A program made the position numbers and the translations under genes. The notes below the pieces were generated by a model. That model did no database searches, was not told where the DNA came from, and was given only the letters and a program-made list of their open reading frames with translations. A stretch of 64,000 bases of DNA from Candidatus Sumerlaeota bacterium. Its GTDB lineage: Bacteria > Sumerlaeota > Sumerlaeia > JAFGJS01. Positions 1 through 64,000 of this stretch are shown here, one piece after another; the stretch's first letter is position 1, and the number at the start of each line of letters is the position of its first letter. The DNA lies in NCBI GenBank assembly GCA_016928995.1, contig JAFGJS010000065.1, forward strand, positions 1 through 64,000. The letters run 5' to 3'.

Positions 1-117
1 ATGGGAAAATCGACACTGCGAGCCTCTCACTTCCGCCATTCGCTGTCCGCTGAAAAACGAACGCCGCTCGAAAACGGAATTGTCCTGAATAATACACAAT
101 TTCCATGCTTTTTTTCA

Positions 118-148
118 TTGACATCGTTAGCGCGATCTGGCCTAATAT
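118..148 (+). promoter_or_regulatory. Sigma-70-like promoter for the cold-shock gene
   Basis: A perfect TTGACA (118-123) is followed by TAATAT (143-148) with a 19-bp spacer. The start codon is at 278, so the transcript would carry a leader of roughly 120 nt. Long structured leaders are typical of cold-shock mRNAs, where they act as thermosensors. The promoter call is by motif only. Confidence 0.5.
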
Positions 149-277
149 AAGTCTTACTTCAATACAAGCGTTTTTCAGTACCCTCGGAAATCAAGTCCTG
201 CGGGAAATTCTGATCGCAAAAAAATTGAAGAATAATATCACACCGGCTCATTAATAGAGCCTGAGAGGAAAAGTGCC

Positions 278-481
278 TTGAGTACTGGTACAGTCAAGTG
301 GTTCAACGATCAAAAGGGCTTCGGTTTTATCGCGCCCGACGAAGGTGGACAGGACCTGTTCATCCATCATTCCAACATCGTGGTGGAAGGTTTCCGCACG
401 CTGCACGAAGGCCAGAAAGTGGAATTCGTGGCGGGCCAGGGCCGCAAAGGCCCGGAAGCCACAGAGGTTCGCCCCTGCTAA
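278..481 (+). CDS. csp: Cold-shock domain protein (CspA family)
   Basis: Small single-strand RNA/DNA-binding protein, 67 residues, the usual family length, made of one five-stranded OB-fold cold-shock domain. RNP1 is visible as KGFGFIAPD (residues 13-21) and RNP2 as DLFIHHS (26-32). The family melts secondary structure in mRNA at low temperature. The start is TTG at 278, chosen because it gives the standard N-terminus (STGTVKWFN) and has GAGAGGAA 7 nt upstream. It appears monocistronic, with its own promoter upstream and a strong intrinsic terminator downstream. Identification is secure; whether it is cold-induced or constitutive cannot be told. Confidence 0.95.
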
Positions 482-511
482 CATTCGTTGCCACTGTTGA
501 ATGAATTGAAA

Positions 512-550
512 AACCCCGCCCGTTTATCAGGGCGGGGTTCTTTTATTTTT
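512..550 (+). terminator. Bidirectional intrinsic terminator between csp and hydA
   Basis: A 10-bp perfect GC-rich stem (AACCCCGCCC at 512-521 pairing with 530-539) with an 8-nt loop is followed by a T-rich tract on the plus strand. It is preceded by an A-run (507-513) that gives U residues on the minus strand. It can therefore end transcripts of both convergent genes. Confidence 0.9.
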
Positions 551-602
551 CAAATGCCGTCTCTTCCTGTTGGATCGACAGCAGCATGCACGATTTCCGG
601 CC

Positions 603-2420
603 TCATGCATGCGGCGTGTAATGCGTATGCAGCAATTGGTGCGAGAGATGGCTGAGCGGTTTCTGCAAAAACGTATCATAAAGGGCCTGCACTTCATGAT
701 TCTCGTGGCTCATACGCACGGCGCACACCTCGCGGTCGTCGCGGTTGAGTCCATCAGCCCGTGAGCGCTTCGTGGCGATGTTCGTTGGAATCGGCTGACC
801 GCCGCCGCCAATGCATCCCCCTGGACAGGCCATGAACTCGATGAAGTGGTATTCCGCGAATTCGCCGCCCGCTCGCACCGACTCACAAACCTTGCGCGCG
901 TTCCCAAGACCATGCGCCACAGCCACCTTAACCGTCATGCCATTGACCGGCAAACTTGCGCGTTTGATGCCGTCGCTGGTTCCCAAATCATCGAATTCGA
1001 GCGGCGAAGGCGGCGCATTGGTGAGTAACGTGACCGCTGTACGCAACGCCGCCTCCATCACGCCGCCGGTGCGCCCGAAAATAGGCGCAGCCCCGGTATA
1101 AGCGCCGAGGATCGGATCCGCCTCCTCCTCGGGCATTTCATTCAGATTGATGTCTGCCATTTTAAGCAATCGCGACAATTCGCGCGTTGTGAGCACAAGA
1201 TCGACATCCTGATAGACGATCTGCGTGGAATCCTGCGGCTTTTCCGACTCGCGCCAGTATGCCGCTGCGTCGTTCATTTCCGGACGCATGGCCTCTGTTT
1301 TTTTGGCTGTGCAGGGCATGAACGAGATAACCCGCATCTTCTCCGGCTTCACTCCAAGCTTTTCCGCGCCCGCTGACTTGGCCACCGCGCCAAACATCTG
1401 CTGCGGACTTTTCGCCGAGGAGATGTGCGGCAGGAGCTCGGGAAAGAATGTCTCGGCGAAACGAACCCAACCGGGCGAGCACGACGTGAACATCGGCAAT
1501 GTGCCATTGTTGCTGATTCGCTCAATCAGCTCCGAACCTTCTTCCATGATTGTCAGATCAGCCGTGAAATTGGTGTCCCACACCTGCTTGAAACCCAACC
1601 GGCGCAGCGCGGCATAGAGTTTCTTCGTGACCAGTTCCCCATCGGGGATGCCGAACTCCTCGCCCAGCGAGGCGCGGACGGCTGGCGCGAATTGACATAC
1701 GCAGTAATGCTCATCGCGATGCAGCAATTCCCACGCCGTCGCGGTTTCATCCACTTCGCACATAGCTCCGAGCGGCCTAGCGAAGGCGCAATTACGGCAT
1801 CTCATGATTTCAGTCGCTGCGTTGAGTTTCCCGATGGCGCCCATGGGGCAATGATGGATGCATTGGCCGCAACGCACGCACCGGCTTTCATCCACGAGCA
1901 CGCCCAGTTCGTCATCCATGCTCAAGGCCTCAACGCCCTGAACGTCCCGGCAGGTCTCCACGCAAGCGCCGCAACGGATGCATCGGTTCGGATCATGCCG
2001 GATGGACGGCGCGGCGCCGCGCTCGGAAAACGAAAATTTCTCCCATTCCTCGATGGTGATCTGTCCGGCGTTTTCCCCCTCCACAGCTGTCAAATTCTGC
2101 CATTGACGGATGAAATGGCACTCATGATTTTCGATCAGCAGGCGCGCCCGTCCGGTGTGAAGGGCTTCGATCTCCGGAGTGCGCGTGGCGATGGATGTGT
2201 TTTCACGCACGGTGCGAGCCGCCAGCGCCGGCAAAGGAATCACCTGCCCGTCAACCTCGGCCAGGCCGAGCAGCGGACACATGGGATTGCGAATCCATTC
2301 TCTGGCAGAGCCAAGCGGCGGTTCAGAGAGCGACTCATTGGCTTGGCGGATGGCGTCGAGAAGCGTAGAGCCTTCAGGTATCTCAAGTTGCTTTTGGTTG
2401 ACGTGTACGCGTACAAGCAT
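603..2420 (-). CDS. hydA: [FeFe] hydrogenase catalytic subunit with atypical N-terminus and L1 motif
   Basis: 605 residues. It should reversibly reduce protons to H2 using ferredoxin- or NADH-derived electrons. Two [4Fe-4S] ferredoxin motifs are intact (C147/C150/C153/C157 and C181/C184/C187/C191). The H-domain has L2 MPCTAKKTE (C370) and L3 FMACPGGCIGGGGQP (C532, C536). Oddities: L1 reads TSCSPGW (312-318), with Ser315 where the TSCCP consensus has the second Cys. The N-terminal 130 residues keep the length of the usual [2Fe-2S] plus His-Cys3 region but hold only C48 and C101. An insert between the ferredoxins and the H-domain adds C208, C211 and C221. The start is ATG with GGAG 5 nt upstream. 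No HydEFG maturases or HydBC partners are in the window. Family certain; activity and subgroup uncertain. Confidence 0.93.
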   Translation of the reverse strand: MLVRVHVNQKQLEIPEGSTLLDAIRQANESLSEPPLGSAREWIRNPMCPLLGLAEVDGQVIPLPALAARTVRENTSIATRTPEIEALHTGRARLLIENHECHFIRQWQNLTAVEGENAGQITIEEWEKFSFSERGAAPSIRHDPNRCIRCGACVETCRDVQGVEALSMDDELGVLVDESRCVRCGQCIHHCPMGAIGKLNAATEIMRCRNCAFARPLGAMCEVDETATAWELLHRDEHYCVCQFAPAVRASLGEEFGIPDGELVTKKLYAALRRLGFKQVWDTNFTADLTIMEEGSELIERISNNGTLPMFTSCSPGWVRFAETFFPELLPHISSAKSPQQMFGAVAKSAGAEKLGVKPEKMRVISFMPCTAKKTEAMRPEMNDAAAYWRESEKPQDSTQIVYQDVDLVLTTRELSRLLKMADINLNEMPEEEADPILGAYTGAAPIFGRTGGVMEAALRTAVTLLTNAPPSPLEFDDLGTSDGIKRASLPVNGMTVKVAVAHGLGNARKVCESVRAGGEFAEYHFIEFMACPGGCIGGGGQPIPTNIATKRSRADGLNRDDREVCAVRMSHENHEVQALYDTFLQKPLSHLSHQLLHTHYTPHA

Positions 2421-2628
2421 GGTATCTCCATTTTTGATAAATATTCACACTTATCCACAAAAAGTATTACGCTGCAGGATAGCCATCCAGAGACGTTCTG
2501 CAAGGAAAAAATCACACGTTTTTAGTTTTCGTATGATCACAGGGATTCAGAACACGTGTTCGGATAACAGCAGACGCTGCTGATGGACTGAAAATGCAAG
2601 TCTTAATCACTGGATGCTGAATATAGGA

Positions 2629-3225
2629 TCAATGCCGTTTATAACGGCCCATGAGCTGAGTTTCAGCGAGCACATGATCCTTCATTGCGTCCAGCAACTC
2701 GGTCTTTGTCTTACCGGCGGGCAATCCCAATTGACAGTCCAACGCGTAGAGTTTGAAAAAGTAACGGTGTGTCCCGCTGGGAGGGCATGGGCCGCCATAA
2801 CCATAACGTCTCCAACTGTTCAGGCCGTGTTTCGCGCCGCCGCCGGGCTCCTTGTCACGAGGATATGCCTCGGACAATTCGTTCACCGTCGCGGGCAGAT
2901 CATACAACACCCAATGCACCCAGTCGCCGTTCGGCGCGTCGGGATCGTCGCAGATCAAGGCGAAGCTCTGCGTCCCGCCGGGCGCGCCGCTCCAGGCCAG
3001 GGCTGGAGAGACGTCCTTGCCGTCGCACGAGTATTGCGCGGGGATCATCCCCTTGTCTTGAAAAGCCGGGCTGGTCAGTTGCATTGTCATTGTCGTGGCT
3101 CCTTTCGTTTCCGGATCGGCCGGAATATCAGAGCTCGCTGTCTCGCCGTTCTGGCAGGCGGCGATGAGGCATAACGCCCCCATCCATACTAGCAGCAAAC
3201 GCAGAGGCAGCGGAAAGATCATCAT
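2629..3225 (-). CDS. YbhB/YbcL-type PEBP-family lipoprotein
   Basis: 198 residues. A hydrophobic N-terminus ends in the lipobox LIAAC, so the protein is probably lipid-anchored outside the inner membrane. The rest is a phosphatidylethanolamine-binding-protein fold of the bacterial Raf-kinase-inhibitor-like type. Visible family motifs are DPDAPNGDWVHW and GPCPPSGTHRYFFKLYALD. Bacterial members have no settled function; ligand binding and protease or kinase inhibition have been suggested for homologues. The start at 3225 (ATGATG) has GGAG 4 nt upstream and puts the signal peptide at the N-terminus; a longer reading would bury it. It is transcribed towards hydA and lies 208 bp upstream of it. 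Confidence 0.88.
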   Translation of the reverse strand: MMIFPLPLRLLLVWMGALCLIAACQNGETASSDIPADPETKGATTMTMQLTSPAFQDKGMIPAQYSCDGKDVSPALAWSGAPGGTQSFALICDDPDAPNGDWVHWVLYDLPATVNELSEAYPRDKEPGGGAKHGLNSWRRYGYGGPCPPSGTHRYFFKLYALDCQLGLPAGKTKTELLDAMKDHVLAETQLMGRYKRH

Positions 3226-3371
3226 TTTGCTCCGTGAAAGCGCATCTTGATCGACGCCGGGAACGCCGTAACGACGGGGCGTTCCATCCAGCAGTCCAAA
3301 AGAAGCCTTGCATGAGACCAAAATGCGGTGATATGATATTTGAGAATGAAAAACCGGTCAAGGACGATCCA

Positions 3372-3632
3372 ATGTCGAATCCTGAAAACGACGGCTATTC
3401 GCTGGCGTTTCGCCTGGCGCGGGAGAGCGAGCGCATCGTCGATCTGATCCTGCACTCGGAACTGGAATGGATCGACATCCAGTTCGAAATCGAGCGAATG
3501 CGCGAGCAGGTGCAGGAAGAAATGCCGGAGCGCGAAGGGGCGTTTGAGCGGATTTACGAGAGTCGTTTCATCCGATTGTGGCGGCAATGGCGCGCCTGCG
3601 CCGAAGTCTGGCGCCACGGCGAGTGGCGATAG
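3372..3632 (+). CDS. Small hypothetical charged helical protein
   Basis: 86 residues, not recognised. The sequence is rich in Glu, Arg and Trp and looks almost wholly alpha-helical (ESERIVDLILHSELEWIDIQ and following), ending in WRQWRACAEVWRHGEWR. There is no signal peptide or membrane segment, so it is likely cytoplasmic and could form a helical bundle or coiled coil. The start at 3372 was chosen for the AAGGA sequence 8 nt upstream; earlier in-frame ATGs give an unlikely Arg-rich extension. It is divergent from the PEBP gene. Confidence 0.6.
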   Translation: MSNPENDGYSLAFRLARESERIVDLILHSELEWIDIQFEIERMREQVQEEMPEREGAFERIYESRFIRLWRQWRACAEVWRHGEWR

Positions 3633-3741
3633 GCGACTGCATTCAATGGTGTTATAATCAAATCGAGCGCCGATCGAGGATCTAATTTTCGGTAATTGAC
3701 GGCACTGAATCGTCCTTAGAAAAATTTTTGGCTTTTTGCGG

Positions 3742-3770
3742 TTGACAATGTTCATGAACCTCCATATGCT
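3742..3770 (+). promoter_or_regulatory. Near-consensus sigma-70 promoter for a small secreted peptide
   Basis: TTGACA (3742-3747), exactly 17 bp, then TATGCT (3765-3770). The predicted transcript start is about 40 nt before the ATG at 3819. It is among the best promoter matches seen in the window. Confidence 0.75.
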
Positions 3771-3818
3771 ATTTAAGTTCTTCATCAACGATATTTTCCA
3801 GGATAGGAGCATTTCAAT

Positions 3819-3992
3819 ATGAAAAAATTCGTAGCAATTTTATCCGCAATGGCGTTGATGTTTGCTTTTGTGATGCAGGTTGGTTATGAAAAACCCGCTA
3901 ACGCTGATAAAGACGGCAAGCAGAACTTTGGAATCAGCGACAATCCAACACCGAGCCGGAACAATCCGGATGTTTGGACGCAGTACTATTAA
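3819..3992 (+). CDS. Tiny secreted peptide precursor (57 aa)
   Basis: Begins MKKFVAILSAMALMFAFVMQ, a classical signal peptide (KK, then a hydrophobic core), with a likely signal peptidase I site after PANA (residue 29). This would leave a 28-residue hydrophilic peptide ending NPDVWTQYY. AGGAG lies about 9 nt before the ATG, a near-consensus promoter sits upstream, and an intrinsic terminator follows about 100 nt after the stop, so this is a complete single-gene unit. No known family is recognised. Possible roles are a signalling peptide, a surface or envelope component, or an accessory to the polysaccharide operon that follows on the same strand. Existence is well supported; function is unknown. 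Confidence 0.75.
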   Translation: MKKFVAILSAMALMFAFVMQVGYEKPANADKDGKQNFGISDNPTPSRNNPDVWTQYY

Positions 3993-4089
3993 TTTCACTC
4001 GAATCCATTCCGCAAACAATGGATAATATTTGATGTGACTGCTTCGCATTGCGAAGAGATGAAATCAGAAAAATTTGTCATGTGTACGA

Positions 4090-4126
4090 AGTGGAGATTT
4101 TTTTATAAATTCTCCACTTTTTTATT
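4090..4126 (+). terminator. Intrinsic terminator after the small peptide gene
   Basis: A perfect 9-bp stem, AGTGGAGA at 4090-4097 with its complement at 4111-4118, encloses an AT-rich loop and is followed by TTTTTTATTT. It separates the peptide gene from the polysaccharide operon. Confidence 0.8.
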
Positions 4127-4267
4127 TGCGATGAAACCGCTGAACTGGCAGTTTGTTCAAGCAGGCGGTCTTATCAGGGCGCAGACTTCTTGTCCCTCTT
4201 CAGCGCGGGCGGCTTACGCTTCCCGTCAATTCGTATGACTCCGGTTCCAGGGGAGAGAAGGAAATCG

Positions 4268-7246
4268 ATGAATCGATCCATGCACTATGCCGCGTTGTGC
4301 CTGTGTTGTTTGCTTTCCATGCCGGGCATCGCTCAAAACGCTCAAGAAAATATTTCCAAGAGTTCAAAATTCTCGACGCTCCAGGAAACGGAAAGCATCG
4401 ACAAACGCGAACTTTTGACGCCGCCAGCGTTCAGCGCTTCCGAGACGATCGAGAAGCCGTACCGCCGCAATCAGCAAATCCTCTCATCCTTGCAGGAATT
4501 CAGCACGATTCAGAGCGCGCCGGTGAATCCTTACTACATCCTTGGCCCGCGGGATGAGATTGTCATCAATCTTTGGGGCAAAGTGGTGCGTTCCTTCACG
4601 CCGACGGTGGACGAGGATGGTTTCATCCGGCTCGATTTCGACGGATCGGAATTGCGCTTTTCCGTGAACGGCGTTTTCTATAAAGATTTAAAACAAACCA
4701 TTTTGCGCGAACTATCCAAGATTTCCAGCGATGTGGATATCGATCATCCCGCGACAAGCCCGATCAAAGTGGATGTTTCGCTGGGCAAAATTCGCGGCAT
4801 CAATGTCACGGTCTTGGGCGAGGTGAAGTCTCCCGGGCAATACACGCTTGATGCGACGGCCGGCTCGATCTTCAATGTGATCGCCACAGCGGGCGGATTG
4901 ACCAATAACGCCTCGTTGCGTCAAATCATCATTCGCCGCGCGGGAGGCCGGTCGGAATCGGTCGATCTGCAGGCTTTCGACCTGTACCATGTGCTGGAAA
5001 GCGGAGCGATCAACGAAACGCTGTTTCATTTGCAGGAAGGCGATATTCTGATTGTGCGTCCGCTGGGACCGGCGGTGACGATTGAAGGGGCGGTGAAACG
5101 CCCCGGGTTTTATGAAATCATCGACGGTGAAACGCTGAAAAACGTGGTGGAGTTCGCGCAGGATTTTGAGCCGGGCGCCAATCGCCAGAAAGTCCATGTT
5201 CTGCGGATCAACGTCGGCGGGCAAAATCAGTATCTGGACGTCGATTATGAGGCCGAAGCGGAATTCGCGCTGTTTGACGGCGATCGGATCCGCGTGGACC
5301 GCAGGCCCATGACGCGGCGCTACAATATCGTGGAACTCAGCGGCGGCGGCGTCCGGACGCCGGGCATTTACCAGTTCAAAGCGGGCATGACGCTGAAGGA
5401 CTTGATCCAGATCGGCGAAGGCTTTCATGAAGACGCCTACCTGGAAAGCGTGATGTTTGTGCGCACCAATGAAGACTTCACGATGGATTTTTCCACAATC
5501 GACCTGAGCCAGTTCGATTCCAACACGGAAATTCAGGGAACCTTGCTGCGTCCGTTGGATAAAATCATCGTCTTTTCCAGATTCCAGAAGGCCGGCGGTG
5601 AAAAATACGTGACAATCTCCGGTCATGTGAAGGAGCCGGGACAGTATGAACTGAGCTATAAAATGACGCTCTACGACCTGGTTTTCATCGCCGGAGGATT
5701 TACAGATCCGGATTATCTGGAGAAGACTTACCTGGATCGCGCGCTGCTGACTCGCGAGGAAGCAGGGCAGCAGATGGATATTTCCTTCCACCTCGGACGG
5801 TTGCTGGAGGGGAACGCGGCTGAAAATCACAAACTGCAAAGCAACGACCACGTGCGGATCTACTCCCGCGCCGAGATCGAGGGCAATAAAACGGTCCGGC
5901 TGAGCGGACATGTCAAAAAATCCGGTCAGTATCCCCTGAAGAAGGATATGCGGGTGAGCGACCTGCTGTTCCTGGGCGGCGGCTTTGAGGATCTGGAGTT
6001 CCGCAGCCAGACGTACCTGAAGCGCGCGGACATTATTCGCGTCGATCCGGAGACGCAGGAAAAGAGACGCATCCCCTTCAACCTGGAAGAAGCGCTCAAG
6101 GAAAATCCCGCAGAGAATCTCCTGCTGGAAAATCAGGATCAAGTGGCCGTGTATTCCTTCGTGCAATTCCAGGACAAGCAGCGAGTGAGCATCGAGGGTG
6201 AAGTGCGCGCGCCGGGCGAATACGAACTGACGCAGGACATGACACTGCAGGATTTGATCGCCCTGGCCAAAGGGCTGACGGAAAACGCGGATCCACAGTT
6301 GATCGAAGTGGCGCGCGCCGCAAGTCATTCGGACGATGGCGACAGCGATCAACTGGCGAACATCATGATGGCGGATCCGTCGCCGGAGTCTTTTTTCCTG
6401 CGCAATCAGGACATGGTCTTCGTGCGGCGGAAAAAAGACCGCATGGATAAAAGAATCGTCTCCATCGAAGGCGAAGTGGCTTATCCCGGCAAATACGCGC
6501 TGCTGACGCAGACGGAGCGTCTTTCCGATCTGGTTCGCCGGGCTGGAGGCCTGCGCGAAGGCGCGGCGCCCGAGGCGGCGCTGCTGTACAGACAACAGAT
6601 GCCTGCGGTTGATGAACTCATTCCGGCGTGGAAACAGCCGGAGCCGGAACCGGAGCGCAAGCCGCTGGAATTCGAGGTTGAGTTTAGCTCGCCGACGCTG
6701 AAAGTCGTCATCGCGCCGGAGGAGCAGGAGAAGATTGAACAACTCGAAGCGGAATCACAGGAATCCGGTCAGAAAGTTTCCATCAACCTGGCCCAGGCGC
6801 TGCGAGATCCTCAAGGCCGGGAGGATATGATCCTGCTCGACGGCGACCGGCTCGTGATTCCGAAGCAAAACTGGACGGTGCAGGTGACGGGAGCGGTGTT
6901 GCTTCCCGGCGCGATGCAACACAATCCAGGCAAGCCGCTGTCGCACTACATCGAGCTCGCGGGCGGGTATCTCCCGGAAGCCGATGAGGCGCGCACGGTC
7001 GTGATTCTGCCCAATGGCGAAGCCCGAAGGGCGAAATCTTTTTTCCGCTCCTTCGATCCGCCGGCAGGCAGCGTGATTTACGCGCCTTTCAAGAATGAAG
7101 TTTACAGACGTTCCGCGGATGGAACCGCCGCGCCGCTGGCGCAGATGAACGAAGCGACAAAACAGCAGGATTCGGCGTCCGGCGTTGAAAACGGCAATCG
7201 GCCGGAAGCGGATAATAATATGAAAATGAGAACGCTTGCTCCTTGA
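4268..7246 (+). CDS. Polysaccharide export protein with eight SLBB repeats (Wza-like)
   Basis: 992 residues, far longer than Wza (about 380). It has a signal peptide (residues 1-22, ending GIAQ) and a Poly_export domain at about 87-154 (NPYYILGPRDEIVINLWG). Eight SLBB-type units follow, each recognisable by a G-x-V-x-x-PG-x-Y core: VTVLGEVKSPGQY, VTIEGAVKRPGFY, VELSGGGVRTPGIY, VTISGHVKEPGQY, VRLSGHVKKSGQY, VSIEGEVRAPGEY, VSIEGEVAYPGKY and VQVTGAVLLPGAM. It probably forms or lines the periplasmic/outer-membrane channel for a surface polysaccharide. The start at 4268 has a GAGAAGG sequence upstream and exposes the signal peptide. It is the first gene of an overlapping operon with the Wzz-like and ligase/polymerase-like genes. 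No obvious C-terminal amphipathic helix for an outer-membrane pore is seen. Confidence 0.9.
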   Translation: MNRSMHYAALCLCCLLSMPGIAQNAQENISKSSKFSTLQETESIDKRELLTPPAFSASETIEKPYRRNQQILSSLQEFSTIQSAPVNPYYILGPRDEIVINLWGKVVRSFTPTVDEDGFIRLDFDGSELRFSVNGVFYKDLKQTILRELSKISSDVDIDHPATSPIKVDVSLGKIRGINVTVLGEVKSPGQYTLDATAGSIFNVIATAGGLTNNASLRQIIIRRAGGRSESVDLQAFDLYHVLESGAINETLFHLQEGDILIVRPLGPAVTIEGAVKRPGFYEIIDGETLKNVVEFAQDFEPGANRQKVHVLRINVGGQNQYLDVDYEAEAEFALFDGDRIRVDRRPMTRRYNIVELSGGGVRTPGIYQFKAGMTLKDLIQIGEGFHEDAYLESVMFVRTNEDFTMDFSTIDLSQFDSNTEIQGTLLRPLDKIIVFSRFQKAGGEKYVTISGHVKEPGQYELSYKMTLYDLVFIAGGFTDPDYLEKTYLDRALLTREEAGQQMDISFHLGRLLEGNAAENHKLQSNDHVRIYSRAEIEGNKTVRLSGHVKKSGQYPLKKDMRVSDLLFLGGGFEDLEFRSQTYLKRADIIRVDPETQEKRRIPFNLEEALKENPAENLLLENQDQVAVYSFVQFQDKQRVSIEGEVRAPGEYELTQDMTLQDLIALAKGLTENADPQLIEVARAASHSDDGDSDQLANIMMADPSPESFFLRNQDMVFVRRKKDRMDKRIVSIEGEVAYPGKYALLTQTERLSDLVRRAGGLREGAAPEAALLYRQQMPAVDELIPAWKQPEPEPERKPLEFEVEFSSPTLKVVIAPEEQEKIEQLEAESQESGQKVSINLAQALRDPQGREDMILLDGDRLVIPKQNWTVQVTGAVLLPGAMQHNPGKPLSHYIELAGGYLPEADEARTVVILPNGEARRAKSFFRSFDPPAGSVIYAPFKNEVYRRSADGTAAPLAQMNEATKQQDSASGVENGNRPEADNNMKMRTLAP

Positions 7247-8352
7247 ACGAAAACAATGCTCCAACACATCATGCCCCGCAACCGGAGAACTGGCCCGATG
7301 AGCCGGTGCTGCTGGATTATTTGCTGCCGATCGCCAAATGGCGCTGGATCATTATCACGGGCGTGGCGCTGGCGGGAGTCATCGGGCTGATCATCGCACT
7401 CAACCAAAAGCCGTACTACACTTCCACATTGTATCTGATCCCTCATGGCGCATTTGGCGAAACGGGCGAACTGGAATCGCTGGTCGGCCGGACAGGGAGA
7501 GAGCTGGGGCGAAGCCAAAACTCCAGTATGATTCAGGATTATTATGCTCATGCCTTTGGCTCGCGGCCCGTGCTGCGCCGATTGCTGGAGCGGTCCTTTT
7601 CAACCTCTGGCAACAAAGAGCCTCAAACGCTGCTGAAACTGCTGTCCGTTCCAGCAGGCTCTCCAGCGTTTCAACTGGAGAAAGGATTGGATCGGGTCAA
7701 ACGCGATATGACTGTGCGCGTCAGCGGCGGCAAGATTGTCGCGGTTTCATACACATCGCACGATCCGCAGCTCTCCGCGGACGTGGCGAACGCCATTCCG
7801 GAGATTTACACCGAACTCTCACGGCAGGACGACTCCTCGTCTTCGGTGTTGAGCCTGATCCAGGACCGGCTGCGATCCACGCAGAAAAAATTGACGGCGA
7901 AGGAAAATGAAATCACGGAGATCAAATCCCGGTTGCTGGATTCCATGCAGCCGGACGGCCAGATGCGGCTGAATGTCTTGATGCGTGAAGCCAACGACCT
8001 GGAGCGCTTCATCGAGACGCTCAACTCGGAATTGGCGCTGGCGGAAATCCGGCAGATGCAAAAACAGCAGGAATTAATGCAGGAATTCGACATCATCGAA
8101 CCGGCGGCGCCGCCATTGATGAAAAGCGGCCCCTCCAAGAAACGAACTTTATTGCTGTTTCTGGCGCTGGGCGCGACGCTGACGACGGGCATCATCTTTG
8201 TTGTGGAATACTTTCAAAACGCCCGGCGGCTCAATCAGGATCATCCCTTCTGGCAATACAGCAAACAATCGTTGCGTGATTTCATCATCGTAGGAGCCGT
8301 CGCGATACTCTGCGGCGCGGCGCTTCTGCTTTATCTTCGCATAAGCGGCTGA
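7243..8352 (+). CDS. Wzz-type chain-length determinant / polysaccharide co-polymerase
   Basis: 369 residues. An N-terminal cytoplasmic tail is followed by TM1 (about 33-52), then a periplasmic domain with a long coiled-coil stretch (about 200-280, VLSLIQDRLRSTQKKLTAKE). TM2 lies at about 303-322, preceded by the proline-rich EPAAPP found before TM2 in this family, and an extra C-terminal TM at about 347-366. It has no C-terminal Walker kinase domain. The start codon is TTG at 7243, overlapping the TGA of the export gene by 4 nt, so it is probably translationally coupled. It should set polymer length together with the exporter and the ligase/polymerase. The third TM is unusual. Confidence 0.87.
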   Translation: MNENNAPTHHAPQPENWPDEPVLLDYLLPIAKWRWIIITGVALAGVIGLIIALNQKPYYTSTLYLIPHGAFGETGELESLVGRTGRELGRSQNSSMIQDYYAHAFGSRPVLRRLLERSFSTSGNKEPQTLLKLLSVPAGSPAFQLEKGLDRVKRDMTVRVSGGKIVAVSYTSHDPQLSADVANAIPEIYTELSRQDDSSSSVLSLIQDRLRSTQKKLTAKENEITEIKSRLLDSMQPDGQMRLNVLMREANDLERFIETLNSELALAEIRQMQKQQELMQEFDIIEPAAPPLMKSGPSKKRTLLLFLALGATLTTGIIFVVEYFQNARRLNQDHPFWQYSKQSLRDFIIVGAVAILCGAALLLYLRISG

Positions 8353-8354
8353 CA

Positions 8355-10394
8355 ATGGGCGGCGCTTCAAACAGAGCGGCTGGCGGAACGGAATCACCCG
8401 GCGTTTCGACCGATTATCTGTTGTGGTTTGTCGTCAGCCTCACTGCGCTGGCCGGCATGACGCACATCATGTCGAGTTTCTATACGCCGAAAATTCTTTG
8501 GGCCGCCGCGAGCCTGGGGCTGGCGTTGATCTTTTTGGCGCCTCCGAATCAAGCCGCGAAGGGATTGACGCCTCTCGGCGTGATATGGACGGCGTTCGCA
8601 GGATGGGCCGCGTTTTCCCTGACATGGGCGCTGTCGCCATACGCCGGCTTTGAGCGCGTCGTCGTGCTGTTGCTGCTTACCGCCGCTTATCTCATCGCCC
8701 AACGAACGCGATTTTGGACGCACGATGCTTTCTGGCGGCTTTTTTGCGGCCTTTCCATCGTGATCAGCCTGGCGGGCTGCCTGCAATATTTACTGCACGA
8801 TCATCCTTTGATCCGCTGGATCCCCACGGCGGCCACTCCCTCTTCCACCATGGGGCAGCGAAACATCGCCGCGACGTATCTGATCGTCACTCTGCCCTTC
8901 ATCGCCTGGCATTATTTCAAGGCTCCGCCGCGCGCCGCCTGGCTTCCGTTATGCGCGCTATTCATCGGCATGCTCTTTCTGCTGTTCACCCGCTGCCGGG
9001 GCGCCTGGCTGGGCGCTGTGCTGGGTGCGTCGTTCGCCTTTTGGCATTCAGGCGCGCCGCAGACGAACGCGCTGAAAAAGAAATTCGCGCTGTTACTCGC
9101 GCCCGCGCTGCTGGCCATCCTGATCGGCTCGATCATTCCGCCCTCCGCGGCGTTCATCAACAGCAGCAAACGCACCGCGCTCGATGCGGTGGAATCCTCG
9201 GTTGCTATGATGGAGCATACTCGATTGCCCGGATGGATTCGCGGCATGCGCACGGAGCGCAAGCTTTTCCTCGGTTGCGGCCTGGGCAATTACCCGGTCG
9301 CGGCTTCGCCGTTGCTGGCGGAAGGCAAGGCGCTGGCGCTGGACGCCGATCTGCATAATGATTTTGTGCAAAGTTTCATTGAACTCGGCGTTCCGGGGCT
9401 TTTGCTCTATCTTGCGATTTATATCGCGTTGCTGTGGATGATTGCGCGCCGGCGGGGAAACGGCTTGTTGGCCGCGTCCGGCGCGGCGATCACCGGATTC
9501 ATTGTCGCGCAAAACTTCATGTACATGTCGCAGGACATCAGCAGCGGCGTTTGGATCGCGGGCGTCGCGGCCTTGATCGTGGTTGAAGCCGAAGCTAAAC
9601 CATTGCTCAAACGCACGATTCCCATCGGCGCGCTGAAAATCGGCCGCCTTGTGGCGACGGTTTTGCTGTTTCTGCTCGCCGTCATGGCCTGCCTGTCGAT
9701 TCGCGGCGACCGGCGATTTCGCTATGAGTCTTTCCAGAACCAGCCCGACATGGCCTATCTGGCGCGGAAAATCTGGCCCACAATGTGGATCGATTGCACG
9801 ATGCTGCATATCAACGCGCATATCTTCGCCAACATCGCGAACGATCTCGGCGATGCGGAAGCTACTGAGTTTTGGGCGGAACAAGCGTTGGCGCTGCATC
9901 CCCGCGATTCCGCCTCGATTGCGTTGCTGGCGGACGCCCAGGAACGGCAGGGCGAAATCGACAAGGCGATCGCCACGCTGGAAAAGGCCATGGATGCTTT
10001 TCATTATCATCCGTACCTGAAAATCACGAATCAGTTGGAACGGCTCTACAAGGAAAGGAATGAAACCGAAAACCTGGCGCGACTGAAATCCAAAATCCAG
10101 GAGTCTCGCGTCGGTGTTCCGCAAAATCCGACACCGGCCAATCGAGCGAACGATGTCCCGCTGGACATCCGCCTCGACTGGAGCGGCTGCAACGCCGCCG
10201 ATCATTATGAGCTCTATCTCTGGAAGACCGGCGAACTCAAACCAGTCTGGCCGTTGGCTCGTCCACGCGAGAGCCGCTTTGATCAAGAAGTTCCGCTTGA
10301 AAGCGGGACGATTTATTTCTGGCAAGTGACTGCGGTTGGTAAACTCCGTCGTGAGAACAGCGAAGTTTGGTATTTCAAAACGGAGCGGCGCTGA
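8355..10394 (+). CDS. O-antigen ligase/polymerase-like membrane protein with TPR and Fn3-like tail
   Basis: 679 residues. Roughly ten or more transmembrane helices occupy residues 1-445. The Wzy_C/WaaL-type periplasmic loop is recognisable (GCGLGNYP, then DLHNDFVQSFIELGVPGLLL). The C-terminal third is soluble: TPR-like helices at about 485-575 (AEQALALHPRDSASIALLAD), then a fibronectin-III-like beta domain at about 590-679 (LDIRLDWSGCNAADHYELYL). TPR tails occur in this family; the added Fn3-like domain is less usual and may bind glycan or protein partners. It starts 2 nt after the Wzz-like stop, so it is the third gene of the operon. Ligase versus polymerase cannot be decided. Its 3' end overlaps the convergent OPT-like gene by 20 bp. 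Confidence 0.87.
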   Translation: MGGASNRAAGGTESPGVSTDYLLWFVVSLTALAGMTHIMSSFYTPKILWAAASLGLALIFLAPPNQAAKGLTPLGVIWTAFAGWAAFSLTWALSPYAGFERVVVLLLLTAAYLIAQRTRFWTHDAFWRLFCGLSIVISLAGCLQYLLHDHPLIRWIPTAATPSSTMGQRNIAATYLIVTLPFIAWHYFKAPPRAAWLPLCALFIGMLFLLFTRCRGAWLGAVLGASFAFWHSGAPQTNALKKKFALLLAPALLAILIGSIIPPSAAFINSSKRTALDAVESSVAMMEHTRLPGWIRGMRTERKLFLGCGLGNYPVAASPLLAEGKALALDADLHNDFVQSFIELGVPGLLLYLAIYIALLWMIARRRGNGLLAASGAAITGFIVAQNFMYMSQDISSGVWIAGVAALIVVEAEAKPLLKRTIPIGALKIGRLVATVLLFLLAVMACLSIRGDRRFRYESFQNQPDMAYLARKIWPTMWIDCTMLHINAHIFANIANDLGDAEATEFWAEQALALHPRDSASIALLADAQERQGEIDKAIATLEKAMDAFHYHPYLKITNQLERLYKERNETENLARLKSKIQESRVGVPQNPTPANRANDVPLDIRLDWSGCNAADHYELYLWKTGELKPVWPLARPRESRFDQEVPLESGTIYFWQVTAVGKLRRENSEVWYFKTERR

Positions 10395-12453
10395 CGGCGC
10401 CGTGGATCAGTCGCAGGGCCATGACCAGCATGCTGACGAGTCCGGCGCCGGTGAAGTATCCCGCGGCGAGCGCCGGCGCGAGGCGCAGAAACCGCTCGCG
10501 TCCGAATTTGCGCTGGAAATAAAACCGGCTTAGCAGCGCGCCCGTAATCTCCAACAACATCGCATGCGGCAATTGTCCCATGCCACGAATCAAACCATAG
10601 ATCAACATCACAGGCAAACCGAACGCGCTGAGCAGCGCGTATAACGCGACCGTGCCGCTCAATCCGGCGAAGATGGTCTTGGGGTGAATCGCGCGCATGA
10701 ACTCGCTGTCGCGCACGCTGACTTCGGCGTCGCTCTGGCCGGGCGGCGTGAAGGTGCTGCTCATCAGCAGCGTTTGATTCTTCGCGGCGAGTTCCCAGTG
10801 TATCTGCGCGGCGGGATAGAGGTCGGACGGGATCGCATCCGACTTCCAGATGAAGGCCCAGAACATCAGCGAGAGAATGAACAGCACCGGCAACGCGACG
10901 AGATCGGTCTTGATCAGCGAGCGGAAATTGACGCCGGTCAGTTCGCAGACGCGGAAGGACTGCGCCATGCCGCCATAGTTTTCGATGGGCACGGGCGCGA
11001 GCCAGAGATCGAGTCCGCGAGCGCCGGAAAAGAGAAACGCCGCCTCGCGCACAAACGGAATTTCCGCCGTCTGGCCGGAGAGCCCGAGCAGCCGCGCGTT
11101 GACGTACGAAATGAACGGGCTGTAAATGAACGCGAAGAAAATCAAAAAGAACAGAATCGCGGCGCTGCGGGGCAGCAGCAGCCAGCAGACGAAAACCGTG
11201 GCGCCTGCGGCGGCGGCGTACAGCCCCAGCGCGAGCCAGAGCGAGTAATCGCCGCGACCGGTGTTGGGCGTGATCCACAGGCCTTCGAGTCCGGCGCGGC
11301 CCTGGCCCTGACGGCGCAGCTCGCGCCAGCGCGAAAGCACGTCGCGCGCCGTGGCCCAGCAGCACACCAGCGAGATGCCCAGCCCGGCGCCGATGCCAAA
11401 AGAAAGCCAGAAATCGACGCTATTGGCGAACGCGGTGTTCACCGTATCCATGCCCGGCTGCCAGTGCGGCATCACGCCGAAATGCTGCAACGTGGGATTG
11501 AGGATCATGGTCAACGCGATGGCGAGGAACGTGCCGATCACCGCCCAAAAGGGAATGATGAAGCCGATGAACACGATGCCCGGATCAATGGCGAGGCCGG
11601 TGGGCGTGGCGGGCAGGATCGACTCGGTGAGCTGCGTGGCGTCCACGAACGGCTGCGCGATGGGATACACCGGATGAGCGAAGAAAATTCCCGTGAGTCC
11701 TGGCACGCCGATGGAAAAGACGCTGAAGGCCAGACCGATCATGGCGCCGAGCGAGAAGATGCGCCAGCGCAGTTTCGATTCGTTCGATGCGGCGGAAGAC
11801 GGTTTTGTTGCATCGCGCTCATCTGGCTCCTCCGGCTCGCTCAGCGCCAGCGCGCCCTGGGCCTGGATCGGCGCAAGCGGAAAGGGCAGGTTTTCGATGT
11901 CGGAAGTCAGCCGGAAGAAAAAGTAGCCCAGCGTGTAGCGCTTGATCAGACCGATGACCATCAAAAATGCGACGAGCAGAATCGGCACGCGCCAATCGGG
12001 ATGCAGCAGGTTGCGCTCAAGGATCGCCGCGCTGTCCGGCGCTGGCGCGAACCAGGACGGGAAGGATTCGGACATGCCCGCGTCGCGCGCCGCTTCGCTG
12101 CCGGCCAGGTACGCGCGATAAACCAGCCAGCCCAGCGGTCCGCCGGGCACGAGCATCGACGCGGCCATCATTACGTGCGTGGCGTGAAGCAGCACAACGA
12201 GCTGCTCGCGCTTCAGCGGCCGGAGCGAGCGCCGCGCCAGTTCCATGAACAGCGCGACCGTGACCCATGCCGCCGCCGTGCCGAGGCTGCCGCCGGTCAT
12301 CAGGCCAAGATAGATCGCGCCGGGCATCATCACGATGCCGCAGAAAAAAATGCCTGCGACCGTGGTCCAGCCAAAGCCGTCGCGATATTCGCCGGAAGGC
12401 ATCATCAGCGAACGGTACAGTTCGATTTCACGGTCTTTGCGTTCGAGGCTCAT
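10375..12453 (-). CDS. OPT-superfamily-like polytopic transporter
   Basis: 692 residues with about 14 hydrophobic helices. It resembles oligopeptide-transporter (OPT/YSL) relatives and DUF6785-like proteins in its N-terminal helix pairs (GIVMMPGAIYLGLMTGG), its long cytoplasmic Glu/Asp-rich loop at about 225-245, and its multiple Gly/Pro-rich helices. The substrate is unknown; peptides or metal chelates would fit OPT. The start at 12453 (MSLERKD) avoids an N-terminal extension encoded by a short repeat. No strong Shine-Dalgarno site is seen. It is the last gene of a minus-strand set with the giant FtsX protein and a second OPT-related protein. The family call rests on overall pattern rather than a diagnostic motif. 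Confidence 0.6.
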   Translation of the reverse strand: MSLERKDREIELYRSLMMPSGEYRDGFGWTTVAGIFFCGIVMMPGAIYLGLMTGGSLGTAAAWVTVALFMELARRSLRPLKREQLVVLLHATHVMMAASMLVPGGPLGWLVYRAYLAGSEAARDAGMSESFPSWFAPAPDSAAILERNLLHPDWRVPILLVAFLMVIGLIKRYTLGYFFFRLTSDIENLPFPLAPIQAQGALALSEPEEPDERDATKPSSAASNESKLRWRIFSLGAMIGLAFSVFSIGVPGLTGIFFAHPVYPIAQPFVDATQLTESILPATPTGLAIDPGIVFIGFIIPFWAVIGTFLAIALTMILNPTLQHFGVMPHWQPGMDTVNTAFANSVDFWLSFGIGAGLGISLVCCWATARDVLSRWRELRRQGQGRAGLEGLWITPNTGRGDYSLWLALGLYAAAAGATVFVCWLLLPRSAAILFFLIFFAFIYSPFISYVNARLLGLSGQTAEIPFVREAAFLFSGARGLDLWLAPVPIENYGGMAQSFRVCELTGVNFRSLIKTDLVALPVLFILSLMFWAFIWKSDAIPSDLYPAAQIHWELAAKNQTLLMSSTFTPPGQSDAEVSVRDSEFMRAIHPKTIFAGLSGTVALYALLSAFGLPVMLIYGLIRGMGQLPHAMLLEITGALLSRFYFQRKFGRERFLRLAPALAAGYFTGAGLVSMLVMALRLIHGAVSAAPF

Positions 12454-12469
12454 GGGATGAAAAACTCTA

Positions 12470-12515
12470 AATCCGAAATTCGAAATCCGAAACAAACACT
12501 AAATTCAAAAATCAA
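12470..12515. repeat. ATCCGAAAT low-complexity intergenic repeat
   Basis: Tandem-like units of ATCCGAAATTCGAAATCCGAAAC followed by AAATTCAAAAATCAAAG. Shadow translations give NSKSEIRNPK-type peptides. It lies just upstream of the OPT-like gene. Confidence 0.6.
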
Positions 12516-12541
12516 AGCGCCGGCACAAGACTGCTGAGCCG

Positions 12542-12577
12542 GTCGGACTTGTCGGACTTGTCAGACCAGTCCGACAT
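12542..12577. repeat. GTCGGAC-type short intergenic repeat
   Basis: Three units of GTCGGAC(TT)GT and an inverted GTCCGAC at the right end. Related sequence lies between dcm and vsr (48196-48237) and in the linker of the kinase-MurQ fusion (21172-21213). Confidence 0.65.
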
Positions 12578-12610
12578 TTCTGAAAACGGAACACTCAACT
12601 AGAACCGCTC

Positions 12611-15600
12611 CTAGCCTTGATGCCACAGCAACATATGCCGGCGCAAGCGGGCGATGAAGCGGCGGTTCATTTGCCGCCAAGCCTCGCGTCCTCCGGATTG
12701 GTGGCGCAGCGTCACGCGCAGCCGGACGCGCCCGCTCATATCATTGCCGGCGCGGATGCAGACATCCTGCGCCACGCCGCGCTCAAACGGCTTGAGCCAA
12801 AGCACGGCGTGGATCTCGACCGCGCTCTCACGGACCAGATTCTCCACTGCAAATCCAGTCGCCCCGTGGCCATGATCGACCAGGAATTCCATCGCCGCTT
12901 CAAGCGCTGGCGCCGTACGATCCGGCGGAAGCAAAAACGGCAATTCAAACTCCAGTTCGCCTTCGCTCGGTTCGCGCAGTTCCCAACCGGTCCGATCGCT
13001 TGGCCGGGTCATGCGCAACGCGGCGCGCGCGGGAAGCAACGCCGCAAGCAACGCCGCCGCCGCGACGCCCCAGGATGCCTGCACCGCCAGCAGCGACGCA
13101 TACGAAAGCTGCAAACCTTCGCCCCAGCCCAGCGCGGCGGCGATGCGCCCGGCGCCCTGGCTGAGCATGAAGCCGCACAGCGAGGCAATCGTGACGTAGA
13201 CCAGCGCCTCGGCGAGGAACATGAAAAAGACGTGCCGCGGCGAGACTCCGATGGCGTTCAGCACACGGATTTCACCGCGGCGCTCTTGCGCGGCGCCGGT
13301 CATCGTATTGAATACCGTGAGCATGACGATCAGCAGCGGCGCCAGCAGCGTGAGCCAGCCCTCCAGCGAACGCAGACGCCGCTTGCGCCCCTTCCAGGCC
13401 AGGCTTTCCACGCCGTAATGCGCCGCCCGGCCGCTCTGCTCCAGGTAACGCTCCACTTCGGCGCGCACTTCCGCCGGAGGCGCGCCGCTCATGTCCACCG
13501 CAATGGAAAGCATGCGATGCTGCGCGCGCGGCGTGGCGAACGGCAGCGCCCGATACGGCGCAAGCACGATTTCCTCCGCCGGAATGCGCGGGGCGTTTGG
13601 ATCGGCCAGAGCCTGCGTTCTGTCGAGCCGGATTTCCGGAAGCGCCTCGATGTCAAACGGCAGCGCGTCCAGCCCATCCAGATCACGCCAGCGCGCGAGC
13701 GACTCAGCTTCGAAAATTCCATGCACGCGGCAGGCCGTTCCATTGATCCTCACGCGCATCGTCGTCTCGGCGTCCACGTCGCTGACGGTCAGTCCGAGAC
13801 GTTCGGCCATGCGATCCGAAATCATCACGGGCAGTTCGCCCGATTCACGCTCATGTTCTGGCGCGAAACCCTTGCGCCGAGTCAACATGCGCACTCCGCG
13901 CCAAAGCGGATCGCCGCTCTTCAGGCAAATGATCGAGCCGGCCTCCGCCTGCCATGCGCGTTCCGCGGTGCGGCGTTCGAGGCGCAGTTCCGGATTATAC
14001 CCTTTGCGATCCTTCCACCATTGTTCGCCGGTCAACACAATGCGCGGACAAACCCGGAAGCGGCGGCCGTAGCGTTGTTTGACCGCTTGCACCTCCGGCG
14101 AAGTCAGCGTGCGGAAACGCTCGCGCTTGATCAGCAGCCCGTCGTAACTCGCCGCGCCGACGATGGCCGCGCTGTCCACAAGTTCTTCGCGCACGGCGGT
14201 GAGCGCGATGATCGCGGCGGCCATCAACGTGATGGTCGCGAGCGTCAGGCCCGTGCGCACGGGACGCCGTCGCAGGTTGTTCACGCCCAGCATGAACGCC
14301 GCTCCGGCCAGCGTGATGCGCATGGCGCGCGTGCCTTCCGGCGCGGCGGCGCGTCCGCGCAAGGCGTCCACGGCATCCTGAAAACGGCCGGCGAAAAGCT
14401 GCATCATGCCCGCCGCGATGAACAGGACGACAAAGCCAAGCAGGATGATCAACGGCGAGCGCGCCAGATGGAACGCTGGATGCAACGCCCAGAGCGCGAT
14501 AAACACCGCGATGAACAGCGCCGCGCGCGCCGCTAATCGCGCGCGCAGATCGGCGTATCCAAAGAGCAATCGCTCCGCAAAAAAGGCGAACGGCGCGGCG
14601 AGCATCAAATGCCACAACGCGCTGATCATCGCCTCCCAGACGTTGCGCCGCAGCACGGGGTGATTCAGCGCGGCGTAAGTCAGGGCTTCGCGTTCGATCT
14701 CGCGGCGGCGTTGCGCAGGCAGGCTGCGATCCGCGCTTTGTTCAAGTAACCGTTCCGCTTCGCGCTGATACTCCACGAGCCGCTCGTCGGCCATGCCGAA
14801 ACGCTCCTGGTCCGCCAGCCGCGCGGCGTTCAACGCCGTCATGGAACGCGCGGCTTCAAACGCCACACTGTCAAAACGCGGCCGCGCCGCGGCCAGATAA
14901 CCCTCGAAGGTCCGCAGGCGCTCAGCGTCACTCATAGATGCCGCAACGTCTTGACGCGGCGCGCCCAGCATGAACGCACGCACGCTGCGCGCGTTCGGCT
15001 GCTCCGGCGATCCGCTTTCCAGCGCAACGAAGAAACGCTTCTCCGGCTCGATGAATTTCAGGCGCAGCCCGATGCCGGAAAATTCGATGCTCCGGCGGAA
15101 CGGCGACAGCGTCTCGCGGTCGAGTAGCCGCAGCCCGGAGTAATCCTCCAGTGTTTGCGGATTAACCAGCTCCATCGCGCACACCGGCTCCGCGCGAAAC
15201 GCGACAATGTTCACGTTCGACAAATCGCGGAAGAACCAGTTCAGCCGCGTGGATTGAAATTGCCGCTGGCCTTCCTCGCCTTCGTCCTTGATCCAGGCGA
15301 TGCGGCCGCTCGCATCGTGCCACGCCGCCACGGGGCCGTAGCCGTTTTTACTCGTCGATTGAAACACCCAGAAATCCGTTGCGGCGTTCTCCAATTCGTA
15401 ACGGCCGTATGGGTCAGTGAGCAGCAGCGGATGGATGTAAAATCCCGGTTTATTGAACGCGTTGGAATACGGCAAAGGACGTCCGGCCACGACGGCGCCG
15501 GCCAATCCAAACGACGGCAGCGGATCGGAACCGACGCCGTCCGCCAGCACACGTCCGCCAAAATCAGGACGCAGCAGCGCGGGTTTCGGCGCCTCGAAGC

Positions 15601-17560
15601 GTCCCGCGCCATGCGCCACGGCGAGCGCGAATTCTCCCGTCAGCTGCAACGAGGCCTGGATGCATTCCACGTCGTGCATGTAGGGCAAGTCCGCAGGCCA
15701 GGACCAACTGCGATATGTCTGGCCGCGGCCCAGGTTCCACAAAGTCGCGGCGGGATGTCCGAAACTGCTCCACATTCGCGCGCCAAGGTCTTCCAGCGGC
15801 TGAGCCTGAAGCGCGATGTTGTTTAGCATGTTACGATTTTCGTTTTCAATGACATTGACAGCCGCCGCTAGAGGATCGGCCTCGCGCAACTGGCGGGCGG
15901 CGTTGCGCAAGAGATTACTGGTTTCGAGCGCGGCGGGAGCGTTGTTCGTTCCGTAGCTCAATCCAGCCTCTTCACGGGGATCGCCGGTTTCCACCACAGG
16001 AGCTAGGCGCGGCTCGAACACGATCAACTTGCGATACGACTTCAGCGCATCGAACGCGGCCAGTTCGCTTTCACGCCTCGAGCATTGACTAGCGTGCCAA
16101 TCGCGCAGTTCGGCAAATCGCGCGATGCAACTTTCTCGCATATAGTGTGTTTGCAGAAAATCGCGGCGCGTCCCCTGAGACTCCAACAGCCGTGTAATGT
16201 CAAGACTGGAAAGCGACTGAGCCAGATTGGCCGCCTTGCGCGCCTCGTTCCATGCGCTGCGCGTTTTTGCATTGTCTTCCATTTCCATCGCGATACGACG
16301 CTCCATCACGATGTTCTTTAATTCGAAGGTCAGTTGCAGCAACGCATGCTGCGTTTGCTCTGCGAAAAATGTTTGTTGTTCCTCGTTCAGATTTTTCAAT
16401 GCGGCGGCGGTTGCGTCCGCCTCATCGAAAAATGACTTATCCTGAAACAACTCCAGCACAACATCGGCGTTTTCTCGCGCTTGCCGCTCTTGATCCAACC
16501 GCTGTTGAATTTTAGCGCGGCGCACGGACGGCTCGACGGAAGGCGTGTCGAGCGCGGCGATGAGCTGCGCCTCGCCCGCGCGCGCCATCATCCTGGCGCC
16601 ATCGCAAATGAATACGACATCGCGCGTCAAAGTTTTGCGGTTAGCGGCCATCGCGCGGGCAAGCGCGATCTGCGTGGCGGGCGAAAGCGCCTGAACCGTT
16701 CCTGGGGCGCGATCGGGCAAAATGGAGCATGCATCGTAATGGCCGAGGATCAGCAGCGCCTCTTCGCTCATTGCGGATTCATTCGCGCGCAACACGGCGA
16801 TCAGCGTCGTGATTGGCAACCGTGCAAACTCGGCATGCGCGCGGATATTCATGCGCTCACCGGCATGCTGAAAAATTTCGCGCGAAGCGGCGAAACGCGG
16901 ATAGTCCACCGGCTCGTCCGAGATCATCCCCCAGCCCGGCTGCGCGATCATGCTCCAGTTCGCCGCGTCGAGGCCGTCCAGATGCGAAACAATGACCGCG
17001 CGAAAACCAAGCGCAGCGAAACGCGTCCAATCGCAGCCGTAGTCGGGAATGATGCTTCCGTCCGCCGTGTCGATGAGCGCGATGCAACCGTCGAAGCGCG
17101 CGCGTTCATGCAGGATTTGCCCGGTGACAAGCACGAGTTCGCCGCTCAAGCCGTCCGGCGGCGTGGTCACGGGCTGCAAGTAATTCGGCAACAAGGGGAA
17201 TAGTCCCACATCCGGCAGATTGCTCGTGCACTGCGTTGTGCGCGGCGCGGCGACGTCGCCATGCAGTTCGATGAGCTCAAGGCCGTCTTGCTCGAATGAC
17301 TTGCGCAAATAATCGAGAGCGGCGGCATGACCCGGCTGGCCGATGAAGCGCGAACCCAACGCAAAGATCATCTCCTGTTCCCGCTCGACGGCGCGCCAGT
17401 CCATCGCCTCGCGCATGGCGGCGGAGTCGTAGCTGCGCGCGGCGGTTTGCGGCGGCTGATACTCCGGCGGGCGCCACAACGTGCTCCAGCCTGCGATCAA
17501 GGCTGTTGAACACGCGATCAAGAGCAGAGCGGCGATGAAATGTGCGGCGATGCGCTTCAT
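12611..17560 (-). CDS. Giant FtsX-type ABC permease with degenerate M28 peptidase domain
   Basis: 1649 residues. TM1 (about 5-26) leads to an M28 aminopeptidase-like domain at about 60-335 (GSRFIGQPGHAAALDYL, LILGHYDACS), with a PA-like insert at 105-235. The metal/catalytic set looks lost: His and Asp of HYD remain, but the bridging DN and catalytic EE positions read TV and AR. A long extracytoplasmic helical and beta region follows. Membrane helices lie at about 1005-1100, an FtsX/MacB-type unit begins near 1120 (NNLRRRPVRTGLTLATITL), and a second helix cluster at 1405-1510 carries ERRGEIRVLNAIGVSP, typical of FtsX. A soluble tail of about 120 residues closes the protein. The start at 17560 has AGG 7 nt upstream and lies 10 bp after the preceding gene. 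No ATPase partner is visible. Probably envelope lipid or substrate handling; function unknown. Confidence 0.78.
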   Translation of the reverse strand: MKRIAAHFIAALLLIACSTALIAGWSTLWRPPEYQPPQTAARSYDSAAMREAMDWRAVEREQEMIFALGSRFIGQPGHAAALDYLRKSFEQDGLELIELHGDVAAPRTTQCTSNLPDVGLFPLLPNYLQPVTTPPDGLSGELVLVTGQILHERARFDGCIALIDTADGSIIPDYGCDWTRFAALGFRAVIVSHLDGLDAANWSMIAQPGWGMISDEPVDYPRFAASREIFQHAGERMNIRAHAEFARLPITTLIAVLRANESAMSEEALLILGHYDACSILPDRAPGTVQALSPATQIALARAMAANRKTLTRDVVFICDGARMMARAGEAQLIAALDTPSVEPSVRRAKIQQRLDQERQARENADVVLELFQDKSFFDEADATAAALKNLNEEQQTFFAEQTQHALLQLTFELKNIVMERRIAMEMEDNAKTRSAWNEARKAANLAQSLSSLDITRLLESQGTRRDFLQTHYMRESCIARFAELRDWHASQCSRRESELAAFDALKSYRKLIVFEPRLAPVVETGDPREEAGLSYGTNNAPAALETSNLLRNAARQLREADPLAAAVNVIENENRNMLNNIALQAQPLEDLGARMWSSFGHPAATLWNLGRGQTYRSWSWPADLPYMHDVECIQASLQLTGEFALAVAHGAGRFEAPKPALLRPDFGGRVLADGVGSDPLPSFGLAGAVVAGRPLPYSNAFNKPGFYIHPLLLTDPYGRYELENAATDFWVFQSTSKNGYGPVAAWHDASGRIAWIKDEGEEGQRQFQSTRLNWFFRDLSNVNIVAFRAEPVCAMELVNPQTLEDYSGLRLLDRETLSPFRRSIEFSGIGLRLKFIEPEKRFFVALESGSPEQPNARSVRAFMLGAPRQDVAASMSDAERLRTFEGYLAAARPRFDSVAFEAARSMTALNAARLADQERFGMADERLVEYQREAERLLEQSADRSLPAQRRREIEREALTYAALNHPVLRRNVWEAMISALWHLMLAAPFAFFAERLLFGYADLRARLAARAALFIAVFIALWALHPAFHLARSPLIILLGFVVLFIAAGMMQLFAGRFQDAVDALRGRAAAPEGTRAMRITLAGAAFMLGVNNLRRRPVRTGLTLATITLMAAAIIALTAVREELVDSAAIVGAASYDGLLIKRERFRTLTSPEVQAVKQRYGRRFRVCPRIVLTGEQWWKDRKGYNPELRLERRTAERAWQAEAGSIICLKSGDPLWRGVRMLTRRKGFAPEHERESGELPVMISDRMAERLGLTVSDVDAETTMRVRINGTACRVHGIFEAESLARWRDLDGLDALPFDIEALPEIRLDRTQALADPNAPRIPAEEIVLAPYRALPFATPRAQHRMLSIAVDMSGAPPAEVRAEVERYLEQSGRAAHYGVESLAWKGRKRRLRSLEGWLTLLAPLLIVMLTVFNTMTGAAQERRGEIRVLNAIGVSPRHVFFMFLAEALVYVTIASLCGFMLSQGAGRIAAALGWGEGLQLSYASLLAVQASWGVAAAALLAALLPARAALRMTRPSDRTGWELREPSEGELEFELPFLLPPDRTAPALEAAMEFLVDHGHGATGFAVENLVRESAVEIHAVLWLKPFERGVAQDVCIRAGNDMSGRVRLRVTLRHQSGGREAWRQMNRRFIARLRRHMLLWHQG

Positions 17561-17570
17561 GAGCAACCTA

Positions 17571-20015
17571 TCAAAAGATCATCCCGACGCGCGGGACTTC
17601 GGGATGGCGCCAATACAGCCATGCGCTGATCAAGCCGAAGATTAAATGCGCGGCGAAGCTGGCTAATACGCAGCCGATGGCGAACGGCTCGACGCCCTGG
17701 CGGATGGCGCGAGCGCCGCCGATGCGTTGCGCCGCTACCCGCACAATCCAGGCGACAAGCACGCTGCCCCAAATGTATTCCATCATCGGCGTCATGCCGA
17801 GCGCAAAACCGGATGGATGCAGCCAGAATCCAGCGAAGATGCGCCGCAATGCGCCCAGCAGAAACGTGACGCCCGCGCCAAAAGCGAAGGCAAGACGCTC
17901 CTCACTGGCAGACTCTCCGCTGACTGGATTGCCTTCGGCGCGCACAAGCGCCATATTGAATGAATCGAAATCCATCGAACGATCACGGAAAACCCATGAC
18001 GCGCCGAGATTTTCTCCGCCAAGTGCGTTGGCCGATGACAGAAAAAACCATCCGCCGAACAGCATGCCGCCCGCCGCGCCGATCATCGCGGCCAGCGCCA
18101 GGCGTCCGGCAGGCAAGCGCAGCCGTTCGCCCAGCGCCAGCAACTCGAGCTGCAATCCAGGCACGACAAAAAACAAGCCGGAAAACGCGATCAGCGACGT
18201 GAGCAGCAGCGTCATCGAGGCGTTGCGGCCGATTGCATCGATTCCGCCGATCAACGGGAGCAGCGCGAACACGCTGACTGGAACGAAAAAAGCGAACGGC
18301 GCTCCGCATTCAGCTCTTAAGCGCGCGGCAGCTGCGCCGACAAGCAACGCAATCCCTGCGATCAGCAACATGCCGCGCACACCGACGCCTTGCCAGGCGC
18401 CCCAGAGCAGCATCGCGATCACGCAAATGATAAGACCGGCCAGCCATGATGTTTGCCGCCGCGACATCATGGAATCATCCGCCGGCCGCGAGCGTTTGAG
18501 CCAGCGCCGCAAGGGAATCGCGGACGCCAGCGCCAGCGCGGCATAAGCGAGGAACGCGCCCAGTTGCTGTTGCGCCGGACGGGGGTAGTCTGGATCAACA
18601 GCCCAGCCTGTCGCTTCGCCGATGAAGTATTGCGCACGATATAGCGCAAAACCGAGCAGCAGCCCGGCGAGCATCTCCGTCGGCATCAAGGCCGACAGAC
18701 CCAGGAACATCGCGGTGACAGTGAACGTGATCGTGGGCAGATGCTCGCCCTTCCACGTGCGCCCCCACGCCGCTCCGTTGAAAAAAGGATCGAGTTCCAG
18801 ATAAATTTTCGCATCCGGCACGCTGACGTTGTAGCCGTGCCATCCGCATAGCAGGCGCCATGCCAGCGCGGCTCCGAAACTGATCCACATCGCGCGCGAG
18901 CGCCAGATAACTCCGCCGCGTTCACGCAATCCAAGCAGCTCCGCCGGAATCTGCGCCATCGGCAGCGCGCAATGTTCGCGGTCGATCCATTGCCGCCGGA
19001 GCAACGCCATGAAGCACAAGAGCATGCCGCTCATCAGCAACATCAACACGGTCCAAGCGACGACTGGCCGCAGCCACATTGATGGGATGTGGCCACCGAG
19101 CAGCCAGCGCGCGCCTGCCATGCTCAGCATGCGCTCCGGCGAGCGTTCCACATCCGTGCACAGCGCCAGGCGGTCCGCATCCGGCGCGTTGGCCGGAACG
19201 CTGCGGCGTCCATGTTGCAACGCCTCCAGCGCGCCCGCGGAAACCAACCGCGCGCCACGCGCTTCGAGTTCGCCTGTGCCGTCAAGACCGAGCTCAAGTG
19301 TGATGCGATTACGGATGCCGACAGGGAATTTCAGCCCATAACGGCCTTTGAAAATAAAATCGCCGGATGTCTCGCTGGATCGAAAAACTTCGATCGACTC
19401 GTCTTCCGCTTCATCGGCGAATGCGCGGCAATAGTAGTATGCGTCCGGCGCCAGCTCTTTCGCGCGCAATTCCACCGTCAGCAAATACGGTTCATCCGGA
19501 ATCACGCCGCCTTCACTCTTCGTATCATCCGGATTACGCACAAGCAGTTCGATGCGCAAAGGCGCGTCATCCGTCACGGTTGCAGGTTCGAATGTCGCGA
19601 TGCAATCGGCGCCATGCGGCCACAATCCAACCGGAACGTATTGCAGCAGTTCGAAATCCTCTGTTCGCGGCAAGGTGGAAAGATAGGCGCCGGCGAGTTT
19701 CCAGAATCCGCGCGAAGTCAGCGGCGCGGCGATGAGCATCGCAAACAGCGCGCAAAGTAGGGCGTCGCGCCGGAGGAGCGCATGCCATCCGAACGCGCGG
19801 CATACCGCATTCACCGCCAGCATCAGCAGAAAAATCAGCATCGCCGGCACAGCCAGGGCGTAATGCGAAGCGTTGCCTTGCGAGCCGTCCACGACTTCCC
19901 AGAACTGCGTCAGTCCAGCCGCGAACACGGTTCCCGCCAACGCCAGCGCCGCCAGCATCCACCAAGGGGAATGCCCGTTCGCTTCATCCGATTGTTTGTG
20001 GGGGCGCTCATTCAT
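17571..20015 (-). CDS. OPT-related polytopic membrane protein (DUF6785/DUF6784-like)
   Basis: 814 residues. TM helices bracket an extracytoplasmic beta-rich domain at about 105-280 (YVPVGLWPHGADCIATFEPA). Further helices follow with RRQWIDREHCALPMAQIPAELLGL, a signature I associate with DUF6785 proteins, and a C-terminal part with FWLHPSGFALGM resembling DUF6784/OPT tails. About 15 membrane segments in all. It is first in a minus-strand set, 10 bp before the M28-FtsX gene. The start is ambiguous: GGAGG lies 12 nt before the ATG at 20015 but 3 nt before that at 20024. Transport is likely; the substrate is unknown. Confidence 0.65.
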   Translation of the reverse strand: MNERPHKQSDEANGHSPWWMLAALALAGTVFAAGLTQFWEVVDGSQGNASHYALAVPAMLIFLLMLAVNAVCRAFGWHALLRRDALLCALFAMLIAAPLTSRGFWKLAGAYLSTLPRTEDFELLQYVPVGLWPHGADCIATFEPATVTDDAPLRIELLVRNPDDTKSEGGVIPDEPYLLTVELRAKELAPDAYYYCRAFADEAEDESIEVFRSSETSGDFIFKGRYGLKFPVGIRNRITLELGLDGTGELEARGARLVSAGALEALQHGRRSVPANAPDADRLALCTDVERSPERMLSMAGARWLLGGHIPSMWLRPVVAWTVLMLLMSGMLLCFMALLRRQWIDREHCALPMAQIPAELLGLRERGGVIWRSRAMWISFGAALAWRLLCGWHGYNVSVPDAKIYLELDPFFNGAAWGRTWKGEHLPTITFTVTAMFLGLSALMPTEMLAGLLLGFALYRAQYFIGEATGWAVDPDYPRPAQQQLGAFLAYAALALASAIPLRRWLKRSRPADDSMMSRRQTSWLAGLIICVIAMLLWGAWQGVGVRGMLLIAGIALLVGAAAARLRAECGAPFAFFVPVSVFALLPLIGGIDAIGRNASMTLLLTSLIAFSGLFFVVPGLQLELLALGERLRLPAGRLALAAMIGAAGGMLFGGWFFLSSANALGGENLGASWVFRDRSMDFDSFNMALVRAEGNPVSGESASEERLAFAFGAGVTFLLGALRRIFAGFWLHPSGFALGMTPMMEYIWGSVLVAWIVRVAAQRIGGARAIRQGVEPFAIGCVLASFAAHLIFGLISAWLYWRHPEVPRVGMIF

Positions 20016-20117
20016 AAGCCGCATCATCCTCCGGTTCTCGCGTAAAAAATCAGATCTCGATGCGGCAAGCAAGCGAAAGCGCGCATCCAGCCTCAAGCAA
20101 TCTTGTTTTAGTTTTGC

Positions 20118-20146
20118 TTGTTTACGGACATCGGGCAGCGTAAGAT
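20118..20146 (+). promoter_or_regulatory. Promoter candidate for the kinase-MurQ gene
   Basis: TTGTTT (20118-20123), 17 bp, TAAGAT (20141-20146), within the 179-bp divergent region between the DUF6785-like gene and the fusion gene. The ATG at 20195 would be about 42 nt from the transcript start. Confidence 0.45.
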
Positions 20147-20194
20147 ACGATCCAAAATGAACCATCCATTCGCAGCTTCAAGGCGCGATTATCC

Positions 20195-22075
20195 ATGAAC
20201 TCACAGGCGGAACAAGCCAAGACAATATACGTATTAGGCGTCGACGGCGGCGGCGCGCACACGCGCGCTTGCGTGATGGACGGCGCAGGCCGCGAACTGG
20301 GCCATGGCGCGGCGGAATCATCGAATCTGCGCGCGGTGGGTCTCGAAGCGGCCTGTGCGCAGATCCACGCGGCGATTCATGATGCAATCGCGGCGGCGAA
20401 ACTGAGCGCGCCGCTGGACGCGATGCACTGCGCGCTGAGCGGCGCCGGACGGCTGGCGGACGCGGTGGAGATCCGCGCATTGCTGGAAGACTCACGTCTG
20501 GCGCATCGTGTGAGCGTGGGGCATGACGCGGAAGGTCTGCTGGCGGCGGCGAGCGTGCGAACGGGCATCGTGCTGATCGCCGGCACGGGATCGATTGCAT
20601 GGGGCATGGATGAGAACGGCGAGCAATCGCGCGTCGACGGCTGGGGATCGCTTTTAGGCGACGCGGGAAGCGGATTCGCCATCGGACTGGCCGGCATTTG
20701 CGCGGCGCTGAAGATGTTCGATCATCGCAAAGCGGAAACATCGCTGCTGCAGGCCGCGTTGCAGTTCTACGCCGTGGCGGATCCCAGCGAACTTGTGGCG
20801 CTGCTGGCCACGCCAAATATCCCAAGGGGCAAGATCGCGGCGTTTGCGCGCGAGGTGTTTGCCGCGGCCGAAGCCGAAGACACTGACGCGATTGAGATCA
20901 TTGAACGAGCCGCGCAGGAGCTCGCCGACATGCTCAGCGCCGTGCGAAGACGGTTGTTCGGCGAAGGGATGCGCGGCGTGCGCATCGCCGCGTCGGGCGG
21001 ACTGCTGACGCATCATCCGGAGTTCTGGGAGGACGTGCGCACGCGGCATGCGGCTTTGTTCCCGGCGGACGAAGCGCGGCTGATCACAACCGGGATCGAA
21101 TTGGGCGCGGCGCGTCTGGCCTTGCATGGGATGGGGATCGACTTGATGGACACCGAGCAACCGGCAGGAACGTCCGTTCGACCGGACATAACGGACTCGT
21201 CTGACGAATCCGGCATTCAAACTGCCGCCCCCCCAAATGCGCTGTTTGAACAGCTCGGACAATTGGCGACGGAGCGGCGGAATCCGGCCAGCATGCGGTT
21301 GGACCGGATGAGCGCGTTGGAGATCGTGCGGCTGATGAATCGCGAAGACGCCGGGATCGCGAGCGCCGTAAAACCGGCGCTGCCGCGCATCGCCGAAGCC
21401 GTGGACCGCATTGTGGAACGGTTGCATCAAGGCGGCCGGTTGTTTTATATCGGCGCGGGCACCAGCGGACGCCTGGCCATGCTTGATGCGGCGGAATGTC
21501 CGCCGACGTTCAGCGCGCCGACCGAACAGGTGCAGGGCGTCATCGCGGGCGGCGAAGCGGCGCTGACCGTGAGTCAGGAAGGCGCCGAAGACGACGAGGA
21601 CGCCGCAGTGCAGGACTTGCAGGAAAGCGGATTGAACGCGGGCGACATGCTGGTGGGGCTGACAGCGTCCGGGCGCACACCGTACGTGCTGTCGGGGCTG
21701 CGGCACGCCCATGCGCTTGGCGCGGCGACGGCGATGATCTGCTGCAACCGGCTCACTGACGCGCCGGACGGTGTTGAGATCTTGATCGATATCGAGACCG
21801 GTCCGGAAGTGCTGACAGGATCGTCCCGCCTGAAAGCCGGCACAGCGCAGAAGATGATCCTGAACATGCTCACCACGGCGGCTTTTACGCGTCTGGGAAA
21901 AGTGTACGAGAACCTGATGGTCGATCTTCAGCCGAGCTGCGGCAAGCTCGTCGAGCGCTCCCGCCGTGTCGTGATGCAAGCCGCGCGCTGCGATTATGCC
22001 GCTGCAGTGTGGCTGCTCGAACAAACCAACGGCGACGTCAAAGCGGCGATTCTCTTGCATCAGAAACAACCATGA
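20195..22075 (+). CDS. murQ: Fused amino-sugar kinase (BadF/NagK family) and MurNAc-6-phosphate etherase
   Basis: 626 residues, two enzymes in one chain. Residues 1-318 are a BadF/BadG-type ASKHA kinase: phosphate loop GVDGGGAHTRA (15-25), LSGAGR (81-86), IAGTGSIAWG (128-137), GWGSLLGDAGSGFAIG (149-164) and ASGGLL (266-271). Residues 349-626 are a SIS-fold MurQ: RLFYIGAGTSGRL (415-427), DAAECPPTF with catalytic-type E434, and QEGAEDD with E462. MurQ cleaves the lactyl ether of MurNAc-6-P to GlcNAc-6-P and D-lactate. A kinase of this family (MurK type) can make MurNAc-6-P, so the fusion plausibly runs both steps of cell-wall sugar recycling. The linker (319-348) is Asp/Ser-rich and encoded by sequence like a local intergenic repeat. 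Kinase sugar specificity is inferred. Confidence 0.9.
   Translation: MNSQAEQAKTIYVLGVDGGGAHTRACVMDGAGRELGHGAAESSNLRAVGLEAACAQIHAAIHDAIAAAKLSAPLDAMHCALSGAGRLADAVEIRALLEDSRLAHRVSVGHDAEGLLAAASVRTGIVLIAGTGSIAWGMDENGEQSRVDGWGSLLGDAGSGFAIGLAGICAALKMFDHRKAETSLLQAALQFYAVADPSELVALLATPNIPRGKIAAFAREVFAAAEAEDTDAIEIIERAAQELADMLSAVRRRLFGEGMRGVRIAASGGLLTHHPEFWEDVRTRHAALFPADEARLITTGIELGAARLALHGMGIDLMDTEQPAGTSVRPDITDSSDESGIQTAAPPNALFEQLGQLATERRNPASMRLDRMSALEIVRLMNREDAGIASAVKPALPRIAEAVDRIVERLHQGGRLFYIGAGTSGRLAMLDAAECPPTFSAPTEQVQGVIAGGEAALTVSQEGAEDDEDAAVQDLQESGLNAGDMLVGLTASGRTPYVLSGLRHAHALGAATAMICCNRLTDAPDGVEILIDIETGPEVLTGSSRLKAGTAQKMILNMLTTAAFTRLGKVYENLMVDLQPSCGKLVERSRRVVMQAARCDYAAAVWLLEQTNGDVKAAILLHQKQP
21172..21213. 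repeat. GTCGGAC-type repeat-like sequence inside the kinase-MurQ linker
   Basis: The linker DNA contains CGGACTCGTCTGA, a 13-nt match to the dcm-vsr intergenic repeat, among further GTCCG/CCGGAC units. It encodes RPDITDSSDESG, resembling the SDxSD peptides that this repeat family gives in translation. Confidence 0.5.
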
Positions 22076-22251
22076 AATTCGCTTGGCGAATAAAAAACTC
22101 TCCGAAATAAACACGCCAAAATAAAAAAACCGATCCGCTTTTTTGCTGGATTTTACTCTTTTCCACACTCATCATAAATAGCTTCAAAGGACAGGCGCAG
22201 AGGCCTGTCTGTTTTGATATTTGGCGTTTTATCGAGGGCAAGACAGCAAAT

Positions 22252-24054
<1,803 letters not shown>

Positions 24055-24060
24055 ATCCCA

Positions 24061-25356
24061 TCACACCGCAAGCGCGCTGTTCAGGGAGCGGCAAAGATCC
24101 TTGATCTCGCGCACGCGCTCCCGCCCGAGATGGATCAGCGGAAAGACCGATTTGTTGTGCATCAACGGCTCGTCCAGGTCCACGATGCCGCGGCATGCCT
24201 CGCCGTCCGGCGTGCCGGGGATCGGCGAAAACTCCGACAACATCACCCGCAGCCCCAGCGAATGCGCATACTCCATCGACACGCGCACATTCTGCTCCGT
24301 GCCATGCGGATGCGCGAAGATCAGGTACGCCGTCGCGTTGCGCAGATCGGCGCCTGCCGCGCGCAGGTTCTCCATCGCCCGTTCCAACTCATGCGAATAC
24401 ACCTTGGCGCCATGCTTCTTCTGCCAGCCATCCGCCGACGACTCAAAGCCGAGATAAAACGTGCGGAAACCCGCGCTCACCATCGCGCCGGCGATCTCAC
24501 GTGTGATGAACCGTGCGTTTAGCGCATTCGGTGTGTGCAAGTTCACGTGATGTCCGCGCCGCTGGATCTCATCAAGAAACGGCAGCAGAACTTCATCCGG
24601 CTTGTAAAGCAGCGCGTCGTCGTAAAACGCGATGTTGCGCGCGCCCAGCGACACGAGTTGCTTAAATTCGCGGATGGATCGCGAGAGGCCGCGTGATTCG
24701 AATCGCGGATACACTGACGGCACCGAGCAATACGTGCAGCGGAACGGGCAGCCGTCGGAGAGTTTCAGCACGCCGGTCTCCAGCGCGGGATACAGGTCGT
24801 AAAGGGGAAGTTCGTCTTGGTTCGGCGCGACACCAAGGAACTCCCATAATGGTCCGGCGTCCAATCCTTCGATGACAAGATCCGGTCCGAGCGAACGCGC
24901 ATGCTGCGGGCAGAGCGTGGCGTACGCGCCGCCGAGGACAATCTTGCAGGCCGGTGAAAGGCGCCGTACGTCATCGATAACTTCGCGCACACCGGGATAC
25001 CAGTACGTCATCACGGTCTGCACGAGGCAGAAGTCGAACGGCCCGCGCTCCTCGATGAACGTCTGGAACGCCTCGCACGGAACGCCCCAACGATGATAGC
25101 GCCGCTCCACGCCGCGATACACCTCCGGCCGCTCAATCTCGACGCTGTGGAACTTGCCGCGGCCCCATTCGCCGGATTTTGTCCGTTGACCTTCCTCCAG
25201 TGCCGGGTGCAGCCGGTCCATGTAATCGAACAAATGCAGCTCCGCCCGGCCGCGCAGCCGTCCAGCCACGCTCAGCATCCCATACGGCTTCAGCCAGAAA
25301 TCATAAGCCGTAAAATCATAAACCGGTGGATTGACCAACAAAACTCGAGGCGTCAT
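24061..25356 (-). CDS. B12-binding-domain radical SAM protein
   Basis: 431 residues. The N-terminal Rossmann-like B12-binding-type domain (RVLLVNPPVYDF, then IVLGGAYATLCP and DLVIEGL) is followed by a radical SAM core with C-x3-C-x2-C in DGCPFRCTYCSVPSVYP. The DxHxxG cobalamin motif is not obvious, so cobalamin may not be bound. The overall layout is that of B12-dependent methyltransferase or cyclase relatives; the substrate cannot be predicted. The start at 25356 has a GATGAG sequence upstream; ATG at 25365 is an alternative adding three residues. It is flanked by the convergent lepA and, upstream, a repeat-bounded membrane gene, so there is no pathway context. Confidence 0.88.
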   Translation of the reverse strand: MTPRVLLVNPPVYDFTAYDFWLKPYGMLSVAGRLRGRAELHLFDYMDRLHPALEEGQRTKSGEWGRGKFHSVEIERPEVYRGVERRYHRWGVPCEAFQTFIEERGPFDFCLVQTVMTYWYPGVREVIDDVRRLSPACKIVLGGAYATLCPQHARSLGPDLVIEGLDAGPLWEFLGVAPNQDELPLYDLYPALETGVLKLSDGCPFRCTYCSVPSVYPRFESRGLSRSIREFKQLVSLGARNIAFYDDALLYKPDEVLLPFLDEIQRRGHHVNLHTPNALNARFITREIAGAMVSAGFRTFYLGFESSADGWQKKHGAKVYSHELERAMENLRAAGADLRNATAYLIFAHPHGTEQNVRVSMEYAHSLGLRVMLSEFSPIPGTPDGEACRGIVDLDEPLMHNKSVFPLIHLGRERVREIKDLCRSLNSALAV

Positions 25357-25425
25357 AAATCTCATCCCGAAAATAGAGCTGTAACTTTACTTAGCCGCAC
25401 TGCCCGTTTACAGCAAAAAATATAA

Positions 25426-25502
25426 TCACACAAAGACACGAAGGCACAAAGAATGAAAAATCGGTCCTCCGCGTCCCTGCGCCTCTGCGTGAGAAAATTT
25501 TT
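25426..25502. repeat. CACAAAG-family repeat, left boundary of a repeat-bounded cassette
   Basis: Contains TCACACAAAGACACGAAG-type sequence (25426-25451), then 25456-25496, which matches the reverse complement of 26303-26343 at 39 of 41 positions. The two copies face each other around the membrane gene 25508-26212. Confidence 0.85.
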
Positions 25503-25507
25503 AGCAC

Positions 25508-26212
25508 TCAAGGATGGTTGGTATTGATGAAATAAATGCCCTCATCCCATTTGATAAAATCGCGTTCGTTATAACGATCCGGTATAAAATCTGGCGGTCC
25601 TATTAACAATCCGATCGGTTGAATATGTCCACCGCCTTTATCTAGATTGAGATAGTATTGTCCATCGCGTATGCGTGATTTTCGCAAGTTTACGTGGTTT
25701 GGTTTAATCACTTGGTATGCCTGTTTTAATTCGGAAGGTATTTTTTTGTTAAAGTTTGATCCGGGTCTTACCTCATACCAACTTGGCAATTGAACGACGC
25801 CCTCTTTTCGTAATTCCTCCTGATGCATTTCAATGGCTGCCATCGCTTCTTGTTTAAGCGCTTCAAATCCTATTTCGCTTCGCACACGTTGCTTAAAACC
25901 CAACTGGAACATTGGCCACATGCCTGCTTTGCATGAAATGAGACCCAACAATCCCACGGTTCCAATTACAATTTGCCATCTTGTCATTTTACGCGCCATA
26001 GAGGCCATGACCACCAAAAGAAATAATTCGCAGAACAATACAAATAGAAAAAGTCTCATGAGCAATATAATGTCAAACCGACCCCACAAATATCCCACGG
26101 CGGGCATTGTCAGCCAGCAAGCTGCCGTTAATGATGGAATAAGCCATTGTAAAAAAGTTTTCTCAGCAGTGATCTGTGGGTTTGCATTGGATTGTTGGAT
26201 GGATTCGTCCAT
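25508..26212 (-). CDS. AT-rich hypothetical membrane protein inside 41-bp inverted repeats
   Basis: 234 residues, not recognised. Three hydrophobic helices sit at about 24-43, 47-70 and 80-103. A C-terminal soluble domain of about 130 residues follows (WYEVRPGSNFNKKIPSELKQ). By eye the base composition is clearly more AT-rich than neighbouring genes, with many TTT, AAT and ATT codons. It lies between two 41-bp near-identical inverted repeats with almost nothing else inside, so it may be a recently acquired cargo gene. The start ATG at 26212 gives a polar N-terminus before TM1. No homologue could be named. Confidence 0.7.
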   Translation of the reverse strand: MDESIQQSNANPQITAEKTFLQWLIPSLTAACWLTMPAVGYLWGRFDIILLMRLFLFVLFCELFLLVVMASMARKMTRWQIVIGTVGLLGLISCKAGMWPMFQLGFKQRVRSEIGFEALKQEAMAAIEMHQEELRKEGVVQLPSWYEVRPGSNFNKKIPSELKQAYQVIKPNHVNLRKSRIRDGQYYLNLDKGGGHIQPIGLLIGPPDFIPDRYNERDFIKWDEGIYFINTNHP

Positions 26213-26302
26213 GCGATGACACCATAACTCGTTTTGCGATTGATGTATTCAAAATATCATCAAAGAGACAGACATCAAACGATGAAATAAGTTTTGTTTT
26301 AT

Positions 26303-26390
26303 TTCTCACGCAGAGGCGCAGGGGCGCGGAGAACCGATTTTTTCTTGTTTAATTCTCAACGTCTCCGCGTCTCTGCGTGAGATTTTTTGA
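26303..26390. repeat. CGCAGAGGCGCAGG palindromic repeat, right boundary of the cassette
   Basis: The left arm 26303-26343 mirrors 25456-25496. A second arm (26362-26388, CTCCGCGTCTCTGCGTGAGA) pairs with the first, so this copy is itself a hairpin. TCTGTGTCCTCTGTGG-type repeat sequence follows to about 26428. The 297-bp gap before pyrF holds only these repeats and the pyrF ribosome-binding site. Confidence 0.85.
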
Positions 26391-26509
26391 TCGGTTCTCT
26401 GTGAGGCTCTGTGTCCTCTGTGGTTTATATTGCCTTGACGCCTGCCGCGTACCACCGAATAATTCAAACCAGTTTACAGTGCTACATCATGCATGTCGGG
26501 GGAGCGGCG

Positions 26510-27319
26510 ATGGACAGCGTATTCATGCAGAAAATTCAACGGGCCGTGGACGCCACGGGATCGCTGGTGTGCGTCGGACTCGATCTCGATCCGGAGAAAA
26601 TGCCGGAGCGCTTCCGCTCCTTTCCGGACGGCTTCGCGGATTTCGCCAAGGCGATCATCGAGGCGACCGTGGACGCGGCGGCGGCTTACAAGCCCAACGC
26701 GGCGTTCTACGAGCGCTACGGCGCGGAGGGCTGGCGGCTGCTGGAGCGCATCCGCGAGTGGATTCCGGACGACCGGGTGGCGATCTGCGACGCGAAGCGC
26801 GGCGACATCGGCAACACCTCGCGGATGTACGCGCAGGCGATCTTCGAGACGCTGGGCTACGACGCCGTGACGCTCAGCCCGTACATGGGCCGCGATTCGC
26901 TCGCGCCGTTCTTCGAGTTCAGCGCGCATGGCAGCTTCGTGCTCTGCGCCACGAGCAATCCGGGCGCGGACGACTTCCAGACGCCGCGCGGGCTGCATCT
27001 CGACGTGGCGCGCAAGTGCGTGGAGTGGAACACAAAGGAGAACATCGGCCTGGTCGTCGGCGCGACGCGCACGGACTGCATGACCGAGGTGCGCAAGCTC
27101 ACACCCGACATGCCGTTTCTCGTGCCTGGCATCGGCGCGCAGGGCGGCGATCTGGAGGCCGTGCTCAAGGCCGGCCTGAACGCCGGCGGCGGCGGCATGC
27201 TGATCAACGCCTCGCGCTCGATCCTGTACGCCTCGACCGGCGACGACTTCGCCGAAGCCGCTGCCGCCGAAACCATCCGCATGCGCGACATGATCCGCGC
27301 AGGAAGCCGTGGATTATAA
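26510..27319 (+). CDS. pyrF: Orotidine 5'-phosphate decarboxylase (subfamily 2)
   Basis: 269 residues. Catalyses the last step of UMP synthesis, decarboxylation of OMP. The catalytic motif DAKRGDIG (94-101, K96) and the C-terminal phosphate-binding segment (VPGIGAQGGDLEA) identify it as the type-2 TIM-barrel form of about 270 residues. The start at 26510 was chosen over upstream codons because GGGGGAG lies 6 nt before it and the upstream reading runs into repeat DNA. It is the only pyrimidine gene here; pyrD is 31 kb away. It is convergent with a small zinc-ribbon membrane protein 11 bp downstream. Confidence 0.95.
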   Translation: MDSVFMQKIQRAVDATGSLVCVGLDLDPEKMPERFRSFPDGFADFAKAIIEATVDAAAAYKPNAAFYERYGAEGWRLLERIREWIPDDRVAICDAKRGDIGNTSRMYAQAIFETLGYDAVTLSPYMGRDSLAPFFEFSAHGSFVLCATSNPGADDFQTPRGLHLDVARKCVEWNTKENIGLVVGATRTDCMTEVRKLTPDMPFLVPGIGAQGGDLEAVLKAGLNAGGGGMLINASRSILYASTGDDFAEAAAAETIRMRDMIRAGSRGL

Positions 27320-27330
27320 TCTCAGTTGCT

Positions 27331-27639
27331 CTAGATGGACACGGATGACGATTCAGGGGATTCCGCCGCTTCGGGTTTGCGCTCGACGGCGATCCAGCGG
27401 AAGCCTTGGCAATTGCTGCAGTAGCCGAAGGTGACTTTCCCGACGGATGCGGCTTTGATGCGGATGAGGCCGGCTTCTCCGGCGTCTTTGGTCTTGTTGC
27501 AGCGGGTGCAGCGGACCTGCCAGCCCGGAGCGTAGCCCTTCCCGCCTGTGGCGAGAGTCGCGAGATAAAGCGCCAGAAAGACCAGGGCGACGGCTGTCAA
27601 CGGACCAAGCGTGACTAGCAGATGAAAGCACCAGGGCAT
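27331..27639 (-). CDS. Small membrane-anchored zinc-ribbon protein
   Basis: 102 residues. One N-terminal TM helix (about 7-30, LGPLTAVALVFLALYLATLA) is followed by a four-cysteine ribbon, VRCTRCNK at 43-50 and FGYCSNCQGF about 30 residues later, likely binding one zinc. The tail is Glu/Ser-rich. The start has a strong AAAGGAGG 8-9 nt upstream. The family is not recognised and the function unknown; the layout suggests a membrane-tethered nucleic-acid- or protein-binding module. Confidence 0.75.
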   Translation of the reverse strand: MPWCFHLLVTLGPLTAVALVFLALYLATLATGGKGYAPGWQVRCTRCNKTKDAGEAGLIRIKAASVGKVTFGYCSNCQGFRWIAVERKPEAAESPESSSVSI

Positions 27640-27960
27640 GCTTGCAGGCCTCCTTTCTTATCGAAGCCTATCGATAAATAGCGACACTATTTTAGTTTTT
27701 CCTCTTGGACAGATCAATTATATTATAGTTTCAGAATAGGGCTGATTCATTTCGAATCGTTTCATTTTTTAGGAACCACTAAAAAAGATTCTCGCAAAGA
27801 GCACACTGAGCGCACTGGGATTAAAGGATTGTATTACGTGACTTATAGAATCAGTTCTTTGTGTCTTCGTATCTTTGTGGTGTATCTTTGAGGTTGCCGT
27901 TTGATACCTTTTGGATGGCGCCATTTTTTATCATATCGACAAACAGCATTACATTTCCGG
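27640..27960. other. Intergenic region with a CACAAAG-family half repeat
   Basis: 321 bp. Near 27660-27680 lies a TATCG-rich inverted sequence in the presumed promoter zone of the zinc-ribbon gene. At 27855-27892 is CTTTGTGTCTTCGTATCTTTGTGG, one arm of the CACAAAG repeat family without a clear partner arm. No gene or RNA was recognised. Confidence 0.5.
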
Positions 27961-28083
27961 TTAAAAAATGAATGATCCCATGATTAATACAGGGAAGTTG
28001 ATATCGTTGTCTCTGATTCCAAAGATAAATGTCAAAACCGCGCCCGCAAACCATAGAATCCATCCGGTTATTTTCAGAATCAT
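27961..28083 (-). CDS. 40-residue single-TM small membrane protein
   Basis: Encodes MILKITGWILWFAGAVLTFI and on to a C-terminus GSFIF. A hydrophobic helix covers residues 4-22, a short polar turn follows (GIRDNDINF), then a second hydrophobic stretch. AAAGGGA lies about 8 nt before the ATG at 28083. The pattern is typical of real small membrane proteins rather than chance translation, and overlapping readings in other frames look poor. Not recognised; it could be an accessory to a larger membrane complex or stand alone. Its start is about 200 bp from the divergent dnaE start. Confidence 0.55.
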   Translation of the reverse strand: MILKITGWILWFAGAVLTFIFGIRDNDINFPVLIMGSFIF

Positions 28084-28289
28084 CGTCTTTCCCTTTGCTT
28101 GGATAAATAAGTGTAATTGTATCAGACATCATGTCAAAAAGCAAGCAACGCGAAATTGCCGGTTGATTTTTCCGGCTGGGTGCGGTCTGCTTGGATTTCC
28201 AAGAGCGGGTCTGTGTGACATCGTTTTTCGTCCAGCCTGGGCCGATGAATCCGGCCACGCAACAAATCTTTTCGCACCGGGAGCGCGGC

Positions 28290-31200
28290 GTGCCTCAGCG
28301 TGAATTTGTACATCTGCATACGCATTCGGAGTTCAGCCTGCTGGACGGGATGAACCGGATGGGCGCGCTGGCGGGACGTGTGAAGGAACTCGGCATGCCA
28401 GGCCTGGCGCTCACCGATCACGGCAACCTGTTTGGCGCGCTGGAGTTCCAGAAGGCGATGAAGGGCGCGGGGCTGAAGCCGATCATCGGCTGCGAGGTAT
28501 ACATCACCCTGGGCAACCGCAAAGACCGTAACAAGGAGGACCGGCGATATCACACCGGACTGCTCTGCAAGAATCAGCAGGGTTACCGCAACCTGTGCAA
28601 ACTCGTTTCGCTCGCGTATACAGAGGGGTATTATTACAAGCCGCGCATCGACCTGGAACTGCTCGCGGCGCACAGCGAGGGGCTCGTGGCGCTGTCCGGA
28701 TGCTTGCAGGGGCCGCTGCCGCAGGCGATTCTGGCGAACGGCAGCGCAGGCACATCCGACACTGAGCGCCGGGTGCATGAAACAGTGGACTCGTTCCGGC
28801 AGATCATGGGCGAGGGGAATTATTTCCTCGAAATCATGGATCACGGGTTGGAGCCGCAGAAAATCGTCACTCGTGCGATCCTCGAGCTGCGGAAAAAACA
28901 CAACCTGCCGCTCGTGGCGACGAACGACGCGCATTACCTGACGCGCGAGGACAGCCAGCCGCATGACGTGCTGCTGTGCATCGGCACCGGCTCGCTGGTG
29001 CATGAGAAGGAGCGCCTGCGCTATAACACGGACCAGGTTTACCTCAAATCTCCGGATGAGATGTGGGAGCTCTTCGGCGAAATTCCCGAGGCGCTGACGA
29101 ACACGCTGCGCATCGCCGAAATGTGCGACGCCAAGGTCATGTGCGCCGAGGGGCACGAGCTCTATCCGCATTATCCGTCCGTGCCCGAAGGAACGGACGC
29201 CGCGTCCTACCTGCGGCAGCTGGCGGTGGATGGTTTGCGCGAGCGCTTGGGCGGCGAGATTCCGGCGGAGTACGGCGAGCGTCTTGATTTTGAATTGAAC
29301 GTGATTCACAACACGGAATTCGATGATTACTTTCTCATCGTCTGGGACTTCATTAATTTCGCGGTGAAGCACAACATCCCTGTCGGTCCCGGACGCGGCA
29401 GCGGCGCAGGCAGCGTCGTGGCGTGGAGCCTGAAGATCACCGACCTCGACCCTATCGAGCACGGCTTGTTTTTCGAGCGTTTCCTGAATCCCGAGCGCAT
29501 CGAGCCGCCGGACTTCGACATCGACTTCTGCATCAACCGGCGCGGCGAGGTGATCGAGTACGTGCGGCAAAAGTACGGAACGGAAAATGTGGCGCAGATC
29601 GTGACGTTCGGCACGCTGAAATCGCGCGCGGCGGTGCGCGACGTAGGGCGCGTGCTGGACATTCCGCTGGCCAACGTCGATCGCGTGGCCAAGATGATCC
29701 CCACCATCATCCAGTTGCCGCATAACGTGGAGCAAAAACTCGACGACGCGCAGAAGAAAAAAGAAACCAAGCCGATCCTGGAAAACGCGCTGAAGTACGC
29801 CAAGGATTTGCGCGAGGCGTACGAGTCCGACATGCCGGAGCGTACGCGCGAGCTGATCGACGCGGCGATCAAGGTGGAAGGGCTGCATCGCCACACCGGC
29901 ATGCATGCGGCGGGCGTGGTGATCACCGACCGCCCGCTGAACGAAATGATCCCGATTTTCAAGACGCCCGCCGAACCGGAGCTGATCACGCAATTCGAGA
30001 TGAAGAACGTGACCGAGGTCGGCCTGCTGAAGATGGATTTCCTCGGACTGAAGAACCTCACCGTGATCGACGAGGCGATGCAGATGATCGGGCGGATCCA
30101 CGGCCGCAAGATCGACTGGGCGGAGATCGGCTACGACGATCCGCCGACGTATCAGCTCATCGCGCGCGGCCAGACCACCGGCGTGTTCCAGCTTGAATCC
30201 GAAGGCATGAAGAAGGTCTGCCGGCAGCTCAAGCCGACTTGCTTCGGCGACGTGGCGGCGGTGATCGCGCTGTACCGGCCCGGGCCGATGCAGTTCATCG
30301 ACACCTTCGTGGAAAACAAACACAAGCCGGACAGCATTCAGTACCTGCACCCGAAACTCGAACCGATCCTGAAGGAGACCTACGGCATCATCGTGTATCA
30401 GGAACAGGTGATGCAGATTTCGAATAACCTGGCGGGCTTCAGCCTGGGTCAGGGCGACATCCTGCGCAAGGCGATGGGCAAGAAGAACGCCGCGCTGATG
30501 GAGAAGATGCGCGTCGAATTCATCGAAGGCTGCAAGAAGAACGAGATCAGCGAAAAGATCGCGCAGGAAATCTGGAACCAGATGGAGAAGTTCGCGGCAT
30601 ACGGCTTCAACAAGTCGCACACCGTGGCGTACGCCGTGGTCTCGTTCCGCACGGCCTGGCTAAAGGCGCATTACCCGACGGAATTCATGGCCAGCCTGAT
30701 CACGCACGACATGGGCAATCTGGATAAAATGCCGGTGTACTTTCAGGAATGCAGCGACATGGGGATCCAGATTCTGCCGATCGACATCAACACGTCGCGC
30801 GCCACATTCACGCCGGACGGCCGCAACATTCGCTTCGGGCTGGCGGCGATCAAGAACGTCGGGCGTGGCGCCATCGACGCCATCGTGGACGAGCGCGAGG
30901 CGCATGGGCCGTTTGCGGACTTCAAGGATTTCGCCGCGCGCGTGGACTCCAAGGCGATGAATTCACGCATGATCGAAGCGGCGATTCGCGTCGGCGCATT
31001 CGACGCGCTGGGCGCGCACCGCGCGCAGCTGATTCAGTGTTACAGCGCGATCATGGAACTCGCCGCGCATGTGCGCGCGGAAATGGAATCCGGACAAGGC
31101 TCGTTGTTCGACGACCTGGGCGACGACGAAGGCGGCGGCACCGCGCTGGAGCAATTCGAATATCCCGAACTGCGTCATTGGCATCGCCGCGAGATGCTGG

Positions 31201-31820
31201 AAAACGAGAAGGAACTCACCGGCTATTACCTTACGGGGCATCCGCTGGAGGATTATCGCGGCGACTTCGAATCATTTTGCAATTGCAATGCGCTGGAGCT
31301 GAAAGACCTGCCGAAGGATCGCGGCGTCGTTTTCATCGGCATCGTGCTGCGTGTGATCAAACGCGTGGACCGCAAGGGCAAGGAATTCGCCTTTATCGAA
31401 ATGGAGGACTTCACCGGCGCGGCCGAGGTGACGTGCTTCAGCGATGTCTATTCCGCCGCGCGCGATGTGATCCTGAAGGATGAGATTCTCGCCGTGCGCG
31501 GGCGCGTGGACACATACGGCGAACGGCACAAGATCATGGCCGATGAGGTCATGCCCGTCGAGCATTTCCGGCTGCGTCATGCGCGCGAGGTGCATCTGCG
31601 GCTGGAGCCGGACGAGTTCACCTCCGGCACGCTGCAGCGCGTGCGGGAAGCCGCGGCCGAGTATCCGGGCGACGCGCCGGTGTATTGCCGCCTGCCGCAT
31701 CCTGACGGCGGCTTTATTGTGCTTGGTGAATCCGATCCGCCGCGAGTCAAACCGACGCAGGATTTCCTCAACGCCATGCAGAGCCTGAATCTGACGCGTC
31801 CTTTTTGCTTCCAGACGTGA
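28290..31820 (+). CDS. dnaE: DNA polymerase III subunit alpha (DnaE1 type)
   Basis: 1176 residues from a GTG at 28290 that has GGGAG 6 nt upstream and puts the PHP motif FVHLHTHSEFSLLDG near the N-terminus; ATG at 28245 would add 15 residues. Replicative polymerase catalytic subunit. Domains in order: PHP, polymerase palm with GPGRGSGAGSVVAW and the catalytic PDFDIDFC, fingers (YQEQVMQISNNLAGFSLGQG), helix-hairpin-helix, and a C-terminal OB fold (FIGIVLRVIKRVDRKGKEFA). There is no 3'-5' exonuclease insert, so it is DnaE rather than PolC. It stands alone on the plus strand. Confidence 0.97.
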   Translation: MPQREFVHLHTHSEFSLLDGMNRMGALAGRVKELGMPGLALTDHGNLFGALEFQKAMKGAGLKPIIGCEVYITLGNRKDRNKEDRRYHTGLLCKNQQGYRNLCKLVSLAYTEGYYYKPRIDLELLAAHSEGLVALSGCLQGPLPQAILANGSAGTSDTERRVHETVDSFRQIMGEGNYFLEIMDHGLEPQKIVTRAILELRKKHNLPLVATNDAHYLTREDSQPHDVLLCIGTGSLVHEKERLRYNTDQVYLKSPDEMWELFGEIPEALTNTLRIAEMCDAKVMCAEGHELYPHYPSVPEGTDAASYLRQLAVDGLRERLGGEIPAEYGERLDFELNVIHNTEFDDYFLIVWDFINFAVKHNIPVGPGRGSGAGSVVAWSLKITDLDPIEHGLFFERFLNPERIEPPDFDIDFCINRRGEVIEYVRQKYGTENVAQIVTFGTLKSRAAVRDVGRVLDIPLANVDRVAKMIPTIIQLPHNVEQKLDDAQKKKETKPILENALKYAKDLREAYESDMPERTRELIDAAIKVEGLHRHTGMHAAGVVITDRPLNEMIPIFKTPAEPELITQFEMKNVTEVGLLKMDFLGLKNLTVIDEAMQMIGRIHGRKIDWAEIGYDDPPTYQLIARGQTTGVFQLESEGMKKVCRQLKPTCFGDVAAVIALYRPGPMQFIDTFVENKHKPDSIQYLHPKLEPILKETYGIIVYQEQVMQISNNLAGFSLGQGDILRKAMGKKNAALMEKMRVEFIEGCKKNEISEKIAQEIWNQMEKFAAYGFNKSHTVAYAVVSFRTAWLKAHYPTEFMASLITHDMGNLDKMPVYFQECSDMGIQILPIDINTSRATFTPDGRNIRFGLAAIKNVGRGAIDAIVDEREAHGPFADFKDFAARVDSKAMNSRMIEAAIRVGAFDALGAHRAQLIQCYSAIMELAAHVRAEMESGQGSLFDDLGDDEGGGTALEQFEYPELRHWHRREMLENEKELTGYYLTGHPLEDYRGDFESFCNCNALELKDLPKDRGVVFIGIVLRVIKRVDRKGKEFAFIEMEDFTGAAEVTCFSDVYSAARDVILKDEILAVRGRVDTYGERHKIMADEVMPVEHFRLRHAREVHLRLEPDEFTSGTLQRVREAAAEYPGDAPVYCRLPHPDGGFIVLGESDPPRVKPTQDFLNAMQSLNLTRPFCFQT

Positions 31821-31848
31821 TTGACAGAGTATCGAAGCTGGTTGGAGA

Positions 31849-31864
31849 GCGGACCTTAGTCCGC
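31849..31864. repeat. GCGGAC hairpin repeat between dnaE and the galactosidase gene
   Basis: Perfect 6-bp stem GCGGAC/GTCCGC with loop CTTA. No T-run follows, so it resembles a short dispersed palindrome rather than a terminator. Confidence 0.4.
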
Positions 31865-31902
31865 CGCCGAAGAATTAAATCCGCTCAGAAGGAGAACGAC
31901 AA

Positions 31903-33867
31903 ATGAGACGTTGGACCATCATTACCGTGATATTGGCCATTATTATCTTTGGGAGTGAAACCATGCAGGCGCGGACATTCTGGCTGGATGAATTGGATTT
32001 GAGTAAAATGAAACAGGGATGGGGTGAAGTGGGAAGGCGCCGTTCCGTGGGCGGCAATCCGTTGCGCATGGGAGGCCATGAATATCAACGAGGGATCGGG
32101 ACGCACGCAGAAAGCGTGTTCATTATCCGGATCGCTGGGCAGGCGGCGCGCTTTCAAGCGACAATCGGCGTTGATGATGAAGTGAACGACAGAGGAACTG
32201 TCCAATTCCTGGTGTTTGGCGACAAGCGCGAGTTGTTCAACAGCGGCGCCTTGAAAGGCGAAGATGAACCCAAAGCGATCGATCTCGATGTGACGGGAAT
32301 CGATGAACTAGCGCTGATTGTTGAGCCCGCTGATTTTGGCATTACATTCGACCATGCCGACTGGGCTGACGCGCGGCTAGAACTGGAAGGCGACGATCCG
32401 AAAGCCCTTCCAATACCCGAGGAATCCGCTGAGATTCTTACGCCTCCCGCGCCCAAGAGTCCGCGGATCAATGGCGCTCGAATCTATGGCGTCCGGCCCG
32501 GCTCCCCGTTTCTTTATCGCATTCCCGCCACGGGCGAACGGCCGATGCGTTTTTCCGCGGCCGGTCTGCCAAAGGGATTGGAATTGGATCCGGACACGGG
32601 CGTGATCGCCGGACGGATTATAAGCAAAAAGCATCGGATGTATCAGGTTGTCTTTCGGGCGAAAAATAAATTGGGCAAGGTCGAGCGCGACTTCCGCATC
32701 GTCGTCGGCGATCGTATCGCCCTGACGCCGCCGATGGGCTGGAACTCCTGGAACTGCTTCGCTCACGCGGTCTCCGCGGACAAAGTCAAGGCTGCGGCCG
32801 ACGCTATGGTCTCCAGCGGATTGGTCGATTACGGCTGGACGTACATCAATATTGACGATTTCTGGCAGGTGCAGCCAGACAGCGATGATCCCACACTGCA
32901 AGGCGACGCGCGCGACGAGAACGGAAATATCCTGCCCAATCCACGCTTTCCCGATATGAACGGGCTGGTCGATTATATCCATTCTCTCGGATTGAAAGCG
33001 GGAATCTATTCCTCGCCGGGTCCACTGACCTGCGGAGGCTGCATCGGCAGTTATGAGCACGAAGTGCAAGACGCTCAAAAATATACGCAATGGGGCTTCG
33101 ATTACTTGAAATACGATTGGTGCAGTTATGGCCAAATTGCGGAAGATCAAAGTCTTTACGAATTGATGAAGCCATACATCACAATGCGCGATGCGTTGCT
33201 CGCACAGGATCGTGACATTGTATACAGCCTTTGTCAATACGGCATGGGCAATGTGTCCGCCTGGGGCGATGTGGTCGGTGGAAATTGCTGGCGCACAACC
33301 GGCGACATTCGCGATACTTGGGACAGCATGGCCGACATCGGTTTCCGACAGAACGGACTGGAGCATTTCGCCAAGCTCGGCGCCTGGAACGATCCCGACA
33401 TGCTGGTGGTGGGTCAGGTCGGCTGGGGGCCGAACCTGCATCCCTCGCGACTCACGCCAAACGAACAATACACGCACATCAGCCTCTGGTCGCTGCTAGC
33501 TGCGCCGCTTTTGATCGGCTGCGACATGACCCAACTGGACGGTTTTACGTTCAACCTGCTGACCAATCACGAAGTGATCGACGTGAACCAGGATCCGCTG
33601 GGCAAACAAGGCCGCCGCGTGAGCAAGGACGGCCCCCTCGAAGTTTGGGTCAAGCCCCTGGAAGACGGCTCGATTGCCGTGGGATTGTTCAATCGCGGAT
33701 ACTTCGCGATGACTGTCAAGGCGAAGTGGCGAGACTTGGGCGTCAAAGGCCGTCAAATCGTGCGCGACCTCTGGCGGCAAAAAGACTTGGGAGAGTTTCA
33801 GAATCAATTCAGCGCGGAAATACCATGCCATGGGGTTATGTTCCTTCGATTGCGCGCTGCAAATTAA
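31903..33867 (+). CDS. Secreted GH27 alpha-galactosidase with N-terminal NPCBM domain
   Basis: 654 residues. Signal peptide/TM (about 1-23), NPCBM carbohydrate-binding domain (about 24-162, YQRGIGTHAESVF), putative Ig-like/He_PIG domain (about 188-268, GLPKGLELDPDTGVIAG), then a GH27 TIM barrel from PPMGWNSWNCF (276-286). The nucleophile is D405 in YLKYDWC and the acid/base is D468 in RTTGDIRDTW. It hydrolyses terminal alpha-galactosides (possibly alpha-N-acetylgalactosaminides) of plant or microbial glycans outside the cell. GAAGGAG lies 8 nt before the ATG. No sugar transporter or regulator is next to it, so it looks like a stand-alone scavenging enzyme. Confidence 0.92.
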   Translation: MRRWTIITVILAIIIFGSETMQARTFWLDELDLSKMKQGWGEVGRRRSVGGNPLRMGGHEYQRGIGTHAESVFIIRIAGQAARFQATIGVDDEVNDRGTVQFLVFGDKRELFNSGALKGEDEPKAIDLDVTGIDELALIVEPADFGITFDHADWADARLELEGDDPKALPIPEESAEILTPPAPKSPRINGARIYGVRPGSPFLYRIPATGERPMRFSAAGLPKGLELDPDTGVIAGRIISKKHRMYQVVFRAKNKLGKVERDFRIVVGDRIALTPPMGWNSWNCFAHAVSADKVKAAADAMVSSGLVDYGWTYINIDDFWQVQPDSDDPTLQGDARDENGNILPNPRFPDMNGLVDYIHSLGLKAGIYSSPGPLTCGGCIGSYEHEVQDAQKYTQWGFDYLKYDWCSYGQIAEDQSLYELMKPYITMRDALLAQDRDIVYSLCQYGMGNVSAWGDVVGGNCWRTTGDIRDTWDSMADIGFRQNGLEHFAKLGAWNDPDMLVVGQVGWGPNLHPSRLTPNEQYTHISLWSLLAAPLLIGCDMTQLDGFTFNLLTNHEVIDVNQDPLGKQGRRVSKDGPLEVWVKPLEDGSIAVGLFNRGYFAMTVKAKWRDLGVKGRQIVRDLWRQKDLGEFQNQFSAEIPCHGVMFLRLRAAN

Positions 33868-33919
33868 ACTGGTATGAATTTGTGATATGACGCGATAACC
33901 ATGCTTTCACCACAAACAA

Positions 33920-33949
33920 TTGACGCTCACCGGTTCATCGGACTATAAA
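33920..33949 (+). promoter_or_regulatory. Promoter for the FecR-domain gene
   Basis: TTGACG (33920-33925), 18 bp, TATAAA (33944-33949). The transcript would start about 34 nt before the chosen ATG at 33990. Confidence 0.55.
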
Positions 33950-33989
33950 TTCTACGATGACCCGATCAATCGATCCAGGAGAGATAATC

Positions 33990-35114
33990 ATGAAAGCACT
34001 GCGTAGTTTGATGATCATATGCTCCTGCACGCTTATTACGTATCAGGCAAGAGCGCAGGAGACCGCGGATGCTGATTCCACGGCGATGCTGAAGACCATC
34101 GAGGACACCAGCATAATTCCGGAAGGCTACGACGCGCTGATCTATGGCGCGCTGCAGGATGTGAAGGCGCTGCCGGCCGGCGCCAAGGATTGGGTGGCCG
34201 TGGAAAAGCCCAGCGCGCTGAAGACTGGCAGCGAGGTGCTGACGGCGCAGGGCAAGACGAAAATCCGGCTGCGCGGCAACGGCCAGGTGCGGCTTCCTCC
34301 GGACAGCCATGTGGCGATCTCCACGACGGAGCAGGGGAACGTGATGATCACGTTGAAAAAGGGCAAAATCTGGAATTCGATGGCGGCGGAGGAAGGCCGG
34401 AATTACGTGGTGCGAACGCCGGAGATCGCGGCGGGGGTGCGCGGCGCGTTGTTCGTCGTGCAGACCACGGATGACGGCTCGCGGTTCGCCGTGTTCTCGG
34501 GCCAACTGAAACTGGCGAACCGGGAAGATCCGCAAAATCCGATCACCGTGCCAGCGGGAAAGCAGGTGCTTGTGCACAAGAACGGAGCGGTGTCGCAGGC
34601 TGTGCCGGTCACAGCGGATGAGCGCGAGGAATGGGACGAGTGGGATCAGTGGGCGGCCGAGGTGCATGAGCAGATCGGCAGCAAGTTCGTGTTCGGCGGA
34701 CAGGCCATCGACAATCTGGCGAAGCTGAACGCGATGGATCAGCAGGCGGTGGAGGCGATGGCGCAGGAGACGGCCGTGAACCGGGCGGCGGAGCGCGCCG
34801 ACGTACAGGTGCGCAATTACGCCGAGGCCTTCAAGAAACTGATTCTGGATATCGGCGTGCAGCCGACCGAGGAACAGGGCTTCGCGGCGCTGGTGCAAAA
34901 CGTGGGCCAGTGGCCGAACTGGAAAGGTCCGTATATTAATGACGATCCGAGCACGCTGCCTCCGGTCGATCAATGGGCGCAGCCGTTGCGTTATGTCGTG
35001 CTGGTGACGCCCGGCGGCACGGAGTATTATGCCGTGGTCAGCAGCGGCCCCGACCGCCGTTTCAGCAAGGGCAAAGCCGACGATCTCCAAACCATGGTTG
35101 GCAAGAAAAAATAG
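33990..35114 (+). CDS. Secreted FecR-domain protein with pseudopilin GspG-like C-terminus
   Basis: 374 residues. A signal peptide (about 1-22, ending TYQARAQ) precedes a FecR domain at about 65-205 (SALKTGSEVLTAQGKTKIRL, VVRTPEIAAGVRGALFVV). A helical, acidic stretch at about 215-285 follows. The last 80 residues resemble the C-terminal half of type II secretion major pseudopilins (QWAQPLRYVVLVTPGGTEYY, then VVSSGPDRRF). FecR domains in envelope proteins bind ligand or regulate; why one is joined to a pilin-type fold is unclear. The start at 33990 has CAGGAGAG 8 nt upstream and exposes the signal peptide. A promoter lies upstream and a 24-bp perfect hairpin repeat sits just after the stop. 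Confidence 0.75.
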   Translation: MKALRSLMIICSCTLITYQARAQETADADSTAMLKTIEDTSIIPEGYDALIYGALQDVKALPAGAKDWVAVEKPSALKTGSEVLTAQGKTKIRLRGNGQVRLPPDSHVAISTTEQGNVMITLKKGKIWNSMAAEEGRNYVVRTPEIAAGVRGALFVVQTTDDGSRFAVFSGQLKLANREDPQNPITVPAGKQVLVHKNGAVSQAVPVTADEREEWDEWDQWAAEVHEQIGSKFVFGGQAIDNLAKLNAMDQQAVEAMAQETAVNRAAERADVQVRNYAEAFKKLILDIGVQPTEEQGFAALVQNVGQWPNWKGPYINDDPSTLPPVDQWAQPLRYVVLVTPGGTEYYAVVSSGPDRRFSKGKADDLQTMVGKKK

Positions 35115-35135
35115 CAATTGGTTCAAATCGTTACT

Positions 35136-35197
35136 TTTGCGCCTTTGCGTCTTTGCGTGAGATCTATTCAATCCACGCAAAGACGCAAAGGCGCAAA
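35136..35197. repeat. Perfect 24-bp hairpin of the CACAAAG/GCGTCTTTGCG repeat family
   Basis: The left arm 35136-35159 and right arm 35174-35197 are exact reverse complements with a 14-nt loop, followed by a TTTTTTC tract. It lies 21 bp after the FecR-gene stop and could also act as a terminator. Confidence 0.9.
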
Positions 35198-35253
35198 GTT
35201 TTTTCAGTTGAAGTATTTATTTACACACTCAGAATCAGAGCATTGCACGACGA

Positions 35254-35341
35254 ATCTCTAAAGTAATGTCCGCATGGGAAGAGAACACAGCCGAGGGCGG
35301 CTGTGCCACATTCAAAAGATGCGGACAGAACTTTTAGAGAT
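35254..35341. repeat. 88-bp inverted-repeat element with inner CACAGCCG hairpin
   Basis: The outer arms ATCTCTAAA...TGTCCGCAT (35254 onward) and its inverse (to 35341) match with one indel and two mismatches. Inside, CACAGCCG/CGGCTGTG (35286-35305) forms an 8-bp stem with loop AGGG. About 30 nt of the core recurs, inverted, inside dcm. MITE-like. Confidence 0.8.
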
Positions 35342-35367
35342 GTTTCAGAATTAAGGAAGTTCAAGGT

Positions 35368-36273
35368 ATGTTCGACGAATTGCTGAAGGCTGCGGTGGAA
35401 CAGCTGATCACGGGAGCGACGGGGCAGGCGGCGCGGATCGTCGATGATGTATCCTGCGGCGGAGGATGCATCAATGACGCGCGCACGCTGCTGCTGGCGG
35501 ATGAGCGCAAATTTTTTCTGAAGTCCAACGCCGCGCCGCTGACGGAGATGTTTCAGCGCGAGGCGGAAGGGCTGAACGCGCTGGCCGACGTGGAGCAGAT
35601 TCGCGTGCCGCGCGCGCTGGGCGCCGGCGGCGGAAGCAACAGCAATTCGGGCGCCATTCCGCACATCGTGATTGAGCACATCGAGACCGGGCGTCCAGGT
35701 CCGGGATTCATGGAGGACTTTGGCCGCCGTTTCGCCTTGCTGCATCGCCATTCACAGGGAACGCGCTTCGGCTCTGAACATGACAATTACATCGGCGCCA
35801 CTCCGCAGCCCAACGGCTGGCGGGAGAGCTGGGCGGATTTTTGGCGCGAGCATCGCCTGGGATATCAATTGCAGCTTGCCCGACAGAACGGCCATTGCGA
35901 TTCGCGGATGCGGCGGCTTGGCGACCGGCTGATGGAACGGCTGCCCGAGCTCATCGGCTTGAATGAGCCGCCCTGCCTGTTGCACGGCGATCTTTGGAGC
36001 GGCAACTTTCTTTGCGCTTCAGACGATGCGCCGGTGTTGATCGATCCCGCGGCGTACTACGGCCAGCGCGAGGCGGACCTGGCGATGACGATGCTTTTCG
36101 GCGGTTTTTCTCCGGCCTTTTACGAGGCGTATCAGGAGGTCTGGCCGTTGGCCAACGGTTGGTGGAATCGCATCGAGATTTATCGTTTGTACCATTTGAT
36201 GAATCATCTCAACCTGTTCGGCGTCAGCTATCGCAACGAGTGCATGGACATCCTGCAGCGCTACGGCGGCTGA
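35368..36273 (+). CDS. Fructosamine/ketosamine kinase family protein
   Basis: 301 residues, of the aminoglycoside-phosphotransferase-like fold. Catalytic loop LLHGDLWSGN (Brenner-type HGDxxxxN) and metal-binding IDPAAYYGQREADLAM are diagnostic of fructosamine-3-kinase relatives. These enzymes phosphorylate Amadori (glycated lysine) products, destabilising them, and so repair glycated proteins or catabolise ketosamines. An Asn/Ser/Gly-rich loop near residue 90 is a small insertion. It starts 27 nt after an inverted-repeat element, with AAGGAAG upstream of the ATG. It lies 47 bp before ilvA on the same strand and may be cotranscribed, though no shared pathway is obvious. Confidence 0.9.
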   Translation: MFDELLKAAVEQLITGATGQAARIVDDVSCGGGCINDARTLLLADERKFFLKSNAAPLTEMFQREAEGLNALADVEQIRVPRALGAGGGSNSNSGAIPHIVIEHIETGRPGPGFMEDFGRRFALLHRHSQGTRFGSEHDNYIGATPQPNGWRESWADFWREHRLGYQLQLARQNGHCDSRMRRLGDRLMERLPELIGLNEPPCLLHGDLWSGNFLCASDDAPVLIDPAAYYGQREADLAMTMLFGGFSPAFYEAYQEVWPLANGWWNRIEIYRLYHLMNHLNLFGVSYRNECMDILQRYGG

Positions 36274-36320
36274 GCTCGACTGAGACGCAATTTTCATAGA
36301 TCAAGGAAGCAACCCGCAAG

Positions 36321-37820
36321 ATGACTGAAGCACTGTTTCAAGAGATTCTGATGGCGCGGCGCCGCGTGTATGCGGCGTTTGAGCCGACGCCGTTGCAGCG
36401 TTTGCAGACAGCGGCGATCGAGGGAGAGGTTTTCGTCAAGCGCGAGGATCTGTCGCCGATTCATTCCTACAAGTGGCGCGGCGCGTTCAACCGGATGAGC
36501 GTGCTGACGGACGAGGAGCGGGAGCGCGGAGTCGTCGCGGCGTCCGCCGGCAATCATGCCCAGGGCGTGGCGGTGGCGGCGAGCAAGATGCATGTGCGCG
36601 CAAAAATCTATATGCCCGTGTCCACGCCGCGCATGAAGCAGCTGGCCGTGCGACAGTGCGGCGGCGAATGGGTCGAGGTGGCGCTGCGCGGCGACGATTA
36701 CAACGCGTCGTGCGAGGAGGCCAGCTGCGTCTGCCGCGAACAGGGCCTGACGTTCATCCATCCTTACGACGACCTGCTGACGATGGGCGGCCAGGGCACG
36801 CTGGCCGATGAAATCGTGATGAGCGGCCAGGGTCCGTTTGACACGGCGTATCTGCAGATCGGCGGCGGCGGCATGGCGGCGAGCGTGGCCTGCTGGCTCA
36901 AGCGCTATTATCCCGGCATCCGCATCATCGGCGTGGAAGGCGAGGAACAGGCGTCGATGAAAGCCGCAATTGAGGCGGGCAAAGTAGTCGAGTTGCCGCA
37001 TGTCGATCTTTTCTCCGACGGCACGGCAGTGAAAAAAGCCGGCGAGCTGACGTATCCCTTATGCCGCGATTTGCTTGATGACATCATCACGGTGAGCAAC
37101 GAGGAACTTTGCGCGGCGATCCAGCTTTGCTGGGAGGCGCAACGCTGCATCCCGGAACCGGCCGGCGCGATGGGTCTTGCTGGATTGCTTCAGCAAAAGG
37201 ATCAGGCGCGCGGGAAACGCACCGTTTGCGTGATCTGCGGTTCGAACATGGATTTCGGCCAGTTCAGCTGGATCGCGCGGCATGCCGGGATCGGCGCGGC
37301 GATGCGGCGTTTTTATCGCTTTGAGATCAGCGAAGCCAAAGGCTCGATGCTGCGTTTGTTCGAGGCGTTCGGCGGCGCGAACATCATCGAGATGCAGTAT
37401 GGCAAGACGCACAACGAAAGGGCCTGGCCGGTGATCGGGCTTGAGGCCTCGCCGGAGGAAATGCATCTCATTCTGCAGCGTTGCGAGACGCTGCAAATCC
37501 CGCACGAGGATGTGACGGCCGAAGAGGATGTGGAGTTCCGCATCATCAACTACGAACCGGCCCTGATGAAGGCGCCGTACTTTTTCAAGGTCGAGTTTCC
37601 CGAGCGCGCGGGCGCGTTGCGCGATTTCATGCGGAAGGTTCAGGGGCTGGCGAGCCTGTGCTACTTCAATTACGTCTACAGCGGCGAGCGCATCGGCCGC
37701 GCGCTGCTGGCGTTCGAGTTCGATTCCGAGGAGCTTCGCGCGCAATTCCAGCATGCCCTGCGCAACTGCGGCCTGGTGTATTATGAAATCCAGGAACGCG
37801 CGCTTCGACGCATGTTGTGA
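36321..37820 (+). CDS. ilvA: Threonine ammonia-lyase (threonine dehydratase), biosynthetic
   Basis: 499 residues. Converts L-threonine to 2-oxobutanoate, the first step of isoleucine synthesis. The PLP Schiff-base lysine is K51 in HSYKWRGAF, followed by AASAGNHAQG and a phosphate-binding QIGGGGMAAS loop. The C-terminal about 170 residues contain two ACT-like units (RRFYRFEISEAKGSMLRLFE and APYFFKVEFPERAGALRDFM), the allosteric module of the biosynthetic, isoleucine-inhibited type. AAGGAAG lies upstream of the start. It follows the fructosamine-kinase-like gene on the same strand and converges on mreB. Confidence 0.95.
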   Translation: MTEALFQEILMARRRVYAAFEPTPLQRLQTAAIEGEVFVKREDLSPIHSYKWRGAFNRMSVLTDEERERGVVAASAGNHAQGVAVAASKMHVRAKIYMPVSTPRMKQLAVRQCGGEWVEVALRGDDYNASCEEASCVCREQGLTFIHPYDDLLTMGGQGTLADEIVMSGQGPFDTAYLQIGGGGMAASVACWLKRYYPGIRIIGVEGEEQASMKAAIEAGKVVELPHVDLFSDGTAVKKAGELTYPLCRDLLDDIITVSNEELCAAIQLCWEAQRCIPEPAGAMGLAGLLQQKDQARGKRTVCVICGSNMDFGQFSWIARHAGIGAAMRRFYRFEISEAKGSMLRLFEAFGGANIIEMQYGKTHNERAWPVIGLEASPEEMHLILQRCETLQIPHEDVTAEEDVEFRIINYEPALMKAPYFFKVEFPERAGALRDFMRKVQGLASLCYFNYVYSGERIGRALLAFEFDSEELRAQFQHALRNCGLVYYEIQERALRRML

Positions 37821-37865
37821 TTTTATCATGCCCATCAGCGGTGCGATGCAACGAACGCTGGAGAC

Positions 37866-39487
<1,622 letters not shown>

Positions 39488-40858
39488 ATGACGGATTCAC
39501 GGCCGATACTGGTATTGACCACGGAGCCGTTGCCTTTGCCGGGGCGCTCGGTTACTGGCGCGGGCATGCGCGCATGGGGATTGGCGCAAGGCTTGCGCGC
39601 GCGCGGACTCGATGCCGTTGTGGCGATGCCTGTTCCAGCGGGCGATCCGCCGGACGCGAAAACGTTGCAGCAACATGGCGCGGCGATGTTCAAACGCGCG
39701 GAGCTGAACGCGTTTGCGCGCAAAATGAATCCGTCGGCGGTGGTGTTGCAGCATTGGGGATTGGCGCGCGAGCTGGGCGATGTGGACGCGCCGCTGGCGA
39801 TTGATCTGGCCGGACCGCATCTGCTGGAGCGGCTTTACTGGGAATCGCCGGATCCGGAACAGGATCGCATCGAGAAGATCGGCGCGCTGAGCCGGGCTGA
39901 CTTCGTCTGCTGCTCCGGGGAATATCAGCGGCATTACTTTCTGCCATTCCTCAGCGAGGCGGGATGGGACGTGACGCTGCGCGATGCGCTGCCGGTGATT
40001 CCATACTCGCTCGATCCCGCGCTGCCGCAAGCGGGCGAACGCGATCCTTTCACGCTGGTTTACGGCGGCTATTTTTTGCCATGGCAGGATCCCTCGATCG
40101 CGCTCGAAGCGTGCCTTGAGGCGATGGATGAGGCTGGCGCGGGCCGATTGGAGTTTTACGGCGGGATGCATCCGCAACTGGATGTTTCCGGCGGCAAGTT
40201 TGAGCCGCTGCTTGAACGGCTCGCGGCGCATCCGCGCGTGACGATGTGCGGCCCGTTGCCGTTTGACGCGCTGACGCAACGCTATTGCCGGGCGGGATTG
40301 GCCGTCGATCTGATGGCGCGCAATCCGGAGCGGGAGCTGGCCTTCACCACGCGCACGCTGGTTTACCTGTGGTGCGGCCTGCCTGTGCTGTATAACGACT
40401 ACAGCGAGCTGTCGTCCTGGATCGAACGCTACGGCGCGGGCGCAACGCTCAATCCGGAAGATCCTGCGGCAGTGAAGCGCGTCATGCTGGAATATTTGCG
40501 AGATTCTGCGGCATGGGATGAGCGGCGCGAGGCGGCGCGGCGTTTGATGCGCGAGCAATTCGACTGGACCAAGACCATCGATCCCTTGGCTGCGTGGTGC
40601 GCCGATCCCAAGCCGCGTGCGAACAAAGAGCTATCCGGGCAAAACAGTGGCGAGCAGACTCGCCGCCTGCTGCAGCAGACCAAAGACGAACTGCAAAAAA
40701 CACGCAGCGAGTTGGAAACGTTGCAAGGCAAATGGCATGTTCGGCTAGCGCGAAAAATGCACGGCTGGGCGCCGTTGCTCGCGCCGCTGGTTTGGCTGGC
40801 ATTGACGCCGTTGGCCTGGATTGTGCGCCGCGAGTTGCGGCGCGGCGAGAGCGAGTGA
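39488..40858 (+). CDS. GT4-like glycosyltransferase with coiled-coil and C-terminal hydrophobic segment
   Basis: 456 residues. GT-B fold: N-terminal domain with PGRSVTGAGMRAWGLAQGL, then a C-terminal Rossmann domain including LVYGGYFLPWQDPSIALEA and the nucleotide-sugar region near YLWCGLPVLYNDYSELSSW. After the catalytic part come a coiled coil (about 385-415, RRLLQQTKDELQKTRSELE) and a hydrophobic Trp/Pro-rich stretch (about 425-448) suggesting membrane attachment. It likely transfers a hexose during surface glycan assembly. It converges with a GT2 enzyme on the other side of a MITE-like element, the only clustering of sugar transferases here. Donor and acceptor are unknown. Confidence 0.85.
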   Translation: MTDSRPILVLTTEPLPLPGRSVTGAGMRAWGLAQGLRARGLDAVVAMPVPAGDPPDAKTLQQHGAAMFKRAELNAFARKMNPSAVVLQHWGLARELGDVDAPLAIDLAGPHLLERLYWESPDPEQDRIEKIGALSRADFVCCSGEYQRHYFLPFLSEAGWDVTLRDALPVIPYSLDPALPQAGERDPFTLVYGGYFLPWQDPSIALEACLEAMDEAGAGRLEFYGGMHPQLDVSGGKFEPLLERLAAHPRVTMCGPLPFDALTQRYCRAGLAVDLMARNPERELAFTTRTLVYLWCGLPVLYNDYSELSSWIERYGAGATLNPEDPAAVKRVMLEYLRDSAAWDERREAARRLMREQFDWTKTIDPLAAWCADPKPRANKELSGQNSGEQTRRLLQQTKDELQKTRSELETLQGKWHVRLARKMHGWAPLLAPLVWLALTPLAWIVRRELRRGESE

Positions 40859-40860
40859 AG

Positions 40861-41108
40861 TCCGGTCACTGGGGGCGGAACTCTCTTCAGCTACGGAGGT
40901 GACAATCTCTTTTATCATGGCTCCTGATCAGCGCTGAAAGCGCTGAGTATCACAGCCCAGGCCAGAGCGTAGGCCGCGAAGCGGCCGTGAGCGCCGGCCT
41001 GGGTCAAAGGCCAAAGCATCCCAGGCTGGCGGGATTTTTGCCCCGCAAAAATCATGACAGCCGTTTGAGGCGTTCGTAGCTTAAGAGAGTTGCGCCCGAT
41101 CACTGACA
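40861..41108. mobile_element. MITE-like element, about 250 bp, with imperfect terminal inverted repeats
   Basis: The left end contains GGGGGCGGAACTCTCTTCAG and CTACG; the right end, read inverted, gives GGGCGCAACTCTCTTAAGCTACG, so about 22 of 26 positions match. The interior has GCGCTGAAAGCGCTGA and a nested palindrome CCCAGGCC...GGCCTGGG around AGGCCGCGAAGCGGCC. There is no coding sequence. It fills the whole gap between two convergent glycosyltransferase genes and overlaps the last few codons of the GT2 gene (stop at 41100). Confidence 0.7.
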
Positions 41109-42083
41109 TTCGAAATATTTTGTCTTGCCGAAGTTTTCCGGTCGCAGGATATAGCGGTCGTTGTGTTTTCGCGACGGATCGGATTTACGCCGCCCCCGGC
41201 GATGGGCGATTATTTCAGGGAGCCGCACAATGGCGCGGAAGAAGCCGCACATTCCACTGACGCCGCGCCCTTGCAGCAAATCGCGGCCGTAAACCCAGGG
41301 AAGCGCCGCAATATGGCGCAGAATCAAGGCGGGATCGTCGAGGTTGAGCCAATTGAAGAAAAGACGGTTGCGTTCGATGAGCTGTTCGCGCTTGCTGAAA
41401 GCAACCAAGCGTTTCATGGACGCCTGCCCAAGATGATCGGCGGCCGCCGCAGGCTCGTACAATACTTCCCAGCCGCATTTCACCGCACGCCAGGACAAGT
41501 CGTAATCCTCCCAGTATCCTGGATGAAAAAGCGTATTGAAGCCCCCAAGCCGCAGAAACAATTCGCGGTTGTATACCGTGGAGCCGCCTTGCGGAAACAC
41601 AGTCGGGCAACGTTCCTGCGGATCCGACCAGACTTTGCCCACTCCGCCGCGCCGCCAGGCGGCGTCCATACATAAATGATTAGGCGATCCATCATTCCAG
41701 TCGATGGTTTTCGCGCCGACCGCAAACAAGGGCGGCGCGTTCTCAGGGCGTTCTTCAAAAAACGCGGCGACCGCCCTGGCGACAAACTCCTCCGGGACTT
41801 TCATGTCGTTGTTCATCATCAGGATCAGGCGGCCTTGCGCGGCCTGCGCGCCGGCATTGCTGGCGCCGGCAAAGCCGAGATTGCGCGGGTTGCGCAGCAG
41901 ACGCGCCTGGGGAAACTTCTCCTCGACCAATTCCGCGGAGCAGTCGGTGGACACGTCGTCCACGACGATCAGTTCAAACGGCTTGCCGCAAGCCTCGCCG
42001 GACTTCCACAAGGTCGAGACGCAGTCCTCGATAAAATCCTTGCCGTTCCAGTTGGCGACCACGATGGAGATTTCAGGAGTCAT
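41100..42083 (-). CDS. GT2-family glycosyltransferase (rhamnosyltransferase-like)
   Basis: 327 residues. GT-A fold: start motif SIVVANWNGKDFIEDCVSTL, VVDDVSTD, RNLGFAGASNAG, DXD-type MNNDMKVP and acceptor-site GYWEDYDLSWRA (ED followed by DLxxR). This layout matches WbbL/rhamnosyl- or galactofuranosyl-type GT2 enzymes that extend surface polysaccharides. There is no transmembrane segment, so it is probably peripheral on the inner face of the membrane. The last codons lie within the inverted-repeat end of the MITE-like element, so the C-terminus may have been altered by it. It is 227 bp divergent from a pseudopilin-like gene. Confidence 0.9.
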   Translation of the reverse strand: MTPEISIVVANWNGKDFIEDCVSTLWKSGEACGKPFELIVVDDVSTDCSAELVEEKFPQARLLRNPRNLGFAGASNAGAQAAQGRLILMMNNDMKVPEEFVARAVAAFFEERPENAPPLFAVGAKTIDWNDGSPNHLCMDAAWRRGGVGKVWSDPQERCPTVFPQGGSTVYNRELFLRLGGFNTLFHPGYWEDYDLSWRAVKCGWEVLYEPAAAADHLGQASMKRLVAFSKREQLIERNRLFFNWLNLDDPALILRHIAALPWVYGRDLLQGRGVSGMCGFFRAIVRLPEIIAHRRGRRKSDPSRKHNDRYILRPENFGKTKYFECQ

Positions 42084-42310
42084 GAGTTGTGCGATTGATC
42101 CGCGATGAATTGAAAAGGGACGGGCTGAATGGCTTGATTATCAGCCGTGCGCCGTTAAGGTCGCAAGCATTAATTCCTTACGCCATATAACAGCGTTACG
42201 TCAAACACCGGAATGATCATTTGGGGCTGGACAAGAAAGGCGGCTCTGAGTTTCAAGTAAAGTCACTGATTTATGACAGAGAAGTTTGGGATTTAACGCG
42301 AGGGGATCGA

Positions 42311-42976
42311 GTGAAGAGTAATCGATACACAGCGGCGTCGGGTTTCACGCTGATCGAACTGCTGATCGTCGTGCTGATTCTCGCTATCCTGGCGGCGGTC
42401 GCGCTGCCGAATCTGCTCGAATTCCAGACGCGCGCCAAAACCGCTCGCGCTCGCGCCGACATGCGCAGCATCGCCACGGCCCTGGAAGCATACGCCGTGG
42501 AACATAACGATTTTCCGCCCAACGGCGAATACGGCACGCTCTCTTTTCACATCACCACGCCCATTTCGTATATCTCCACCAATTACCTGATCGATCCATT
42601 TGCGGATAAGGAATATGACGTTTTCTACGGCGAGCTGCGGCAGCGTTATACATACACGAAAGTCGTCACGGAAGATGAATTTTGGAGTCTGTTTTGGAGC
42701 GCTCAGCCGCTGCCTGGAGCGGAGGCGGTGGACAGCGACAGTTCGTGGGGCAATTACAATCCAGGCGCATTCGACCGCTATGGATGCTGGCGGCTGGTGT
42801 CGATGGGGCCCGACACGGAATATGAGGACGCCTCCATTCCCGCAGGACCGTTCAATATCAATCCGCTCGGTTTGAACGGCTCCGACATCCCCTACGATCC
42901 GACGAATGGAACGGTGAGCTTTGGCAATATCCTGCGCTTCCAAAACCATCCGGAGGGCATCGTACCGGCGCACTAA
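42311..42976 (+). CDS. Pseudopilin-like secreted protein with prepilin signal and YDPTNG tail
   Basis: 221 residues. GTG start at 42311 with GAGGGGAT 6 nt upstream. The class III prepilin signal ASG|FTLIELLIVVLILAILAA has the cleavage Gly at 11 and Glu at +5. The N-terminal helix leads into RADMRSIATALEAYAVEHND, typical of GspG/pilin-like proteins, and the globular part ends YDPTNGTVSFGNILR (195-209). It would be processed by a prepilin peptidase and assemble into, or be handled by, a type II secretion/type IV pilus system; none of that machinery is in the window. Two further proteins here share the tail motif. Confidence 0.85.
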   Translation: MKSNRYTAASGFTLIELLIVVLILAILAAVALPNLLEFQTRAKTARARADMRSIATALEAYAVEHNDFPPNGEYGTLSFHITTPISYISTNYLIDPFADKEYDVFYGELRQRYTYTKVVTEDEFWSLFWSAQPLPGAEAVDSDSSWGNYNPGAFDRYGCWRLVSMGPDTEYEDASIPAGPFNINPLGLNGSDIPYDPTNGTVSFGNILRFQNHPEGIVPAH

Positions 42977-43113
42977 TCCGGCCTTCTCATCGCGAATGGA
43001 TCAATCGTAATCATCGCGATCAAGGCCGGGAGCGCTGACAATGCAAATGAATGCATCTCCTAACCCGCATTTCTCACCACTCAGCACGTTCTCGGCTGTG
43101 AGAAATTATTACA

Positions 43114-43197
43114 CTTGCTCTTGCTCGTGCTCTTGCTCTTCTTGCCCAACCATACACTGTATTTTTGAGCGAGAGCAAAAGCAAGAGCAAGAGCAAG
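43114..43197. repeat. (GCTCTT)n / (AAGAGC)n inverted hexamer array
   Basis: The left arm 43114-43144 reads CTTGCTCTTGCTCGTGCTCT and on; the right arm 43167-43197 is its near complement (GAGCAAGAGCAAGAGCAAG). The two hexamer arrays face each other over a 22-nt AT-rich loop. Confidence 0.85.
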
Positions 43198-43267
43198 AAT
43201 ATTCGGTCTCAAGCACGATACAATGACAATTTAATTCACCGTGGTGAGAAGACCGGGCTAATCAATT

Positions 43268-43306
43268 CCGATCCCGATAGCGATAGCGATAGCGATAGCG
43301 ATTTCG
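43268..43306. repeat. (GATAGC)n hexamer array
   Basis: CCGATCCCGATAGC followed by three further perfect GATAGC units and GATTTCGA. It shares the CCGATCCCGAT start and GATTTCGA end with the inverted repeat at 39268-39346. Confidence 0.8.
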
Positions 43307-43320
43307 AATGAGGATGGCGC

Positions 43321-43923
43321 TTAGTTTGCGTTGAATGTTCCTACGCGGATCACGTCTCCGCGGCTGGTCAGACCGTTCGTCGGATCATACACCGATCCGG
43401 GATTTTTTTGCAGTTCGTCTTCCACGCTGATGAAGGTCTCCAGGTCGATGTCCACGCGTCCATCCGGCCCCACGCTCCGGAGCGCCCACCGCATCGTCAT
43501 ATCGTCCGGCATGTAAGCTTGGTATTGATAATGCTTGCCCCATCCCGCGTAGGGATCGAAAGTATGCTTGTGCAATTCCAGATCGTTGAGCAAAAACGCC
43601 ACGTTTTTGAAGTTGTTGAACTTGTATGAATCCCAATCGGGCTGATTTTTGAAGCTAACCAGCCAGTCGCTCGCCTCGCGTTCCAAGCGCGGAGTGATCG
43701 GCGGCAGCCTCAGCCGTTCGTTGTACTTCACAATCGCCTGGCTGAGGTAATCCAGGTCTTTGTTGATTTTCCGCATCCGGTGCCACGGCGTGAAAGTGTA
43801 ACCGATCCATGAAGCGACGGCGATCAGGATCAGCGCCGCCAGCGTGATGAGCGGTTTGCGGTATTTCTTCAGCCAGAATACAAAGTCATCGAGGTAATTC
43901 TGCAGCTCTTCCCACATGTCCAT
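43321..43923 (-). CDS. Single-TM protein with pseudopilin-like domain and YDPTNG tail
   Basis: 200 residues. A short cytoplasmic N-terminus (MDMWEELQNYLDDFVFWLKK) and a TM helix (about 24-46) precede a helix-plus-beta globular domain (IVKYNERLRLPPITPRLERE, LRSVGPDGRVDIDLETF). It ends YDPTNGLTSRGDVIR (179-193). There is no prepilin cleavage motif, so it would stay membrane-anchored. SVGPDGR is the GspG-type C-terminal signature. It converges with the processed-type paralogue at 42311-42976. Function unknown; the shared tail suggests a common binding or sorting role. Confidence 0.75.
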   Translation of the reverse strand: MDMWEELQNYLDDFVFWLKKYRKPLITLAALILIAVASWIGYTFTPWHRMRKINKDLDYLSQAIVKYNERLRLPPITPRLEREASDWLVSFKNQPDWDSYKFNNFKNVAFLLNDLELHKHTFDPYAGWGKHYQYQAYMPDDMTMRWALRSVGPDGRVDIDLETFISVEDELQKNPGSVYDPTNGLTSRGDVIRVGTFNAN

Positions 43924-44015
43924 GCACCCGTGTTGTGAAAATCAAGTTCAGAGCACATCCACCCATTGTTGATAGTAAAAACCAAGTTCGATCCGGATTC
44001 AAGCCATTTTCTATA

Positions 44016-45125
44016 TCAAATGCGGCGATAACGGCGCATGGCTCCGCGTTCTTCATTGTCTAGCTCATCAAGCTCGCCGCTGGCGTCGAGCCAATAGCGA
44101 CAGATAAACCGCTCGATGCGCCGTAACGCCATCCCGGCCAGCGCCAGCGTGGCGCCAAGGATGGCCGTCTGGGTCAGCAGAAAACCCGCCTCGGTTTGGA
44201 AGAACGAGCTGAGCAACATGCTTAGACTCAAAGTGCAAAAGACATAAAGGAGCAGGAACCCAAAAACTTCGATGAATTGCTGAAACCGATGATTGGGCAT
44301 GCGCAGGGCGACGGCCAGGGCGATCCAGGCGGCCAGCGGCCAGCGCGCCAGTTCCATCAACGCGCCGATGCCTTCGATCGTTCCGTCGATCTCAATTCTT
44401 AAGACATCCAGCCCCAAGCCGGTTAATAAGGAGTTGCGGCCGACTTTGCAGGCCAGGCTGGAGAAAATGGATTGAGGAGACAGAAAGACGATCATCAGGT
44501 AGAGCATCCAAATCGCATTAGGGGCGATCAAGATCAGCGCGCCTCGGCGCCATGACAGCCACGCTCCTTGCAGGAGACCATATGCAAGTTCGCGGGGCGT
44601 CAGCAAAGACATATTCAAATCATGCAGCGAATAACTCATCAGCCGGTTTCGCAGCGTTCCGGCGGCATACAGCGGAAAGAAGATCAGGAAGAAAAAAATC
44701 GCAATAAGATTGACGCCCAGAATGTAAAAACGGGATGCGTCGAAAAACATCGGAAAAATATAATAACGAGGCGGCATGATATAAAGATTAGCCTGATAAT
44801 TGCATATTCGATTGTAGCCGGAATACCCAAATGTTTTTTGATCTAAAACCTGAAGTTCTTTTTTTATTCCATTCAGTGTGTTGATCTGATTCTGATTCAA
44901 GGGTTTTGTGTCTCGCCGATAGCCTTGTATTGTTTTTTGGTATAATGCGATTTGCTTAGGTTTCCATGCGTTGAATTGATCTGTAAAGTGTGCATGAAAG
45001 CCATAAATCCCCCCAAAGGCGCAAAGCGCCATCAGGAGCGTGATCAGCATCAGCACAGGACTGCGGCGGGCGAGGCGCAATTCGCGCTGGGCGATGGGAT
45101 TATCCTTTGTGGTGCGAAAAAGCAT
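44016..45125 (-). CDS. ABC-2-like polytopic membrane protein
   Basis: 369 residues, about six TM helices. The N-terminal NPIAQRELRLARRSPVLMLI is the amphipathic start plus first TM seen in ABC-2/Gld-type permeases. A large extracytoplasmic loop (about 45-128) follows, then helix pairs at 135-165, 195-225, 265-290 and 295-335 and an acidic/basic C-terminal tail. No ATP-binding subunit is adjacent, so the partner would be encoded elsewhere. The substrate is unknown. AAGG lies 8 nt before the ATG. Classification rests on topology and N-terminal pattern, so it is moderately sure. Confidence 0.6.
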   Translation of the reverse strand: MLFRTTKDNPIAQRELRLARRSPVLMLITLLMALCAFGGIYGFHAHFTDQFNAWKPKQIALYQKTIQGYRRDTKPLNQNQINTLNGIKKELQVLDQKTFGYSGYNRICNYQANLYIMPPRYYIFPMFFDASRFYILGVNLIAIFFFLIFFPLYAAGTLRNRLMSYSLHDLNMSLLTPRELAYGLLQGAWLSWRRGALILIAPNAIWMLYLMIVFLSPQSIFSSLACKVGRNSLLTGLGLDVLRIEIDGTIEGIGALMELARWPLAAWIALAVALRMPNHRFQQFIEVFGFLLLYVFCTLSLSMLLSSFFQTEAGFLLTQTAILGATLALAGMALRRIERFICRYWLDASGELDELDNEERGAMRRYRRI

Positions 45126-45205
45126 GGGCGGCCTTGTTTCGGGTTCCGGGATAGAATAGTTGGTTCAGCGTTATTATTCGATATACTTCAGTTTTCTTTT
45201 TATCA

Positions 45206-45337
45206 TCACACAAAGTCACAGAGCACATAAAGATTTCAATCGTTGTATTTACAGTAGATCCAAATTCGGTCCTTAGCGTCCTCGCCCGGCGTAGCTTTGG
45301 CGAAGCCGGAGCTCTGCGACTTTGCGTTGAATTTTTG
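45206..45337. repeat. CACAAAG-family palindrome interrupted by a second repeat
   Basis: The left arm 45206-45232 (TCACACAAAGTCACAGAGCA) and a right arm ending ACTTTGCGTTGAATTTTT (45318-45337) are separated by about 85 bp. That interior includes CCGGCGTAGCTTTGGCGAAG with a following CCGG, a different short palindrome (about 45286-45309). This suggests one repeat inserted into another. Confidence 0.65.
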
Positions 45338-45404
45338 AGGTTTCTAAAGATCTCTTTTTGATATCAATTCATGCAAATAAAATTCCTGTTCAATCAATAT
45401 CATC

Positions 45405-45452
45405 CGAATTCCGGAACCCGAGACCCGGAACCCGGAGCCCGAGCCCCGGAAT
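45405..45452. repeat. CCCGGAACCCG low-complexity array
   Basis: Degenerate 7-8-bp units (CCGGAACCCGAGACCCGGAA and on) upstream of eno. On the other strand they read GGGTTCCGGG. It is repeat DNA, not coding. Confidence 0.65.
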
Positions 45453-45492
45453 CCACAATCTTTTATTTCCGTTCCGCCCCCTTTTCCATTGA

Positions 45493-46881
<1,389 letters not shown>

Positions 46882-46906
46882 ACGCGAATCAAGATCCGAA
46901 GCGAAA

Positions 46907-46938
46907 AACCTTCCGCCAACACGGCGGGAGGTTTTTTT
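46907..46938 (+). terminator. Intrinsic terminator of eno
   Basis: An 11-bp stem, AACCTTCCGCC (46907-46917) with GGCGGGAGGTT (46923-46933) and one G-T pair, 5-nt loop, then a run of eight T. Confidence 0.9.
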
Positions 46939-47053
46939 TATGCGCGTGTGAATGTGTCACGATGATCGAATTATCTTTGCGTCTGATTCATCGCGCCGAT
47001 TACGATTGTCGCATTGCATTAATTTCACCGGGTCGCGGTCTGGAAAGCGCACA

Positions 47054-48190
47054 ATGGCAAAAAAGGATTCAAGAGGCAAAACGGCGGCATTCGCGGAATT
47101 TTTCGCTGGCGTGGGATTGATGCGCATGGGGCTGGAGCGCGCCGGCTGGCGCTGCGCATTCGCGCATGACATCGACGCGAACAAGCGGGCGTTGTATGAC
47201 GCGCAATTCGGCGATGCGGACGCGCATTATATGCTGGGCGACATCCATGAACTTGACGCGCGGACCGTGCCGGACGTGGCGCTGGCCACGGCGTCGTTTC
47301 CGTGCACCGATCTTTCGTTGGCCGGAGCGCGGCGCGGTTTGAACTCCGGACAGTCATCAGCGTTTTGGGGCTTCGTGCGCGTGCTGCGTGACATGGACGC
47401 GCGTCGTCCTTCGTTGCTGCTGATCGAAAATGTGCCGGGATTTCTCACTTCGCACGGCGGGCGCGATTTCGTCGCGGCGATGCGCGCCTTAAACGAGTTG
47501 GGCTATGCCGTCGATCCGTTCATCGTGGACGCCGCGTATTTCGTACCGCAGAGCCGTCAGCGGCTGTTCATCGTGGGCGCACAGGAATGCGGCACAGCCT
47601 CCCTCGGCTGTGCTTCGCTTAATGCTGATGCTGAAAACGAATCCCGCCCAGCCGCTTTACTGTCTATTATCAAAAAGCAACCGGAAATCCATTGGTGCTT
47701 GCGCAATTTGCCGCCGTTGCCGGAGTGCAAGCGGACGTTGCGCGATGTGATCGAGGCGCTGCCGCCGGACGATGCGCAATGGTGGAGCGAGGAGCGCACG
47801 CGCTATCTGCTGAGTCAGATGAGCGAACGGCATCGAGCGCAGACTGAGGCCATGACGGCCGGAGCGGATTGGTCGTATGGCACGATTTTTCGTCGCGTGC
47901 GAAAGGGACGCACGATGGCCGAGCTGCGCGTGGATGGCCGCGCGGGATGCCTGCGCACACCAAAAGGCGGCAGCGCACGGCAGATTCTGCTCATGGCCGG
48001 GCGCGGCCAGTGCAAGGTGCGGCTGCTCACAGCACGGGAATGCGCCCGCCTGATGGGCGCGAATGATTTCCCCTGCGGCGCGTCGCTGAACCAGATGCTG
48101 TTCGCCTTTGGCGACGCCGTTTGCGTGCCGGTTGTGGAGTGGATCGCACGGAATCGGTTGATACAAGAAACCGAGATTAAAACAGAATAA
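47054..48190 (+). CDS. dcm: DNA (cytosine-5-)-methyltransferase
   Basis: 378 residues. Motif I EFFAGVGLMRMGLERAG, motif IV ASFPCTDLSLAG with nucleophile C84, motif VI LIENVPGF (E125), motif VIII QSRQRLFIVG and a C-terminal motif IX/X (GLNS-type region replaced by RLMGANDFPCGASLNQMLFAFGDAVCVPV) are seen. It flips out and methylates cytosine C5 in a short target; target specificity is not readable. The start at 47054 gives a normal N-terminus. Residues 178-188 (ECGTASLGCAS) are encoded by a palindromic repeat unit that also occurs in an intergenic element at 35.3 kb, so a short extra loop after motif VIII is probably repeat-derived. It precedes vsr by 70 bp; no restriction endonuclease is adjacent. 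Confidence 0.94.
   Translation: MAKKDSRGKTAAFAEFFAGVGLMRMGLERAGWRCAFAHDIDANKRALYDAQFGDADAHYMLGDIHELDARTVPDVALATASFPCTDLSLAGARRGLNSGQSSAFWGFVRVLRDMDARRPSLLLIENVPGFLTSHGGRDFVAAMRALNELGYAVDPFIVDAAYFVPQSRQRLFIVGAQECGTASLGCASLNADAENESRPAALLSIIKKQPEIHWCLRNLPPLPECKRTLRDVIEALPPDDAQWWSEERTRYLLSQMSERHRAQTEAMTAGADWSYGTIFRRVRKGRTMAELRVDGRAGCLRTPKGGSARQILLMAGRGQCKVRLLTARECARLMGANDFPCGASLNQMLFAFGDAVCVPVVEWIARNRLIQETEIKTE
47584..47616. repeat. GGCACAGCC palindromic repeat unit within dcm
   Basis: GCACAGCC/GGCTGTGC (47592-47599 and 47606-47613) forms an 8-bp stem. The GAATGCGGCACAGCC and CCCTCGGCTGTG sequence matches the inverse of 35286-35315 at about 27 of 30 positions. Confidence 0.75.
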
Positions 48191-48195
48191 TTAAA

Positions 48196-48237
48196 GTCGG
48201 ACGAGTCTGACAGGTCAGATGTGTCGGACTCGTCTGA
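48196..48237. repeat. GTCGGAC-type repeat between dcm and vsr
   Basis: GTCGGACGAGTCTGAC and, after 11 nt, GTCGGACTCGTCTGAT: two imperfectly inverted units. Related to 12542-12577 and to the kinase-MurQ linker. Confidence 0.75.
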
Positions 48238-48260
48238 TTTTTCACCACAGGATTTTTTTC

Positions 48261-48674
48261 GTGGACACCTTCAGCAAAAAAGAGCGCTCGGAGATCATGA
48301 GGCGGGTGAAGGGCAAGGGGAACCGCTCGACGGAACAGCGGTTGGTCGCGCTGCTGCGTGAGCGCCAGCTGAGCGGTTGGCGCAGACATCTGCCGCTGCC
48401 AGGCAAACCGGACGTGGCGTATCCCCGGCAGAAAGTCGCCATCTTCGTCGATGGCTGTTTCTGGCACGGCTGTCCGCGGCATTGCCGCATTCCCGCGACG
48501 AACCGCGCTTACTGGACGCGGAAAATCGAACGCAACAAGATGCGCGATCGTTGCTGCACGCGAGAACTGAAGCAAAACGGCTGGACCGTGATCCGTATCT
48601 GGGAGCATGAGTTCGGCGCGGCGAGTCTGACGCGGAAGCTGAACCGTCTCGCCGGATTGCTCGGACGGGAATAG
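48261..48674 (+). CDS. vsr: Very short patch repair (Vsr) endonuclease
   Basis: 137 residues, standard length. Nicks 5' of the mismatched T in T:G pairs that arise when 5-methylcytosine deaminates. The PD-(D/E)xK-like core is visible as KPDVAYPRQKVAIFVDGCFW with HGCPRHCRIPATN, and zinc-binding Cys/His residues follow. The N-terminal SKKERSEIMRRVKGKGNRST is typical. The start is GTG at 48261 with AGGA about 9 nt upstream; an upstream ATG would translate repeat DNA. It pairs with the adjacent dcm, the usual genetic arrangement. Confidence 0.96.
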   Translation: MDTFSKKERSEIMRRVKGKGNRSTEQRLVALLRERQLSGWRRHLPLPGKPDVAYPRQKVAIFVDGCFWHGCPRHCRIPATNRAYWTRKIERNKMRDRCCTRELKQNGWTVIRIWEHEFGAASLTRKLNRLAGLLGRE

Positions 48675-48745
48675 AATGAAATCCGGCTTGCAAAGCATGG
48701 CGCGGCGGCGTTGAATTTTCATTATCTTAAGGAATGGACGCATCG

Positions 48746-49336
48746 ATGATTGAACTGCTGCGCGGAAAGCTGGCGGACAAAGAACCGGGCAAGGCGCTGA
48801 TCGACGTGAACGGCGTGGGCTATGGCGTGCTGATGCCGGAGCGTGCGCTGATGGGACTGCCCGAGACCGGCGCCGAGGTGACGCTGCACACGCATCTGGT
48901 TGTGCGCGAGGACGACATGACGTTGTTCGGCTTCCTTACGCGCGAGGAGCGCGAAGCCTTCCGCGTATTCATCGGCGTCAAGGGCATTGGTCCGCGCACG
49001 GCGCTGGTGATCCTCAGCACGGTCAGCATCGATCAATTCGCGCAGGCCATTGTGACCGGTAACGCCTCGCTGCTGGTGAAAATTCCCGGCATCGGACGCA
49101 AGACCGCCGAGCGCATCATTCTGGAAATGAAGGATCGTGTGCAGGGATTGCCTAAGAGTAAAACGCTGGGCGCAACGCCGATTGGCGACACAATCTCGCT
49201 GCAGGCCATTGAGGCGTTGATGGCGCTCGGAGTCAAGCCGGCCGTCGCGGAAAAAGCCGTGGCTGCGGCCAGGGAGGAACTCGGCGATGGCGCCAAGGTG
49301 GAAGATCTGATCCGTGTTTCGCTGAAACACCGGTGA
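48746..49336 (+). CDS. ruvA: Holliday junction branch migration protein RuvA
   Basis: 196 residues. Tetramer that binds four-way junctions and loads RuvB. The N-terminal OB fold begins MIELLRGKLADKEPG. Two helix-hairpin-helix motifs follow (FIGVKGIGPRTALVIL and LLVKIPGIGRKTAERIILEM), then a C-terminal RuvB-binding three-helix domain (LQAIEALMALGVKPAVAEKA). The start at 48746 is preferred by homology to RuvA N-termini; ATG at 48734 would add four residues and sits directly on AAGGA. ruvB and ruvC are not in the window. Confidence 0.96.
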   Translation: MIELLRGKLADKEPGKALIDVNGVGYGVLMPERALMGLPETGAEVTLHTHLVVREDDMTLFGFLTREEREAFRVFIGVKGIGPRTALVILSTVSIDQFAQAIVTGNASLLVKIPGIGRKTAERIILEMKDRVQGLPKSKTLGATPIGDTISLQAIEALMALGVKPAVAEKAVAAAREELGDGAKVEDLIRVSLKHR

Positions 49337-49365
49337 CGCCGGAAGGCTATCATCATTATATAATA

Positions 49366-49442
49366 CTCACACAAAGGCACGAAGGCACAAAGTAATATAA
49401 AAGACTACAACGGCTCTTTGTGCCTTCGTGCCTTTGTGTGAG
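49366..49442. repeat. Perfect 27-bp hairpin of the CACAAAG repeat family between ruvA and rsmE
   Basis: The left arm 49366-49392 and right arm 49416-49442 are exact reverse complements (ending CTTTGTGTGAG) with a 23-nt loop. The right arm ends 15 bp before the rsmE start codon. Confidence 0.95.
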
Positions 49443-49457
49443 ATAAAGTATGAGAAT

Positions 49458-50228
49458 ATGAGCAATCTGCATCGTTATTATGACGCCTCCGTGCAACTGA
49501 GCGAAGGCTGCTCCGGTTCGCTGGACGTGGAGGAGAGCCGCCATGCGCTCAAGGCCATGCGTCAGCGGTCGGGCGATGCGATCCGCGTGTTCGACGCGCA
49601 TGGCGCCGAGTTCGTCTGCGTGATCGAAGCGGCGGATGGCGGAAGCGTGCAGTATCGGGCGGAGCGCGCCGTGGAAGGCGAAACGGAAAGCGTCGTTCAA
49701 CCGATCCTCGGCATGGCGCTGGCCAAGTCGGACAAGTTCGAGTTGGTCTGCCAGAAGGCGACAGAGCTCGGCGTGGCGGAGATCGTTCCGTTTTACTCGC
49801 GTCATTGCGTGGCGGCGCCCACGGACGCCAAGCGCGAAGCCGCCAAGCATGAACGGCGGCAGTCGATCCTGCTCAGCGCGGTGAAGCAATGCGGACGGCG
49901 GCGCATCCCGCGGCTGGATCTGCCCATGGCGCTTGATGATTTATTGCAGCGCTATCAACCGCCGCAAATCACGCCGCGACTGATCGCATGGGAAGGCGCG
50001 GACGCCGCGTCGCCGCTGCTCAGCGAGCGGTTGAAGAACTGGAATCCGGCGGATCTGCCGCGCCCCGCGATCCTCATTGGTCCGGAAGGCGGCTGGGACG
50101 CGAGCGAGATCGACCTCGCCAAGCAACACGGCTGGGAGCCGGTCTCCCTCGGCCGCCGCATCCTCCGCTGCGAAACCGCCGCGCTCGCCGCGCTGAGCGT
50201 AATCATGTCCTGCGCGAGCGAGATGTAA
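49458..50228 (+). CDS. rsmE: 16S rRNA (uracil-1498-N3)-methyltransferase
   Basis: 256 residues. SPOUT-class (trefoil-knot) methyltransferase modifying U1498 of 16S rRNA. N-terminal PUA-like domain (MSNLHRYYDASVQL, EESRHALKAMRQRSGDAIRV), then the knot with LAKSDKFELVCQKATELGV, LIGPEGGWDASEID and LGRRILRCETAALAAL. The start at 49458 is favoured by length and the N-terminal RYYD motif. A perfect 27-bp hairpin repeat lies directly upstream and might affect read-through from ruvA. prmA, a common neighbour, is absent. Confidence 0.94.
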   Translation: MSNLHRYYDASVQLSEGCSGSLDVEESRHALKAMRQRSGDAIRVFDAHGAEFVCVIEAADGGSVQYRAERAVEGETESVVQPILGMALAKSDKFELVCQKATELGVAEIVPFYSRHCVAAPTDAKREAAKHERRQSILLSAVKQCGRRRIPRLDLPMALDDLLQRYQPPQITPRLIAWEGADAASPLLSERLKNWNPADLPRPAILIGPEGGWDASEIDLAKQHGWEPVSLGRRILRCETAALAALSVIMSCASEM

Positions 50229-50260
50229 TCAACCATTCAAGATTCATTGAAGGTAAAACA

Positions 50261-50404
50261 TTGACAATCGGATTGTCTGAGGCTGAGATTCAAGCCTTTC
50301 GTAGCAACAGACAGCCGAAAGCTGGTGATTTGGCTTTTTTTGTTTATCTGGAGGCAATACGATGGGCAATCAGGAACAGCAGGCGAAGGAGAAAGCGGCG
50401 GTAG
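50261..50404 (+). CDS. Possible 47-residue small ORF overlapping the glyQS start
   Basis: TTG at 50261 with GAAGGTA about 7 nt upstream opens a reading frame TIGLSEAEIQAFRSNRQPKA and on, with a protein-like pattern (GDLAFFVYLEAIRWA). It ends at TAG 50404, inside glyQS in another frame. It could be a leader peptide coupling translation to glyQS, a remnant of a broken gene, or chance. The same DNA can form a terminator-like hairpin, so the two readings compete. No family is recognised. Confidence 0.35.
   Translation: MTIGLSEAEIQAFRSNRQPKAGDLAFFVYLEAIRWAIRNSRRRRKRR
50313..50342 (+). terminator. Terminator-like hairpin in the glyQS leader
   Basis: AGCCGAAA (50313-50320) pairs, with one bulged G, with TTTGGCT (50329-50335), followed by seven T. 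It may end the rsmE transcript or attenuate glyQS. A preceding nested stem (GTCTG/CAGAC and AGGCT/AGCCT, 50275-50312) could be part of the same leader. Confidence 0.4.
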
Positions 50405-51939
50405 CGATGGATGTGATTGTGTCGCTGTGCAAGCGGCGCGGATTCATCTTTCCGGGCAGCGAAATCTATGACGGCCTGGCCGGCACCTATGACTACGGTC
50501 CGCTGGGCGTGGAGTTGAAGAACAACGTCAAGCGCGCCTGGTGGAAGGCCATGGTGCAGCAGCGCGACGACATGGAGGGCGTGGACGCCGCGATCCTGAT
50601 GAACCCGCGCACGTGGGAGGCCAGCGGCCACGTCTCGAATTTCAACGACCCGATGTGCGACTGCAAACTCTCGCAAAAACGCTACCGCGCCGATCACCTG
50701 GAGCCGGTCGAGGGCCTGCAGAAATGGGCGCTGATCGAGACCGCCGGCGAGGGCGAAGAGCCGACGCAGTTCATCCTGCCGAATCCGATCCTGGCCCGTT
50801 CGAAGAAAGAGGCGAAGCAGTTCCTTCAGCGTTTGCAGGAGGACGTTGAGACGTTTAAAAACCGCCGCCTGAGCGTCAGCGCGCCGTCCGAGAGCGAGGA
50901 GCCGTTCACCGGCCTGCGCTCGCCGGATTACGGCGGTCCGCTCACCGAGCCGCGCATGTTCAACCTGATGCTGAAAACCCACTGCGGCCCGGCGGAAGAC
51001 AGCAGCACGCGCGTGTATCTGCGCCCGGAAACGGCGCAGGGCATCTTCACCAATTTCCTCAACGTGCTGAACACCTCGCGGCGCAAACTGCCCTTCGGCA
51101 TCGCGCAGATGGGCAAGTCGTTCCGCAACGAGATCACGCCGCGCAATTTCATCTTTCGCGTGCGCGAGTTCGAGCAGATGGAGATCGAGTTTTTCTGCAA
51201 ACCGGAAGAATACTGCCAGCCGGGCGAACGCAACGACATGGAGTGGTGGGAGTACTGGCTGGAAGCGCGGATGAACTGGTACCTCGACCTGGGCATACGC
51301 AAGGAGAACCTGAAGTTCCGCCAGCATGACGACGACGAGCTGGCGCACTACGCCAAGGCGTGCTCCGACGTGAATTACCTCTTCCCGCATGGCTGGGACG
51401 AGCTCGAGGGCATCGCACACCGCAGCGATTTCGACCTGAAACAGCACCAGGAATTCAGCGGCAAGGATCAGAGCTACTTCGATCCGATGCTGGAAAAACG
51501 CTACCTGCCGTTCGTCATCGAGCCTTCGGCGGGCGTGGATCGCGGCACGCTGGCGTTCCTGATCGACGCTTATCGCGAGGATGAGGTGAAGGGCCAGAAG
51601 CGCGCGTATCTTTCGATGCATCCGGCGCTGGCGCCAATCAAGGCGGCCGTGCTGCCGCTGCTGAAGAACCGTCCGGAGATCGTGGAAAAAGCCCGCGCGC
51701 TGTGCGGCGAGCTGAAGCGCTTCTGCAACGCGCGCTACGACGACACGGCGGCGATCGGCAAGCTCTACCGCCGCCAGGACGAAATCGGCACGCCGTTTTG
51801 CATCACAGTGGACGTCGAATCGCTGGAGGACGGCCAGGCTACGATCCGCGAGCGCGACACCATGGAGCAGCAGCGCATGCCGCTGGAGAATATCCCGGCT
51901 TACATCCGCGAACAACTCGCCGCGGCCGATGCGCTGTAA
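50362..51939 (+). CDS. glyQS: Glycyl-tRNA synthetase, homodimeric class II type
   Basis: 525 residues. Charges tRNA-Gly with glycine. Class II motif 1 region (GFIFPGSEIYDGLAGTYDYG), motif 2 (RNEITPRNFIFRVREFEQME) preceded by YLRPETAQGIFTNF, and motif 3 (FVIEPSAGVDRGTLAFLIDA) are all present, followed by a shortened anticodon-binding domain. This alpha2 form (eukaryote/archaea/Gram-positive type) replaces GlyQ+GlyS. GGAGG lies 7 nt before the ATG. No T-box element was found upstream; a leader hairpin and a small overlapping ORF precede it. The C-terminus is typical and complete. Confidence 0.97.
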   Translation: MGNQEQQAKEKAAVAMDVIVSLCKRRGFIFPGSEIYDGLAGTYDYGPLGVELKNNVKRAWWKAMVQQRDDMEGVDAAILMNPRTWEASGHVSNFNDPMCDCKLSQKRYRADHLEPVEGLQKWALIETAGEGEEPTQFILPNPILARSKKEAKQFLQRLQEDVETFKNRRLSVSAPSESEEPFTGLRSPDYGGPLTEPRMFNLMLKTHCGPAEDSSTRVYLRPETAQGIFTNFLNVLNTSRRKLPFGIAQMGKSFRNEITPRNFIFRVREFEQMEIEFFCKPEEYCQPGERNDMEWWEYWLEARMNWYLDLGIRKENLKFRQHDDDELAHYAKACSDVNYLFPHGWDELEGIAHRSDFDLKQHQEFSGKDQSYFDPMLEKRYLPFVIEPSAGVDRGTLAFLIDAYREDEVKGQKRAYLSMHPALAPIKAAVLPLLKNRPEIVEKARALCGELKRFCNARYDDTAAIGKLYRRQDEIGTPFCITVDVESLEDGQATIRERDTMEQQRMPLENIPAYIREQLAAADAL

Positions 51940-51966
51940 TCTAACAGCGGGCAATGGATTTTTGAC

Positions 51967-52920
51967 ATGCTGATCGAACGTATGCACCCAATCCTTGCGT
52001 CGATCATGGTTTGTCCTTGCTGCGGCGCTGTGCTTAAAATCGAAACCGAAAAATGCTCCTGTTCCCGGGATGCGTGCAAGGCGCAATTTCCGATCCGGAA
52101 TGAGCAGCCGATCCTGATCAACGAAAAAAACAGCCTTTTCGATATCGATGATTTTCAACCGGGAAAGGACGCGTTTCATCGTTCGAAGTTCATGAAGCTT
52201 TTAGCCGCGGCGGCGCCACGATTGGGCTTGAATGTCAAAGCTGCGGAAAATTATCGCAAGTTGCACGATCTGTTGCTTTCGCAAAACGAAAGGCCCATCT
52301 GCCTGGTCATTGGTTGCGGAGAGGCCGGCAAGGGGATCCAGGAATTAGTGAATGATCCGCACATCGACATCATCAACACGGATGTCAATCTTGGAGAAAA
52401 CGTTCATATCGTGGCGGATGGTCACGATCTGCCGTTCAAAAACGAAAGTTTCGACGCAGTCATCGCACAAGCCGTCTTAGAGCATGTCGCTGAACCCAAT
52501 CGTGTTGTGCAAGAGATTTATCGCGTGCTCAAATCCGGCGGACTCGTCTATGCGGAAACGCCGTTCATGCAACAAATCCATATGGGAGCATACGACTTCA
52601 CGCGTTTTACATTGCTGGGTCACCGTCGCTTGTTTCGTCATTTTTCCAGCATCGAGCTGGGCGCCTGTTGCGGTCCGGGGATGGCCCTTGCGTGGGCCTA
52701 CGCATACTTTTTAATGAGTTTCGCGCCCAATAAAAAATTTCGCAAACTGCTGTTCAACTTTGCGCGCGTGACGGCGTTTTGGCTCAAGTATTTTGATTAC
52801 TTTCTAACCCACACTCCCTGCGGTCTCGATGCTGCAAGCGGATGTTATTTTCTGGGGCGAAAGAGTTCTGAAATCCTTGATGACCGGGATTTAATCGCGC
52901 TCTATCCCGGTTGGCAGTGA
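51967..52920 (+). CDS. Zinc-ribbon class I SAM-dependent methyltransferase
   Basis: 317 residues. The N-terminal Trm112-like zinc ribbon (VCPCCGAVL...CSCSRDACKAQFPI) is followed by a linker helix and a Methyltransf_11-type Rossmann domain: motif I LVIGCGEAGKGIQ, acidic strand IINTDVNL, motif IV FDAVIAQAVLEHV. The C-terminal part is aromatic and may lie on the membrane (MALAWAYAYFLMSFAPN). Members act on small molecules, lipids or sugars; the substrate is unknown. It starts 27 bp after glyQS. Codon use is slightly more AT-rich than in glyQS. A surface-glycan role is possible but not shown. Confidence 0.85.
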   Translation: MLIERMHPILASIMVCPCCGAVLKIETEKCSCSRDACKAQFPIRNEQPILINEKNSLFDIDDFQPGKDAFHRSKFMKLLAAAAPRLGLNVKAAENYRKLHDLLLSQNERPICLVIGCGEAGKGIQELVNDPHIDIINTDVNLGENVHIVADGHDLPFKNESFDAVIAQAVLEHVAEPNRVVQEIYRVLKSGGLVYAETPFMQQIHMGAYDFTRFTLLGHRRLFRHFSSIELGACCGPGMALAWAYAYFLMSFAPNKKFRKLLFNFARVTAFWLKYFDYFLTHTPCGLDAASGCYFLGRKSSEILDDRDLIALYPGWQ

Positions 52921-53252
52921 GACAGTGAACAACTCGCCGTAGCCGACGCGCTGTAAAACGGGAAAACAAGAAGTTTATCACCATTGGGGCATTTCTAAAA
53001 ATTCACACAAAGACGCAAAGGCACAAAGAATTTTTTTATGTGTTTGTCGTAAAATCAATGATACGACCTTTGTGTTCTTTGTGACTTTGTGTGAAAAATT
53101 TTAATTCTATAGGTTCCCATTTATCATTCAATCTTGCTGGTTTTCCTTTTTTCATATTGGCATCCGGCCGAGGCGGAGCAATACTGGCAATGTTTTCTTA
53201 TTTAGCCGCATTTTCCCGGCAATTTCATACCTGAGGACGTGAAAGCAGATCC
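52921..53252. other. Intergenic region with CACAAAG-family inverted repeat
   Basis: 332 bp. The beginning (GTGAACAACTCGCCG...GACGCGCTGTAA) resembles the 3' end of glyQS (CGAACAACTCGCCGCGGCC...GATGCGCTGTAA), suggesting a small duplication of that gene's tail. The inverted repeat is at 53002-53095. No further gene was recognised before the MFS gene. Confidence 0.5.
53002..53095. repeat. CACAAAG-family imperfect inverted repeat
   Basis: TTCACACAAAGACGCAAAGG... (53002-53028) and CTTTGTGTTCTTTGTGACTT... (53068-53095) with a 39-bp loop. Arms match imperfectly, unlike the perfect copies at 35.1 and 49.4 kb. Confidence 0.85.
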
Positions 53253-54641
53253 ATGTGGCGTAAGTTATTTTCTGATTATCGTGAGTTGAGAATTCCGGCG
53301 CGGCAGTTTTTGTTTTTTGCGTGCGTCAATGTAATTTCGTGGCAGCTGACCATCGGCATTGTGCTGCCGTTGTTCGCGCGGCATATCGGCATGCCGCAGT
53401 CGTGGGTCGGCGTGTTGCTAGCCCTTACGCCGCTTTCCTCGCTGCTGGTGCTGGCGACGCTGGAACTCGTGGAGACACATGGTCCTCGCCGTGTGATGAT
53501 TTGGGCTTGGCTGGGGCGCACCCTGGGCATTACGGCAGTGTTCCTGATTCCCTGGGCGGCGGGGCGATACGGCGAGAGCGCGGGCTGGCATGTGCTGTTG
53601 GCGGCGACGGGATTATTCTGCTTTTTTCGCGCCTTCGGGGTCGGCGGATGGTTCCCCTGGATTCATGAGCTGGTGCCGCGGCGCCGCGGTGTGTATTTCA
53701 GCGTGGAGACGAAATTCTTCCAATTCATCTCCATCGCGATCCTGGTCGCTGTGTCGGCGTATCTCGGCCATGACGCGACGACGGCCCGCTATCTTTTCGT
53801 GTATGGCGTGGGCATCTGCGGAGGGCTCGCGGCGCTGCTGCTGATGCTGCGGATTCCCGGTGGACGCCGGACGCCGCATCCAGAGCATGATGCGGAAATG
53901 AGGGAATTGCGAAGCTATCGCGCTGTGCTGCGCGACCGGAACTTTATGCGCTTCGTGCTTCAGGCGGCGATGACGCTGAGCGCGCTGAATTGGCTGGGGG
54001 CGGTGGCGATTTTATACTTGCGCGACATCATGCATTTTTCGGATGGACAGATCCTGCGGATGAGCGCATTCGGCTCGGTCATGGTGGCGCTGACCATCTC
54101 GCCGTGGTCGCGTTTCGCCGAGGCGCACGGCAGCGGCCAGACCTTGTTCATGACCGCCGCCAGCCATTCGCTGGGCGCATTATGCTGGATCGGGCTATGG
54201 CCGGAGGCGAATTGGGCCGTGTACGCCTCAGGGGCCGTCTTGGCGCTGACGATGACCTTTGGCGCGGCGTATATGATGTCTGTGAACCGGGGCATGCTGG
54301 GGTATGTTCCGGAACATTCGCGCGCGGCCTATACGAACGTCTGGATCGTGGCGATTTCACTGGCGCTGGGAGTGACGCCGATTCTCGCCGGCCAGGTGAT
54401 CGAGTACGGCGGTCTGTGGGGATTTCGCGCCTGTTTTCTGGTTTCCGGCATAGCGGGCCTGGTCTGCGCGACGCAAAATTTCTTCCTGCCCGATGACGGC
54501 GATGCAAAGGCGCGCAGAGATTGGATCGCGCATCCGGCGCAACCTGTGCGCACACTGGCGCGCATCGCCTGGATTACGTTGGGGCTTGATGAGACAAATC
54601 GTCCAGCTGACGAGGATGGCGACGGGCAGGACGAATCATAA
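53253..54641 (+). CDS. Major facilitator superfamily transporter
   Basis: 462 residues, 12 predicted TM helices in two six-helix halves with a cytoplasmic loop near residues 200-225. The N-terminus VISWQLTIGIVLPLFARHIG and loop motif ETHGPRRVMIWAWLGRTLG (motif-A-like position) fit MFS. A charged C-terminal tail of about 45 residues (DDGDAKARRDWIAHPAQ) follows. The substrate is unknown. It is followed after 8 bp by a DMT transporter, itself overlapping dapD, suggesting one transcription unit of mixed functions. Confidence 0.85.
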   Translation: MWRKLFSDYRELRIPARQFLFFACVNVISWQLTIGIVLPLFARHIGMPQSWVGVLLALTPLSSLLVLATLELVETHGPRRVMIWAWLGRTLGITAVFLIPWAAGRYGESAGWHVLLAATGLFCFFRAFGVGGWFPWIHELVPRRRGVYFSVETKFFQFISIAILVAVSAYLGHDATTARYLFVYGVGICGGLAALLLMLRIPGGRRTPHPEHDAEMRELRSYRAVLRDRNFMRFVLQAAMTLSALNWLGAVAILYLRDIMHFSDGQILRMSAFGSVMVALTISPWSRFAEAHGSGQTLFMTAASHSLGALCWIGLWPEANWAVYASGAVLALTMTFGAAYMMSVNRGMLGYVPEHSRAAYTNVWIVAISLALGVTPILAGQVIEYGGLWGFRACFLVSGIAGLVCATQNFFLPDDGDAKARRDWIAHPAQPVRTLARIAWITLGLDETNRPADEDGDGQDES

Positions 54642-54649
54642 GGGAAACG

Positions 54650-55603
54650 ATGATGTCGGACAAGGCGGGCCCGTCAACCTGGATGAAGGTCTTTCTGCTG
54701 CTGTGCGGAATCGTCGCTTGCGCCTCGGCGTCGATCTATATCAAGAAGAGCAGCGAAAACGATTACCTCCTGGCGGCGTGGCGGCTGCTGCTGGCTTCGA
54801 TTTTAATGTCGCCGATGTTTTTCGCGAAACTGCGCAAGCATCGCAGCTGGTTCGACCGGCGGCATCTGCGGGCCACGATGTTGCCGGGAATCCTGCTGGG
54901 ATTGCATTTCATCTCGTGGATCATCGGCCTGCGTTTGACGCTGGTGGCGAATGCGAATCTGATCGTCAACATGGCGCCTGTGGCCATGCCTTTTTTTCTG
55001 CTGGCAGTCTTGAACGAACACCTGAATCGTGCGGAGAAAATCGGCACGATCTGCGCCATGATCGGCGTGGTGTGCATGGGTTTTTCCGATTATCACGCGG
55101 ACATGCAGCATCTGAAGGGCGACATGATTTGCTTTCTTTCCATGCTGTTGTTCTGCTATTACCTTGTGCTGGCGCGGCTCAACAGCCATTTTCCATCGGT
55201 CTGGCTATACATCACACCGCTGTATTTTGTGGGCGGCGTGACGTGCCTGCTGGCTGGAGCGCTGGTCGGTGCGCGGCCGATGAATCAACCCGGAGCGGAG
55301 TCCTGGCTCGCGCTGTATACGCCGTATGAATCGACCTGGATTCTGCTATTGGCTGTCGTGCCGACTTTGATCGGCCATTCGCTGCTGAATTATTCCATGA
55401 AGCACTTGCGCGGCCAGACTGTCGGCGTGATCAATCAGTCGCAGACGATCTTCGCCGGCTTGATGGCGTATTTTTTCCTTGGCGAAGCGCCGCGCGCCAT
55501 GTTGTATGTGGCGGCGGTGTTCTTGATCGGCGGCGTAGTGATCGTCGTGCAGGCGGACCGAAACAAAAACTCCGCGCAGCCAGAGGAGGTTGAGACGGCA
55601 TGA
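54650..55603 (+). CDS. EamA/DMT-family transporter
   Basis: 317 residues with ten TM helices in two EamA repeats (SASIYIKKSSENDYLLAAWR and GHSLLNYSMKHLRGQTVGVI). Family members export amino acids or other metabolites. AAGGGAAAC lies just before the start. It ends in a 4-nt ATGA overlap with dapD, so translation is probably coupled; a role in exporting a lysine-pathway or related compound would be an inference from this alone. Confidence 0.88.
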   Translation: MMSDKAGPSTWMKVFLLLCGIVACASASIYIKKSSENDYLLAAWRLLLASILMSPMFFAKLRKHRSWFDRRHLRATMLPGILLGLHFISWIIGLRLTLVANANLIVNMAPVAMPFFLLAVLNEHLNRAEKIGTICAMIGVVCMGFSDYHADMQHLKGDMICFLSMLLFCYYLVLARLNSHFPSVWLYITPLYFVGGVTCLLAGALVGARPMNQPGAESWLALYTPYESTWILLLAVVPTLIGHSLLNYSMKHLRGQTVGVINQSQTIFAGLMAYFFLGEAPRAMLYVAAVFLIGGVVIVVQADRNKNSAQPEEVETA

Positions 55604-56445
55604 GCAAAGATGAATTGAAACAGGCCATTGAGGCGCTGGCGCGGCAGGAGTGGGACGACGCGGCGCGGTTGCGCGCGCGCGAGGTTTGCGCCGCGCTGCT
55701 GGATGCGCTGGAGAGCGGCGAGCTTCGCGCGGCGGAGCCGGACGGCGACGGCTGGCGCGCGATCCCGTGGGTCAAGCAGGGTATCCTGCTGGCGTTTCGC
55801 GCGGCGGAGTCGAAGGACTTCTCGATCAATGGATCGTTTCAATTTCGCGACCGCGATTTGCTTGGTCCGCAGGACTGGCTGCGGCGACACGACACGCTGC
55901 GCGTTGTGCCGGGCGGGTCGATGTTGCGGCGCGGCTCTTATGTCGGCGAGAATGTCGTGATCATGCCGCCGGCCTATGTGAACGTCGGCGCATATATCGG
56001 CGACGGCACGATGATCGACAGCCATGCGCTGGTCGGCTCATGCGCGCAAGTCGGGCGCAAGGTGCATCTGAGCGCGGCGGCGCAGCTCGGCGGCGTGCTG
56101 GAGCCGGTCGGCGCGCTGCCGGTGATCGTGGAGGACGACGCGTTCATCGGCGGAGGCTGCGGCGTGTATGAAGGCGCGCGAGTGCGTCAGGGCGCGGTGC
56201 TCGGCGCAGGCGTGGTCCTGACGCCGTCCGTGCCGTTGTACGACTTGGCGAACGAGCGGGAAATTCGCGCAGGCGCTGACGGAGTGTTGGCTGTTCCGCC
56301 GTACGCGATTGTGGTTCCGGGCGCGCGTCCCGCCGCCGGACGCTTTGCGCAGGAGCGCGGCCTGCAATTGCAGGCGCCGATGATCGTGCGCTATCGTGAT
56401 CCGGATGAAAATCCAAGTTTGGCGCTGGAGCATGCGCTCCGTTAA
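55600..56445 (+). CDS. dapD: Tetrahydrodipicolinate N-succinyltransferase
   Basis: 281 residues. Succinylates tetrahydrodipicolinate with succinyl-CoA in the lysine/diaminopimelate pathway, supplying meso-DAP for peptidoglycan. An N-terminal helical domain is followed by a left-handed parallel beta-helix of hexapeptide repeats (MLRRGSYVGENVVIMPPAYV, GAYIGDGTMIDSHALVGSCA) and the AAQLGGVLEPVGALPVIVED segment characteristic of DapD. It points to the succinylase branch of lysine synthesis. The ATG overlaps the upstream transporter stop by 4 nt. No other dap gene is close. Confidence 0.96.
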   Translation: MSKDELKQAIEALARQEWDDAARLRAREVCAALLDALESGELRAAEPDGDGWRAIPWVKQGILLAFRAAESKDFSINGSFQFRDRDLLGPQDWLRRHDTLRVVPGGSMLRRGSYVGENVVIMPPAYVNVGAYIGDGTMIDSHALVGSCAQVGRKVHLSAAAQLGGVLEPVGALPVIVEDDAFIGGGCGVYEGARVRQGAVLGAGVVLTPSVPLYDLANEREIRAGADGVLAVPPYAIVVPGARPAAGRFAQERGLQLQAPMIVRYRDPDENPSLALEHALR

Positions 56446-56502
56446 ACTCCGGCGATTCGATTTCGTTTGATTTTTACGCTCGCTCCGGCGCATCGTCGAT
56501 CC

Positions 56503-57225
56503 ATGAGCGAACATGACGCACATTACAACATGGGCGACTTCCGTTTCGCGCATTCCCCCAAAACGCTGCAGGCCCGCCAGCGCAAATACCTGCGCTATTT
56601 CCAGAACAGCCCCGTGTCGCAGGAGCATCCGGTGCTCGACCTCGGCTGCGGACGCGGCCTGTTTCTGAGCCTGCTAGAGGAAAACGGCATTGCCGGATAC
56701 GGCGTCGACGCCTCCGCCGAGGCGCTGGCCGAATATCACGGCGCCTGCGAAACGGTTCAGAGCGAAATTCTGGCTTATCTGGAGCGCGCGGAAAGCGCCG
56801 GGCGTTTTGGCGGTGTCTTCTGCTCTCACGTGATCGAGCATCTCGCGCCGCCGGAATTCGAGCGGCTCACGCGGCTGATCGCGCGCGCGCTCGTGCCGGG
56901 CGGCGTCGCGATTTTCATCACGCCCAATCCAGTGAATCTGCATGTGCTCAGCGACTCATTCTGGCTCGACATGAGCCACGTGCGACCGTATCCCGAGCCG
57001 CTGATCGTGCGCATTTGCCAGGAAAACGGCCTGACCGATCGGGTGGACGGCGGCTGGGACCTGGACACCGCGCCGCGCCAGCCGGTGTACAAATGGCCCT
57101 TGCACATCGCCCGCCGCATCCTCCTCGGCCGCGCCTACTACCAAGGCGAAGACGCCTTCGCCGTGATGCGCAAACCGAGGTCAATCGAACCAGCAAAGCG
57201 CGAAGATACACAAGAAAGTCGATAA
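56503..57225 (+). CDS. Class I SAM-dependent methyltransferase (Methyltransf_23-like)
   Basis: 240 residues. Motif I VLDLGCGRGLFLSLLEENG, acidic YGVDASAEALAEY, motif IV GRFGGVFCSHVIEHL and the post-motif PGGVAIFITPNPVNLH. Similar enzymes modify quinones or surface sugars; the substrate is unknown. The start at 56503 avoids an improbable extension; its Shine-Dalgarno site is weak. The last residues (AKREDTQESR) are encoded by DNA like the CACAAAG repeat family (AGCAAAGCGCGAAGATACAC), so the natural C-terminus may have been replaced when a repeat landed there. It is just upstream of an AT-rich orphan nuclease gene. Confidence 0.88.
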   Translation: MSEHDAHYNMGDFRFAHSPKTLQARQRKYLRYFQNSPVSQEHPVLDLGCGRGLFLSLLEENGIAGYGVDASAEALAEYHGACETVQSEILAYLERAESAGRFGGVFCSHVIEHLAPPEFERLTRLIARALVPGGVAIFITPNPVNLHVLSDSFWLDMSHVRPYPEPLIVRICQENGLTDRVDGGWDLDTAPRQPVYKWPLHIARRILLGRAYYQGEDAFAVMRKPRSIEPAKREDTQESR

Positions 57226-57344
57226 TCTTCCGATTGTAAGAAACACGGACTAGAAAACGGGAGGAATTATTAGATCTTATTAACGAACACAGAGTTTTTG
57301 ATGAAACACCAGAAAACCATAGAATAATTTGTTCGGGGCTTAGG

Positions 57345-58226
57345 ATGTTCGACTCATTTGATTTCGAGGCATTAAACGATCCTGAGTTTAAAGAAGACTC
57401 GGTACGAGAAGAGCTTTTGGTACCCATCATCCAAGGTCTTGGGTATAAGGTGACTGGTGATAGCAGGGTTGTAAGAAGCCGGAATCTCATTCACCCGTAT
57501 GTGGCATTAGGTTCACAGCAACGAAAAGTCTCAATCGTTCCCGATTACCTATTTCTATCACAGGGCAAGCCTTTTTGGGTGCTCGATGCAAAAGCGCCTA
57601 CTGAGGACATTCTAAAAAGCAAGCACGTAGAGCAAGCCTACAGCTACGCGATCCATCCAGAAGTTCGCGCTGATCTGTTTGCGCTGTGCAACGGGCACCG
57701 CTTCGTCCTCTTTTCTACTCGCCAATTTGAACCGTTATTAGATTTCGAGTTGAAGGAGATAGATGCGTGCTGGGAGAAGCTGATCCGAGTTCTGCATCCC
57801 GATGTGATGGCACATCCGGAATCAATCCAATATCAACCAGACTATGGGTTGCACCTGAAGCGGCTTGGTGCAGAGCCAGGATTCCGACTGATCCTTCATG
57901 CTGTCAATTCGAACTTCATCTGCAAAGTCCGGGATGGGTTATACACTGCATCAACTGTAATCCCAGCTGAAGATGATTTCGCTACGTCGCTAGATTTCGG
58001 TGACAAGCAGCTTAAGCAACTGTTTACCGTATTGCCATCCGATCAGGTCCAATTGTTGAGACAAGGCCTCACGTCTCAGCCCTACATGGTTCACCTCGAT
58101 GATTCGGACTTTCAATTTGGTGCTGTGGCCGATCTGACAAAAGAAGTCATACACAACGCGGAAGAATCATATATTCCATTTCAGGTTCAGGAATTCATAA
58201 AATATATTGAATTCTGTGAAGAATGA
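57345..58226 (+). CDS. Orphan HsdR N-terminal-like nuclease protein, probably 5'-truncated
   Basis: 293 residues. Resembles the N-terminal nuclease domain of type I restriction HsdR (HSDR_N) without helicase: VREELLVPIIQGLGY (E22), VPDYLF (D67), LDAKAP (D81, K83) and VEQAYSYA (Q97, Y101) make a complete PD-(D/E)xK plus QxxxY set. The C-terminal half is unrecognised. More AT-rich than its neighbours. The frame stays open upstream to about 57236 with protein-like sequence (REELLDLINEHRVFDETPEN) but no start codon, and the ATG at 57345 has no ribosome site, suggesting lost 5' coding DNA or an unusual start. No HsdM/HsdS is near. Likely a defence-system remnant or stand-alone nuclease. Confidence 0.72.
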   Translation: MFDSFDFEALNDPEFKEDSVREELLVPIIQGLGYKVTGDSRVVRSRNLIHPYVALGSQQRKVSIVPDYLFLSQGKPFWVLDAKAPTEDILKSKHVEQAYSYAIHPEVRADLFALCNGHRFVLFSTRQFEPLLDFELKEIDACWEKLIRVLHPDVMAHPESIQYQPDYGLHLKRLGAEPGFRLILHAVNSNFICKVRDGLYTASTVIPAEDDFATSLDFGDKQLKQLFTVLPSDQVQLLRQGLTSQPYMVHLDDSDFQFGAVADLTKEVIHNAEESYIPFQVQEFIKYIEFCEE

Positions 58227-58331
58227 GGCCGCCCCTAATAGCACGTCACTCGAATGTGGGCATTCGGCGTGAGGTATGACTATGAATCCAGAATTTTGAC
58301 AACTCATACATTTTGCAAAACAACATCAAGG

Positions 58332-59267
58332 TCAATCGCTTTCGACACTTAGCGAGCCGATCAGCTCATCCAGCCGCGTCATGTTGTGGCGGCGCATGTA
58401 GTCTTCGATGCCTTCCAGCACTTCGACCGGCGCCGCCGGGTTGACGAAGCAGGCTGTGCCGGGCGCGACGCAGCAGGCGCCGGCGATCAGGAACTCCAAG
58501 GCGTCGCGCGCCGTGGCGATGCCGCCCATGCCCATGACCGGAATGCTCACCGCCTGCGCCACCTGCCAGGTCATGCGCACGGCGATGGGCCGGATCGCCG
58601 GACCGGAAAGTCCGCCGGTTACATTGCCCAGCACGGGCCGGCGTTGCTCCACGTCGATGGCCAGCGCCAGAAAGGTGTTCACCAAACTCACGGCATCGGC
58701 GCCGTTTTCCTCGGCCACGCGCGCCATCATGGCGATGTCGGTCACGTTGGGCGAGAGTTTCACGATCACCGGCACAGCGCTGCGGCGCTTGAGCTCCGCC
58801 GTGATGTCCGCCATCATCTTCGGATCGCTGCCGAAGGCGATGCCGCCGTGCTTGATGTTCGGGCAGCTCAGGTTCGCCTCGATCAGGTCCGCCGCCTCGG
58901 CCTCGCAGAGCAGCTCGGTCATCCCGGCGTATTCCTCCGGGCTGAAGCCGGAGATGTTCGCGATGATTTTCGTGTCGAGCTGCTTGAGGTAGGGCGCCTT
59001 GACTTCGATGAATTTTTTGATCCCCACGTTTTCCAGGCCGATCGCGTTAATCAAGCCGGACGGCGTCTCAACCAGGCGCGGCGGCTTGTTGCCCGGACGC
59101 GGCTGCATCGTCAGCCCCTTCACCGCGATGGCGCCAAGCCGCTCGATGTCCATGAAATCGACAAACTCGCGGCCATAGCCGAACGTGCCGGAGGCCGTGA
59201 TCACTGGATTCTTCAGCGTGCAGCCGCCGATGTTTACGGAAAGGTCGATTTTTGCCTGCATCTCCAT
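58332..59267 (-). CDS. pyrD: Dihydroorotate dehydrogenase, class 1B
   Basis: 311 residues. Oxidises dihydroorotate to orotate in pyrimidine synthesis using FMN. Class 1 features: IDLSVNIGGCTLKNPVITAS, FGYGREF, catalytic-Cys segment EANLSCPNIKHGG, SLVNTF, and GMGGIATARDALEFLIAGA. Class 1B enzymes use NAD+ via the iron-sulfur PyrK partner; no pyrK is in the window. AAGGAC lies about 10 nt before the ATG and overlaps the end of the upstream pseudopilin-like gene, 17 bp away, so the two may be cotranscribed. Confidence 0.96.
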   Translation of the reverse strand: MEMQAKIDLSVNIGGCTLKNPVITASGTFGYGREFVDFMDIERLGAIAVKGLTMQPRPGNKPPRLVETPSGLINAIGLENVGIKKFIEVKAPYLKQLDTKIIANISGFSPEEYAGMTELLCEAEAADLIEANLSCPNIKHGGIAFGSDPKMMADITAELKRRSAVPVIVKLSPNVTDIAMMARVAEENGADAVSLVNTFLALAIDVEQRRPVLGNVTGGLSGPAIRPIAVRMTWQVAQAVSIPVMGMGGIATARDALEFLIAGACCVAPGTACFVNPAAPVEVLEGIEDYMRRHNMTRLDELIGSLSVESD

Positions 59268-59284
59268 GATTTTGCCCGTCCTTA

Positions 59285-59872
59285 TTATTCGTACGAAGAA
59301 AGAATACGGAACAGGTCTCCATCACTAAACGTTCCATTTGTTGGATCATATTGCTGTTCAATCAGACGATCCGCAAGTTCTGATATTAACGTTTTTGAAG
59401 TCGTTCTATCCAAAGCCGTCATGGGATCGATGTCATAATCTTGATCCGCCGCCGCTCCGATCAATATACAAAAATCGCCATTTGTGTAGTAACTGTAAGT
59501 GGCGCCGAGTTTTGGCGCAAAGTGATCAGGCGGATAAGTATTTATATAGCCCAAAGGTGTTGAGAGCAGTGCAAAAGCGCTATGCTCATCCGGTGACGTC
59601 CAGATCCGGAATGTCGGTAATTGATATATCGGATCATCTTTACTAAAATCTGCATGAACGCCTTGCTTGCCTGAACCCCAAGCCGGATACAATCCGCAAT
59701 CAATTCGATAAGCCTCTAGCGCTGTCGCCAGACTGCGCATATCTGCTTTGCATGCCGGGATATAGGTGAGTGTTTGATTCTCGATAAACCAATGCGCCAG
59801 TCCCGTTAGGATGCCGTATAATAATATCAAGCCGATGATTGCGATGATTCCGCATTTCAGAAATCGATTCAT
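59285..59872 (-). CDS. Single-TM pseudopilin-like protein with YDPTNG tail
   Basis: 195 residues. N-terminal TM helix (about 4-28) without a prepilin cleavage motif, then ACKADMRSLATALEAYRIDC, nearly the same helix as in the processed paralogue at 42.3 kb (ADMRSIATALEAYAVEHND). A beta-rich domain follows (STPLGYINTYPPDHFAPKLG, YYTNGDFCILIGAAADQDYD) and it ends YDPTNGTFSDGDLFR (175-189). Likely anchored with the globular domain outside the cytoplasm. It lies between a broken transporter and pyrD. Function unknown. Confidence 0.8.
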   Translation of the reverse strand: MNRFLKCGIIAIIGLILLYGILTGLAHWFIENQTLTYIPACKADMRSLATALEAYRIDCGLYPAWGSGKQGVHADFSKDDPIYQLPTFRIWTSPDEHSAFALLSTPLGYINTYPPDHFAPKLGATYSYYTNGDFCILIGAAADQDYDIDPMTALDRTTSKTLISELADRLIEQQYDPTNGTFSDGDLFRILSSYE

Positions 59873-59902
59873 GGCTGATGCTTTTCCTTTGATTACTATA
59901 AC

Positions 59903-59933
59903 CCTGCGCCTTCGCGGCTTTGCGTGAGATTCA
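59903..59933. repeat. CACAAAG-family half repeat
   Basis: CCTGCGCCTTCGCGGCTTTG followed by CGTGAGATTCA, one arm of the family, in the gap between the broken transporter and the pseudopilin-like gene. Confidence 0.6.
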
Positions 59934-59946
59934 TGCGCTTGAATCC

Positions 59947-61594
59947 TTAAAACGGAAATATCCACGGCGCGATCAGGACGACGACGATCCAGTAGAGCAG
60001 GTTCAGCGGGATGCCGACGCGAAAAAAATCCGTGAAGCGATAGCCGCCGGGGCCGTAGACCATCAGGTTCGTCTGGTAGCCGATGGGCGTGCTGAAACAC
60101 GCCGATGCGGCGATCATGATCGCCACGGCGAAAGGCAGAAAACTGACGCCCAAGTCGCGCGAAACGGCCAGCGCAATGGGGAAAACCAGCGCTGCCGCGC
60201 GCGCGATCCGCCGAGCAGCAGCGTGTGATGAGCATGGCCGCCGCCGCCAGCATCGCGGCCTTGAGCATGCTGAGCCAGCCGAACGCAGCCAGCGTCACCA
60301 TCACGATCAAGATCGCCAGTGCCACCGGCGCCTTGTCGTGGCGCAGCGGCTCGGAATTAGCCACTTCACTCACGAGATAGAAATCCCGCGAGACGCGCTG
60401 ACGATCCAGAAAAGAAGGATGCGCTTCCAGCAGCAGCGTGTCGCCAGTCCTGAGCGCCACGTCGCCGAGCTTGCCCTTGATGCGTTCGCCGTTGCGCGCC
60501 GCCGCCAACACCGCCGCATTATATACGGTGCGGAAGTTCCCCTCGCGGATCGTCTTTCCAACCAGCGGACATGAGTTGGAGACGACCGCTTCCACAAGGC
60601 AGCGCTCCTGTCGCGGCGCGTCGAGTTTGAACACCTGGTTCGTGGCCGGCTCCAGTCCGCGAAACTTGCGCAGGTCCACAATCGAATCGACCACTCCGGC
60701 GAAAATCAGCCGGTCGTTGGCGCGGAGCGTTTCATGCGGCCCCACCGCCGGCATGACAGAGCCATCGCGGTCGATCTCCACCAGGTAAAGCCCCGGCAAG
60801 TGCCGCAGTCCGGCCTGCTCCACGGTTTGTCCGGCCAGCGGGCTCTCTGGCATGATTACCATTTCAACCGCGTATTGACGCGGATCATCCGTTTCGCTGA
60901 TTGCGGGCTTGCGATCCGGCAGAAGGCATCGGCTGAAAAAAATCAGATAAACGCAACCCATCAATGCGCAAGGCAACGCGACCAGTGTGATGTCGAACAT
61001 GCGGAAGCCGTTCATCCACGGCTCCAAGCCTTCGGGTCCGGCATGAGCGCCTTCCGCGATCATCATGCCGTTGACGATCAGATTCGTGTTGGTGCCGATC
61101 AACGTGCACGTGCCGCCAAAAATCGCCGCGTAACTCAGCGGAATCATAAGTTTCGAAGGGCTGATTTTCATCTTGCGCGCCCAGTCGCTCACGACCGGGA
61201 TAAACATCGCCACCACCGGCGTATTGTTCAAAAACGCGCTCATCACCACCACGGGCGCGATCAGCCGCGCATGCGCTCGCCGCAATCCGCCCGGCATGCC
61301 CAGCACATGATGCGTGATCCATGCCAATGCGCCGGTCTGCTGCAATCCGGTCACGACGACGTACAACAGGCCAACTGTGATCATGCCGGGATTGCTGAAG
61401 CCGGCCAGCGCACTGTTCACGTCAAGCGCATCGCTCAACAGCAGCGTCGTCAAGGCTCCCAGGAAGATCAGATCCGGCGCCAGGCGCGTGAGCGCCGTAA
61501 GCATGAACGTCGCCGCCAGCACGGCGATGGCCAGCCATCCCTGCCAAGGCAATTCACTCAATAACAATGCCTGGGCGGATAGAAGCAATGTCAT
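59947..61594 (-). pseudogene. SLC13/DASS-family anion transporter, disrupted by an internal out-of-frame deletion
   Basis: The N-terminal part (start 61594, MTLLLSAQALLL) has TM helices and SLC13 motifs (AFLNNTPVVAMFIPVVSDWA, GGTCTLIGTNTNLIVNGMM), then two TrkA-C domains (EMVIMPESPLAGQTVEQAGL and EAVVSNSCPLVGKTIREGNF) and a further TM block up to MLITRCCSADR. There, near 60205-60220, the frame breaks. The C-terminal end of the family resumes in another frame as AAALVFPIALAVSRDLGVSF...STPIGYQTNLMVYGPGGYRF, to a stop at 59947. About 80 residues of the second repeat are missing compared with family expectation. An intact gene would move sulfate or dicarboxylates with Na+. An assembly error in a GC-rich stretch is the alternative. 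Confidence 0.8.
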
Positions 61595-61699
61595 AAGCTC
61601 ATTGTTCCTTGCGCGGCATGAACAGGACGACGCCGCGTGGCTTGAGTCCGGCGACAATCTTTCAGTTTGTTCATACGGAGCAGCCGGCTTGGCGCGACG

Positions 61700-63295
61700 C
61701 TATTGCGCCGGATGCGCTTTTTCGATCTTATCCGCTTTTTCCGCCGCGATTCCGATCCCCAGTTCGGCGGCCCGGCGGTAAGATTTGACCGCATTGCGCC
61801 ATTGCTCCTGGTTTTCGTAGACCTGGGCGAGCATGAAATGCGCTTGCGGCGAGTCTTCCTTGATTTTCAATGCCTTGCGCAGATTCCGGCCCGCCTCGAT
61901 CCAGTCGTTGCGCGTGATGTAAATCGCGCCGATGTTGTTGTACGCTTCATAGGATTCCGGTTGGATTTCAAGCAGCCGATTGAAGCATGCGAGCGCTTTG
62001 TCATAGTCTTTTTTCATGAAGAACGTCATGCCCAGATCACGGTGGGCCTGCGGGTAATTCGGTTTGAGCTGCGCCGCGATGATTTGATGTTTGAGCGCCT
62101 CGTCCAACTCGCCCCGCCGCGCCAAAGCTGTGCCGATGCCGCTGCGCGCCTGGGCGCTGTCCGGATTCATCAGCAGCGCCAGGGCGAACGCATCCACCGC
62201 CTGATCATATTGTTTCATCGCCAGATAGCGATAACCCAGCAACACGCGCATCGACTCATGATTGGGATTGCAGGTGCGGATCACATCGAGCAGCGGATCC
62301 TTGACGGACGCGCCGTTGTTTAGCCACATCAGGTAATAGCCGTCCGCGTCGCGCGGGGAGAGGTCCGTTGTTTTCACCGCTTCCTTCAAGGCCTCTTCCG
62401 CGTCGCGGCGCTCGCCCGAAGACAACGCCTGCGCCAAGGCGCGATGCGTCTCGGAAAGCGCCGGCGCGAGTTCCACGGCTTTGCGCGCCGCCTCCAGCGC
62501 CTGATCCAATTCCGGCTGCGGATCCTGGCCCTCCAGTTGCTGCAATGACGCGCGTATGATGCGAAACTCCGCAAGATACGACTGGGCCAAGCCGAACGAT
62601 GGATCGAGCGCCAAAGCTTGCTGAAGCTCCGCGATCGCCGCGTTGCATTCCTTCAGATCCTGCTGCGAATTACGGGTTCGCGCGTGGAAATACAGCCGTA
62701 CCGCCTTCATGTTCGAACTGGGTTGCAGCCGGAGCATCATGATCTCACGCTGCGCATCATCGATACTACATCCAAGGTTTTCAAGCGCCTGCACGACGAA
62801 ACGCACGGACAATTCATGCGCCGCCAGATCGGTTTTCGCCGGTCCCTCGATGCTGGTCTGCTTGTCTTTATCAAACTCACGTGTTTCACTGTTCACGGCG
62901 TCGATGACTAATTTCAATCCATCCTCTTCATCCGCCGGCCGCACGGCTCCCAGCAACAGCCAATCCGCGCCGAGTTTTTCGGCGATTGCAAATGCCTGAT
63001 CGTCATTGAGAGGCTGATCCCCGGATGCGTCAACCATGGCTCGCGCCGGCGCCATCAGCGATGGATCCGTCCGGATGTATTCATTGACGAACATCAGCGC
63101 ATCGTTGAGACCGACATTGATCACCTCAGCCGCAAAAACTGCCTGTTCTCCGGACGCCTCGCACTGCATCGGCGTGACAAGGACAGATTCACTTGGCCGC
63201 AACGAAAGTTCTGCAACCGCTGAACCGTTGAAAATAAACATGATAGATACGATCAGAGCCATGCCGATACTACGATTTAGGGCATCCAGCATCAT
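61700..63295 (-). CDS. Secreted tetratricopeptide-repeat protein
   Basis: 531 residues. A signal peptide (about 1-28, ending GSAVA) precedes an N-terminal alpha/beta domain of about 125 residues resembling TolB-N/FlgO-like nucleotide-free modules (AFAIAEKLGADWLLLGAVRP). TPR units then run from about 195 to 525 (for example DPSFGLAQSYLAEFRI, ALLMNPDSAQARSGIGTALA, QPESYEAYNNIGAIYITRND, EDSPQAHFMLAQVYENQEQW). TPR proteins of this kind act as scaffolds in the periplasm or at the cell surface. AAAGGCGGA lies upstream of the ATGATG start. No partner can be named from context. Confidence 0.82.
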   Translation of the reverse strand: MMLDALNRSIGMALIVSIMFIFNGSAVAELSLRPSESVLVTPMQCEASGEQAVFAAEVINVGLNDALMFVNEYIRTDPSLMAPARAMVDASGDQPLNDDQAFAIAEKLGADWLLLGAVRPADEEDGLKLVIDAVNSETREFDKDKQTSIEGPAKTDLAAHELSVRFVVQALENLGCSIDDAQREIMMLRLQPSSNMKAVRLYFHARTRNSQQDLKECNAAIAELQQALALDPSFGLAQSYLAEFRIIRASLQQLEGQDPQPELDQALEAARKAVELAPALSETHRALAQALSSGERRDAEEALKEAVKTTDLSPRDADGYYLMWLNNGASVKDPLLDVIRTCNPNHESMRVLLGYRYLAMKQYDQAVDAFALALLMNPDSAQARSGIGTALARRGELDEALKHQIIAAQLKPNYPQAHRDLGMTFFMKKDYDKALACFNRLLEIQPESYEAYNNIGAIYITRNDWIEAGRNLRKALKIKEDSPQAHFMLAQVYENQEQWRNAVKSYRRAAELGIGIAAEKADKIEKAHPAQ

Positions 63296-63601
63296 TTTAG
63301 TCCGCCTTTAACTGCATTGATTAGGCATAAAATTTGAAGAAAGCTAAAAAAAAAAGCAAGTATGTTATGGTCGCTGTCGATAAAAAGTACTATAAGTATA
63401 AGTATGACATGATCTTGAAATCGGTTTCGAGCATAAAATGTGAATAAGTTCGAAATAAAACTCGACTTTCAAGATATGAGAGCTTAAATTGTTGCTATGA
63501 ATTGATTGTTTGGGTTTGTCAGCCCAACATAGTTTCAATGTAAGCTCTTTATTAAGAGCGATTTATATGATGACCATCGAAGGACGTAAGGTACAAGTTG
63601 G
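63296..63601. other. AT-rich divergent intergenic region
   Basis: 306 bp upstream of both the TPR gene (minus) and the partial gene (plus). AT-rich with poly-A/T tracts (63347-63356) and TATAAGTATAAGTATGAC-like sequence around 63390, plausible promoter DNA. No repeat of the local families and no RNA gene was recognised. Confidence 0.45.
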
Positions 63602-64000
63602 ATGTCAGAACAAGACAAAAACGCATCAGACGCTGCATTGGCGTATTTAAAAAATCTTGAAGACTTTTTCTCTCAACGCGGACTACGCAAGCCGCCAGAG
63701 AAAACTCGCATGGGAGAGCAGAATCCATCTTCCCGTGAGAAGTCTTCTCAAATCCCGCCGTTGACCCATCCGGATCATCAAAACATTCCTGAGACGCCGC
63801 CGCAACAGCCGGTGAAATCGGCGAATGGCAACGGCAATGGCAATGGCAACGGAAAACAAGCGACGTCTCGCGTCGAGATTGTTGAATCCTCGCCCAAACC
63901 GGAACATGCTCCCCGCGAGGATTGGAACGGGGTCACACGGGAAAGCGTCGGTTTTCTGCCCGGCGCCATCGTGATGTGGGACGAAAAGTTCGTCGGACTT
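63602..64000 (+). CDS. 5' part of an unrecognised gene, with Asn-Gly repeat linker
   Basis: 133 codons, open at the window edge. Begins MSEQDKNASDAALAYLKNLE, then a long Pro/Gln/Ser-rich disordered stretch, a NGNGNGNGNG tract (residues 80-89) and the start of a folded part (ESVGFLPGAIVMWDEKFVGL). An in-frame stop lies 12 nt upstream, so the ATG at 63602 is the first start. There is no signal peptide. The family is not recognisable from this part alone. Confidence 0.6.
   Translation, partial: MSEQDKNASDAALAYLKNLEDFFSQRGLRKPPEKTRMGEQNPSSREKSSQIPPLTHPDHQNIPETPPQQPVKSANGNGNGNGNGKQATSRVEIVESSPKPEHAPREDWNGVTRESVGFLPGAIVMWDEKFVGL

Follow-up and report, generated by a model that had tools for sequence, protein, structure and literature searches.

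A probable lineage-restricted gene for a small Sec-exported peptide near polysaccharide genes of a Candidatus Sumerlaeota bacterium

We suggest that positions 3742-4126 of the window, as we call the whole 64,000-nucleotide stretch of DNA analysed here, hold an independent, monocistronic and lineage-restricted gene for a small peptide exported by Sec. Taken as a whole, this reading is the one that we hold with moderate confidence. The unit is complete in its DNA anatomy, exceeds chance expectation and has no detectable relatives in the collections searched.

Anatomy of the unit and the predicted peptide

The promoter, AGGAG, 57-codon ORF, signal peptide and terminator described in the first-pass annotation are all present, and their coordinates and description are correct. 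The parts are given below, with the evidence for each in brackets.

3742..3770, + strand: sigma-70-type promoter TTGACA-N17-TATGCT, with TTGACA at 3742-3747, a 17-nt spacer and TATGCT at 3765-3770, 10/12 consensus (sequence; genome-wide strict-pattern count)
3806..3810, + strand: Shine-Dalgarno (SD) sequence AGGAG, 8 nt 5' of the ATG (sequence)
3819..3992, + strand: 57-codon ORF for a small, predicted exported peptide, with ATG at 3819 and stop at 3990-3992 (translation, best of six frames, shuffles, 464-kb scan)
3819..3905, + strand: signal peptide, residues 1-29, with the end PANA (AxA) (sequence; heuristic signal-peptide test)
3906..3989, + strand: predicted mature 28-mer DKDGKQNFGISDNPTPSRNNPDVWTQYY (sequence; predicted cleavage)
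4042..4056, + strand: small hairpin CTTCGC-ATT-GCGAAG in the 3' untranslated region (single copy in the window)
4088..4126, + strand: intrinsic terminator, a 10-bp stem and then a T-rich tail (sequence; folding -14.1 kcal/mol)

The full peptide reads MKKFVAILSAMALMFAFVMQVGYEKPANA / DKDGKQNFGISDNPTPSRNNPDVWTQYY, where the slash marks the putative signal peptidase I site. The heuristic finds in MKKFVAILSAMALMFAFVMQVGYEKPANA the positive n-region, the hydrophobic h-region and the AxA site of a Sec signal peptide, and there is no lipobox, the 57 residues being free of cysteine. Both the PANA motif, which ends at residue 29, and the hydrophilic 28-mer ending in WTQYY can be read in the sequence as first described, with cleavage between them predicted. 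Given a long h-region and a c-region with E and K, an uncleaved membrane anchor is possible instead of a cleaved signal peptide.

The product had also been called secreted. Sec export is supported by the sequence; however, "secreted" is too strong a word for a cell with a presumed outer membrane. The neighbouring Wza-type SLBB/Poly_export gene suggests such a membrane, so that Sec export would reach the periplasm, which is probably the destination of the peptide.

The terminator consists of a stem-loop at about 4088-4120 and a T run to about 4126. Its stem pairs with a probability of 0.88-1.0 in the fold ensemble of the leader, and no strong competing structure is found there.

Chance, codon usage and relatives

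The 57-codon unit exceeds chance expectation. In 3000 dinucleotide shuffles of positions 3640-4190 (551 bases), judged by criteria fixed after the unit had been seen, an SD-led ORF of at least 50 aa arose in 334 and one with a signal peptide in 4, while the combination of SD, signal-peptide ORF, promoter and terminator did not arise (0/3000). The window itself contains 70 SD-led ORFs of 40-100 aa; four have a signal-peptide-like start, and a single one, the 57-codon ORF, has a promoter and a terminator as well. It is also the sole intergenic ORF of 30-100 aa with an SD sequence and a signal peptide in the 464 kb sampled, which comprise the window and a further sample of 400 kb and make up about 10% of the genome.

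Promoter counts depend on the strictness of the pattern. A simple scan over 20 kb found 7 promoters vs 6.8 in shuffles, which is no excess. The same consensus scan did not list the terminator at 4088-4126, probably because the loop enclosed by its uninterrupted stem is longer than the scan allows. The strict pattern TTGACA-N16-18-TATNNT has 45 matches (43 distinct sites) in the whole genome, vs 9 for the reversed control, and several of the strict sites examined stand 5' of ordinary genes. No tiny secreted unit is seen at the 42 other distinct sites among the ORFs listed there (at most the two longest per site; up to four for the first 30 loci).

In a codon model based on 21 window genes the annotated frame scores -0.3 bits; the two others on the plus strand score -51.4 and -51.1, and the three on the minus strand -20.5, -47.9 and -33.3. 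As the highest of the six it is therefore the most coding-like, yet in absolute terms it is not above local base composition.

Codon usage gives no support to the high expression that had been proposed. The CAI of the ORF, 0.53, is lower than that of 20/21 window genes in the model (0.60-0.80), with one gene below it (0.47). It is marginally above the synonymous null: recodings at local base composition have a mean CAI of 0.47, and 7.5% of 2000 reach 0.53. Hence, one would not take the ORF for a gene with a long history of selection for high expression in its host. The gap that holds it is AT-rich, with a GC content of about 0.40-0.42 vs 0.58 for the window, and the low CAI is consistent with a gene there that is young or was acquired. 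Of the 21 genes scored, the one with the lowest codon adaptation (0.47) is a 293-aa ORF at window 57345-58226 (+), which is possibly acquired.

The own genome carries one copy of the peptide and no paralogue. At E 0.01, 0/39 other genomes of the phylum have a match. A search of 60 relatives at E 1 gave 10 weak matches in 9 of them, all with E 0.12 or more; these, most of them located within larger frames, were dropped. Weak plasmid matches in Phaeobacter (E 0.5) are not homologues, nor is a Spirochaetales locus (L013), where the match covers only a signal peptide, that of an unrelated lipoprotein. No relative was found in phages or viral contigs, and Pfam, NCBIfam, PHROGs and the PDB have no match to the 57-residue peptide. 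Homologues with the same frame elsewhere, as a conserved small-protein family would have, are thus absent from the collections searched. The first-pass annotation had named the lack of frame conservation in relatives, together with the lack of a transcript, as evidence against its reading; the first half of this is what the 39 genomes give, though all of them are related at class level or beyond, which makes for a weak test. Among the relatives listed, even the nearest belong to the same class but not to the same genus, family or order, so that a fast-evolving small gene could easily escape a search of limited sensitivity. According to one smORF catalogue paper, 84.7% of predicted smORFs are singletons, which it describes as enriched in artefacts (PMC11364881).

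The ORF might then be a chance one or the decayed end of a longer gene for an exported protein, the functional product, if any, being RNA. We consider this unlikely. It would be in line with the orphan status and the low codon adaptation, with the 95 nt from stop codon to terminator and with the folding of the 3' untranslated part, which is stronger than in its own shuffles (z -2.89), probably mostly due to the terminator. However, no Rfam match is found anywhere in the window, an SD sequence with an in-frame signal-peptide ORF is as rare as the shuffles show, and promoter, SD sequence and terminator are each intact and at the right distances.

Polysaccharide genes and likeness to known systems

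The SLBB/Poly_export gene lies on the same strand, with its ATG at 4268, about 140 nt past the terminator. On its 3' side follow a protein weakly like XrtA-type chain-length determinants and then a Wzy_C protein with TPR. Two other genes near the unit are an 86-aa ORF just upstream on the same strand (window 3372-3632 (+), MSNPENDGYSLAFRLARES...), with no Pfam/NCBIfam match, and an [FeFe] hydrogenase with ferredoxin domains (window 603-2420 (-)). A 706-aa membrane-protein-like ORF (window 10375-12495 (-)), convergent with the Wzy_C gene, likewise has no Pfam/NCBIfam match at the thresholds used.

This arrangement raises the question of a leader: transcription from 3742 would in certain conditions read through the terminator, and the small ORF would control the SLBB, chain-length and Wzy genes by attenuation or by arrest of the SecM kind. 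The common strand and the short distance agree with it, and an exported leader is the form taken by export monitors. Between the terminator and 4268 the best promoter-like site has 8/12 and none reaches 9, which leaves some room for read-through. However, the terminator stem, with its high pairing probability, faces no competing antiterminator, and the own genome (G000, 92% complete) has one PF02357 match and no NusG paralogue. Processive antitermination via such a paralogue is therefore unlikely, and attenuation of the operon is unsupported. RfaH/LoaP-type antitermination leaders differ in the same respect, as the NusG paralogue of these systems is not found in this genome.

SecM-type leaders share with the window ORF a small frame with an export signal 5' of another gene. 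The window ORF differs from them by having no recognised arrest motif, by the strong terminator before the next gene and by the lack of a competing structure. By eye its C-terminus is unlike the SecM arrest sequence FSTPVWISQAQGIRAGP (PMC10192921); a new arrest motif is possible. The SLBB protein is matched in 5/38 other genomes of the class. In the four with readable DNA, the gap just 5' of the homologue has no small ORF with an SD sequence and a hydrophobic start on the strand of the gene; in the fifth (G018) the gene starts at the contig end, outside this upstream comparison. The small ORF is therefore not a fixed companion of the operon. Altogether, the tie to the polysaccharide operon drawn in the first-pass annotation is unsupported, given the intervening terminator, the four relatives and the one NusG, and we regard control of the operon by such a leader as improbable.

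A perfect palindrome in the promoter spacer, GTTCATGAAC (window 3750-3759), was considered as an operator of a regulon. It occurs at 10 places genome-wide vs 0 for the control, and was rejected because most of the other copies lie inside long ORFs.

Type I toxin-antitoxin systems offer a different view of the hydrophobic N-terminus, which would be the uncleaved membrane segment of a small toxin. TimP and other type I toxins are encoded by small hydrophobic ORFs that form units of their own, and the length, the long hydrophobic stretch and the single-gene unit seen here are compatible with that; TimP provides a precedent, its target being the cytoplasmic membrane (PMC7667032). The window ORF differs from them by its AxA cleavage site and its 28-residue hydrophilic tail, and no promoter-like site for an antisense RNA was found over the ORF or the leader: the sole minus-strand 9-of-12 site (3817-3788) points away from the message. 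The absence of a paralogue in the own genome also speaks against a toxin, which we judge to be very improbable. A trans-acting sRNA repressor of such a toxin is possible.

The precursors of Phr/RRNPP signalling peptides are likewise short and Sec-exported and may have a C-terminal active segment. However, no RRNPP-type (TPR) receptor stands among the adjacent genes scanned, namely those for the hydrogenase, PEBP, the 86-aa ORF and the SLBB, chain-length and Wzy_C proteins; the Wzy_C protein has its TPR joined to a ligase-like membrane domain. Phr/RRNPP systems are described for Bacillota/Gram-positives. An export-sensing leader or a signalling peptide of an undescribed type, which would tune the adjacent polysaccharide-export operon via the lineage-specific PDVWTQYY, has hardly any probability in our view.

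The C-terminus was also considered as a sorting tag. WTQYY-stop ends a propeller-like ORF of 381 aa (L072:373-1518, G018:C185) in G018, whose SLBB match is the best among the relatives. This ORF has a weak Lactonase match below the cut-off; the sequence just after its stop is repeated in that genome, while the tag itself is single. WRQYY-stop ends a 505-residue open frame in G017 (L099, G017:C46:11408-11425) that is repeat-rich and, by eye, beta-helix-like. A looser C-terminal pattern gave 6 matches, 3 with a true stop and 3 ending in TGG. WxQYY-stop is found once in the own genome and 3 times in 40 genomes, vs 9 times for the reversed control, and 0/30 larger exported proteins of the own genome (464 kb) end in two aromatics. 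With fewer matches than the control and none among these 30 proteins, a PEP-CTERM-like tag was rejected. We take the shared W(T/R)QYY ends as coincidence, which does not fully explain them, as all three stand in frame on long or exported-looking ORFs.

In form the unit resembles orphan or lineage-restricted exported smORFs, with which it shares a length of <100 codons, an intergenic and AT-rich position, a signal peptide or membrane segment and no assigned function. Large catalogues of small intergenic ORFs exist (PMC11364881, PMC11188072). The catalogue families are conserved across many sequences, whereas the window peptide has no second member in the collections searched.

Proposed course of expression and its meaning

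We suggest the following course for the favoured reading, an independent gene for an exported peptide.

Step 1: RNA polymerase carrying a sigma factor of the housekeeping type would start at about 3777 and end at about 4126. From this message the ribosome would yield a pre-peptide of 57 residues.

Step 2: The N-terminus, with its KK and the hydrophobic stretch, would direct the pre-peptide to Sec, and signal peptidase I would cut after ANA (residue 29).

Step 3: A hydrophilic, cysteine-free and probably unstructured peptide of 28 residues would be released, most likely into the periplasm. There it would bind an envelope component, a role that we guess from location and composition.

If expressed, the peptide would add to the exported microproteins restricted to one taxon, and its lineage has no close relatives in the collection. 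Orphan exported microproteins are a class often missed by gene callers, and the expression signals are unusually clear here. The unit by itself opens no new mechanism. What it offers is a clean case for testing whether translation and export truly take place for orphan intergenic smORFs that carry full expression signals.

Follow-up and report, generated by a model that had tools for sequence, protein, structure and literature searches.

Three large membrane protein genes at the locus

The 64,000-nucleotide stretch analyzed here (the window; positions 1 to 64,000 of contig JAFGJS010000065.1 of a Candidatus Sumerlaeota bacterium) carries three large open reading frames that lie head to tail on the minus strand and are transcribed in the order DUF6785/6784 protein, giant permease, OPT-like protein (Table 1). 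A preliminary description of this DNA had reported three such membrane protein genes with gaps of 10 and 157 bp, and the reading frames confirm the arrangement: the intergenic gaps are 4 and 115 bp when the longest reading frames are taken, and the quoted values correspond to later start codons, an ATG at 17560 and a start at 12453. The 3' end of the OPT-like gene overlaps the end of a convergent Wzy gene (8355-10394, +), and genes for an ATPase, a small permease and a PqqD protein are all absent within the window.

Table 1. Genes of the window module and domains of the giant permease
Feature	Coordinates	Strand	Length or basis
DUF6785/6784 protein, first module gene, multi-TM	17571-20165	-	864 aa; 814 aa from the ATG at 20015
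Giant permease	12611-17566	-	1651 aa; Pfam, hydropathy, full-length relatives
Giant, PA + M28-like pseudo-peptidase domain, first part, residues ~32-345	16532-17473	-	Profile search, Foldseek
Giant, FtsX/MacB C-terminal permease domain, residues 1411-1519	13010-13336	-	PF02687, 2.5e-12
OPT-fold (predicted) membrane protein, last module gene	10375-12495	-	706 aa; 692 aa from 12453

The module is adjoined on one side by Wzy, Wzz and SLBB genes and on the other by an apparent NagK-MurQ gene. The former (4190-10394, +; SLBB with eight SLBB stretches by Pfam, Wzz-like, and Wzy_C/TPR) make up an exopolysaccharide locus that converges on the module. The latter (20195-22075, +) is divergent from the module across a very short gap and encodes a BcrAD_BadFG (NagK-like) kinase fused to a SIS/GKRP part; Pfam itself gives SIS/GKRP and BcrAD_BadFG, the SIS/GKRP part is apparently MurQ, and the whole is possibly a peptidoglycan-recycling fusion.

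Two of the three proteins had been called OPT-related in the preliminary description, and this holds for one of them. The 706-aa protein is predicted to have the OPT fold: its AF2 model (32-sequence alignment; pLDDT 84.1, pTM 0.85) was matched by Foldseek to two barley Yellow stripe 1 (YS1) entries in the PDB (7wst, 8.9e-9, and 7wsr, 7.5e-8; TM scores of 0.66-0.68 by target length) and to no other entry below 1e-3, and the structural alignment, which spans essentially the full length, has about 14% identity. Yellow stripe 1 is an Fe(III)-phytosiderophore transporter. Unlike OPT/YSL proteins, the window protein lies below Pfam OPT detection and is accompanied by an ABC/FtsX giant; neither OPT (PF03169) nor any other Pfam family gave a significant match to it, PF03169 was found in two of 32 relatives (best 1.6e-7), and a profile of the family found no real relative among PDB sequences, which leaves the fold as the main basis of the OPT assignment.

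The protein encoded by the first gene, on the other hand, is at most distantly OPT-related. It matches PF20581 (DUF6785; 7.1e-44, 150.6 bits against a cutoff of 25) and PF20580 (DUF6784; 8.1e-16, 58.5 bits against a cutoff of 26.4), and both families were matched in 23 of 23 of its operon relatives. Alignment of DUF6785 with the OPT-like family by hhalign (E 2.6e-4, probability 42%, 444 collinear columns) is suggestive only, and the protein is possibly a very divergent OPT-fold relative. The two are not recent paralogues, as their BLAST similarity is nil and a distant profile match is all that connects them. Neither DUF6785 nor DUF6784 is named in any paper of the literature searched, which mostly excludes subscription journals and preprints.

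The giant consists, in order, of an N-terminal TM segment, an extracytoplasmic arm of ~950 aa, a TM block (residues ~979-1125), a loop, FtsX-type TM segments (~1400-1510) and a C-terminal cytoplasmic domain (~1530-1651), and a coupling-type motif, ERRGEIRVLNAIG, lies inside its FtsX/MacB domain. A predicted structure of residues 25-1000 (pLDDT 87.5, pTM 0.88) has PA-containing M28 aminopeptidases as its leading Foldseek matches (PaAP, 8ack, 1.7e-13; BSAP), followed by PSMA/GCPII and the transferrin receptor. An hmmsearch with a profile of 35 ectodomains likewise gave an aminopeptidase (2ek8, 3e-20), the transferrin receptor (7.6e-7) and nicastrin (2.2e-5); Pfam M28 itself is present in the ectodomains of 26 of 35 relatives and is weak in the window giant (E 0.026, below cutoff). 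Every one of the 55 giants inspected has other residues at the positions of the catalytic Glu pair, and only the window protein keeps the metal-binding His of HxD. Because the M28 fold is matched and the catalytic residues are lost, the arm is a PA + M28 pseudo-peptidase fold, and the earlier view of the giant as a catalytically dead M28 fold joined to an FtsX/MacB permease is upheld by the fold and PF02687 matches. In the transferrin receptor and nicastrin a dead M28 domain is known to act as a receptor; there, too, the PA/M28 fold has lost catalysis and is used as a binding platform. Those proteins are eukaryotic and have no permease fusion, whereas the M28 fold of the giant is split by a helical insertion and picks up again at about residue 513. 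Profile comparison gave no support (E 0.076, probability 0.7%) for a tandem-FtsX origin of the giant, in which its first TM block would be another FtsX module.

Co-occurrence and gene order of the components

A scan for relatives with the giant alone as query found none, and the OPT alignment was used in its place; the resulting scan of species genomes gave at least 572 relatives, of which 80 were kept. Their record names are mainly those of Desulfobacterota groups, with Sumerlaeota, Planctomycetota, Lentisphaeria, Kiritimatiellae, Armatimonadetes and Latescibacterota also represented. The operon map covers 84 loci, and in the 42 of these with full flanks the giant was found in 39, an ABC ATPase in 38, a smaller FtsX-type permease (PERM) in 37, DUF6785 in 35, a PqqD-like gene in 25 and SMALL, a ~300-aa protein of no known family, in 24. 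Desulfobacterota operons run PERM-ATPase-giant-DUF6785-OPT, and the other groups with all five genes have the order DUF6785-giant-OPT-PERM-ATPase; DUF6785 is absent from the Armatimonadota loci. The preliminary statement that no ATPase lies nearby is thus correct for the window and incorrect for the system, and the orphan ABC ATPase that was to be looked for as a partner is present in most of these loci as well as in a second operon of the host genome (below).

The set of 42 loci is biased by its operon-derived query, so presence in whole genomes is the cleaner test of co-occurrence. The OPT-like protein and the giant coincide in the same nine of 39 Sumerlaeia genomes (a giant tally that leaves out short FtsX-only matches) and in the same 20 of 246 genomes of Desulfobacterota (the Desulfatibacillum phylum). 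Were the genomes independent, an assumption that does not fully hold, such exact matching would have chance probabilities of ~5e-9 and ~1e-29, respectively. Within the genomes tested the co-occurrence of the two proteins is strict: in two genomes (G043 and G129) their genes are clearly unlinked and both are still present, and at five loci (L051, L072, L077, L095 and L102) the giant is seemingly missing beside the OPT gene and is present elsewhere in the genome. In the Desulfatibacillum phylum, matches to the PqqD-like subfamily above 90 bits occur in eight of the 20 genomes with OPT-like protein and giant, and the other 226 genomes have none. Divergence is also correlated among the components (r 0.82-0.98), to which shared ancestry contributes as well. 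These observations establish the composition of the system and the co-dependence of its components, and the co-occurrence that the preliminary description proposed to look for is conserved in two phyla, with operon order kept across phyla. Chance adjacency of unrelated large membrane protein genes, for which we found no support, is ruled out for practical purposes by this phyletic matching and the conserved operons, and we give it a vanishingly small probability.

The host genome contains a second operon, on contig C110, with genes for a giant, an OPT-like protein, SMALL, a PqqD-like protein, PERM and an ABC ATPase; it lacks DUF6785 and lies downstream of genes that we read as resembling flagellar fliP/fliR/flhB. 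Its ATPase is of the LolD/MacB/YbbA class (LolD, 2.7e-69), is the closest one in the host genome, and is 66% identical to a window-class ATPase. A PqqD-like accessory protein of the system matches PF05402 (2.6e-8), as PqqD/RiPP recognition proteins do, and the only such gene of the system's kind in the host genome is that on C110. The window and C110 OPT-like proteins are about 40% identical, and the window protein is 62-65% identical to those in four other Sumerlaeota, so the window module represents a distinct class and not a recent duplicate. In the window-class operons of Sumerlaeota the OPT gene is followed by PERM and ATPase genes and, where there is enough flank, by a PqqD-like gene and a second ATPase gene; in the window this tail is absent, and the convergent Wzy gene directly follows the OPT-like gene. 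A lone window-class FtsX-type permease gene, whose full-length matches are window-class PERMs, is found on contig C152 (4147-5124, -, of locus L133), near a PMT-type glycosyltransferase gene. We read the window module as the DUF6785-giant-OPT part of a split second copy of the system, and since it lacks the ATPase, small permease and PqqD genes this copy may be partly degenerate.

A candidate ABC machine with OPT-fold partners

We think it probable, although well short of certain, that the module belongs to an apparently undescribed inner-membrane machine, a type VII ABC system joined by OPT-fold partners, that is spread across many phyla. Co-occurrence, operons and folds all support the earlier suggestion of a new multi-gene system built from a dead M28 domain, a permease and OPT proteins, and no description of it was found in the literature searched (mostly without subscription journals and preprints), an absence that is not proof. 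The core would be a type VII ABC transporter (MacB/LolCDE/FtsEX class) with PERM and the giant seated on a dimer of the LolD/MacB-type ATPase. It shares with LolCDE, MacAB-TolC, FtsEX-EnvC and YbbAP-TesA the FtsX/MacB permease domain, an ATPase of the LolD/MacB/YbbA class, two permease subunits (in full operons) and a large extracytoplasmic part. It differs from them in its ectodomain, predicted to be a ~950-aa PA + dead M28 fold, and in its partners: an OPT-fold protein in every genome tested, a DUF6785 protein and, in many cases, a PqqD-like protein. The arm would serve as a periplasmic binding platform, and the energy of ATP hydrolysis would go into moving it by mechanotransmission, as described for MacB, FtsEX and YbbAP-TesA (PMC5985334, PMC11491553, PMC12646458), and not into driving substrate through the space between the ABC subunits. 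A substrate that contains peptide or glycan would find its route through the membrane, or a gated partner, in the OPT-fold protein (together with the DUF6785 protein), and in the many copies that have one the PqqD-like protein would recognize a peptide on the cytoplasmic side. From these features we infer that the parts form a physical complex that handles peptide, glycopeptide or glycan.

What do the neighboring genes suggest about the substrate and its direction? In Desulfobacterota GT28-type and GT4-type glycosyltransferase genes often lie directly upstream of the operon (e.g., upstream of PERM at L148 and L149), sometimes with a polysaccharide deacetylase or methyltransferase-like gene. 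Such neighbors, like those of the window module, suggest a link to glycan or glycopeptide, and with glycan biosynthesis genes adjoining many of the related operons, either of these is as possible a substrate as a peptide. No radical-SAM or precursor-peptide gene was seen recurring beside the PqqD-like gene. In eukaryotes, OPT carriers take up their substrates by proton coupling, which would speak for import; we slightly favor export because PqqD-like proteins are cytosolic and the upstream glycosyltransferases are biosynthetic. Against the proposal, neither the PqqD-like protein nor SMALL is universal, and DUF6785 is lacking at the Armatimonadota loci and in the C110 operon. A more specific form of the proposal, a hybrid primary/secondary transporter in which FtsX-type mechanotransmission through the dead-peptidase arm gates or energizes the OPT carrier and the PqqD-like protein selects a (glyco)peptide, is one that we hold tentatively, as possible and still doubtful.

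Alternative readings and significance

The same components might instead form an FtsEX-like signaling or remodeling machine, whose ABC core moves the arm and so regulates an envelope enzyme or a glycan-assembly complex, the OPT-fold proteins being scaffolds or lipid/glycan scramblases. According to PMC11627006 and PMC12646458 the type VII systems FtsEX and YbbAP-TesA do work on periplasmic partners, and the glycan-related genes upstream of many Desulfobacterota operons and on both flanks of the window module would suit such a role. These neighbors vary from phylum to phylum, however, and a full OPT-fold protein is kept in every giant-bearing genome, which suggests a transport role; we judge this reading rather unlikely. 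A metal-chelate or oligopeptide importer, in which a classical proton-coupled OPT carrier works with an ABC/giant part that captures substrate in the periplasm, is favored by Yellow stripe 1 being the only PDB fold match of the OPT-like protein and by the sequence relationship of the arm to the transferrin receptor. It is made improbable by the recurrent neighbor clusters, among which genes for an outer-membrane receptor or a chelator did not appear, and by the PqqD-like protein and glycosyltransferases, which fit import poorly. Decay of the window module into a non-functional copy would account for its lack of linked ATPase, permease and PqqD-like genes, but its three reading frames are full length, it is not a recent duplicate, and a window-class permease persists on C152, so this explanation is quite improbable too.

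We know of no earlier ABC system that depends on an OPT-fold protein. The type VII machine proposed above, if real, would be the first, and it would have a dead M28 domain wired to an ATP-driven permease; an OPT protein serving as its gated path would make it a new kind of system. DUF6785/DUF6784 and a bacterial family of OPT-fold proteins, with 572 or more members, gain a shared and testable context. Because the system has cultured carriers (Desulfatibacillum alkenivorans, Desulfacinum infernum and Halodesulfovibrio spirochaetisodalis), its substrate and direction are open to experiment.

Some other genes near these operons deserve mention. Downstream of the operon in Desulfobacterota, a recurrent group of STAS-like, HATPase-like, cyclic-nucleotide-binding-like, ABC exporter and SpoIIE/MASE10 genes (13918-19306, -, at L068, and at similar loci) is possibly a partner-switching regulatory set. 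The window itself also encodes a Radical SAM + B12-binding protein beyond LepA (24061-25365, -), apparently unrelated to the module, and an [FeFe]-hydrogenase large-subunit protein with a small-subunit domain and ferredoxin repeats (603-2420, -).
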